Shown: in pieces, positions 1 through 36,591 of the stretch
Position numbering within the stretch: position 1 is the stretch's first letter
Layout: each line of letters starts with the position of its first letter
Source of the DNA: Cellulomonas citrea
GTDB lineage: Bacteria; Actinomycetota; Actinomycetes; Actinomycetales; Cellulomonadaceae
Reading direction: 5' to 3'
Length of the DNA stretch: 36,591 nt
Assembly: GCF_009829685.1 (NCBI RefSeq)
Contig: NZ_VWSD01000014.1
Span: 1-36,591, forward strand
The notes under the pieces: model-generated
What the model saw: only the letters and a program-made list of their open reading frames with translations
Told to the model about the DNA's origin: nothing
Databases searched by the model: none
Position numbers and translations under genes: made by a program

Positions 1-385
1 CGGCCCAGCCGCCGACGTCGACCCCGCGGACTTCGTCGCGGCCCCGCCCGCGGAGCCGGTGGCCGATCTGCTGGCGGCGCTGGGCGCCCTGCACCCCGAC
101 CTCGTCCTCAGCTACGGCCCGGAGGGCGGCTACGGCCACCCCGACCACGTGCGCACCCACGAGGTGTGCCGGGACGCCTGCGCGCAGGCCGGGGTGCCGT
201 TCGCCCAGGTGGTCGCCGAGCCGGGCCCGGGCGTCGAGTGGTTCGAGCTGGACGACCGTCTCGACCAGGTGGTCGCGGCGCTGCGGCAGCACGCCAGCCA
301 GCTCACGGTCGACGGCACCGACGTCGTGCACGCCGGCGGTCAGCGCGAGGCGATCCGCACCCGCGTGGGGCTGTCGCTGGTCTGA
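1..385 (+). CDS. PIG-L/LmbE-family deacetylase, C-terminal part (MshB/Mca-like)
   Basis: The gene runs in from the left edge (open frame from base 2) and ends at TGA 383-385, so only about the last 127 residues are seen. The stretch GGYGHPDHVRTHE carries the HPDH zinc-binding motif of the PIG-L family and closely resembles the motif in MshB, the actinobacterial GlcNAc-inositol deacetylase of mycothiol synthesis. Family members are zinc amidases that remove N-acetyl or similar groups from sugar conjugates. The N-terminal AHPDDE motif would lie outside the window. The tail after the motif is short and does not end like a typical MshB, so a related PIG-L deacetylase, or Mca (mycothiol S-conjugate amidase), is equally possible. 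Family assignment is firm; the exact substrate is not. Confidence 0.8.
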   Translation, partial: GPAADVDPADFVAAPPAEPVADLLAALGALHPDLVLSYGPEGGYGHPDHVRTHEVCRDACAQAGVPFAQVVAEPGPGVEWFELDDRLDQVVAALRQHASQLTVDGTDVVHAGGQREAIRTRVGLSLV

Positions 386-485
386 CGGGCGCGGCCCAGC
401 TGCCGTCCCGGGCATCACCCGGATCGGTCGCCGTCGCGCGGGCGGCGGCCTGCGCACGGCGACCCGCGCGGAGGGGCGACATGCG

Positions 486-514
486 GTGGACAGCCTTCGG
501 TGCCTCACTACGAT
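486..514 (+). promoter_or_regulatory. candidate sigma-A-type promoter for the oleate hydratase gene
   Basis: GTGGAC (486-491), a 17-base spacer and TACGAT (509-514) fit a TTGACN/TANNNT promoter with a weak -35 box. It lies 53 bases before the start codon at 568. A better -35-like TTGACG at 519-524 also exists but has only a poor -10 (near CTCAAT, 544-549). Base-pattern evidence only. Confidence 0.35.
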
Positions 515-567
515 GAAATTGACGGGGTGTAGGCCCCCCTCGGCTCAATGGCGAAGGCGGATCATCC

Positions 568-2343
568 ATGTATCGGTCCAACGGAAACTTCGAGGCATTT
601 GCTCGCCCCCGCAAGCCCGCTGGCGTCGAGGGGAGGCGCGCATTCTTCGTCGGTTCCGGGCTGGCTTCCCTCGCAGGTGCCGCATTCCTGGTCCGCGACG
701 CCCAGCTGCCCGGTGCTGCGATCACGATCTTCGAGGAGCTGGCGCTGCCCGGCGGCAGCATGGACGGCATCCTCGACGAGCACAAGGGTTTCATCATCCG
801 CGGCGGGCGCGAGATGGAGGCGCACTTCGAGACGCTGTGGGACCTGTTCCGCTCCATCCCGTCGCTGGACACGCCGCAGGCCTCCGTGCTGGACGAGATG
901 TACTGGCTGCACAAGTCCGACCCGTCGTCGAACCCGGTGCGCGCGGTGCGCAACCGCGGTCAGCAGATCGAGGAGATGTCCGGGCTGACCTTGTCTCCCA
1001 AGGCCGTGCAGGAGCTGCTCACGCTCGCCCTCGCCCGTGAGGAGGACCTCGACGACAAGCGCATCGACGAGTTCTTCACCGAGGACTTCTTCGCCTCGAA
1101 CTTCTGGTTGTACTGGGCCACGATGTTCGCCTTCGAACCGTGGGCGAGCGCCACCGAGATGCGCCGCTACCTGCTGCGTTTCGTGCACCACATCTCGACG
1201 CTGGCCGACCTGAGCTCGCTGCGCTTCACCCGCTACAACCAGTACGAGTCGCTCATCCGCCCGCTGGTCGCCTACCTCGAGGGCCACGGCGTCCGCTTCC
1301 AGTACGACACCGAGGTGACCGACGTCCTGGTCACGAGCACCGCCGGCACGAAGGTCGCGACCGCGATCGAGCTGGTCAGCGCCGGTGTCGCCGGCCGGAT
1401 CGACCTGGAACCGACGGACCTCGTCTTCGTCACCAACGGCTCGATCACCGAAAGCTCGACCTTCGGCGACAACGACACCCCGGCCCCCGTCGTCACCGAC
1501 CGCGGTGGGGCGTGGGCGTTGTGGAAGAAGCTCGCGGCCCGCGACGAGGCCTTCGGGCACCCGGAGAAGTTCTGCGAGAACATCCCCGAGGCGAACTGGA
1601 CGGTGTCGGCGACGGTCACCCTCACCGACGACAAGATCGTCCCCTTCATCGAACGGCTCACCGGCCGCGACCCCCGCTCGGGAAAGATCGTCACCGGCGG
1701 TCCGTGCAACTTCAAGGACTCCAGCTGGTTGTACGGGTTCACGATCAGCCGCCAGCCGCACTTCGCCGCTCAGGACGTGTCCAGCCAGGTCGTCGTGTGG
1801 GTCTACGGCCTGTTCTCGGACAAGCCCGGCGACTACATCGCCAAGCCGATCCGGGAGTGCGCCGGCTGGGAGCTGTGCGCCGAGTGGCTCTACCACCTCG
1901 GCGTCCCGGTCGACCAGATCGACGACCTGGCCCACCACTCGGCGCGCACCATCCCGTGCAACATGCCGTACATCACGTCGTACTTCATGCCACGGGCCGC
2001 GGGCGACCGCCCGCTCGTCGTCCCCGAGGGGTCGACGAACCTCGCCTTCATCGGCAACTTCGCCGAGACCGAGCGCGACACCGTCTTCACGACGGAGTAC
2101 TCGGTGCGCACCGCGATGGAGGCCGTGTACACGCTGCTCGACGTGGACCGCGGCGTCCCCGAGGTGTTCGCATCCTCCTTCGACGCCCGGGTGCTGCTCA
2201 GCTCGCTGTACTACCTCAACGACCGCAAGCCGCTGTCCGAGATCAAGCTCCCCTTCCGGACCCGGCTCGTCGAGAAGGCCGCGCTGGCCAAGATCAAGGG
2301 CACCTACCTCGAGCAGCTGCTGCAGGACGCCAAGCTCATGTGA
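568..2343 (+). CDS. ohyA: oleate hydratase (myosin-cross-reactive antigen family)
   Basis: A 591-residue FAD enzyme that adds water across the cis-9 double bond of oleate and other unsaturated fatty acids to give 10-hydroxy acids; the family is cytosolic or membrane-peripheral. The dinucleotide-binding site is VGSGLASLA at residues 28-36. The FAD loop RGGREME spans 78-84. E82 and Y201 fall at the same numbers as the catalytic pair described for Staphylococcus aureus OhyA, so the enzyme should be active. Length is normal for the family. The start at 568 has AAGGCGG at 554-560, seven bases upstream. In bacteria this activity detoxifies host or environmental unsaturated fatty acids. A patatin-like lipase follows on the same strand, which could supply free fatty acids, but 218 bases separate the two and no shared transcript can be shown. 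Confidence 0.95.
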   Translation: MYRSNGNFEAFARPRKPAGVEGRRAFFVGSGLASLAGAAFLVRDAQLPGAAITIFEELALPGGSMDGILDEHKGFIIRGGREMEAHFETLWDLFRSIPSLDTPQASVLDEMYWLHKSDPSSNPVRAVRNRGQQIEEMSGLTLSPKAVQELLTLALAREEDLDDKRIDEFFTEDFFASNFWLYWATMFAFEPWASATEMRRYLLRFVHHISTLADLSSLRFTRYNQYESLIRPLVAYLEGHGVRFQYDTEVTDVLVTSTAGTKVATAIELVSAGVAGRIDLEPTDLVFVTNGSITESSTFGDNDTPAPVVTDRGGAWALWKKLAARDEAFGHPEKFCENIPEANWTVSATVTLTDDKIVPFIERLTGRDPRSGKIVTGGPCNFKDSSWLYGFTISRQPHFAAQDVSSQVVVWVYGLFSDKPGDYIAKPIRECAGWELCAEWLYHLGVPVDQIDDLAHHSARTIPCNMPYITSYFMPRAAGDRPLVVPEGSTNLAFIGNFAETERDTVFTTEYSVRTAMEAVYTLLDVDRGVPEVFASSFDARVLLSSLYYLNDRKPLSEIKLPFRTRLVEKAALAKIKGTYLEQLLQDAKLM

Positions 2344-2442
2344 GCCTGCCGCGGACGCCGGCCCTCGACCGGACGAATCTCATTGCGCGCCGCGCCGTGC
2401 GCTGACTACCGTCACGGCACCCGTCGCAAGGAGGTGAGACCC

Positions 2443-2517
2443 GTGAACGCAGTGTCCACGAACGCAGCGTCCCCAGCGGGTGCTCCCCCGCGATCCACGA
2501 CCGCGCGACGGCGCTAG
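2443..2517 (+). CDS. possible 24-residue leader ORF before the patatin gene
   Basis: GTG 2443 is preceded by AAGGAGGTGAG (2428-2438), the strongest ribosome-binding site in this part of the window, at good spacing. The frame stops at TAG 2515-2517, 44 bases before the patatin start. The peptide opens with a tandem near-repeat (NAVST/NAASP, from the repeated DNA word AACGCAG-GTCC) and ends ARRR. It has no family I recognise. It could be a regulatory leader peptide, a translated spacer, or an older start region of the next gene now out of frame. The ribosome-binding site is the only real support. Confidence 0.35.
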   Translation: MNAVSTNAASPAGAPPRSTTARRR

Positions 2518-2561
2518 TCGCCCTCGGGAGCGCCCCACGCGTCCGACGAGAGGCACCTCCC

Positions 2562-3644
2562 ATGAGCACGACACCTTTCTCGGCTCCGAACCCGCCGACT
2601 CCGAACCCGTCCGGCGCCACCACCGGCCGCAGCGCCCCGCCTGACGGTGCGGGCCGCCGGGCCGACCACTCGCAGGTCGACGCCACGCACCGCTCCCTGG
2701 CTGCGGGCGAACGAGCGCTCGTGCTCGGCGGCGGCGGGTCGACGGGCAACGCCTGGCTGATCGGCGTCCTCGCCGGACTCCTCGAGGCCGGGTTGGACGT
2801 GACCGGCGCCGACCTGACCGTCGGGACCTCGGCCGGCTCGACGGCAGCGGCACAGCTCACCGGTGCGGGAGCGGCCGAGCTGCTGGCCGCCATCCTCGAC
2901 GCTCCCGCACAGCAACGGTCCGGGCCGGCAGGGCCCGATCCGAGGCGCAGCCCGGCCGGGCCGGCGGCCGCCACGTCCCGTCCGGCCGTCACCGACTCGG
3001 GCAGCAGCCCGAGCGGGCCGGTGACGGACCAGCTCGAGCGGACCGCCGCGCTCATCGCCGCCGCCGAGGACCCGGCCGACATGCGCCGACGCCTGGGCGC
3101 CGCCGCACTCGACCTCGAGGCGGCCTCGGACGGTTCCTACACGGCGCGGTGGCGGGCGACGGTCGCAGCGCGGCTGCCCGGCTGCGACTGGCCGCGCCGG
3201 ACCCTGCTCGTCACGGCGGTCGACGCCCGCACCGGCGCACCGGTGCTGCTCGACCGGGACAGCGGCGTCGACCTGGTGGACGCCGTGGCGGCCAGCTGCG
3301 CCAGCGGCCTGCCGTACCGGGTCGGGGACGTCCCGTACCTCGACGGCGGCTACCGGTCCGGCGCCGAGAACGCCGACCTGGCCGCGGGTCACGCGCGGGT
3401 GCTCGTGCTGTCGCCTCTCGGCGGCCGGACGCGGTACCCGCTGGGCTGGGGCCTCCACCTCGCCGCCCAGGTCGACCGACTGCGCGCCGACGGCAGCAGG
3501 GTCGAGACGCTCGTCCCGGACGCCAGCACCGAGCACCTGTTCGGCATCAACGCGATGAACCCGTCGCTGCGCGCACCCGCCGCCCAGGCCGGCCACGCCC
3601 AGGGCCTGGCCCTCGCCGAGCGCGTCGCCGAGCTCTGGCTCTGA
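2562..3644 (+). CDS. patatin-like phospholipase family protein
   Basis: A 360-residue serine acyl hydrolase of the patatin/RssA type. The oxyanion loop GGGGSTG is at residues 56-62, the nucleophile elbow GTSAGS at 88-93 (Ser90) and the catalytic Asp in the DGG motif at 261-263, giving the Ser-Asp dyad of the family. The first 45 residues are Pro/Ser/Thr-rich and probably disordered, with no signal peptide, so the protein is likely cytosolic or membrane-peripheral. Residues about 115-155 are a Pro/Ala/Ser-rich insertion between the nucleophile and the rest of the core. ATG 2562 has GAGAGG (2548-2553) eight bases upstream. The lipid substrate is unknown. It lies downstream of oleate hydratase on the same strand. 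Confidence 0.85.
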   Translation: MSTTPFSAPNPPTPNPSGATTGRSAPPDGAGRRADHSQVDATHRSLAAGERALVLGGGGSTGNAWLIGVLAGLLEAGLDVTGADLTVGTSAGSTAAAQLTGAGAAELLAAILDAPAQQRSGPAGPDPRRSPAGPAAATSRPAVTDSGSSPSGPVTDQLERTAALIAAAEDPADMRRRLGAAALDLEAASDGSYTARWRATVAARLPGCDWPRRTLLVTAVDARTGAPVLLDRDSGVDLVDAVAASCASGLPYRVGDVPYLDGGYRSGAENADLAAGHARVLVLSPLGGRTRYPLGWGLHLAAQVDRLRADGSRVETLVPDASTEHLFGINAMNPSLRAPAAQAGHAQGLALAERVAELWL

Positions 3645-3655
3645 CGCCCGCGGGA

Positions 3656-3693
3656 GCTGGCCTGCGACCGACCGCGACCGACGCCAGGCCAGC
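3656..3693 (+). terminator. hairpin after the patatin gene, probable terminator
   Basis: GCTGGCCT (3656-3663) and AGGCCAGC (3686-3693) are perfect inverted arms, extended inward by GCG/CGC with one bulged base. The hairpin begins 12 bases after the patatin stop codon. No T-run follows, as is common for terminators in high-GC actinobacteria. Confidence 0.4.
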
Positions 3694-3718
3694 CTCTCGT
3701 CGGGCCCTTCGTCGCAGG

Positions 3719-3850
3719 TCAGCCCCGGGGAGACGACGCGTCGTCGGGAGGGTCGGTGTACTCCACCGGCTTCCCGGTCTCGCGGGCGTGCCGGATCTCG
3801 CGTCGCGTCGACTCCCCGACGTACCCACCCGGGTTGACGACGACGGTTGC
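3719..3850 (-). pseudogene. C-terminal remnant of a small VNPGGYVGESTRREI-type protein
   Basis: On the minus strand about 44 codons read VVVNPGGYVGESTRREI, then a helix with GKPVEY, then TDPPDD and a stop. This is the typical C-terminal half of a family of small proteins with a nucleoside-deoxyribosyltransferase-like fold, in which a residue run close to VNPGGYIGESTRREI is the most conserved part. Homology stops at about 3850. Upstream the frame only continues as antisense of the MFS gene and its leader, with no plausible start, so the N-terminal half is gone. I read this as a decayed gene fragment left when the neighbouring DNA was rearranged. The rest of the 327-base gap (3645-3971) holds the patatin terminator and presumably the MFS promoter; I see no other gene. 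Confidence 0.55.
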
Positions 3851-3971
3851 CGGCCCCGGCCCGCCTGGCCTACCGTCGCACCCGAGGGAAAGACGTCGGG
3901 CCGCACAGCCGCCCGACGCGCACACGCCGCTCGTCGGAGCCGCCACTTCGTTCCGACGAAGGAGTGCGCTC

Positions 3972-5435
3972 ATGACCAACTCGCCCTCGACCCGGCTGGC
4001 CGCACTGGTGACGCCGCGGCTCCGGGACTCGTGGCTGGCCCTCACCGGCCTGTCCGCCGTCTTCTTGTTCGAGATGCTCGACAACTCGATCCTCAACGTC
4101 GCGCTGCCCACCATCGGTCGCGACCTGGGCGCCTCGACCACCCAGCTGCAGTGGGTGATGAACGCCTACGCCGTCGTGCTCGGCGGACTCATGCTCGCGC
4201 TCGGCGCGGTGGCGGACCGGTTCGGCCGGCGCACCGTCATGCTGGCCGGCCTGGCGCTGCTCGGTGCCGCGAGCCTGGCCACGGCGCTGGTCCGCACGGC
4301 CGACGAGCTCATCGCGGTCCGAGCCGTCATGGGGGTCGCCGCGGCGATGACCACCCCCGGCTCGCTCGCGCTGACCTTCCGGCTCTTCACCGACGACGGG
4401 CTGCGGGTGCGGGCCATGACGCTCGTCTCGACGGTCGGCCTCGTCGGCCTGGCCGTCGGACCCACCGCCGGCGGCCTCGCGCTCGCCGTCGCGCCGTGGC
4501 AGGTGCTGCTCCTCGTCAACGTGCCCGTGGCCGCCCTGGCGATGGTCGGCATCGGCCGGGGCATCCCCGCCGACCGGTCCGCCGACCTGCACGACGACCC
4601 GATCGACGTGGCCGGCGCCGTCCTCGGCACCGCGACCGTCGTGCTCGCGCTCGTCGCACCGACCCTGTTCGTCGAGTCCGGGGTCCGCTCACCAGCAGCG
4701 TGGGGTGCGACCGTCGGCGCCGTCGTCGCAGCCGCCGCGTTCGTGCGGCGCCAGCGCCGTGCGGTCCACCCGCTGCTGGACCTGCGGCTCGTCGCCCGGC
4801 CGCTGGTCAGCGCCGGGCTGGCCTACAAGGCAGCCTCGGGTGCGGCCGTCGCGGGGCTGGGCTACCTGGTGACGCTGCAGCTGCAGCTCGACTGGGGCTG
4901 GTCCCCCGCCCTCGCCGCGATCGGGATGGCGCCGCAGGTCCTCGTGCTGGTCGCCGGCGGCCCGCTCGTCACCTGGTTCACCGGCCAGGTCGGGCTCGAC
5001 CGCGCCGCCTCGTGGAGCGCGACCGCCGTCGTCGCAGGTCTGGCCGTCTACGCGTGCCTGGGCCGGTTCGGCTACCCGTGGGTCGCGCTCGCGCTCGTGC
5101 TGGAGGCCGCGGGGATGCGGGTGGTCGGCGTCGTGGCGGGGGTCAACGTGCTCAAGGGTCTGCCGCAGGACCGGACGTCGATCGGCTCGGCCCTGGTCGA
5201 CACCGCCTCGCAGGTCACCACCGCCGTCGCCGTCGCCGTGACCGGCACTGTCATGGCCGCCCTGGTCACCGGATCGATCACGGCCGGTCACTGGTCCGCC
5301 GCGCAGACCGGTCAGTTCCGGACGGCGGTCACCGTCGCGGGCCTCCTTTTGGCGCTCGGGTGCGCCGCCCTCGCGGTCTGGGCCCGTGCGCGGGCGCGGG
5401 GCGGCGACCGCACGCCGCTCGGCGTCTGCGAGTGA
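3972..5435 (+). CDS. MFS transporter, DHA2 (EmrB/QacA-like, 14-TM) drug exporter
   Basis: A 487-residue polytopic membrane protein. TM1 carries the DHA2 signature LDNSILNVALPTI; the loop after TM2 has the MFS motif A core DRFGRR; TM5 has the antiporter motif C (VGLAVGPTAGG). Length and hydrophobic pattern fit 14 membrane spans. Members use the proton gradient to expel drugs, dyes or small metabolites. The true start is ATG 3972, with GAAGGAG at 3958-3964; the frame stays open upstream but that part is not protein-like. No TetR or MarR regulator lies beside it. It converges on the fixX end of the next operon with 118 bases between stops. Substrate unknown. Confidence 0.9.
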   Translation: MTNSPSTRLAALVTPRLRDSWLALTGLSAVFLFEMLDNSILNVALPTIGRDLGASTTQLQWVMNAYAVVLGGLMLALGAVADRFGRRTVMLAGLALLGAASLATALVRTADELIAVRAVMGVAAAMTTPGSLALTFRLFTDDGLRVRAMTLVSTVGLVGLAVGPTAGGLALAVAPWQVLLLVNVPVAALAMVGIGRGIPADRSADLHDDPIDVAGAVLGTATVVLALVAPTLFVESGVRSPAAWGATVGAVVAAAAFVRRQRRAVHPLLDLRLVARPLVSAGLAYKAASGAAVAGLGYLVTLQLQLDWGWSPALAAIGMAPQVLVLVAGGPLVTWFTGQVGLDRAASWSATAVVAGLAVYACLGRFGYPWVALALVLEAAGMRVVGVVAGVNVLKGLPQDRTSIGSALVDTASQVTTAVAVAVTGTVMAALVTGSITAGHWSAAQTGQFRTAVTVAGLLLALGCAALAVWARARARGGDRTPLGVCE

Positions 5436-5553
5436 CTCCGCTGGTCCCGCACCCGGAGCACGCCGGTGAACAGCGCCGCCTTGCCACCCAAGCGGTGCAG
5501 CAGCGCTGGCCGCGCTCACCACCACCGCGCGACGGGAGACAGGACGGCTCGCC

Positions 5554-5880
5554 TCACCCGTACCGGTACTCGATGCCCATTGTCGGGCCCGGGTAGCGCC
5601 AGCTCGCGACCGCGCCGCCCTCGGCGACGATCCGGCACGTGCCGCACTCGAGGCAACCGGCGTAGTCGAACTGTGGCACGCCGTCCTCGTCCACCCGGTA
5701 CAGGCCGGCCGGGCACACCCGCGCGAGCCGCTCGACCGCGGCGCGGTCGGGGAGCTCGGCGAGCCGGATGTGCGGGTTCTCCTCGTCGACGGCGTACTTG
5801 TTGAGGATGAGGTACTCGTCGACGTTGACGCGCGGACGCGGCGCGCCCGCCGCCCCGTTCGTGGTGCTCTCCGGTGTCAC
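5554..5880 (-). CDS. fixX: FixX-type ferredoxin-like protein
   Basis: A 108-residue iron-sulfur protein. The core reads CPAGLY, then FDYAGCLECGTC, giving Cys56, Cys76, Cys79 and Cys82, the 4Fe-4S ligand set of FixX. With FixC it corresponds to the two halves of ETF:quinone oxidoreductase and passes electrons between the FixC flavin and the FixAB/quinone side. It is the last gene of the operon. Its GTG start (5880) overlaps the fixC stop in the four-base string GTGA, so the two are translationally coupled. The first 20 residues are a Pro/Ala-rich extension before the usual N-terminus. Confidence 0.9.
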   Translation of the reverse strand: MTPESTTNGAAGAPRPRVNVDEYLILNKYAVDEENPHIRLAELPDRAAVERLARVCPAGLYRVDEDGVPQFDYAGCLECGTCRIVAEGGAVASWRYPGPTMGIEYRYG

Positions 5881-7163
5881 AGCGCCCTCACTCCCTTGAC
5901 CAGGTCCTTCGCGAGGCCGAGGTAGCCCGCACGCCGGACGATCTGGCCGATCGCCTTCGACGGGCGGCGCATCGGTGTGCCGTCGACGACGAACAGCTCG
6001 CGCATCACGTCCCGGGCCAGCCCCGGGTAGTCGCGGAACATCCGCGGCGTGGACTCCATGAAGTGCGGGAAGCGCCGCAGCGTGCGCAGGTCCCGCAGCA
6101 CGAAGCTGTCCTCCAGCGCGGCCCGGTACCCGGCCAGGCCCGCGGCGGACGTGTCGCCAGCCGCCAGCGCGACTGCGGCGCTGCGCCCCGCCTGCTGGCC
6201 GGCCGCGAGCGCGAGGTCCATCCCGCGCACCGTGTAGCCGGCGTTGAGGCACATGAAGGCCGACTCCCCCGCGAGCAGCACGCCGTCGCCCACGAGCGGC
6301 GGCATCGCGTCGTAGCCGCCCTCGGCCACGAGGTGCCCCGAGTGCTCGACCACCTGACCGCCGCGCAGGATCGGCGCGACCGCCGGGTGGTGCGTGAAGT
6401 CGTCCAGCAGCTGGGTGACCACGTCGCCGGAGTCCATGAGGTCCGAGACGGTCGCGACGATGCCCACCGAGATCGTGTCGCGGTTGGTGTAGCAGAACCC
6501 GCCGCCCACCCGACCGTGCGTGGCGTCGCCGACGAACAGCCACGCCATGCCCTCGCCGTCGGGGCAGCCCGCGCGGTCGGAGATGACCTGCTCGGGCAGG
6601 GCGACGACCTGCTTGACCCCCACGGCCACCTGGTCGGGTCGCGGCCGGGCCGCGCCCACGGCGGCTGGCGCCAGCAGCGAGTTCACGCCGTCGCACAGCA
6701 GCACCACGTCGGCGGTGATCTCGTCGTCGCCGGCACGCACCCCGGTGACCCGTGAGCCGTCCGTGAGCAGGCTGTCCACGGCGATGCCGGTGATGTACTC
6801 GGCGCCGGCCGCCTCGGCCTGCTCGGCCAGCCACGGGTCGAACCGGGCCCGCAGCACGGACCACGACTCGTGGCGCTCGTCGCGCATCGTCTCGTCGGTG
6901 ACGTCGAGGGTGGTCGCCGAGTCGCCGGAGAGCATCGAGACGCGCTCGCGCACGATCCGACGCTCGAGCGGCGCGGACGCGGCGGCGTCCGGGAGCAGCG
7001 CCCGCAGCGCATGGGTGTACAGCCGTCCGCCGGACACGTTCTTCGCCCCCGCGAACGTGCCCCGCTCGACGACGAGGACGCTCTTGCCCGCCCGTGCGAG
7101 CTCGAGGGCGGCGGCAGGTCCAGCGCACCCCGATCCGACGACGATCGCGTCGAAGTCAGCCAC
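5877..7163 (-). CDS. fixC: FixC-type FAD-dependent oxidoreductase (ETF:quinone oxidoreductase-like)
   Basis: 428 residues. The N-terminal Rossmann motif is VGSGCAG, followed by ERGTFAGAKNVSGG, the flavin-binding region typical of FixC; a second FAD motif is GDGVLLAGESA. FixC is the flavoprotein half of an ETF:quinone oxidoreductase and works with FixX at the membrane face. The start is GTG 7163, supported by GGAAGGAGG just upstream; it overlaps the end of the preceding MFS gene by eight bases, so the two are co-translated. In this operon FixC probably handles electrons that FixAB exchanges with the CaiA-like reductase. Whether the complex bifurcates electrons, as Azotobacter FixABCX does, cannot be told from this gene. 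Confidence 0.9.
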   Translation of the reverse strand: MADFDAIVVGSGCAGPAAALELARAGKSVLVVERGTFAGAKNVSGGRLYTHALRALLPDAAASAPLERRIVRERVSMLSGDSATTLDVTDETMRDERHESWSVLRARFDPWLAEQAEAAGAEYITGIAVDSLLTDGSRVTGVRAGDDEITADVVLLCDGVNSLLAPAAVGAARPRPDQVAVGVKQVVALPEQVISDRAGCPDGEGMAWLFVGDATHGRVGGGFCYTNRDTISVGIVATVSDLMDSGDVVTQLLDDFTHHPAVAPILRGGQVVEHSGHLVAEGGYDAMPPLVGDGVLLAGESAFMCLNAGYTVRGMDLALAAGQQAGRSAAVALAAGDTSAAGLAGYRAALEDSFVLRDLRTLRRFPHFMESTPRMFRDYPGLARDVMRELFVVDGTPMRRPSKAIGQIVRRAGYLGLAKDLVKGVRAL

Positions 7164-8541
7164 GACGCCTCCTTCCGGTCCGTTGGCTCAGCGCCTGCCT
7201 GTCGACTTCTGGTCTGTGCAGGGAGCTCGCCTCGCCGAGCGTCAGCCCCCGCGTCTCGGGCGCCATCGCGACCGACAGCACGAGGCACACGACGAGCAGG
7301 CCGGCGCCGACGAGCATCGTCGGCCCGATCCCGTACGCGTCGAGGAACAGCGGCAGGCCGTACGTCGAGACGACGACGCCGATGCGGCTGATCGCGATGG
7401 CGACACCGACGGCCGTCGCGCGCACCTGCGTCGGGAACATCTCGTTGGGGTAGAGCCACTGGAGGATCCCCGGCCCGCCCGAGAAGAACGCGTAGACCGC
7501 GAACGCGACGACGATGACGGCGATGCTCGCGCCGGGCCAGATGCCCGGGATGAGAAGCCCGACCGCCATGAGCGCGAGCGACCCGATGAGCAGCGGCCGG
7601 CGTCCCATCGAGTTGAGCCAGAACATCGCCGGCACCGTGCCGACGAGGAAGAACAGGCTCACCGCGGCCTCGCCGAGCACCGACAGGCTGCCCGTGCCGA
7701 GCCCGAAGGCCGTCATGATCGACGGCCCGAACGTGTACATCGCGTACATCGGGACCACCTGGCACAGGATGAGCAGACCGAGGTAGACGGTCCGGCCGAG
7801 GTAGCCCTGCGCGAACACCGTGCGGAACCCCGCCGGCGCCGGCTGCTCGACGTCGAGCTCGACCTCGCCGCCGAACACCCGCGCCACGACCTCCCGCGCC
7901 TCGTCCGGCCGTCCGCGCTCAGCCAGCCAGCGCGCCGACTCAGGGATGTCGTGCCGCCCGATGAGCAGCCCGACGGCCGGCACGACGGCGCTGCCCAGCA
8001 TCCAGCGCCAGCCGCCGTCCACCGAGTACAGCGCGAACCCGACGCCCGCGGCCACCGTCGCGCCCAGGTACCACGCGGCCGAGACCGTGCCCATCGTGAT
8101 CGCCCGCTGTGCACGCGGGGAGAACTCCGCGATGAGCGACGTCGCGATCGGGTAGTCCGCCCCGATGAAGAACCCGAGCAGCAGGCGCAGCACGATGAGC
8201 TGCCACGCCGCGCCCACGAAGCACGCGGCGAGCGACGCGAGCGCGACGGCCGAGACGTCGAGGATGAACATCGTGCGGCGTCCGAGCGCGTCGGTGAGCC
8301 GGCCGCCCGCGAGCGAGCCGAAGAAGATGCCCGCCAGAGCCGCCGCACCCGTCGCCGCGGCCTGCGCGTCGCTCAGCCCGAGCGCGGGCGTGAGCTGGAC
8401 GAGCGCGACGCCGATGATCGACAGCACGTACCCGTCGAGGAAGGCCCCGCCGCTAGAGAAGAAGACGATCTTGCGCGCGAACCGGGTCATCCGCGCGTCG
8501 TCGATCAGCGGCCGCGGCTCGGGTGTGGCCACTACTTCCAT
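7156..8541 (-). CDS. MFS transporter, sugar-porter/metabolite:H+ symporter type
   Basis: 461 residues from ATG 8541. It has 12 predicted membrane spans, the motif DALGRR after TM2, and PESARWLAERGRPDEA in the central loop, a hallmark of the sugar-porter and aromatic-acid/metabolite symporter branches. The start overlaps the last codons of the MaoC gene (TAG 8534-8532), with GGGGA about eight bases upstream; a GTG at 8532 is an alternative. Lying inside the cai/fix-like operon, it most likely imports the pathway substrate or exports the reduced product. It replaces CaiT, the betaine/carnitine antiporter of the enterobacterial operon, from which it is unrelated. Confidence 0.88.
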   Translation of the reverse strand: MEVVATPEPRPLIDDARMTRFARKIVFFSSGGAFLDGYVLSIIGVALVQLTPALGLSDAQAAATGAAALAGIFFGSLAGGRLTDALGRRTMFILDVSAVALASLAACFVGAAWQLIVLRLLLGFFIGADYPIATSLIAEFSPRAQRAITMGTVSAAWYLGATVAAGVGFALYSVDGGWRWMLGSAVVPAVGLLIGRHDIPESARWLAERGRPDEAREVVARVFGGEVELDVEQPAPAGFRTVFAQGYLGRTVYLGLLILCQVVPMYAMYTFGPSIMTAFGLGTGSLSVLGEAAVSLFFLVGTVPAMFWLNSMGRRPLLIGSLALMAVGLLIPGIWPGASIAVIVVAFAVYAFFSGGPGILQWLYPNEMFPTQVRATAVGVAIAISRIGVVVSTYGLPLFLDAYGIGPTMLVGAGLLVVCLVLSVAMAPETRGLTLGEASSLHRPEVDRQALSQRTGRRRRG

Positions 8542-9404
8542 TCGATGATTCCCCAGTTCAGGTGCGGCTTGCTGGCCGGCGCGTCGGTGTCGACGAGGCG
8601 GAAGCGCACCTCGTGGTCGCCGACCTGCCACAGCTGCGTCGACAGCGTCGTGCCGGGGTGGACGGGCGAGGTGATGCGCGTCTTGAAGCGCGTGAGGCGC
8701 TCCGGCTCACCCGGGATGTACGTGCGGATGAAGTGCCGCATGACGACGCCTGCGTAGCTGATGGCGTGCAGGATGGGGCGCGGCTCGCCGTTCGCCGCGG
8801 CGTAGTCCCAGTCGATGTGCTGCGGGTGGAAGTCGCCCGAGAGCCGGTAGAGAAGCGCCTGGTTCTGCGGGATGGTCTCGGCGACTTCGGCGTCGGGGGC
8901 GCGGTCGGGCATCTCGACGATGTCCTTGGGCGCCGCCGGGCCGCCCCACCCGCCGTCGTAGATGAGGCAGTCCCACGACTCGTTGGTGAGCAGCAGCTCC
9001 CCGTCCGAGTCGTACGTCTTGCCGACGTGCTGGGCGAGCAGGCCCTTGCCCTCGCCGCGGTCGTACAGGCCCTCGAGGGTGACCATGGTCGAGAGCCGGT
9101 CGCTCATCTTCGTGATCGGCCGGTGGATGCGCAGGTCGAAGCCCCAGTGCAGCGAGCCCGCGTAGGTGTAGCCGTAGTCGATGGTGCGCGTCACCTCGGA
9201 GTCGACGATGAGCATCGCGCCGAACATCGGCAGCACCTTGAGCTGCGGGTTCCGCTCGTCGTGCTCGTTGACGTAGACGAGGTCGTCCCTGCCGTCGATC
9301 CCGGCGCCGCAGCCGAGGGCGAAGAGCTCGAGGTCGCGGAACGTGTAGTCCCGCACGAAGGGGCCGAAGGTCTGCCCCACCATCCCCGTGTTGATCGTGC
9401 CCAT
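8532..9404 (-). CDS. MaoC-like double-hotdog enoyl-CoA hydratase (hydratase 2 type)
   Basis: 290 residues with two hotdog repeats. The catalytic stretch YRLSGDFHPQHID (residues 186-198) matches the hydratase-2 motif, with Asp191 and His196 as the expected dyad; it sits in the second repeat, as in the eukaryotic MFE-2 hydratase domain. The family adds water to trans-2-enoyl-CoA, giving (R)-3-hydroxyacyl-CoA, or does the reverse. Here it stands where the carnitine operon would have CaiD, a crotonase-fold hydratase, so the same chemical step may be done by an unrelated fold. It could dehydrate a 3-hydroxyacyl-CoA to provide the enoyl-CoA for the CaiA-like reductase. AAGGG lies 11 bases before the ATG. 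Confidence 0.88.
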   Translation of the reverse strand: MGTINTGMVGQTFGPFVRDYTFRDLELFALGCGAGIDGRDDLVYVNEHDERNPQLKVLPMFGAMLIVDSEVTRTIDYGYTYAGSLHWGFDLRIHRPITKMSDRLSTMVTLEGLYDRGEGKGLLAQHVGKTYDSDGELLLTNESWDCLIYDGGWGGPAAPKDIVEMPDRAPDAEVAETIPQNQALLYRLSGDFHPQHIDWDYAAANGEPRPILHAISYAGVVMRHFIRTYIPGEPERLTRFKTRITSPVHPGTTLSTQLWQVGDHEVRFRLVDTDAPASKPHLNWGIIEWK

Positions 9405-9425
9405 GTCGTCAGTTCCCTTCGTCGG

Positions 9426-9441
9426 GTCCGCCGGTGCGGAC
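9426..9441 (-). other. small intercistronic hairpin
   Basis: GTCCGC, the loop CGGT, GCGGAC: a perfect six-pair stem between the caiC-like stop (9445) and the MaoC start (9404). It is too weak to be a confident terminator and may be an mRNA processing or stability element inside the operon. Confidence 0.3.
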
Positions 9442-9444
9442 GGT

Positions 9445-11031
9445 TCAGTGCAGGAGCCGCTTCTCGATCTTCATCGAGTCGGTCCGGGGGAAGTCGTCAA
9501 CGATCTCGACGAGCTCGGGGACCTTGTACGGCGCGAGCCGTTCGCGGCAGTGCGCGAGCAGCAGCTCGACGAGGCCCGTCCGGTCGTCCGGCGGGTAGGC
9601 CCGGGGGTCGAGCCCGGGGCGCAGCCGCACGAACGCCTTGACCGCGCCGTCGCGCACGGGGTCCGGCACGCCGACCACCGCGGCCTCTGCGACGAGCGGG
9701 TGCGCGGTGAGCACGATCTCGACCTCGGTGGCCGAGATGTTCTCGCCCGCGCGCTTGATGACGTTGAGGCTGCGGTCGACGAAGTAGAACCAGCCGTCGG
9801 CGTCGCGGTAGCCCTGGTCGTGGGTCCGCAGCCAGCCATCGGGGGTGAGCGCGGCCGCGGTCGCCGCCGGGTCCTCGTGGTAGCCGAGCATGAGCGAGAG
9901 GCCGGGCACGCCCTTGACGCGCAGCTCGCCCACCTCGCCGGGCGGCAGCTCGGCACCGGCGGTGTCGAACACCCCGACCTCGTAGCCGAGCCCCGCGCGA
10001 CCGACCGACGGCCAGCGCCGCTCGCCCTGCGGCGGGTCCGTCACGGCCCACCCGATGGACTCGGTCGAGCCGTAGCTGTTGAGCAGCCGCAGCCGGAACC
10101 GGCGCTCGAACTCGTCTTTCTCCGCGTCGGACAGCGGCATGAAGTGGAGCGCGTCGCGCAGCTCGTGCACCCCGTCGTCGGGCGACGCGGGCTGCAGCAG
10201 GAGCGTGCGCGCCATCATCGCGATGAGCTGGACGATCGTCGCCCGTTCGGTGCGCACCTGGTCCCAGAACCGGTGCGCCGAGTACCGGGCCGCCACCACG
10301 AGCGTCGCGCCGGCCACGAGCACGGGGGTGAGCGCGGCGAGCTGGAAGTTGGAGTGGCAGGACGGCATCGTCGTGAACAGCCGGTCGTCGGGTCGCAGCG
10401 ACGTCTGCCACACCCCGTAGTGGCCCGAGAACACGGCATTCGCATGCGTGATGAGCACGCCCTTGGGCTCGGCCGTGGTCCCGGAGGTGTAGAGGATCTC
10501 GAGCACCGACCGGTCGGTGACCCGCGGCTCGACGACCTGGGTGCCCGGCTGGGCGGCGCACAGCGCGTCGAACGACGGCTCCTCGCCGTCCGCAGCGACC
10601 GGTCGGCCACCGACGAGCAGGAGCAGGCCCGTCCGGCCCGCCCGCTCCCGCAGCTCGCGGTGGTCGGCCAGCCGCGTCGCGTCGACCACGGCCCACCGCG
10701 CGCCGCACGCCCGGTAGGTCCGCGCGAGCTCGGCGGGCGTCGCGGACAGGCCGGCCGGCACGGCGACGGCACCGATCTCGCCGAGCCCGAACAACGCCGC
10801 CACCACCTGCGGCCCGTTGCCGAGCTGGAGCAGCACCGTGTCGCCGTAGCCGACCCCGACCGAGGCGAACGCGTGCGCCGCCTGGTGGACGAGCACCGCG
10901 AAGCTCGCGTAGCTCAGCTCCGTCCGCTCGCCGTCCTCGCCCAGGTGGACGAGGAACGGCCGCTCACCGAAGAGCCGCGCGGCGGTCTGCCACAGGTCCG
11001 CCGTCGTCTGTCCCGTCGCGATGTCCGCCAT
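9445..11031 (-). CDS. caiC: acyl-CoA ligase, CaiC-like (AMP-forming)
   Basis: A 528-residue ANL-superfamily enzyme that activates a carboxylic acid with ATP and CoA. The P-loop reads LYTSGTTAEPKGV, the A5 motif LNSYGSTESIG, and the hinge/A8 region GYRDADGWFYFVDR followed by IKRAGENIS. The usual catalytic lysine near the C-terminus sits in PRTDSMKIEKRLL. The block ERRWPSVGRAG is shared with E. coli CaiC, its closest relative that I recognise, and the flanking CaiA and CaiB homologues support the name. The acid activated may not be carnitine, because CaiT and CaiD are absent. A GGCGAG lies just before ATG 11031. Confidence 0.88.
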   Translation of the reverse strand: MADIATGQTTADLWQTAARLFGERPFLVHLGEDGERTELSYASFAVLVHQAAHAFASVGVGYGDTVLLQLGNGPQVVAALFGLGEIGAVAVPAGLSATPAELARTYRACGARWAVVDATRLADHRELRERAGRTGLLLLVGGRPVAADGEEPSFDALCAAQPGTQVVEPRVTDRSVLEILYTSGTTAEPKGVLITHANAVFSGHYGVWQTSLRPDDRLFTTMPSCHSNFQLAALTPVLVAGATLVVAARYSAHRFWDQVRTERATIVQLIAMMARTLLLQPASPDDGVHELRDALHFMPLSDAEKDEFERRFRLRLLNSYGSTESIGWAVTDPPQGERRWPSVGRAGLGYEVGVFDTAGAELPPGEVGELRVKGVPGLSLMLGYHEDPAATAAALTPDGWLRTHDQGYRDADGWFYFVDRSLNVIKRAGENISATEVEIVLTAHPLVAEAAVVGVPDPVRDGAVKAFVRLRPGLDPRAYPPDDRTGLVELLLAHCRERLAPYKVPELVEIVDDFPRTDSMKIEKRLLH

Positions 11032-11079
11032 CGCTCGCCGTCCCTCGCCTTCCTCGTCGTCGGTCGCCGTCGGTCCCGT

Positions 11080-11979
11080 TCAGAGCGCCGCGACCAGCGC
11101 GGGGAGCACCTCGTAGAGGTCGCCCACCACCCCGAGGTCGGCATGCGCGAAGATCGGGGCGTTCTTGTCCTTGTTGATCGCGACGACGACCTTCGCGCCG
11201 CGCACGCCCACGAGGTGCTGCACCTGGCCGGAGATCCCGACCGCGAGGTACAGGTCCGGCGCGATGGTGGCGCCCGAGACGCCGACGTAGCGCTCGGCGG
11301 GCATCCAGCCGACGCCCTCGGCGATCGGCCGGCTGCAGGCGAGCTCGGCGCCGAGCTTGGCGGCCACCGCCCGTGCGAGGTCGAGGTCCGCCTCGGCGCC
11401 GAACCCGCGGCCCACCCCGACGACGCGCGTGGCCGATGCGAGGTTCACCTGCTCGCCGCTCTTCGCCCGGGTCTCGACGAGGACGAGCCCGGGCTCGGGC
11501 TCGAGCGCGGACGCCTCGACCGCGCTCGAGCCCGAGACGGGGGGCGTGGCCGCCGGTCCGGGGGCACCGGCGGCCACGACGAGCACGGCGACGGGGGCCG
11601 TGACCTCTTCGGTCACGACGGCGACGCCGCCGTACGCGGGGTGCGTGACGACGAGCGGCGAGGCCTGCACGACGCCGGCCACGTCCACCGGGCTCACGCC
11701 CAGGTGGGCGGCGACCTGCCCGGCGAGCAGTCGTCCGCGCACGTCGGCACCGGCCAGCACGAGCGTCGCCCCGCGCTCCGCCAGCAGCGCCGCGACCGGC
11801 CGGGCGTACGCCTCGACCAGGGTTCCGGGCGCGACGTCGACCGTGAGGGTGAGGTCCGCGGTCGCGAGCGCACCCGCGCCGAGGCTCACCGCGACGACGC
11901 GGTCCGCCAGCGCCCGCGCCGAGCGGGTGAGGGCGGTGCCGGCCTCCTGGTCGTAAACGAGGATCCAGGCTTCAGTCAT
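11080..11979 (-). CDS. fixB: electron transfer flavoprotein alpha subunit, FixB
   Basis: 299 residues. The C-terminal FAD domain shows the full ETF-alpha signature: YVGVSGATIAPDLYLAVGIS, then QHLVGVRGAK and VAINKDKNAPIF, ending GVVGDLYEVLPAL. It forms a heterodimer with FixA and carries the FAD that exchanges electrons with the acyl-CoA reductase and FixC. AAGGAG sits nine bases before ATG 11979, and the gene follows fixA after 13 bases. The right-edge cluster holds a second, diverged copy of the same subunit. Confidence 0.93.
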   Translation of the reverse strand: MTEAWILVYDQEAGTALTRSARALADRVVAVSLGAGALATADLTLTVDVAPGTLVEAYARPVAALLAERGATLVLAGADVRGRLLAGQVAAHLGVSPVDVAGVVQASPLVVTHPAYGGVAVVTEEVTAPVAVLVVAAGAPGPAATPPVSGSSAVEASALEPEPGLVLVETRAKSGEQVNLASATRVVGVGRGFGAEADLDLARAVAAKLGAELACSRPIAEGVGWMPAERYVGVSGATIAPDLYLAVGISGQVQHLVGVRGAKVVVAINKDKNAPIFAHADLGVVGDLYEVLPALVAAL

Positions 11980-11992
11980 GGGTCTGTGCTCC

Positions 11993-12742
11993 TTACAGGG
12001 CCTTGAGGAACTGGGCGAGCTGCTGGGCGACCTCGGTCGCGGTGCCCTCGACGAGCACCCGGCCGCGGTCCTTCTGCTCGGGGGCCAGCACGGAGACGGT
12101 GCGGGTCGTGGCGGCCGGCGCGCCGACGGGCGGCGTGACCTCGAGCACCGGCTTCTTGCCGGCGGCGAGGATGTCCTTCATGCCCGCGATGCGCGGCGTG
12201 TTGATGCCGGAGGTCACAGCGAGCACGGCGGGCAGCGGCACGTCGACCACCTGCACGCCGTCCTCGAGCAGCCGCTCGACCCGCACGTGGTCGCGCTGCA
12301 CCTCGAGGTGGTCGACCGCGTTGAGCGTCGGCCGCCCGAGCAGCGCCCCGAGCACGGTGCCGACCTGCTGCGCGTACCGGTCGGCGCTACCCGCGCCGAG
12401 CAGCACGAGGTCGACGTCGCCGATCTCGTTCACCGCCGCCGCGAGCGCGGTCGCGGTCTGCAGCGCGTCGCCGGCCGGGTCGCCGGCGACGACGACGAGC
12501 CGGTCCAGCCCGCGCGACAGCACGTCCTTGCGGAGCTTGGTGGCGGCGAGCGCCTCGCCGCCCATCGACAGGCCGACGAGCTCGCCGCCCACCTCGTCGA
12601 CGAGCCGGCGGCCGGCCTCGACGGCGTTGAGGTCGTACGCGCCGACCTTCCACGCCGCGCGGGACAGGTCGAGGGTGCGGTCGGGGGCGACGTGGATGTC
12701 CTGGTCCTCCGGCGCGGCCTTGATGCACGCAACGATGCGCAT
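11993..12742 (-). CDS. fixA: electron transfer flavoprotein beta subunit, FixA
   Basis: 249 residues. The N-terminus MRIVACIKAAPEDQDI and the line LDLSRAAWKVGAYDLNAVEAG are typical of FixA/ETF-beta, as are the nucleotide-binding region around LSMGGEALAATKLRKD and the tail segment SGINTPRIAGMKDILAAGKK. It pairs with FixB. Depending on whether the beta site binds AMP or a second FAD, the pair is a simple carrier or a bifurcating ETF; I cannot settle this by eye. GAGAGG is six bases before ATG 12742. Confidence 0.92.
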   Translation of the reverse strand: MRIVACIKAAPEDQDIHVAPDRTLDLSRAAWKVGAYDLNAVEAGRRLVDEVGGELVGLSMGGEALAATKLRKDVLSRGLDRLVVVAGDPAGDALQTATALAAAVNEIGDVDLVLLGAGSADRYAQQVGTVLGALLGRPTLNAVDHLEVQRDHVRVERLLEDGVQVVDVPLPAVLAVTSGINTPRIAGMKDILAAGKKPVLEVTPPVGAPAATTRTVSVLAPEQKDRGRVLVEGTATEVAQQLAQFLKAL

Positions 12743-12795
12743 GGGTGTCCTCTCTGCTGATCCGGCTGGCGCCGGCTCGGTGGTTCGGGGTCGGG

Positions 12796-14007
12796 TCAGG
12801 GCCGCTTGACGACGCCCTGTGCGGCGAGGCGCTCGATCTCATCCGACGAGTAGCCGAGGCGGGCGAGCACGTCGTCGGTGTCCTGGCCCTGGTCGGGCAT
12901 CGGTCGCCACACCTGCCCGGGGTGCTGGTCGAAGCGCGGGAACACCCCGAGCCCCTTGAACGTCGCGCCGTCGGCTGTGGCCCACTCCTGCCACACGCCC
13001 CGCGCCTGCAGGTGCGGCTCGGCGACGAGGTCACCGAACTCCATGACCTTCTGCGCGGCGATGCGGTGGGCGGCGAAGTCGGCCTCGACCTCGGCGACTG
13101 TGCGGGCGGCGAGCCAGGCCTCGAGCGCGGCCTCGATCTCGGCCGCGTGCGAGCTGGACAGCCACAGCGCCGAGCAGTCCTCGGGGTAGTCCCCCGAGCC
13201 CCACAGGTGACCCAGCCCGATGGTCTCCAGCAGGTACTTGTTCTGCGGGACGCCGTAGACGCACAACCCGATGAACCCGTCGGAGCACCGGTACTCGCCG
13301 ATGGCGCACAGGTTCTGGTTCCGGGCGCCGGGCCGCGGCCAGACGATGCCGGCGTTGAGGTAGTCGACGAGGTAGTACTGGCCGATCGACAGCAGCGTCT
13401 CGTACATGGCGACGTCGATGGACTCGCCGACCCCGGTGCGCCCCACCTTGTGCATCGCACCGAGCGTCGCGCCCACGATCATGAGTGAGTTGAAGTAGTC
13501 GCCGGCGTACGGACCTGGGTTCATCGGCTGGTCGGGTGTGCCGTTCTGGCTCATGTAGCCCGAGTACGCCATGACCGTGAGGTCGTAGGCGGCACGCGTC
13601 ACCAGCTCCGGCACGCCGCTCTGGCCGAAGCCAGAGACGTGCACGATGACGAGCCTCGGGTTCTCACGGCGCAGCACCTCGTCGGTCAGCCCGCGCTTGG
13701 CCCAGGTGCCACCCTTGCTCGACTCGATGAAGATGTCGGCGTCGGCCAGCATCCGCAGCAGCACCTCACGGCCCTCGGCGGAGAAGAAGTCGAGGGCCAC
13801 GGAGCGCTGGTTGCGGCGCTCGGCCTGCTTGATCCACGGGGTATCGCGGATGGTGTCGCCGGCGCCGGTGTTCTCCAGCCAGGTGACGTCGGCGCCCCAG
13901 TCGGCCATGAGGCTGGCGGCCTTGGGGACGGCGAGCTCCATCGCGGAGTAGACGACGCGCACGTCGTCGAGGACGCCGAAGGACGGCTTGCTCGTGGGGA
14001 TGTCCAT
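12796..14007 (-). CDS. caiB: CaiB/BaiF CoA-transferase family III, CaiB-like
   Basis: 403 residues, very close in length and sequence to E. coli CaiB: shared blocks include DTIRDTPW, DIFIESSKG, SGFGQ and the C-terminal PGQVWRPMP. The catalytic Asp, which forms the acyl anhydride with CoA esters, is Asp170 in PGPYAGDYFNS, matching Asp169 of CaiB. In the carnitine pathway this enzyme moves CoA from the reduced product to the incoming acid, saving ATP; the same recycling is expected here. It starts seven bases after the caiA stop. Naming follows the strong block-by-block match and the CaiA/CaiC neighbours; the actual acid is unknown. Confidence 0.9.
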   Translation of the reverse strand: MDIPTSKPSFGVLDDVRVVYSAMELAVPKAASLMADWGADVTWLENTGAGDTIRDTPWIKQAERRNQRSVALDFFSAEGREVLLRMLADADIFIESSKGGTWAKRGLTDEVLRRENPRLVIVHVSGFGQSGVPELVTRAAYDLTVMAYSGYMSQNGTPDQPMNPGPYAGDYFNSLMIVGATLGAMHKVGRTGVGESIDVAMYETLLSIGQYYLVDYLNAGIVWPRPGARNQNLCAIGEYRCSDGFIGLCVYGVPQNKYLLETIGLGHLWGSGDYPEDCSALWLSSSHAAEIEAALEAWLAARTVAEVEADFAAHRIAAQKVMEFGDLVAEPHLQARGVWQEWATADGATFKGLGVFPRFDQHPGQVWRPMPDQGQDTDDVLARLGYSSDEIERLAAQGVVKRP

Positions 14008-14014
14008 GGCGGCC

Positions 14015-15151
14015 TCAGCTCGCGAACGTGCGGAGCACGCCCTTGGCCACGGTGAGGATCATCATCTCGTCGGTGCCGCCGCTGATCCGGTCGACCCGCA
14101 GGTCGCGCCAGATCCGCTGGATGCGGTGGTCACCGGCCACCGAGACGCCACCCATCACCTGCATCGCGTCGTCGACCACCTCGAACGCGGCGTTGACGCA
14201 GTAGTACTTGCACATCGCCGCCTGGGTCGCGGTCATGCCGTCGGTGTCGTAGTGCCAGGCGGCCTCGTAGACCATGTTCTTCATCGCGTCGAGGCGGATC
14301 GCCATCTCGGTGAACTTCAGCTGGTTGAGCTGGAACCGGCCGATCGGCTTGCCGAACTGGACGCGGGCGTTCGCGTACCGGGCGGCGTCCTCGAACGCGG
14401 AGATCGCCACGGCGTAGTCGCTCGCGGCGACGAGGAACCGCTCGAAGTCGAAGTCCTTGATGCCGCGCTTGAAGCCGTTGCCCTCGGTGCCGAAGATGTC
14501 GGACTCGTCGAGCTCGACGTCCTCGAGGTAGACGTCCGAGCAGGAGTCCATCCGCAGGCCGAGCTTCTCGAGCGGCTCGATGCGCACGCCCGGCAGGGAC
14601 GTGTCGAGGAAGAACTCGGTGAAGACCGTCGGGTCCGCGGCGCTGCGCGCCATGACCACGAGGAACGGCACGTGGGCCGAGGACGTGATGAACGTCTTGT
14701 GGCCGGTGAGGTAGATCTTCCCGTCGCGGCGGGTGTACGTGGTCTGCAGGCTGCCGACGTCGGAGCCAGCGCCCGGCTCGGTGCACGCCGAGTTCCAGAT
14801 CTGCTTGCCCGTGCCGACGTAGGCCAGCACCTTGGCGATCTGCTCGGGGCTCCCCTCGCGCAGGATCGTGTCGAAGCAGGGCAGCTGGTAGAGCACGTAC
14901 GTGGGCGCGCCCCACCGGCCGAGCTCCTCGTACACCGCGGTGAGCGTGACGAGGCCGAGGTTCAGGCCGCCGTGCTCCTCGGGCAGCATGATGAGGTCGA
15001 AGCCGAGGTCGCACAGCTCCTTGACCCAGCGCTCCGGGTAGGTGTGGGTGCGGTCGCACTCGGCGAAGTACGCGTCCCAGTTCTCACGTGCCATGAGCTC
15101 TCGGACGTTCTCGACGAGCAGCTGCTGCTCGTCGGTGAGGCGGAAGTCCAT
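14015..15151 (-). CDS. caiA: acyl-CoA dehydrogenase-fold enoyl-CoA reductase, CaiA-like
   Basis: 378 residues (E. coli CaiA has 380). It begins [20 protein letters not shown] and shares long blocks with Cai[33 protein letters not shown], the FAD-contact motif [19 protein letters not shown], and [12 protein letters not shown] near the end. Where most acyl-CoA dehydrogenases have the catalytic Glu (YEGT), this protein has SGGT, as CaiA does, which suits a reductase rather than an ordinary beta-oxidation dehydrogenase. It should reduce an enoyl-CoA with electrons delivered by FixAB. Start ATG 15151 follows GAGGAG. The frame remains open further upstream, but only into the esterase gene. Confidence 0.92.
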
Positions 15152-15164
15152 CGCGGTCTCCTCG

Positions 15165-16154
15165 TCAGTGGGTGGTCTCGAAGGTGCGGCGCAGGAAGTC
15201 CCCGCCGTGTCGGAGGGCGACGACGGCGTCGTCGAGCATCCGGGAGTAGTGCAGGAAGCCGTGCAGCACGCCGGTGAAGACGTCCTGCTCCACCCGCACA
15301 CCGCGGGCGGCAAGCAGCTGCGCGAGCGCCGTGGTGTCGTCTCGCAGGGGGTCGAGGTCGGCGGACGCGAGGTAGCACGGCGGGACGTCGGACAGATCGG
15401 CGGCCAGGCAGTCGACGTAAGGGCTGCGCTCGTCGGCGGGGTCCGCGAGGTAGCAGTCCAGGTAGTAGGCGAGGTCGGCCTCGCTCAGCCCGTCCCACGG
15501 ACCGCCGAGCAGGCGCCGGCTCGCCGAGTCGCGCAGGCCGTAGAGGCCGTAGTAGAGCGCGAGGCCTGCGAGCGGGACGACGCGCTCGCCTGCGGCCGCG
15601 CGGTCGCGCAGCAGGAGGGCCACGGCCAGGGCCATGTTCGCGCCGCCGCTGTCGCCGGCGATCGCGATCCGGCCGGTGTCGATCGGCAGGCCGCCCGGCG
15701 CGCCGCCGAGCAGCGCGGCCACCACGGCGGCGCACTGCTCGACGGCGACCGGGAACTTCGCCTCGGGCGAGAGCGAGTAGTCGACCCCGAGGACCGCCGC
15801 GCCGGACTCGTGGGCCAGCGCCCGCATGATCCGGTCGTGCGTCTCGAGGTTGCCGACCACCCATCCCCCGCCGTGGATGTAGACGACCACCGGCAGGTCG
15901 ACGCCCTCGTGGGGCACGTGCCACCGGGTCGTGACGTCCCCGTGGGGGGTGCGCACGCTCGCGTCGAGCGTGCGCACCATGGCCGGGCCGCCCTCGTTCC
16001 AGTACCGCCGCTCCAGCGTGTACGCCTGCCGCATCTGGTCGGTGCCGGCGTCGGTCGCGTACGCGTCCGGGGCGAGCTCGGCCGAGGTGGCGAGCACGGC
16101 CCGCATCTGGTCGTTGATCCGGTAGAGGACCGGCAGCGTGGTGAGGGTGTCCAC
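15165..16154 (-). CDS. alpha/beta hydrolase, HSL/Aes-type esterase
   Basis: 329 residues from GTG 16154 (AGGGGA upstream), starting 10 bases after the MFS stop. The hormone-sensitive-lipase motif HGGGW is at residues 94-98 (oxyanion hole) and GDSGG at 167-171 (nucleophile Ser169); Asp268 in DPLRDD and His298 in LHGF complete the triad. There is no signal peptide, so it is cytosolic. It has no counterpart in the carnitine operon. Within this operon it could free the pathway's acid from an ester taken up by the cell; less likely it hydrolyses the CoA thioester product. Substrate unknown. Confidence 0.88.
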
Positions 16155-16164
16155 GGCCTGTCCC

Positions 16165-17484
16165 CTACGCGACCGAGCGGTCGAGCACGGACTCGTCGGT
16201 GCGCTTGTGGGACCTGCGCAGGTAGAGGTACAGCCCCACGGAGGCGAGGGCCGCGAGCACGGCCGAACCGATGAGGATCCCGAAGATCTGCTGGTACGCG
16301 CCGGCCGCGACGTTGCCGGCGGCGTCGGTCTGCGCGTCGAGGATCGAGCCGAACCAGGTGCTGGAGAACGTGTCGGGCAGGAAGCCGATGATCGAGAGCA
16401 ACCCGGTGGCCGCACCGAAGTACGTGAGCGGGACCTTGCCCTCCGTGAGCTGGGCCGAGACCACGCCGAACGCGCCGTTGGCGATGAAGCCGAGGAGCAC
16501 GACGAGCACGCACGCGACGACGACGACGCCCGCCGTGTGCGGCAGCAGCATCATCGCGCCGAGCGCGACGATGAACAGGACCGAGCCGGCGGCGATGACG
16601 AGGGACGGCCTGGTCTTGTTGGCGATCCAGCCGAAGGCCGGACCGGACAGCAGCGTGATGCCGTAGTTGCGGATGTTGGCCACGATCGTCGCGGCGGCGA
16701 GCGAGACGCCAAGCACGCCGGTCATGTACGGCGTCGTGTACGTGGCGCCCGTGTAGAAGAAGTAGACGAAGAACAGCGAGACGGCGGCGATCCAAACCAC
16801 CGGGTCGCGCAGGGCGCGGCCGAACTCGGCCAGGCTGAACGTGCTCTCGCCCTTGATCTCACCGGCGAACTTGGGGATGAACAGCCACGACAGGATGCCG
16901 AGCACGATGATGATGCCGGCGAGGAAGTACAGGTAGATCGAGACGCCGAGCTTGAGGTCCTGACCCACCGCGGCGACGATCCACGTCGAGATGAGACCGA
17001 TGACCAGGCCCGCCACGCCGTAGATGCCATAAGAGAGGCCGATCCGCTTGGGGTACTCGTCCTCCTTGGAGACCAGACGCACGAGCTTGTAGCGCACGCC
17101 CCACCAGATGAGGATTGTCGTGATGCCCATGAGGATGAACACGGCGTAGAGCACCGCCAGGCTCGGCAGCATCGCGTAGACGAGCGTGAGGATGCCGGTC
17201 GAGCAGAACCCGACCGTGGACAGCGTGCGCATCCGGATCTTGTCGGCGAGGATCCCCGACGGCAGGTAGCAGATGAGAGCCGTGATCGCGTAGGCGCTGA
17301 AGACGGCGCCGAGCTGGGTGTTGGTGACCCCGAGCGCCTCCCTCAGCGGGTCGTAGAAGACGGCCTTGAGGTAGGCGGGCGCGTAGATGATCGAGCTGCC
17401 CATGCTCGCGAGGGCGAGCAGGAACCAGCGGCGGCCTGAGCTCAGGTCGGCGTAGGTCTTCTCGTCGCCCAATGAGTTCACCAT
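16165..17484 (-). CDS. MFS transporter, 12-TM (YihN/nitrate-porter-like branch)
   Basis: 439 residues, first gene of the operon. It has twelve hydrophobic segments, starting RRWFLLALASMGSSIIYAP. The sequence after TM2 is GILADKIRMRTLS, a degenerate MFS motif A. The branch resembles YihN-like and organic-acid/phosphate-ester porters rather than drug exporters. Start ATG 17484 is chosen because AAGGAG lies six bases upstream and the longer open frame before it is not protein-like. Being promoter-proximal, it is the best candidate for the substrate importer; the second MFS protein downstream would then export product or take a second substrate. Confidence 0.9.
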   Translation of the reverse strand: MVNSLGDEKTYADLSSGRRWFLLALASMGSSIIYAPAYLKAVFYDPLREALGVTNTQLGAVFSAYAITALICYLPSGILADKIRMRTLSTVGFCSTGILTLVYAMLPSLAVLYAVFILMGITTILIWWGVRYKLVRLVSKEDEYPKRIGLSYGIYGVAGLVIGLISTWIVAAVGQDLKLGVSIYLYFLAGIIIVLGILSWLFIPKFAGEIKGESTFSLAEFGRALRDPVVWIAAVSLFFVYFFYTGATYTTPYMTGVLGVSLAAATIVANIRNYGITLLSGPAFGWIANKTRPSLVIAAGSVLFIVALGAMMLLPHTAGVVVVACVLVVLLGFIANGAFGVVSAQLTEGKVPLTYFGAATGLLSIIGFLPDTFSSTWFGSILDAQTDAAGNVAAGAYQQIFGILIGSAVLAALASVGLYLYLRRSHKRTDESVLDRSVA

Positions 17485-17800
17485 CGAGACTCCTTCACGG
17501 GGGGAGGCGGCCGCTGCGCACCATCGCTTGCGGCGGCCAGGGCACGTTCGGCCCGCCGGAAGTGTTGCGGCGTCGGCCGGCCCGATGTGAGCCCGAGGCA
17601 TCGGGCGAAGGGCGTGAATCGCAGGTCCAGCAGTTTTCGCGACCCTGCTCATCACCTTCTGGGGATCCGTGGTCCTACCTCGCTGATGGGACACTAGGCA
17701 GCGACGCGACCGGCTCCCCCAGCCCGGGCCCCGGCGTCTGCGGGGGGGACAGTGCGCACGCCGTCGGCGGAGGTCCGCCGCCACCCCTGGAGAGGGATTC
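17485..17800. promoter_or_regulatory. divergent control region between the cai/fix operon and its LuxR gene
   Basis: 316 bases without a gene, between the minus-strand operon and the plus-strand LuxR regulator, so it must hold both promoters. I find no convincing -35/-10 pair in either direction. What stands out is a perfect dyad at 17580-17606 (listed separately) and a short hairpin GGCGG-AGGT-CCGCC (17766-17779) just before the LuxR ribosome-binding site GGAGAGGG. Confidence 0.55.
17580..17606. promoter_or_regulatory. dyad-symmetric candidate operator
   Basis: GCCCGATG (17580-17587) and CATCGGGC (17599-17606) are perfect inverted repeats with 11 bases between, roughly two helical turns centre to centre. 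It lies about 96 bases before the operon's first start codon and 195 bases before the LuxR start. It is a candidate site for the adjacent LuxR protein. Alternative: chance hairpin in GC-rich DNA. Confidence 0.35.
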
Positions 17801-19243
17801 ATGAGCACCATCGGGCGGCTCAACGTCGAGGCCGTCGCACCGGAGAAGATCGTTCTCGGACCGCGCCTGAAGTACCTGGGGCTCACGCTGCTGCTGGCGT
17901 GGCACTACTGCCTGTGGTTCGTGCCCGAGTCCTTCCCGGCGCGGTTCCTGCTGGACGACCGGATCACGTACGCGTGGCTCATCGCACTGACGACCGGCGG
18001 GCTCGTGCCGCTCGCGCTGGCGTGGCGGCTCGGCCGACGCCGGCACCTGGAGCCCCGCGCGTGGCTCGTGTGGACGATGGCTGGCGTCGGCAGCGCCGCC
18101 ACCCTCACGATGAGCACGCTGGGCATGTGGAGCCCGTCGCGGGTGCCCGCCTACGTCGCGGCGGTGCTGGTCGGCACGAGCAGCGGCGTGCTGTGGGTGC
18201 TGTGGGGCGAGTCGCTGGCGCGCCACCGCGCCCGGTTCACGCTCGAGCGCGTCGCACCGACCTACGGCGTCGTCATGATCGTGCTCGTGGGCGGGGCGTC
18301 GCTGCTGCCCGGGTGGGGCACGCCTGTGCTCGACGCGGCCCTGCCGCTGGTGTCCGGGCTGCTCCTGCGCCGGCACGCCGCGGCGCTGCCGACCTCGCAG
18401 TACCCCCGCCTGCTGCCGGTCAAGGTCGCGAAGGCGGGCGTGCGCACCATCGCCGTGGTCATGGGGATCTCGTTCGCCGCCGCCAGCGCCTCCTACTACA
18501 CGGTCGCGATCGTGCCGTGGGACGCGCTCGGGAAGGTGCAGGAGTTCTTCACCTACGGGATCCTCCTCGGCGCCGCGATGTTCCTGCTGCTCTTCGGGCT
18601 GCAGGCCGTGCCGGCATGGCGCCAGTCGACCTACCGCGCCTACCCCTGGCTGCTGCTGTTCTGCATCACCGCGTGCGTGCTGTACCTGGCCGACGAGCGG
18701 TTCCAGGCCGCCTCGTTCCTGCTGGCGCTCGCGGTCTCCTCGCTCTTCGAGATCTTGCTCACGATGTACATGGGCGTCCTCACCCGGCACGGCTACGTGC
18801 CGCCCGCGACGGCGTTCGCCCTGTCCGGCGGCGCCATCCGGCTGGGCATCCTCGCCGGCAACGGCCTGGCCCTGGTCTACGAGCGCGTCCCCGGGCTGCA
18901 CGCCCTGCTCGTGCGCCCCACCTTCGTCGTCGTGGTCGGCGGGCTCACCGTGCTGCTCATCTCGATGGTGCGCCAGGAGTATGCGATCGACGCGCTCACC
19001 CAGAGCCCGCAGTCCGCGACCGAGCTGGCGCGCGTCGTCGCGTCCGTCGCCGAGGAGTTCCGGCTCTCCGGCCGCGAGCACGAGATCCTGGCGCTCATCG
19101 GCCAGGGCTACACCGCGTCCGCGGTCGCGCAGTCCCTGGTCATCTCACCCCACACGGTGAACACGCACGTGCAGCACATCTACGCCAAGCTCGGGATCCA
19201 CAAGCGGTCGGAGCTCATCGGGTACCTGCACGGGCGGGGGTAG
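17801..19243 (+). CDS. LuxR-type transcriptional regulator with a polytopic (12-TM-like) membrane domain
   Basis: 480 residues. Residues about 25-400 form roughly a dozen hydrophobic segments with no enzyme motif, resembling an MFS-like fold. Residues 422-480 are a LuxR/GerE helix-turn-helix (LSGREHEILALIGQG, then SPHTVNTHVQHIYAKLGI). The protein thus joins a membrane sensor-like part directly to a DNA-binding part, with no receiver or kinase. Such membrane LuxR proteins are expanded in Eggerthellaceae, where they sit beside inducible reductase operons. Transcribed divergently from the cai/fix operon, it is probably its substrate-responsive activator. ATG 17801 has GGAGAGGG upstream. Confidence 0.88.
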   Translation: MSTIGRLNVEAVAPEKIVLGPRLKYLGLTLLLAWHYCLWFVPESFPARFLLDDRITYAWLIALTTGGLVPLALAWRLGRRRHLEPRAWLVWTMAGVGSAATLTMSTLGMWSPSRVPAYVAAVLVGTSSGVLWVLWGESLARHRARFTLERVAPTYGVVMIVLVGGASLLPGWGTPVLDAALPLVSGLLLRRHAAALPTSQYPRLLPVKVAKAGVRTIAVVMGISFAAASASYYTVAIVPWDALGKVQEFFTYGILLGAAMFLLLFGLQAVPAWRQSTYRAYPWLLLFCITACVLYLADERFQAASFLLALAVSSLFEILLTMYMGVLTRHGYVPPATAFALSGGAIRLGILAGNGLALVYERVPGLHALLVRPTFVVVVGGLTVLLISMVRQEYAIDALTQSPQSATELARVVASVAEEFRLSGREHEILALIGQGYTASAVAQSLVISPHTVNTHVQHIYAKLGIHKRSELIGYLHGRG

Positions 19244-19247
19244 GCGA

Positions 19248-19371
19248 GGACGGGCCGTCGAGCACGGCACACCTGGCGTGACGCGATGCAGGGCCTCGTC
19301 CCACCGGCCAACCGGTCAGACGCCCCTCGGCCCGCGGATCGGCCGGGTGTACCGTGCTCGACGGCCCGTCC
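19248..19371. repeat. 20-bp perfect inverted repeat flanking an 84-bp spacer
   Basis: The left arm at 19248-19267 begins GGACGGGCCGTCG and ends AGCACGG; the right arm at 19352-19371 is its exact reverse complement. The match continues inward as ACACC after one mismatch, giving about 25 paired bases. It begins five bases after the LuxR stop codon. Such arms could be a large-loop terminator, the ends of a very small mobile element (no target duplication is seen), or a folded part of the corA leader region. An inner ACCGG/CCGGT mini-hairpin lies in the spacer. Confidence 0.7.
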
Positions 19372-19391
19372 GTGCGTGCGAAGGGAAGGTG

Positions 19392-19457
19392 ATGTCCGCG
19401 ATGAGCGGTGAACCTCCTAGTCGCATGCCGCACGGCGCCGCCCGCACCGAGGTCTAG
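19392..19457 (+). CDS. 21-residue leader peptide upstream of corA
   Basis: ATG 19392 with GAAGGGAAGG directly upstream opens a 21-residue frame that includes SGEPPSRMPHG and stops at TAG 19455-19457, 74 bases before corA. The 3' half of this ORF is the left arm of the large leader hairpin, and its stop codon lies in the loop. That geometry is the mark of a translation-dependent leader: ribosome position would decide whether the hairpin forms. Salmonella corA and mgtA also have short leader ORFs (corL, mgtL), and the Glu-Pro-Pro run recalls the ribosome-destabilising start of MgtL. The similarity to those is functional analogy, not homology. Confidence 0.5.
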   Translation: MSAMSGEPPSRMPHGAARTEV

Positions 19458-19486
19458 CCAGGCCGGGGACGGCGCCTGCGGCATGC
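19423..19486 (+). promoter_or_regulatory. large leader hairpin of corA, candidate attenuator
   Basis: Bases 19423-19443 pair with 19467-19486. Ten pairs (GCATGCCGCA with TGCGGCATGC) are followed by one bulged C, seven pairs (GGCGCCG with CGGCGCC), one mismatch and two further pairs, around a 23-base loop. The left arm is inside the leader ORF. A second small inverted repeat, GGAAGG-C-CCTTCC (19516-19528), covers the corA ribosome-binding site. I looked for M-box riboswitch landmarks and did not find them. Confidence 0.5.
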
Positions 19487-19531
19487 CGCTCACGTCCCGT
19501 CGTCGTCCTGCCCTCGGAAGGCCCTTCCGTC

Positions 19532-20680
19532 ATGCCCGAGCCTCGCCTGCGCGCCATGCGCGCGTTCACGAAGTCTGCCCTGCGCACCTCGCCCGTTGCG
19601 CCACCCACCGACCGCCGCCCTGCAGCCACGCCTGCCACCTCGGCGCCCGAGCGTCCGGGCGGCAGCGTCGTCACGGCCGCGCTCTACGCCGACGGTCGGC
19701 GCGTCAGCACACCTGCCTCGCTCGCCGAAACCTTCCGACAGCTGCGCGAGACGCGCGGCGGGATGGCCTGGATCGGGCTGCACCACCCCACCTCGACGGA
19801 GCTGCACGCGCTCGCCGAGGAGTTCGACCTGCACCCGTTGGCCGTCGAGGACGCGCTCGAGGCGCACCAGCGACCCAAGGCCGAGCGCTACGGCGAGACC
19901 CTGTTCGTCGTCCTGCGCGCCGCCCGCTACCTCGACGCCTCGGAGGAGGTCGACTTCGGCGAGCTGCACGTCTTCGTCGGGCCGGACTTCGTCATCACCG
20001 TCCGCCACGGCGCGGCCCCGGACCTGTCCGCCGTCCGCCGACGCATGGAGGCCGCGCCCGAGCTGCTCTCGCACGGCCCCGAGGCGGTGCTGTACGCGAT
20101 CCTCGACGCGGTGGTCGACGGCTACTCCCCGGTGCTGGCCGGCGTCGAGAACGACATCGACGAGATCGAGTCGCAGGTGTTCGGCAACGCCCCCGACGTC
20201 TCACGGCGCATCTACGAGCTGTCCCGCGAGGTCGTCGAGTTCCAGCGCGCCACCCGGCCGCTGGCCAAGATCCTCGGCGCACTGTCGGGCGGGTTCGAGA
20301 AGTACGGGATCGACGAGGAACTGCGGCGCTACCTGCGCGACGTCGCCGACCACGCGGTGCACGTCACCGAGCAGGTGGACGGCTTCAAGCAGGCCCTGTC
20401 CGAGATCCTCACCGTCAACGCGACACTCGTGAGCCAGCAGCAGAACGCCGAGATGAAGGCGCTGGCCGAGGCCGGGCACGCGCAGAACGAGGAGATCAAG
20501 AAGATCTCGGCCTGGGCGGCGATCCTCTTCGCCCCCACCCTCGTCGGGACCATCTACGGCATGAACTTCGCCCACATGCCGGAGCTGGACTGGGTGTGGG
20601 GGTACCCGTTCGCCCTCGCCCTCATGGCCATCGTCTGCGTGAGCCTGTACGGGGTGTTCAAGCGCCGCGACTGGTTGTAG
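19532..20680 (+). CDS. corA: CorA-type magnesium/cobalt transporter
   Basis: 382 residues of the 2-TM-GxN family. The channel signature YGMNF (GMN at residues 343-345) follows TM1 (about 325-341), TM2 lies at about 357-375, and the tail ends in basic KRRDWL. The long N-terminal part is the cytosolic funnel domain with a coiled-coil helix before TM1. The protein forms a pentameric, Mg2+-gated channel for Mg2+ and also Co2+ or Ni2+. The first 45 residues are an Ala/Pro-rich extension; ATG 19556 is a possible alternative start. GGAAGG lies ten bases before ATG 19532 and may be masked by a small hairpin. A leader ORF and large hairpin precede it, suggesting Mg2+-dependent control. Confidence 0.93.
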   Translation: MPEPRLRAMRAFTKSALRTSPVAPPTDRRPAATPATSAPERPGGSVVTAALYADGRRVSTPASLAETFRQLRETRGGMAWIGLHHPTSTELHALAEEFDLHPLAVEDALEAHQRPKAERYGETLFVVLRAARYLDASEEVDFGELHVFVGPDFVITVRHGAAPDLSAVRRRMEAAPELLSHGPEAVLYAILDAVVDGYSPVLAGVENDIDEIESQVFGNAPDVSRRIYELSREVVEFQRATRPLAKILGALSGGFEKYGIDEELRRYLRDVADHAVHVTEQVDGFKQALSEILTVNATLVSQQQNAEMKALAEAGHAQNEEIKKISAWAAILFAPTLVGTIYGMNFAHMPELDWVWGYPFALALMAIVCVSLYGVFKRRDWL

Positions 20681-20702
20681 GACGCGGCACCTCACGAGAC
20701 GC

Positions 20703-20720
20703 CGCCGTCGGTGAACGGCG
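20703..20720 (+). terminator. hairpin after corA, candidate terminator
   Basis: CGCCGT, the loop CGGTGA, ACGGCG: a perfect six-pair stem 22 bases after the corA stop, in the 241-base convergent gap before the DUF1444-like gene. No T-run. I see no gene in the rest of that gap. Confidence 0.35.
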
Positions 20721-20921
20721 ACCGCACGGCCCGGGGCGTCCGTCCCTCGCGCACCCGTACCGCGACATTTGGTCGGCTCCGGCCGGGCGTGCTCAGCCTG
20801 AGGTGACGCCGTGGTGCGTCGAGCCGGGCGGCGACGCGGGAGGCCGTCGTGGGAGACCACGGACGGCGGGGCGGCGAGGCGATGCACCTCGTCGTGCCGA
20901 GGGCGAACCCCGACCGCGCGG

Positions 20922-21845
20922 TCAGCCGTCCGCGGTGAGTCGGTTGAGCACCGCGGCGAGCTCCGGGCCGACCAGGACCCGGACCGAGTCGTCGTCGACC
21001 ACGCAGCTGACGCGTTCGAACTGGCCGTCGCGCCACCAGTAGACCGACGGCGAGACTCTCCCGGCCGACGACCAGTACAGCTCGGCGACCGCGGGGGCGG
21101 CTGCCTTCAGCGTCGGCACCACGGACGCGTCGTCGATCGGGTGCAGCACGAGGTGGTGGCGGTCCGGCACGGCCACGAGCACGCCGTCCGGGTACTGGCG
21201 TTCGCCGTAGACGCGGTCCAGGACCCGAGGAAGCACGAGCACCTTGCTCGCGGTGTAGACGGACTCGCCCTCGATCAGCTCCAGGACGGCGCCCGGCACG
21301 GTGAACCGGCTGATGCGGCCCAGCGGCTCGGCCATCAGGTGTCGACGAGCCGCGGTGCGGAGCGTCGTGTACCCGCATCGCTCGACGTCGTCGTCGAGCA
21401 GCATCATCACCGCGGTCGGGGTGTCCAGCACGATGGTCTCGATCAGCCCGTCGGCGAGCTGCGTCGCGTAGGTCAGCTGGTCGCGCGTCTGGGGCGCGAT
21501 GTCCTGCGTGCCGTAGACGCGCAGGACGGCATGGGCCACGACGTCCTCGACCGCCATGTCCTGCGGGCCGGGCGGCACGTCGAGCAGCTGCGCCACGTGC
21601 CGCTTCACGACCTTCGGCCACATCCGCTGGGAGCGCTCGGCCTTGCACGCTGCGGCAAGGTTCCACAGGCCGTAGACCTGTCCGTCAGCCGCGGTGAGGC
21701 GGTCGTCGCCGATCACGACCTCATGGCCTGCCGCAGCGAACGCGCGCGCGGCCAGCCGACGCACCTCCTGCCCCTCGGCGACCGTCATGAACGTCAACGC
21801 CGCATCCGGCGTGCTCTCCTGCTCCCTGCGCCCGAACAGGCCCAT
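20922..21845 (-). CDS. DUF1444/YtpQ-like protein of unknown function
   Basis: 307 residues from ATG 21845 (GGGAGGT five bases upstream); the open frame continues to 21986 but that part is not protein-like. It is soluble, with no signal peptide or membrane span. The order of features resembles the DUF1444 (B. subtilis YtpQ) family: a WPKVVKRHVAQLL helix, IVLDTPTAVMMLLDDDVERCG, then a segment on stored or returned values (YPDGVLVAVPDRHHLVLHP). The likeness is modest, so the family call is tentative. No catalytic motif is visible. It has its own candidate promoter and lies between corA and the methylase gene, with no clear functional link to either. Confidence 0.6.
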   Translation of the reverse strand: MGLFGRREQESTPDAALTFMTVAEGQEVRRLAARAFAAAGHEVVIGDDRLTAADGQVYGLWNLAAACKAERSQRMWPKVVKRHVAQLLDVPPGPQDMAVEDVVAHAVLRVYGTQDIAPQTRDQLTYATQLADGLIETIVLDTPTAVMMLLDDDVERCGYTTLRTAARRHLMAEPLGRISRFTVPGAVLELIEGESVYTASKVLVLPRVLDRVYGERQYPDGVLVAVPDRHHLVLHPIDDASVVPTLKAAAPAVAELYWSSAGRVSPSVYWWRDGQFERVSCVVDDDSVRVLVGPELAAVLNRLTADG

Positions 21846-22021
21846 GTCGTACCTCCCGGGAGGAGCCTGCCAGCCGGGCGGGGAGCACGGGGGCGGCCTC
21901 GGGGCGGGACGGGTGGGCGGCCGACGCGCCCGGTCGGCGGCGGGCGCCCCTGCGTGCACCGCCGCGCAGCGGCGTCGCACGGCCACCGCGATGCTCCGTT
22001 CGAGGGCGACGCGACCCGGGA

Positions 22022-22050
22022 CTCATACACCGACCGTTGAAGTTGTGCCA
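22022..22050 (-). promoter_or_regulatory. candidate promoter for the DUF1444-like gene
   Basis: On the minus strand TGGCAC (22050-22045), a 17-base spacer and TATGAG (22027-22022) resemble a sigma-A promoter. It lies about 177 bases before ATG 21845 and after the methylase stop at 22116, inside a 270-base gap that otherwise holds only GC-rich sequence. Confidence 0.35.
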
Positions 22051-22115
22051 GAGTCCGGGTCTGCTGCACGGATAGGTGACAGCGGGTAGTCACGCGGCCT
22101 GGGTGGGCGGTGCGA

Positions 22116-23237
22116 TCAGGACTGGCCCCGAGCGGCCCCGAGCAGCTGTAGCCCGAGCACCTCTGCAAGAGCGATGGGTACGGCGTTGCCGATCTGCCTC
22201 GCGATGGCAACCTTCGAGCCGACCCACTGATAGTCGCGCGGGAAACCCTGCAGCAACGCTGCCTCGAAGTGAGTGATCGCCCGATTCGCCGACGGGTGCA
22301 GGTACCGGCCCTTCTCAGGCTTGAAGAACTCGGTCCGGATGGTGACCGACGGCCGGTCCCATCGGAGCCGGCCCATGACGTCGGCAGACCCACTCCGGTG
22401 GTTCACCCAGCACGGAGCGAGCAGGTGCTCCGGGATGTCGAACCGGTTCCCGCCCGGCGGGATGTGCGCGAACCGCTGCAGCGAGAGGTTGGTGTAGCGG
22501 CGGCCGACATGTAGGTCGGTCGTGCGGAAAACGCCGGGCAGTGTGAAGCCGCGGAAGTCGGTGGCCTTGTCGGGAAGGTCGTCCGCGTCCCAGGCGGTGG
22601 GCACGCCGTCTAGGGCTTGCTGGACCGTGCGATGCCGTCCGCTGAATCCCGCGGTCGGCCATCCAGGGAAGGGGAGGTCGCGGTGGTGGCCGATGATCAC
22701 CGCCCTGCGCCTCGCTTGATGGGCGCCGAAGTCCGCGGCGTTGAGAACACGGGCCTGCACGGAGTAGTCCGCCAACAGACCGTCCGGGCGAGTCTCGGCG
22801 ACGAGTGCCTCGTACTGAGGGGACTTCAGAAAAGCGGCGACGTTCTCGACGACGAACCATTTGGGTCTCGCCTTGGTGATTGTCTCGGCGTACTCACGCC
22901 ACAGGACGTTGCGCTCGTCCTCCACGTCCTGCTTGCCGAGGGTCGAGAAGCCCTGGCACGGCGGGCCGCCGACGATGACGTCAACCTCAGGGATGTCGCG
23001 GTCGATAAGCCAGTCCTGAATCGGCCCTACATAGACGGCAGCTTCGGGGTGGTTCGAGGCGTACGTAGCCGCAGCCGCTACGTCCATCTCAACGGCCTGG
23101 ACGGTCCGGAACCCCTTCGTCTGCGCGAACCCAGCGCTGATGCCACCGGCTCCGGCGAACAGGTCGAGAACCGTGAGCCGCTCGACACCTGCGGCGCCTT
23201 GCGACACGATGTCGGTCGATGCAGACAGGTGCCCCAC
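22116..23237 (-). CDS. dcm: DNA (cytosine-5-)-methyltransferase
   Basis: 373 residues from GTG 23237. The C5-methylase motifs come in order: I, LDLFAGAGGISAGF (residues 24-37); IV, GGPPCQGFS with the catalytic Cys94; VI, ENVAAFL (Glu131); VIII, QARRR (174-178); X, ARQIGNAVP near the end. The region between VIII and IX is short, so the target-recognition part is small. It would methylate the host's own sites and protect them from the nuclease module transcribed divergently on the other strand. GTG 23207 is another possible start; the chosen one overlaps the annotated Vsr start by 19 bases. Recognition sequence unknown. Confidence 0.92.
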   Translation of the reverse strand: MGHLSASTDIVSQGAAGVERLTVLDLFAGAGGISAGFAQTKGFRTVQAVEMDVAAAATYASNHPEAAVYVGPIQDWLIDRDIPEVDVIVGGPPCQGFSTLGKQDVEDERNVLWREYAETITKARPKWFVVENVAAFLKSPQYEALVAETRPDGLLADYSVQARVLNAADFGAHQARRRAVIIGHHRDLPFPGWPTAGFSGRHRTVQQALDGVPTAWDADDLPDKATDFRGFTLPGVFRTTDLHVGRRYTNLSLQRFAHIPPGGNRFDIPEHLLAPCWVNHRSGSADVMGRLRWDRPSVTIRTEFFKPEKGRYLHPSANRAITHFEAALLQGFPRDYQWVGSKVAIARQIGNAVPIALAEVLGLQLLGAARGQS

Positions 23238-23683
23238 AACACCCCACCGTACCGAGCACAGGTGACGTGGTCCGCGCCGCCACGCCGGCCATCGCGGCCC
23301 GGATGTCGCGGCAGCGACGCCGTGACACCGCCCCCGAGATCCTGCTCCGCCGCGAGTTGCACCGTCGCGGCCTTCGGTTCCGGGTGGACCACCCGCTGCC
23401 GGGTATGCCACGCCGACGCGCGGATCTCCTGTTCAGCCGGGCACGCGTTGCGGTCTTCGTTGACGGCTGCTTCTGGCACGGGTGCCCCGATCACGGGACC
23501 CGGCCGTCTAGCAATGCGGCATGGTGGAGCGCAAAACTCGACCGGAACATGGAGCGCGACCGCGATACCGATGACCGCCTCGCGGACGCCGGATGGACGG
23601 TCATTCGCGTCTGGGAGCACGAGGGTGCGCAGCAGGCTGCGGATCGGGTGCAGTATGCGGTTCGAGATCGCAACACGCGCTGA
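23219..23683 (+). CDS. vsr: very short patch repair (Vsr) endonuclease
   Basis: 154 residues if begun at ATG 23219, 138 if at GTG 23267; the latter is preceded by a weak AGGTGA, fits the usual Vsr length and would avoid overlapping the methylase start. The core begins SRQRRRDTAPE, then PGMPRRRADLLF with Asp69, equivalent to the metal-binding Asp51 of E. coli Vsr, and VDGCFWHGCP with His87, equivalent to His69. It ends with GWTVIRVWEHE. Vsr nicks T:G mismatches left when 5-methylcytosine deaminates, which explains its place beside a C5 methylase. As first gene of the restriction operon it might instead act as a strand-cutting subunit. Confidence 0.9.
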   Translation: MQTGAPQHPTVPSTGDVVRAATPAIAARMSRQRRRDTAPEILLRRELHRRGLRFRVDHPLPGMPRRRADLLFSRARVAVFVDGCFWHGCPDHGTRPSSNAAWWSAKLDRNMERDRDTDDRLADAGWTVIRVWEHEGAQQAADRVQYAVRDRNTR

Positions 23684-23778
23684 CTCTCCGCCTCCGCGCG
23701 TCCACCGGGATGGCACGATCGTCTCGCGCCGCCCACAAGAGCCGAATCACGGGCGACCGATGCCGAGGGGGCTCGCTC

Positions 23779-26388
23779 GTGTCAGTCAACAGCCTGGATG
23801 ACGATCGATACGAGGCGATCATCAAGGCGGCCCGGATGCAACCAGCGGATGAGGTCGAGGAGTACCTCAAACTGGTGATCGGCGACGAAGGAGTCGTCCG
23901 GGCGTTCATCGAGCGTTTCGACGCCGAGAAGGCCGCCACCATCGAACTGCGGGATCCCTCGGGGATCGGTCGCGAGGACCGAACGCCGTGGTACGGCGGC
24001 CCGCGCAAGCACGACCGCTTCTGGCCGCCCCTTCGGCAGTCGCTGGAGGACGGCCTGGGTGAGGAGGCGACGGGGCGCATCGACGCAGCGTCCAGCAAGG
24101 TCGTCGCGATGCTCGACGACCCGAACAGCGCCGCATTCAAGTCCAAGGGTCTGGTCGTGGGGCACGTCCAGTCGGGGAAGACTTCGAACTTCACTGCCGT
24201 GATCGCCAAGGCGGCCGACGCCGGGTACAAGGTCTTCATCGTTCTCTCCGGCGTTCACAACGCACTCCGACGCCAGACCCAACTGCGGCTCGTCAAGGAC
24301 CTAGTTGAACCGAACCAAGGGGTGTGGCACCAGATCACCACACCCGACCACGACTTCGTGCCCCCTCCGAACGCGTCATCATTCCTTGCTGGCAAGGAGC
24401 AGCGCGTTCTGCTGGTCGTCAAGAAGAACTCTGTCGTGCTGCGCAAACTCCATCGCTGGCTGAGGAGCGCCGACGCCTACCTCGGCGTACCCACGCTGAT
24501 CATCGACGACGAGGCCGACCAGGCCACGGTCGCAACCAAGACGATCAACCCCTTGATCGCGAAGCTGATCGATGTGCTGCCCAAGGTCTGCTACGTCGGG
24601 TACACAGCCACGCCCTTCGCCAACCTACTGATCGATCCCGGCGACGAGCGCGACTTCTACCCAAGGGACTTCATCCTGAGCCTCAGCCGAGACGCCCAGT
24701 ACCAAGGACCGGAGACCCTCTTCGGCAGGGAACCGATCGACGGGGAGGACCCGAGCGAGGTTCCCGCGGGTCTCGACATGATCCGGCAGGTACCCGTGGA
24801 CGAGCTCGGCGATCTGCGTCCCGCATCACGATCAGGAGTCGCAGGCTTCGTGCCCGTCGTCACGCCGTCGCTCCGCGAGGCCATCTTGTGGTTCTGGCTG
24901 GCCACCGCGGCGCGGCGCGTCAGGGACGACGGTGAGCGCCACTCGTCGATGCTCATCCACGCCGACTCCAATACGCACGTCCACGACTCCTATGACCCTC
25001 CCGTGCGCCGGCTCAGGAACACGGTTCTCGCCGAGCTCCGGGCGGGGGACGCGACGCTCGAGGGCGAGTTGCAGAGCCTCTGGGAGCGAGAGATCGCGAG
25101 AGTGCCGGCAGCCGACCTGGGCGAGCGCCCTGTCGGGTTCGCTGAGATCCGGAGCGTTCTGGAGGACGTCGTCGCCAGTACGCGGGTCATCCGGGACCAC
25201 TACCGCTCGCAGGACCGCCTCGACTACGACCAGGGCCCGGTGACGGTGATCGCCATCGGCGGCAACACCCTCTCCCGGGGGCTGACCTTGGAAGGTCTCG
25301 TCGTCAGCTTCTTCGTCCGCAGCGCCAACGTCTACGACACCCTGCTCCAGATGGGCCGGTGGTTCGGCTATCGCCGCAACTACCGTGACCTGCCCCGGGT
25401 GTGGATGCCGGACGAGACCAAGGAGTGGTACACACACCTGTCGACGGTCGAGGCGGAGATACGACGCGAGATCGACCGGTACCTGGTGGAGCACCGGACA
25501 CCGCTCGACTTGGCCGTCCGCATCAGGTGCCACCCGAAGATGCGCGTGACCGCGCCATCCAAGATGACATCGTCGGTCCGCGCCGCAGCGGCATACGGCG
25601 GCCAGCTCGTCGAGTCGCGGTACTTCCCCACGGACCCCTCCGAGGAGACACGGAGGTGGCATCGCGACAACGCCCGGGCAGTCGGCGTCCTCCTGGAAGC
25701 TGTGGACGCCCATGGCGCAGGACGGCCCGTCGGCGGCGGCAAGTACCTCTGGGAGCGCGTTCCCATGGACCTCGTCACGCAGTTCATCAGCGCCTACCAC
25801 TTCCACGAACGGTCCCCCGAGGCTGACCGAGGGCTCCTCCTCGAGTACATCTCCAGGCGCTCCACGGCCGGCGGGCTCGCTCGTTGGGACGTCGCGGTCA
25901 TGGGCGTTGACCCGTCGAATGCACCCAGCGCCGTGACCGTGGTCGGTCATCACACGATCGGATGCGTCAGGCGCGCTCGGATCTCGGGCAACCAGGACGC
26001 ACCCGTCGCCGATATCAAGACCCTGAGTGGGTCCCGCGATGAGGGCATCGACCTTCAGGTCTCCACCGACGACACAAGCCGGGCGAAACTGGCGCGCCTG
26101 CGAACCTGGCAGCGACCAGAGACAGGCCTGGTGATGCTGTACCCGATCGACCCCGTCTCTGACACCGGCCGTGGACGCCCGACCCTCGCCGCGCCCGTTG
26201 ATGTCGTGTGGGGAGCCGCCATCGTCTTCCCCGAGCCGGCCGCCGGCGACGTGACCGTCGACTATGCCTACGTCGCCGCTGATCTGGCGCACGCCTTCCC
26301 GGCAGCAGTCGACGAAGCCGACGAGGACGACACCGAGCTTGCAGCACACCTGGCCTCTGACCTGGACGCCGAGTCGAGCGATGACTGA
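23779..26388 (+). CDS. Z1-domain superfamily II helicase/ATPase of a restriction system
   Basis: 869 residues from GTG 23779 (GAGGGGG seven bases upstream), 95 bases after vsr. SF2 helicase motifs are clear: Walker A GHVQSGKT (128-135), Walker B/DEAD-like IIDDEAD (241-247), TATP (276-279), and the later block with SRGLTLEG and QMGRWFGYR (about 524-532) that contains the arginine finger and is the core of the Z1 domain. The C-terminal third has no recognised domain and ends in an acidic tail. Z1 proteins are known from restriction-modification neighbourhoods with GHKL ATPases, where they probably translocate on or remodel DNA. The stop overlaps the next gene's start by eight bases. Confidence 0.88.
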   Translation: MSVNSLDDDRYEAIIKAARMQPADEVEEYLKLVIGDEGVVRAFIERFDAEKAATIELRDPSGIGREDRTPWYGGPRKHDRFWPPLRQSLEDGLGEEATGRIDAASSKVVAMLDDPNSAAFKSKGLVVGHVQSGKTSNFTAVIAKAADAGYKVFIVLSGVHNALRRQTQLRLVKDLVEPNQGVWHQITTPDHDFVPPPNASSFLAGKEQRVLLVVKKNSVVLRKLHRWLRSADAYLGVPTLIIDDEADQATVATKTINPLIAKLIDVLPKVCYVGYTATPFANLLIDPGDERDFYPRDFILSLSRDAQYQGPETLFGREPIDGEDPSEVPAGLDMIRQVPVDELGDLRPASRSGVAGFVPVVTPSLREAILWFWLATAARRVRDDGERHSSMLIHADSNTHVHDSYDPPVRRLRNTVLAELRAGDATLEGELQSLWEREIARVPAADLGERPVGFAEIRSVLEDVVASTRVIRDHYRSQDRLDYDQGPVTVIAIGGNTLSRGLTLEGLVVSFFVRSANVYDTLLQMGRWFGYRRNYRDLPRVWMPDETKEWYTHLSTVEAEIRREIDRYLVEHRTPLDLAVRIRCHPKMRVTAPSKMTSSVRAAAAYGGQLVESRYFPTDPSEETRRWHRDNARAVGVLLEAVDAHGAGRPVGGGKYLWERVPMDLVTQFISAYHFHERSPEADRGLLLEYISRRSTAGGLARWDVAVMGVDPSNAPSAVTVVGHHTIGCVRRARISGNQDAPVADIKTLSGSRDEGIDLQVSTDDTSRAKLARLRTWQRPETGLVMLYPIDPVSDTGRGRPTLAAPVDVVWGAAIVFPEPAAGDVTVDYAYVAADLAHAFPAAVDEADEDDTELAAHLASDLDAESSDD

Positions 26389-27400
26389 AGCGACCGGCGC
26401 ACCCGCATCTCAGGTCCGCGCCAAGCTGACTTCCGCTTGGACGACCCTTCACGACCGACAGGCCGGAGGGAACCGACGGCTGGACGCCATCCAGCTGGAC
26501 CCGCTGCACGTGAGTGGACGCCCTCTCCTGGCGGCGCTCGACTCCGACGGACGACACCACCTCCTGGTGCCCCTGCCGACAAGGGCCGTCGAACTCGAGG
26601 ACTCGCGGAGCGCCGGCGTACAGCTCACCCCGCGGACGCTGGAGCGAGCCGGGGGACTCCAGCGCTATGCGGACCTGGTCTGCCTCCGCCCCGACCTCAT
26701 CGGAGTCTTCTCCGGCCTCGCAGCCGACGTGGCCGCCGCAGTCATCGGCTCCCCCGAGCCGAGCACCGTCGTGGCGAGGAAGCTCAACGCGTGGCGCGAA
26801 CTCCTCGAGACACCCCCACTCACGTGGTCTTCGGGCCGGGTCGCCGGGCTGTTCGCCGAACTACTGGTCCTGCGATCCCTCCTCGAACTGGACCCGTCGG
26901 CGACCACCTCCTGGTCAGGACCATTCGGCGAAGCTCAGGACTTCCGCCTTGGAAGCGAGGCACTGGAGATCAAGGCAACACTCTCGCCGGAGACGCGGAT
27001 GATCTCCGTCCACGGCTGGGACCAGCTCGAGCCCCCGTCTGGCGGACACCTCACACTCGGGTGGTTCCGCCTTCGAGCGCATCCCGACGGGGACACTGTG
27101 TCCGAACTCGTCGGCGACTGCCTACAGCGAGCGAACGCGGCAGGTGACGTCCGCACCAGGCTCGACCGCCTAGCGATCCCCGATCTCGACGCGGAGCCTC
27201 TGGCGGTACGTATCAAGGTCGTCGAAGAGCGCTGGTACACCGTAGGGCCGGACTTCCCCACAGTGGTGCCAGCGCGGTTCGCGAACGGGCACGTACCCAC
27301 GGGGGTGGTGTCGCTGGACTACCGCGTCGACCTCGATGGCCTGCGACCGTCACGTGACGACCGCGCAGCCATCCTGCGACGATTCGTGGAGCGGACGTGA
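26381..27400 (+). CDS. PD-(D/E)XK motif nuclease (DUF4420-like)
   Basis: 339 residues from ATG 26381, overlapping the Z1 gene by eight bases (ATGACTGA). The nuclease core is visible as Glu160 in GLFAELLVL, then WSGPFGEAQDF with Asp187, then Glu196-x-Lys198 in EIKAT, the order expected for the PD-(D/E)XK fold. The layout matches the DUF4420 family described as PD-(D/E)XK motif proteins in restriction loci. It is the most likely DNA-cutting subunit of this system, with the Z1 helicase and GHKL ATPase as its motor and switch. It couples to the next gene by a four-base overlap. Confidence 0.8.
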   Translation: MTEATGAPASQVRAKLTSAWTTLHDRQAGGNRRLDAIQLDPLHVSGRPLLAALDSDGRHHLLVPLPTRAVELEDSRSAGVQLTPRTLERAGGLQRYADLVCLRPDLIGVFSGLAADVAAAVIGSPEPSTVVARKLNAWRELLETPPLTWSSGRVAGLFAELLVLRSLLELDPSATTSWSGPFGEAQDFRLGSEALEIKATLSPETRMISVHGWDQLEPPSGGHLTLGWFRLRAHPDGDTVSELVGDCLQRANAAGDVRTRLDRLAIPDLDAEPLAVRIKVVEERWYTVGPDFPTVVPARFANGHVPTGVVSLDYRVDLDGLRPSRDDRAAILRRFVERT

Positions 27401-29238
27401 GAACCCAGCCGGGTTGGTGGTCCCAACCCTTCCGCCCGGACGGCGGCATCGCCGCCGAGGGGCTCCGGAACCAGCTCGGTCGGCCTTCGCTCTCGGTACT
27501 CACTGTCCTCGTCAGGGAGGCCGCTCAGAACTCCTGGGACGCCCGCCTCCCGACCGGCGACCTGCAACTTGAAATCGACCTAGGGGACCTCGATCGGACC
27601 CCGGCAGCGGCGTGGCGAACGATGCTCGGTCCCGGTGCGCCCGAGCTGCCGGCCGAGGAAACACGGCTTCGGACGCTGACGGACTACCTCAACCAGGACA
27701 GCCTCACCTACCTCGCGATCAGCGACCGGAACGCCACCGGTCTCGGCGGGCCAGTACGGTCTGACGAGCCGGCCCCGCCCGGCGGGCGAGGCTGGCTGTC
27801 GTTCGTCCTCAACAGCGGCGAGCGACGCGACGTCGAGGGCGGGGGCGGCACCTATGGCTTCGGGAAGGGCGCCTTCTTCCTCGCCAGCCGAGTCGGCGTG
27901 ATCCTCATCCATACACGGTTCCGAGACGAGACCGGACTACGAGTTCGGCTCATAGGCTCGGCATTGCTGCATCAGCGGGACGAGACCGAACCACCGCTGA
28001 CGGGCCGGCACTGGTGGGGTCAGGTGCGCACGGACCACTGCACGCCGCTCGAGGACGACCAGGCCGAGGCCACCGCCAGGGCCCTCGGCCTTCCCGCGTT
28101 CTCAGGCGCTGACACCGGCACGACGGTCGTGGTGCTCGATCCCGAACTCGGCACGCCCGGTGCCGACGAGGACCGACAGATGGAGCGGGCCGAGGCAGGA
28201 CGCTTCCTCGCCGACGCCGCGGCACTCAACCTCTGGCCAATCACCTTGCACGGACGCACCCAACGGATGGCGATCACCGTGACCGTCGATGGAGCACCCG
28301 TCGACGTGCCCGACGAAACGAACAACGAGGTGATTCGGGCTTTCGCCCGCGCATACCGCAAGTCCCGCGGTGACGGGGGCTCTCGCGTCACCTGCGGCAA
28401 CCCGAAGGCTGACCTGGGCTACATCGCGCACGAGGCCGTCGTCCACACCGAGTCCTCCGGGCCCGCCGCCGCCGAACTCGGCCTGCCGACTGACGCCGCT
28501 CCCCACCACGCCGCTCTCCTGAGATCACCAGACCTGGTCGTGCGATACCTACCCGGCCCGCCTCGACCGGACCCCGCGTTTGGCTACGCCGCCGTCTTCC
28601 GCGCCGACGACTCCATGGATCACGTGTTCTCTGCCGCCGAGCCGCCGACACATGACGACTGGGTGCCCGACCAGCTCGATGGCTGGGATCGCTCATTCGT
28701 CCGGGTGGCTCGGCGTCGGATCACCGAGTACTGCAGCGACGTGGCAGGCATCGTCCGGACCGCGCGCTCCCACTCGACCGGTTCCGTCGGGCAGTTGTCC
28801 CGCCAGCTCGGATTCCTGATGGACGCCGTCACCCAAGATGGTGGCGCTGTGGATCCGTTCCCCGATCGTGGCGGATCTCCCGGAGGAGACGATGGGTCAC
28901 GGCCTTCCGGCGGCGGAGCCGCGACGGGCAGACGGAGCGCTCGCATCCGCGCAACCGGAGAACCCGAATTCCGGGTGCATGAAGGCGAGGTCCTGTTGAC
29001 GCAGGTCGTGGACGTCGCTGAGGCGACCCTCGCGCAGGCTACGGTGCGAGTTGTCACCGCTGAGGGCGCTGAGCAACGGAGCCCTGCGGCGGCGGCCCGG
29101 CCAGAAGTCCTCGGCTGGGTCGTTCCTGACGGAACCTTCGCCCCTGGCGCGCGCGTGGAGCTGCCCGAAGGCTCGAGCACCCTGCTCATCCGCCCAGTCG
29201 AGGACGCCGCGATCGAGTTCACCGTGAGCAGCGTCTGA
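27397..29238 (+). CDS. GHKL-type ATPase, paraMORC/MutL-like, of a restriction system
   Basis: 613 residues from GTG 27397, overlapping the nuclease stop in GTGA. The N-terminal Bergerat fold is clear: VREAAQNSWDA (Glu41, Asn45), ISDRNATGLGG (Asp110, Gly115-Gly117) and GGGTYGFGKGAFFLAS, the glycine-rich lid, at about 150-163. The rest includes a Gly/Ser/Asp-rich linker near 490-520 and a beta-rich C-terminal domain with no family I recognise. Prokaryotic MORC and paraMORC ATPases are known from contextual studies to sit with SF2 helicases and nucleases in restriction-modification systems; they probably clamp on DNA and switch the complex on ATP binding. Confidence 0.85.
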   Translation: MRTQPGWWSQPFRPDGGIAAEGLRNQLGRPSLSVLTVLVREAAQNSWDARLPTGDLQLEIDLGDLDRTPAAAWRTMLGPGAPELPAEETRLRTLTDYLNQDSLTYLAISDRNATGLGGPVRSDEPAPPGGRGWLSFVLNSGERRDVEGGGGTYGFGKGAFFLASRVGVILIHTRFRDETGLRVRLIGSALLHQRDETEPPLTGRHWWGQVRTDHCTPLEDDQAEATARALGLPAFSGADTGTTVVVLDPELGTPGADEDRQMERAEAGRFLADAAALNLWPITLHGRTQRMAITVTVDGAPVDVPDETNNEVIRAFARAYRKSRGDGGSRVTCGNPKADLGYIAHEAVVHTESSGPAAAELGLPTDAAPHHAALLRSPDLVVRYLPGPPRPDPAFGYAAVFRADDSMDHVFSAAEPPTHDDWVPDQLDGWDRSFVRVARRRITEYCSDVAGIVRTARSHSTGSVGQLSRQLGFLMDAVTQDGGAVDPFPDRGGSPGGDDGSRPSGGGAATGRRSARIRATGEPEFRVHEGEVLLTQVVDVAEATLAQATVRVVTAEGAEQRSPAAAARPEVLGWVVPDGTFAPGARVELPEGSSTLLIRPVEDAAIEFTVSSV

Positions 29239-30152
29239 TGCGCGCTCTCCCGTACCGCACTCCCGCATTCGAGAGCGTCCTCGCCAGCCCCTGGGTGGTC
29301 GACGGTGTCCCGCTCGGCGAACGGCTCGACCAGGGATGGGACTACCAGACTCAGCTCGCGGCACGACGACGTCTGACCATCGACGTCGCACGCGTGCGGC
29401 GAGAGGCGGGCCTGACCATGGCAGACGAAATGGTCGTCAGTAGCCGATACCGGGCCACCGGTTCGTTGATCCGACACCGAGGGAACATGGAGAGCCTTGC
29501 CGCCGGCTCTCCCGCGATCGCGGATGTCGAGACGGAGGTCCGGATCGACGGCGCCGACCTCGCGGGCGCGCTCGAGTTGGAGACGACGGTCACCCTCGGC
29601 TCCGTCACGCCACGGCAGCAGACTTTCGTCGCGCGCCGACCTGGCAGCATCCTGTGGCGGCGGAGCGACCTGTTCGCAGTCGAAGGCGGCGGGGGCCTCC
29701 TGCCAGTTGCGCGGACTTCCTTCGCAGGCAGCGCGCTCCCCAAGGGCGCATGGTTCATCTCCGCAGGCACAGGGGAATGGGACGCACCGGCCATGGGCCA
29801 CCTCCTCGTGTTGCTGAACGAGGACAACCCGGGCGTCCTGGCGGCACTCGAGCGCACCCTCGCCGGGGAGTTCACAAGTGCCGTGTGGCAAGCCCTCGCT
29901 CTCGACATCGTCCACACGGTGTTGTCGCTCGCGGCCGACGACCCCGACTTCGCGACGACCGACGGCGAGACCGATGATGAGATCTCGAAGGCGGCACTTG
30001 CGACGCGCTTCATCCGTACCTGGTATGCGCATCCGGGCGAGGAAGCCGCCGATGCACTAGGACGGCTGCGCTACGACGCCCAGAACGAACCGGCCCGATT
30101 GCGGGCCGTCCTCCAGGAACGACTGCACTTCCTCGGGAGGGATCTCGGTTGA
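29238..30152 (+). CDS. unknown protein of the Z1/GHKL restriction operon
   Basis: 304 residues. ATG 29238 overlaps the preceding TGA by one base (TGATG). I recognise no family. The middle (about 85-180) is rich in beta-type sequence, and the C-terminal third is helical and acidic, with a DDPDFATTDGETDDE stretch. There is no Cys cluster, nuclease motif, signal peptide or membrane span. Its position inside a fully overlapping operon means it is made together with the GHKL ATPase and nuclease; a structural or target-recognition subunit is the likeliest role, but that is inference from context. Confidence 0.75.
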   Translation: MRALPYRTPAFESVLASPWVVDGVPLGERLDQGWDYQTQLAARRRLTIDVARVRREAGLTMADEMVVSSRYRATGSLIRHRGNMESLAAGSPAIADVETEVRIDGADLAGALELETTVTLGSVTPRQQTFVARRPGSILWRRSDLFAVEGGGGLLPVARTSFAGSALPKGAWFISAGTGEWDAPAMGHLLVLLNEDNPGVLAALERTLAGEFTSAVWQALALDIVHTVLSLAADDPDFATTDGETDDEISKAALATRFIRTWYAHPGEEAADALGRLRYDAQNEPARLRAVLQERLHFLGRDLG

Positions 30153-30907
30153 CCAGGCTGTACCCGCGCCTCCTGCCGAGCGAGGTCGACAAGGCGTTCG
30201 CCCTTCTTGCTGGTCTGTCGCCGCACGCAATCGAGCTGCTCGGCCTTCAGGAGAGCGGATACGTCTTTGCGGCCGCCGGCGGCGACCGTGTCAGCCCCGA
30301 CGAACTCGCCGCACTGCGTTCCGAACTGACGGCGTGTGCCCGCGAATTCGGCTACCCCGACACCAACCGAATCGACGACCTGATCGCGTTCGACAGGACG
30401 CTCGCCCGCTGGCTCCACCGACAACTTGACATCGTGCCAGGCGAGGCATCGTCCAAGGCGGTGTGGGGATACCTCGGACTCGTCGTAGCACCCCACGTCG
30501 CAGCATGGCGCTTCCCTAGTCGAGAGCCCGGCTACACCAGAGAACGGTTCGATGGGTCCGACCTGACACGCAACACCTTCTCGCGCCTCTGGTGGCGCGC
30601 TGCCGTCCTAGTGGACGAGGACCAGCCCGATCCCTACCGTCTGGTCGACCTACTCGGCGAAGAGGCGATCGATCAGTTGATGGCGCGACGCCGTTCGCTC
30701 GCGGCGTCGCCCGGTCTCGCGCGCGCCATCGTGCGAGAGGCCAGCCGACGGGAAAACGACCTTGATCGATCGCTGCTTCGTGACGCGCTCCAGAGGTTGC
30801 TGCGGCTCTCGGCATTCATGGACTTCGAGGTGATGGACGACTTCGAACTGAGCAGGACTGTAGGCGAGGAGTTCGACGCCTCACACCAAGCGCTTCGCGG
30901 TGCGTGA
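30149..30907 (+). CDS. DUF6339-like protein, last gene of the restriction operon
   Basis: 252 residues from TTG 30149, with GGGAGG (30135-30140) at good spacing and a four-base TTGA overlap with the gene before. It resembles the DUF6339 family: a conserved LWWRAAVL, then DPYRLVDLLGEEAIDQLMARRRSLAASPGLARAIVREA. It is mostly helical, with no catalytic motif visible. DUF6339 members, as far as I recall, occur in just such loci, but no biochemical role is known to me. The 168-base gap after it is convergent with the broken MBL gene and holds a small CCACCC/GGGTGG dyad (31056-31069), possibly part of a terminator. Confidence 0.7.
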   Translation: MTRLYPRLLPSEVDKAFALLAGLSPHAIELLGLQESGYVFAAAGGDRVSPDELAALRSELTACAREFGYPDTNRIDDLIAFDRTLARWLHRQLDIVPGEASSKAVWGYLGLVVAPHVAAWRFPSREPGYTRERFDGSDLTRNTFSRLWWRAAVLVDEDQPDPYRLVDLLGEEAIDQLMARRRSLAASPGLARAIVREASRRENDLDRSLLRDALQRLLRLSAFMDFEVMDDFELSRTVGEEFDASHQALRGA

Positions 30908-31075
30908 GCCTCCTTGCCGCATCGAGGTGGTCTCCGCCTAGGGCTTCATCAACCGGGAACCGAAGCAGGCGAGCAGGTTGTCCCGACACGCCCGGCGGGT
31001 CTCACCTCACCGGTGCGATGCACAATGGCAGACATCACGAAGTTCGCCAGCCCGGCCACCCGTGGGTGGTCGCCG

Positions 31076-32162
31076 TCAATCCTGAAACGCGAGAGTCGCG
31101 GTGATCGCCTCGACAACTTGGCTCACGACTCCGCTCGCCATGTCACTATCAATCCGCATGCTGACCAACGGTCGGCCTGCCGAGACGGGGTCACCCGACC
31201 TCACATGGAGCCCGACCCCGACTGGGTCGCTGAACTCGATCCCGGAGGGCGGACGAACGGCACCCTGCGCGCGAACAAGCACATCGCGGATCGTAGACAG
31301 GCTGTACATCACCTTGACATTCGTTGCCGCAGGAATGGTCCTGCGGGGCGCTCGCAGCAGACCCCAATGGTCGCGAACGAGGCGAAGCACCGCGTCCGGT
31401 CTAGACAGAGCGGCAGAATCGAAGCCCCCGATCGCCTGGCTCAGCCGCCGCTCAAACGCCTCGAGGGGTGAGCCGCCAGCCCGCATGACGTACGCCACCC
31501 AGATCCAGACTGTCGCCTTCACCGCCGCTTGCGACCCCCGACGCCATCTCGCCTGCGTCGGCCTCGACCTGCCCCACAACCGCACCACTGGCAATGCCAC
31601 CGGCCGAGGCCAACCTCGACTCAAGGGGCGACTCAGGGTCCCGCTCGCTCGGCTCGTCATCGCTGGGATAGGTGCGCGGAGACTTCGGGGCCTGATCCGC
31701 GCCAGCCTCGAACGGTGGAGCCAGCAAGACTTCGATCACCGCGGGTCGACTCGAGAGGCCAGCGAACCAGGCCGTTGGGTCGGCGAGCAGCGCAGCGTAC
31801 TCATCCGGCAGTCGCATCTCGTCACGGGCGGCCAGGAACTGGGCCGCCAGGTGGAGCCGCTTGACCGCCGACACGGTGGGTATGACGTACCGACACGGGG
31901 AGAGCTCACGATCGAGGTGGTCGATCCCACTGACGTGGTCCACATCGAAGTGCAAGATGAAGGCCACGTCAGGGCGGCCGAGATGGCCCGAGGAACCGTT
32001 CCTGCGGCGCTTCAATTCACGGACGTCACGCTCGATCAGGTGATGGCCGCTCAACGTGCCGCAGTCGTACACGTACGAAACGCCCGCCGCCGCAGATCTT
32101 TCGAACGGTGGCTCCATTGCGGCGACAGATCCGGAGTGGAAGAAGACCTGACCGACCGCCAC
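31076..32162 (-). pseudogene. MBL-fold metallohydrolase gene interrupted by a frameshift
   Basis: Starting at GTG 32162 the frame reads VGQVFFHSGSV, VSYVYDCGTLSG, then ILHFDVDHVSGI: a metallo-beta-lactamase-fold N-terminus with the metal motif H71-x-D73-x-D75-H76. After an acidic linker this frame closes at 31452. A second frame on the same strand carries protein-like sequence (ATVWIWVAYVMRAGG onward) and stops at 31076. The frames join if one base is removed near a run of five G (C5 on the plus strand, 31535-31539), giving about 361 residues. The tail, GLHVRSGDPVSAGRPL, resembles the C-terminal domain of pyrimidine-nucleoside phosphorylases. This is either a real frameshift, a base-call error, or slippage. 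MBL-fold proteins occur in several defence loci; its role here is unknown. Confidence 0.6.
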
Positions 32163-32499
32163 TGCTCTTGCGAAACGACCAGCACGTCATCGTCCCCCTT
32201 ACCTCGGCGCAACGCGTCCTCATGTCGGTAAGCTCCGGTTGCGACTCGACGCCCGACGCGCGCCGCGACGTAGTCGGCCTTGGCCGGGCCCGACGGACTC
32301 ACCTCGCCGCGGGGTGCATTCGACGAGTCGTCGGGGCTTCCGGTACAACGCCACGGTCTCCTGAGCGGGCCCGCTAGGTGCCCCGACACCCCAGTCGTCT
32401 CGCATCGAGGCAGGCAAGTCGCGTCCTCGGCCACGACAGTCGCTCCACATCCACGTCCAGCCACCGCGCGCGCACGCATACCGTCTGCATACCGGAACG
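32163..32499. other. gene-free stretch between the MBL gene and the tRNA terminator
   Basis: 337 bases of somewhat lower GC. Open frames on both strands here look like chance; a minus-strand frame with KADYVAARVGRRVATGAYR is the most protein-like but has no start site or family. It presumably holds the promoter of the MBL gene. No tRNA, repeat or attachment site was found. Confidence 0.4.
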
Positions 32500-32539
32500 T
32501 CAGAAGCCCTCTCTCCCACCGGGGAGAAAGGGCCTCTGA
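32500..32539 (-). terminator. strong hairpin downstream of tRNA-fMet
   Basis: TCAGAAGCCCTCTCTCCC pairs with GGGAGAAAGGGCCTCTGA around a short loop, 16-18 pairs with few mismatches. It lies 15 bases past the tRNA 3' end in the direction of transcription. There is no clear T-run, but position and strength suggest the tRNA terminator; it would work on both strands. Confidence 0.5.
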
Positions 32540-32554
32540 CCTGCACTTCACTTG

Positions 32555-32628
32555 TAGCGGGGGCAGGATTTGAACCTGCGACCTCTGGGTTATGAGCCCA
32601 GCGAGCTACCGAGCTGCTCCACCCCGCG
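32555..32628 (-). tRNA. initiator tRNA-Met (CAT anticodon)
   Basis: Read on the minus strand it starts CGCGGGGTGGAGCAG, has the anticodon CAT (complement of 32592-32594) on a stem closed by three G:C pairs, and a T-arm GCAGG-TTCAAAT-CCTGC. Initiator marks are the GGG/CCC anticodon stem and the unpaired first base (C1 opposite U72), the actinobacterial form. The CCA end is not encoded (74 nt to the discriminator A). Confidence 0.95.
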
Positions 32629-32639
32629 TCGCTCGGACT

Positions 32640-32668
32640 ACTTTACGGGACGCCACCCGAGGGACCAA
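32640..32668 (-). promoter_or_regulatory. promoter of tRNA-fMet
   Basis: On the minus strand TTGGTC (32668-32663), exactly 17 bases, then TAAAGT (32645-32640). The -10 box ends 11 bases before the tRNA 5' end, as usual for a bacterial tRNA promoter. Confidence 0.55.
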
Positions 32669-32725
32669 ATCGCCCCCGCTGCGGGCACGCCCAGGGCCCC
32701 TCGGAGGGCCTATCGCAGATCGTCG

Positions 32726-32756
32726 CGAGCCCGCCCGCCGCCCCTCGGCGGGCTCG
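32726..32756 (-). terminator. terminator of the second fix-type operon
   Basis: CGAGCCCGCC and GGCGGGCTCG are perfect ten-base arms around an 11-base loop, 46 bases beyond the fixX-like stop at 32803. No T-run follows, but the place between this operon and the tRNA promoter fits a terminator. Confidence 0.5.
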
Positions 32757-32802
32757 GGACAGACCGCCGCCGGCCCGCCCCGAGCCCGACCTCCGACGCC
32801 CT

Positions 32803-33093
32803 TCACCCCTCCCGGAACGCCACCCCGCACCCGCCCCGCGGGTAGTGCCACGTCACCGCGCCAGCCGGCGCAACCGCCAGGCACGTCCCGCACTCCAGGC
32901 AGGCCGCGTACTCGACGCCGACGGAGCCGTCGTCCTCGAGCCGGTAGACGTGCGCGGAGCAGATCGCGACGAGCGTGGGCCCGCAGCCGGTGCGGCGCAC
33001 CACGTCCTGGTCGACCTCGATGTGCGACTCGGCCTCGTCGAGCTCGTAGTGGTTGCCCGCGAGGCGTTCGGGGACGGTTCCCAACCTGACCAT
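32803..33093 (-). CDS. fixX: FixX-type ferredoxin-like protein, second copy
   Basis: 96 residues from ATG 33093, which overlaps the fixC stop by one base (TGATG); GTG 33096 is possible but sits too near GAGAGG. The iron-sulfur core is CSAHVY (Cys45) and ACLECGTC (Cys65, Cys68, Cys71), ending WHYPRGGCGVAF. Two further cysteines (37 and 89) are absent from the first copy. It forms the quinone-oxidoreductase-like module with the adjacent FixC. It differs enough from the 5.6-kb copy to be a separate paralogue rather than a recent duplicate. Confidence 0.88.
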   Translation of the reverse strand: MVRLGTVPERLAGNHYELDEAESHIEVDQDVVRRTGCGPTLVAICSAHVYRLEDDGSVGVEYAACLECGTCLAVAPAGAVTWHYPRGGCGVAFREG

Positions 33094-34391
33094 CACAGTC
33101 CTCTCATCCCGCCGACGGCGAGGCCGGCCAGTGTCCGCAGGGTCAGCGGCGAGTCCTTGAGCGCGGCGCGCGCGGTGGGCACCAGGTGCTTGCGCGCCGT
33201 GGTGTCCAGGTCGAAGACGCCGTGCATGACGTCGGCCACCAGCTCGCCGACCTGCCCGTACATCTGCGGGTGCTCGAGGAACGCGGGGGCCTTGGCGTAG
33301 GTCGCCATGTCGGCGCCGACGAACGAGGCCGCCAGCTCGGTGCGGTACCGGCCCAGCCCCTCAGCCGAGACGTCCTCGGCCGTGAGCGCGGCGTCGACGG
33401 CCCGTGCGGCGGCGAGCGCCGACCCGGCCGCCAGGTCCATGCCGCGGATCGTCATGCCGGTGTTGAGCGTGAACCCGCCCGCGTCGCCGACCAGCACGAG
33501 TCCCGGCCGCACCAGCTCCTGGCGCACCATCGCCGGCCCGTCCTCGATGGTGAGGTGCGCGCCGTACTCCAGCAGCTCTCCCCCGTCGATGAGCCGGGCC
33601 ATCGCCGGGTGCGCGAGGAACTGGTCGTGCACGTCGGACGAGGACAGCCCGCGGGCCACCAGGTCGTCCAGGCGCATGACGACACCGATGGAGACCGACT
33701 CGGTGTTCGTGTAGCAGAACCCGCCGCCGGCCACGCCCGCCGTCGCCGCGCCGACGACGGCGTACGCCACGCCCTCGTCGCCGGTGACACCGAACCTGTC
33801 CTCGATGACCTGGCGCGGCAGCCCGATGACGGACTTCACCCCGAGCGCCAGGTGCTTGGTCGGTTCGGCGGCGCGCATGCCGATCGAGCGGGCGAGGAAC
33901 GAGTTGACGCCGTCGGCCGCGATCACCACCTTGGCCCGCAGCTCGTCGTCCCCGGCCTTGACGCCGACCACCCGGTCGCCGTCGAGCAGCAGGGAGTCGA
34001 CCCGCACCCCGGGCATGACGAAGACCCCGGCCTCCTCGCAGCGCTCCGCCAGCCACGGGTCGAGCTTGGCGCGCAGCACGGAGACCGCGTTGACCGGATC
34101 GGCCAGCCGGGTGTCCCAGTAGTCGATGTTCACCGCGGAGGTCGCGTTGAGGAACGACACGACGTTGCGCGTGATCCGCCGCTCCACCGGTGCCTGCGTC
34201 ACGAACCCCGGGAACACCTGCTCCATCACCCGGCAGTAGAACACCCCGCCGGACAGGTTCTTCGAGCCGGGCGTCACCCCCCGGTCGACCAGCACCACCG
34301 ACCGGCCTGCGGCCGCCAGCTGGTAGGCCGCCACGCACCCGGCGACACCCGCGCCCACCACCACCACGTCGAAGACGTCGTCCTCGTCCAC
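33093..34391 (-). CDS. fixC: FixC-type FAD-dependent oxidoreductase, second copy
   Basis: 432 residues from GTG 34391, with AAGGAGG five bases upstream. FAD motifs are VGAGVAGC at the N-terminus, then TPGSKNLSGGVFY, and GLVLVGDAGGF with NTGMTIRGMD in the last third. It pairs with the FixX gene directly downstream. The whole cluster (etfA/fixB, FAD reductase, fixC, fixX) resembles a second electron-transfer chain serving a different terminal flavoenzyme. A perfect 18-pair hairpin lies between it and the preceding gene, so its expression may be uncoupled from that gene. Confidence 0.9.
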   Translation of the reverse strand: MDEDDVFDVVVVGAGVAGCVAAYQLAAAGRSVVLVDRGVTPGSKNLSGGVFYCRVMEQVFPGFVTQAPVERRITRNVVSFLNATSAVNIDYWDTRLADPVNAVSVLRAKLDPWLAERCEEAGVFVMPGVRVDSLLLDGDRVVGVKAGDDELRAKVVIAADGVNSFLARSIGMRAAEPTKHLALGVKSVIGLPRQVIEDRFGVTGDEGVAYAVVGAATAGVAGGGFCYTNTESVSIGVVMRLDDLVARGLSSSDVHDQFLAHPAMARLIDGGELLEYGAHLTIEDGPAMVRQELVRPGLVLVGDAGGFTLNTGMTIRGMDLAAGSALAAARAVDAALTAEDVSAEGLGRYRTELAASFVGADMATYAKAPAFLEHPQMYGQVGELVADVMHGVFDLDTTARKHLVPTARAALKDSPLTLRTLAGLAVGGMRGL

Positions 34392-34411
34392 TGACCCTCC
34401 TTCGGGACACC

Positions 34412-34451
34412 GGTGACGGCCGGACCGGTCTGCACCGGTCCGGCCGTCACC
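34412..34451 (-). terminator. perfect 18-pair hairpin between the FAD reductase and fixC
   Basis: GGTGACGGCCGGACCGGT and its exact reverse complement flank a four-base loop (CTGC). It lies in the 82-base gap inside the cluster, 20 bases before the fixC start. It may be a partial terminator, a processing site or an mRNA-stabilising barrier that gives the two halves of the cluster different expression. No T-run. Confidence 0.55.
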
Positions 34452-34473
34452 TCGTTCGGTACGAGCCGAGGGC

Positions 34474-35931
34474 TCAGGCGCTCTGCCCGGCCTTGATGAG
34501 CTCGGCCGCGTGGTCGGCGGCCAGCCAGCCGGAGGTGAGCGCGAACCCGGCCGACGCCCCGTTGACCGTCATGCAGTACGACTCGCCGTACAGGCCACCG
34601 GCCTCGCAGCCGACCGCGTACAGGCCGACGATCGGCTCGCCCTTGGCGTCGATGACGCGCATGTACTCGTCGATGTCGATGCCGCCGGTGGTCACGAGGA
34701 TCCCGGCCTCCATCTTGAGGGCGTAGAACGGGCCCTCGGCGACCGGCCGCAGGTGCTCCTGCTTGACGAACTTGGTGTCCTTGCCGGTGGCGCAGGCCTG
34801 GTTGTACTCCTCGATGTCGCCGACGAACCCGACCGGGTCCACCCCGATCGCGGCGGCGAGCTCCTCGAGCGTCTCGCCCTTGAACGCGGTGAGCCCAGCG
34901 GCCACATCGGCCTCCAGCTCAGCAGGCAGGGTGTCGAGCTTCTGACCGGCGACGATGTAGATCCCCATGCCGATCTCGCAGCGCTCCTCGACCAGGTGGC
35001 GCACGGTGGCCTGGTCGATGATCGTCCAGGTGTAGCCCGCGGGCTGCTGGGCGATGGTCTGGCCGGCGTGCCCGAAGTTGAGCGCGACGATCTCGTTGCA
35101 GAACCGGCGGCCGTCCGCGTCGGCCCAGTAGTACGGCTGCAGACCGGCGCAGTTGGTGTGCGAGATGATCGTCTTGCCGCGCATGAGCGGGCCGAGCAGC
35201 GCGGTGCCGATCTTGTGGAACGGGTGCCCGCCGACGGCCTCGGCCATGAGCAGGCCGTCACCGGTGGCGCAGTCGCTGCCGAACGGGAAGATCTTCTCGG
35301 GGTGGCTGTACGAGGTGTACTTGGCCAGCAGCTCGGCGTTCGAGCCGAACCCGCCGCCGGCCAGGGTCACGGCGCCCGCGCCGATGCGCACCTGCTCGCC
35401 GTCCTTGTCGGTGGCCACGACGCCGATGACCGCACCCGAGTCCGATGTGATGAGCGAGGTCGCGCGGGTCTCCAGGAACACCTCGACCCCGAGCCGCTGG
35501 ATCGAGCCCTTGAGCACCGCGAGCAGCCCCGACATCTCCCCCTCGGGGATGTGCCAGGTCGGCAGGCCCTCGTCGGACTCCATGACGAGGACGTCGTGGT
35601 AGACGACGCCCTCCTCGATCATCTTGAGCACCGTCTGGTCGGCGTTCTCGACGTACCGGGCCACGAGCGCGGGCTTGGCGTTCCAGTGCGAGTAGTCCAG
35701 CAGGGCGCGGTAGGCCTGGTCCTTGGTGACCGTGATGCCGCGCTTGTCCTGCTCGACGGACTCGAAGGCCGCGTGGCCCTCGGCGAAGGCGGTGTTGCCG
35801 CCCAGCTCGGGCTTCTTCTCCAGCACCGCGACGGTCAGCCCGTCCTTGGCGGCCTGGACCGCACAGGACAGACCGGAGCCGCCGCCGCCGACGACCACCA
35901 TGTCGTAGGAGACGTCGAACTGTTCAGCCAT
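34474..35931 (-). CDS. FAD-binding protein, fumarate-reductase/urocanate-reductase/KsdD-like family
   Basis: 485 residues from ATG 35931 (GAGAGG upstream). The N-terminal FAD motif is VVVGGGGSGLSCA, followed by EKKPELGGNTAFAEG; the C-terminal FAD region is GLYAVGCEAGGLYG, then TVNGASAGFALTSG. This is the FAD_binding_2 family, whose members reduce or desaturate carbon-carbon double bonds (fumarate, urocanate, 3-ketosteroids). No signal peptide and no heme or FMN-attachment domain is seen, so it is a cytosolic stand-alone subunit, probably fed by the flanking ETF and FixCX. Coriobacterial genomes are rich in such enzymes with narrow substrates. Which compound it reduces cannot be read from the sequence. 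Confidence 0.85.
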   Translation of the reverse strand: MAEQFDVSYDMVVVGGGGSGLSCAVQAAKDGLTVAVLEKKPELGGNTAFAEGHAAFESVEQDKRGITVTKDQAYRALLDYSHWNAKPALVARYVENADQTVLKMIEEGVVYHDVLVMESDEGLPTWHIPEGEMSGLLAVLKGSIQRLGVEVFLETRATSLITSDSGAVIGVVATDKDGEQVRIGAGAVTLAGGGFGSNAELLAKYTSYSHPEKIFPFGSDCATGDGLLMAEAVGGHPFHKIGTALLGPLMRGKTIISHTNCAGLQPYYWADADGRRFCNEIVALNFGHAGQTIAQQPAGYTWTIIDQATVRHLVEERCEIGMGIYIVAGQKLDTLPAELEADVAAGLTAFKGETLEELAAAIGVDPVGFVGDIEEYNQACATGKDTKFVKQEHLRPVAEGPFYALKMEAGILVTTGGIDIDEYMRVIDAKGEPIVGLYAVGCEAGGLYGESYCMTVNGASAGFALTSGWLAADHAAELIKAGQSA

Positions 35932-36068
35932 GAGTGCATTCCTCTCGATGTGTTGCGTGGGTGCAGCCTGGGGCCGGGCCTGGTGGGCCCGAAGGTGTTG
36001 ACCAGCGCGGATGCGGTCCGACCGCACCGGGGGTCGGTGGGGGTGCCTCTCGGTTGCGGGGCTGGGCG
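35932..36068. other. spacer between the second fixB and the FAD reductase
   Basis: 137 bases. It contains a small perfect dyad, TGCGGT-CCG-ACCGCA (36010-36024 region), and GC-rich repeats of GGGCC. It may carry an internal promoter or a processing hairpin; no convincing promoter boxes were found. Confidence 0.3.
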
Positions 36069-36591
36069 TCAGGGCGCGAGCGCGTCGATGAGCGCGGGGA
36101 CCACCTCGTACAGGTCCCCGACGACGCCGTAGTCCGCCCGGCGGAAGACGGGCGCCTGCGGGTCGGAGTTGACCGCGACGACGACCTTCGCCCCGCGGAT
36201 GCCCTCGAGGTGCTGCGGGGCGCCGGAGATGCCCAGCGCCAGGTACAGCCGGGGGCTGATCTGCTGCCCGGAGCGGCCGACGTAGTGGTCCTTGGGCACC
36301 CAGCCCAGGTCGTCGGCGACCGGCATCGAGCAGCCGACCTGGGCGCCGAGCGCCTGCGCGAGCTGCTCGACCATCGCCAGGTCGTCCCGGGCGCGCAGAC
36401 CCCGCCCGACGGAGACCACGCGCGCGGCACCGGCCAGCCCCCCGGTGTGCTCCACCGGGGCGAGGCCCACCAGCCGGACGCCGCCGTCCTGGTCCACGCT
36501 CACCGCGCTCACCTCGACCGGGGCCGACGGCGCGGGCTCGTCGAGGCCCGTCGCGAGCAGCGCCACGACCGGTTCCGTCGTGCGGACCGAC
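36069..36591 (-). CDS. fixB: electron transfer flavoprotein alpha subunit (FixB-like), C-terminal part, second copy
   Basis: The gene enters from the right edge; about the last 173 residues are present. The FAD domain shows ETF-alpha marks: VVSVGRGLRARDDL, then WVPKDHYVGRSGQQISPRLYLALGIS, QHLEGIRGAK, VAVNSDPQAPVF and GVVGDLYEVVPALI. It is paralogous to fixB at 11-12 kb but clearly diverged. The matching beta subunit (FixA) is expected just outside the window. It would deliver electrons to the adjacent FAD_binding_2 reductase or pass them from it to FixCX. Confidence 0.9.
   Translation of the reverse strand, partial: SVRTTEPVVALLATGLDEPAPSAPVEVSAVSVDQDGGVRLVGLAPVEHTGGLAGAARVVSVGRGLRARDDLAMVEQLAQALGAQVGCSMPVADDLGWVPKDHYVGRSGQQISPRLYLALGISGAPQHLEGIRGAKVVVAVNSDPQAPVFRRADYGVVGDLYEVVPALIDALAP

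What the first reader, a model, noticed from the sequence alone, without database searches (positions are those of the whole stretch)
22116..30907. Seven-gene restriction/defence system: C5 methylase, Vsr, Z1 helicase, PD-(D/E)XK, GHKL ATPase and two unknown proteins
Six plus-strand genes are packed with overlaps of 8, 4, 1 and 4 bases after vsr, and the methylase is divergent. The parts match the association of paraMORC GHKL ATPases with Z1 helicases and nucleases proposed from gene-neighbourhood studies. Its mechanism is largely unexplored, and the 304-residue and DUF6339-like proteins have no known role. The set suggests an ATP-gated DNA clamp, a motor and a nuclease sparing methylated DNA.
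Basis: partly seen in the sequence, partly recalled or inferred. Interest (0 to 1): 0.78.

Follow-up and report, generated by a model that had tools for sequence, protein, structure and literature searches.

The report
GHKL-equipped motor-nuclease restriction locus
A seven-gene bacterial locus that looks like an ATP-driven restriction system against foreign DNA; its kind was predicted before but never tested as far as was seen, and its relatives suggest that it was assembled from exchangeable modules, one of which often carries a catalytically dead DNA methyltransferase.

Summary
In detail: seven genes at 22116-30907, five of them overlapping by 8, 4, 1 and 4 bases, with a divergent methylase. 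It belongs to a known, predicted kind: Z1 motor + DUF4420 PD-(D/E)XK nuclease + GHKL (paraMORC2) + C5 methylase + Vsr (Iyer 2008), apparently 'Type I' of Miller 2022, and a sister of MZA, but not MZA (no MzaB-type GHKL, no AIPR). New here: (1) the five core genes keep order in 77 of 80 loci and diverge together (r 0.95-0.98), whereas methylase (0.28-0.32) and Vsr (0.52-0.56) are exchanged; (2) two modules are separable: Z1-DUF4420 occurs without the GHKL trio at 16 of 22 places, and the trio occurs without Z1 beside EcoRII-, AlwI-, Sau3AI- and NgoMIV-type enzymes; (3) in 32 of 80 loci DUF6339 is fused to a C5-methylase domain whose catalytic PC is PR, and 5 of 6 stand-alone dead relatives sit by the trio against 0 of 23 intact ones (exceptions found later). 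This points to DUF6339 as the arm that addresses the machine to DNA. Best reading: methylation-guided ATP-dependent restriction. No activity was shown.

The parts
22116..23411 (-). C5 cytosine DNA methyltransferase, divergent; class 2 of two main classes exchanged among relatives; as listed it overlaps vsr, true start probably further in
   Evidence: Pfam DNA_methylase 6.8e-58; PCQ in 81 of 81 rows; class
23219..23683 (+). Vsr, very-short-patch mismatch endonuclease
   Evidence: TIGR00632 117.9 bits, cut-off 97.85; six tested residues kept in 75 of 75 rows
23779..26388 (+). Z1-domain SF2 motor ATPase (open frame from 23593; start GTG 23779 inferred)
   Evidence: Pfam Z1 3.3e-64; PADLOC MzaC 1.4e-94; SGKT, DDEAD and QxxRxxG in 86 of 86 rows, one A to S
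26381..27400 (+). DUF4420 PD-(D/E)XK nuclease, MzaD-like
   Evidence: Pfam 2.4e-38; E-D-ExK in 81 of 81 rows
27397..29238 (+). GHKL ATPase of the paraMORC2 type, PDC-M33A-like
   Evidence: PADLOC 2e-11; motifs and ExxxH E415-H419
29238..30152 (+). P304: N-terminal Ig-like beta sandwich plus C-terminal helices; counterpart of PDC-M33B by position
   Evidence: model pLDDT 90.4, pTM 0.71; Foldseek and VIA-align; hhalign to M33B inconclusive
30149..30907 (+). DUF6339 protein, all-helical, minimal form without a C-terminal extension
   Evidence: Pfam 1.2e-15; model pLDDT 95.4, pTM 0.90; no PDB match below E 0.001

Best explanation
An ATP-dependent, methylation-guided restriction (anti-foreign-DNA) system of the Z1/DUF4420/GHKL kind. 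Proposed working: the C5 methylase marks host sites; a complex built on GHKL-P304-DUF6339 holds DNA (the GHKL dimer closing on ATP, as MutL-type ATPases do) and, through DUF6339, is addressed to unmodified sites; the Z1 motor is loaded and moves along the duplex, as proposed for CglI; the DUF4420 PD-(D/E)XK nuclease cuts when two complexes, or a complex and a second site, meet. Vsr repairs the T:G mismatches that 5-methylcytosine makes by deamination and is not needed for cutting. Shown here: intact genes and active sites, conserved order, joint divergence of the five core genes, exchange of methylase and Vsr, separability of two modules, fusion of DUF6339 to a dead methylase domain in relatives. 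Inferred: every biochemical step and the anti-phage purpose.
For: Order kept in 77 of 80 loci; scored junctions within 60 nt in 77 of 77, 76 of 76, 79 of 79 and 79 of 79. Core distances correlate at r 0.95-0.98 (n 81-86); highest shuffled value 0.29. Motifs intact. At 16 further DUF4420 places Z1 is adjacent in 16, a C5 methylase is in the stretch in 15 and Vsr in 12. Of six of those loci read further, five have another GHKL that PADLOC matches to MzaB, one of them weakly. Related Z1 motors drive ATP-dependent cleavage, with communication along DNA in CglI (passages of PMC5737866 and PMC4267653). DUF6339-dead methylase fusions in 32 of 80.
Against: DUF4420 is missing in 3 of 80 loci, in L019 and L022, and was not found in the stretches of plasmid loci L147 and L148, so it is not the only possible effector. 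A restriction core should be tied to its methylase by shared specificity, yet they diverge almost independently (r 0.28-0.32) and two methylase classes occur with the same core clades; either both classes modify the same site or recognition works in another way. No CglI-like recognition subunit is present. The window's genome has no match to the dead-methylase family at 1e-60, so the addressing role of DUF6339 is carried over from relatives; 40 of 80 loci have no long tail on DUF6339.
Confidence: 0.6

Rival explanations
1. Guard or abortive-infection system: the GHKL trio watches the methylase or the state of the DNA and releases the motor-nuclease on cell DNA when a phage interferes, so that the infected cell dies.
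For: The sister MZA-like locus L180 carries AIPR, an abortive-infection family; trio with AIPR and no annotated methylase in the stretch of an Enterococcus plasmid (L153); the trio rides with unrelated nucleases, as a guard would.
Against: No AIPR here; linkage to a methylase (81 of 86 rows) fits self/non-self marking better.
Confidence: 0.17
2. Control module: the trio regulates expression or timing of a restriction-modification system instead of acting on target DNA.
For: HTH_3 domain at the N-terminus of the GHKL in L025, and sigma-70 regions plus HTH_3 before the GHKL in L026; a tail on DUF6339 in L091 that reads like an HTH by eye.
Against: The window's GHKL and DUF6339 have no HTH match; only 1 of 80 loci has such a DUF6339 tail (label set by hand); N-termini of the GHKLs of the 80 were not searched for HTH. 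The trio lies within 60 nt of the nuclease gene.
Confidence: 0.1
3. Repair module: the MutL-like GHKL works with Vsr on deaminated 5-methylcytosine, and motor and nuclease process the nick.
For: MutL-Vsr co-operation in E. coli is discussed in Iyer 2008; Vsr in 71 of 80 loci.
Against: 9 of 80 loci show no Vsr, some of them stretches cut short; Vsr diverges separately (r 0.52-0.56) and changes place and strand.
Confidence: 0.08
4. Chance pile-up of defence genes in an island.
For: Defence islands collect genes; L022 has DISARM genes beside a related set.
Against: Order in 77 of 80, close junctions, r 0.95-0.98.
Confidence: 0.03

Closest known systems
Putative defence system 'Type I' of Miller et al. 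2022 (PMC9523054; section 11 and passages read)
   Same: Z1 protein (925 aa there, 869 here), PD-(D/E)XK protein, cytosine methylase, three further genes, strong association with DNA repair endonucleases
   Different: The three further genes could not be compared: figures are not held and supplements were not open to me. The section calls for further work on function; no experiment is described in it
MZA (mzaABCDE; as named in PMC9523054; Gao 2020 itself not read)
   Same: Z1 (MzaC) and DUF4420 (MzaD) relatives and a GHKL ATPase; methylase and Vsr nearby in the MZA-like locus L180
   Different: paraMORC2 GHKL in place of MzaB; P304 and DUF6339 in place of AIPR (MzaE); no sigma factor (MzaA) among the seven genes
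paraMORC operons of restriction-modification systems (Iyer, Abhiman and Aravind 2008, PMC2292703; abstract, passages and section 5 read)
   Same: SFII helicase with DThhQxuRhFG, RE-fold E-D-ExK protein, C5 methylase, Vsr and, for paraMORC2, GHKL with ExxxH
   Different: P304 and DUF6339 are not named in the parts I read
PADLOC candidate PDC-M33 (A, B, C)
   Same: GHKL (A), a middle protein of about 280-330 aa (B), DUF6339 (C), in the same order
   Different: The M33-type loci I read without Z1-DUF4420 differ in that respect; P304 does not match the M33B model
CglI / NgoAVII ATP-dependent restriction enzymes (passages of PMC5737866 and PMC4267653)
   Same: C5 methylase plus a DEAD-Z1 motor
   Different: Their nuclease subunit is PLD plus a B3 recognition domain; they are described as three-gene systems, so without GHKL, P304 or DUF6339

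Membership tests
MZA | MzaC and MzaD homologues | tested here: met
   PADLOC 1.4e-94 and 3.9e-14; below the NCBIfam equivalog cut-offs, 372.8 of 1500 and 77.2 of 420 bits
MZA | MzaB-type GHKL | tested here: not met
   P0005 matches only PDC-M33A in PADLOC at E up to 1; NF041932 (MzaB) not found in the own genome
MZA | MzaE (AIPR) | tested here: not met
   No AIPR match among the nine window proteins scanned nor MzaE among eight; found in L180
MZA | MzaA sigma factor | tested here: inconclusive
   No MzaA match among the proteins scanned (list for P0001 cut at 25); PMC9523054 says that mzaA is present in only a few of its Type II systems
paraMORC2 (Iyer 2008) | GHKL ATP-binding motifs | tested here: met
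   85-86 of 86 rows, one row without the N-box letters
paraMORC2 (Iyer 2008) | ExxxH motif | tested here: met
   E415 and H419 in 86 of 86
paraMORC2 (Iyer 2008) | S5 domain around that motif | not tested
   No structure of P0005 was predicted; both jobs went to P0006 and P0007
Miller 2022 Type I | Z1 + PD-(D/E)XK + C5 methylase + three further genes, with a repair endonuclease | tested here: met
   By description only
Miller 2022 Type I | Identity of the three further genes | not testable with these tools
   Figures are not held and look-ups in supplements are capped at 0
PDC-M33 | M33A and M33C homologues in A-B-C order | tested here: met
   2e-11 and 5.9e-10
PDC-M33 | M33B homologue | tested here: inconclusive
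   No PADLOC match for P0006; hhalign 83.6% with a three-row profile, 39.4% with 14 rows
CglI/NgoAVII | PLD nuclease with B3 recognition domain | tested here: not met
   No such match among the window proteins

The most novel reading that the evidence does not exclude
GHKL-P304-DUF6339 is a portable addressing clamp that can be coupled to very different cutters (Z1-DUF4420, EcoRII, AlwI, Sau3AI or NgoMIV type). DUF6339 is its specificity adaptor, and a retired C5 methyltransferase (catalytic PC to PR or PS) serves as the reader of the site, fused to DUF6339 in one lineage and a separate gene in others: a methyltransferase turned into the sensor that checks whether its active sister has marked the DNA. 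In five loci (L025, L026, L225, L226, L228) the trio with one active and one dead methylase, and mostly Vsr, was found without Z1-DUF4420; if no restriction enzyme is hidden there (I did not search those stretches systematically), this would be restriction without a known restriction nuclease.
Probability: 0.25. Interest if true: 0.8.

Novelty: new member of a known kind. Interest (0 to 1): 0.55.

Why it matters
What prokaryotic MORC-like ATPases do in restriction systems has been a prediction since 2008 (PMC2292703). Splitting this locus into a motor-nuclease pair, a GHKL trio and exchangeable methylase and Vsr gives small sets to test one by one, and the dead-methylase lineage gives a concrete idea, quick to test, of how the GHKL module finds its site. 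It also warns that proteins that match cytosine-methylase models (Pfam DNA_methylase, PADLOC DruM) can lack the catalytic cysteine.

Tried and rejected
Chance association: rejected for the core. Filing as MZA: rejected. Solved-structure relatives by sequence at E up to 1: none for P304 or GHKL, one at 0.64 for Z1, four for DUF6339 (best 0.014). Fold searches: P304's first half is a generic Ig-like sandwich (top Z 8.3, rmsd 3.0 over 100 residues, tied with many unrelated chains); AlkC bound to DNA is among the Foldseek rows, but TM is 0.25 and I draw nothing from it. DUF6339: best Foldseek E 0.19; best Z 7.1 over 61 residues against cyclin-like helices, perhaps only a common arrangement; residues 1-178 were barely tested by that second look. 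Relatives of P304 in viral contigs: none. Empty-site comparison: the relative's contig L145 ends at the spot, nothing learnt. Matching the dead methylase to the specificity of its partner: for pairs of loci whose partner methylases are under 40% identical the dead domains average 56% identity, against 70% for the rest (198 and 267 pairs), undecided. Papers: searches showed no experiment on this gene set in the titles, abstract starts and passages seen; many terms were noisy. Of four terms, DUF6339, PF19866 and PF14390 occur in no held paper and DUF4420 in one.

Mistakes that I corrected: I tested for the catalytic motif with PCQ or PPC, which misses the valid PCP form. Re-read: the fused domains are PR in 33 of 33 (32 of the 80 loci, plus L017, the same place as L070), whereas most stand-alone relatives turned out to be intact. 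The first domain tally mixed DUF6339 with the fused methylase and was replaced. In one search two profiles were built partly from loci then tested (L025, L226, L228 in both, L026 in one); one search found the same GHKL and DUF6339 genes there with the older profiles.
Full report
What is there. The window lies in a high-G+C genome of 3.4 Mb (G000). A same-genus genome, G561, has a contig of 128461 bases, the length of the Cellulomonas pakistanensis contig of L032, so the genus is probably Cellulomonas; this is an inference from a length.

Intactness. In alignments of the window protein with its relatives the residues tested are kept: Z1 SGKT, DDEAD and QxxRxxG in 86 of 86 (one A to S); DUF4420 E-D-ExK in 81 of 81; GHKL motifs in 85-86 of 86 (one row lacks the N-box letters); ExxxH in 86 of 86; Vsr in 75 of 75; methylase PCQ in 81 of 81.

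Conservation. A scan of genome contigs with the GHKL alignment found 281 relatives, of which the best 80 were kept and read; the other 201 were not seen. In those 80: Z1 80, P304 80, DUF6339 80, DUF4420 77, methylase domain 78, Vsr 71; the core order Z1-DUF4420-GHKL-P304-DUF6339 on one strand in 77 (three of them with one gene counted twice), and in 3 the same without DUF4420. The 78 counts the fused domain; with that left out, 81 of 86 rows (80 loci, five further loci and the window) have a methylase. Some contigs end inside the stretch. GHKL was the query, so its own count means nothing; but a P304 search found 6 of 396 genomes, all six with Z1, GHKL, P304 and DUF6339 together and five with DUF4420, and a DUF6339 search found 5 of 297, of which four have all five genes and one (L141) lacks Z1. 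Scored junctions lie within 60 nt in 77 of 77, 76 of 76, 79 of 79 and 79 of 79.

Joint divergence. Distances between loci for the five core proteins correlate at r 0.95-0.98 (n 81-86); core against Vsr 0.52-0.56; core against methylase 0.28-0.32; Vsr against methylase 0.48; the largest value in 300 shuffles of any pair is 0.29. Shared descent of hosts can raise all these values, so the contrast is what counts. The methylases fall into two main classes (55 and 25) plus one single, and both main classes occur within core clades 1, 5 and 9.

Two separable modules. (a) In 296 genomes of the class, DUF4420 occurs at 22 places in 21 genomes. Six are loci of the present kind. The other 16 were all scanned: Z1 adjacent in 16, C5 methylase in the stretch in 15, Vsr in 12, the GHKL, P304 and DUF6339 of this family in 0. 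For six of these 16 I listed the genes and scanned nine proteins: five have another GHKL (HATPase_c_3), which PADLOC matches to MzaB (L191 weakly, 0.0066); L180 also has AIPR/MzaE; L193 has a GmrSD_N protein instead. (b) In the same sample of 296, P0005 finds 15 genomes: the window and seven with Z1 (L016-L022), six without (L023-L028), and one dropped because only residues 490-605 matched. Of the six without Z1, six have a C5 methylase, four a Vsr (L025-L028) and four a DUF6339 (L023, L025, L026, L027; not found in L024 and L028). Companions: two NgoMIV-type proteins in L027, an NgoFVII-C and an AspBHI_N protein in L023, a BsaWI match below cut-off in L028. From plasmids I read 11 of 28 hits: three consecutive genes of fitting size in all 11, DUF6339 by annotation or profile in 10 (not L153). 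Companions in the stretch: MutH/Sau3AI with methylase (L149), AlwI (L151, L154), EcoRII-C with methylase (L155, L156), an N6-methylase, S-subunit and MmeI set (L152), AIPR (L153), methylase and Vsr with a NOV_C protein (L150), Z1 with DUF4420 (L146), Z1 without it (L147, L148). The one phage-collection hit was not read. The match of P304 to the middle protein M33B stays inconclusive; the DUF6339 profiles match with probability 98.1.

The dead methylase. In 32 of the 80 loci DUF6339 continues into a C5-methylase domain (Pfam DNA_methylase 6e-38 in L070) in which the catalytic PC is PR, 33 of 33 with the duplicate place L017. In 31 of those 32 a separate methylase was found in the stretch, in L102 none. 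Seven further loci have a different long tail; of three of these scanned (L053, L072, L101) only L072 reaches Pfam DUF3320. One (L091) has a tail that reads like an HTH by eye, and 40 have a short tail or none. The closest PADLOC family (PDLC00029) was sought in 296 genomes and matched in 31 at 1e-60. I examined 29 stand-alone places: of 6 with a dead motif (PR or PS) 5 sit beside GHKL and DUF6339 and a separate methylase, of 23 with PC 0 do (Fisher p 5e-5). Four of those five also have Vsr and none has Z1. A last look added cases on both sides: L091, one of the 80, has a stand-alone dead methylase (PR) beside the Z1-type core; but L066 and L016 (= L053, split in two frames), also loci of the Z1 type, have PC-intact members of this family in their stretches, L066 about 5 kb beyond the trio and L016 next to a second Z1 gene; the second place in G075 is intact without a trio; and the second place in G239 shows no PC, perhaps PS, without a trio. 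So the link of dead copies with the trio is strong but not exclusive. Relatedness of the dead ones was not tested, so the p value overstates their independence.

Structure. P0006 (55 sequences): pLDDT 90.4, pTM 0.71, Ig-like sandwich and a helical C-terminal part. P0007 (54 sequences): pLDDT 95.4, pTM 0.90, all helical, no PDB match below E 0.001. A weak or missing match does not show a new fold.

How it may work. Z1 motors power cleavage in CglI and NgoAVII, with communication along the DNA proposed for CglI (passages). Iyer 2008 proposed that MORCs and paraMORCs loop DNA between recognition and cleavage sites. VcSduA, a protein with a GHKL ATPase domain and a PD-(D/E)xK nuclease, protects against some BASEL phages, and its authors hypothesise that the GHKL domain controls the nuclease (passages). 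From recall, not from any call: EcoRII, Sau3AI and NgoMIV are enzymes that need or prefer two DNA sites; if that holds for the companions seen here, the common job of the trio could be to bring or hold two sites together. The set is small and picked by hand, so this is only a hypothesis.

Novelty. By the text of Miller 2022 the gene content is that of their Type I, and Iyer 2008 had most of the parts. Hence a new member of a known, still only predicted, kind. In the papers seen I met no mention of the joint divergence, of the trio moving between restriction systems, or of the dead-methylase link; searches are the basis, supplements were not opened, and most subscription papers are not held.

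Papers: PMC2292703 abstract, passages and section 5; PMC9523054 section 11 and passages; PMC5379612 section 9 and passages, which describes a Corynebacterium island with a Z1 helicase, DUF4420 and a methylase; PMC8011034, PMC5737866, PMC4267653 and PMC12137116 passages; Gao 2020 nothing (known through PMC9523054).

Noticed in passing
L026:8156-11749 (-) and L225:13531-17127 (-): Open frames of about 1200 aa with a GHKL of this family; in L026 sigma-70 regions 2, 3 and 4 and an HTH precede the GHKL in one frame; L225 was not scanned. mzaA of the sister system is a sigma factor too.
   Followed up: partly
L149:7728-7958, L150:7750-7980, L154:7742-7975, L156:7669-7896, L155:7755-7943, L024:8716-8943, L028 at 9822-10046: A small gene of about 62-77 aa directly upstream of the GHKL in trio loci that lack Z1; two were scanned and have no Pfam match above cut-off. 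A search with these found none in the window.
   Followed up: partly
L022:15439-19499: DISARM genes (DrmA 5e-211, DrmB 8.7e-24) beside a related Z1-GHKL-P304-DUF6339 set that lacks DUF4420.
   Followed up: no
L016:317-3226 and 13584-16745: A second, 33% identical Z1 protein and a UvrD helicase fused to a PD-(D/E)XK domain on either side of the system; a PC-intact methylase split in two frames lies beside that second Z1.
   Followed up: partly
window 31452-32162 (-): Between the system and the tRNA-Met at 32554-32628 lies a frame with a weak metallo-beta-lactamase-like match (E 0.055, below cut-off); it may be a remnant.
   Followed up: no
L141:10720-12495 (-): A second GHKL protein (HATPase_c_3 8.3e-6) between a trio and Vsr plus methylase.
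   Followed up: no
PADLOC PDLC00029 (DruM) matches, e.g. L025:14831-16228, L226:9485-10516: This family holds both intact and catalytically dead proteins, so a match to it does not prove methylase activity.
   Followed up: yes
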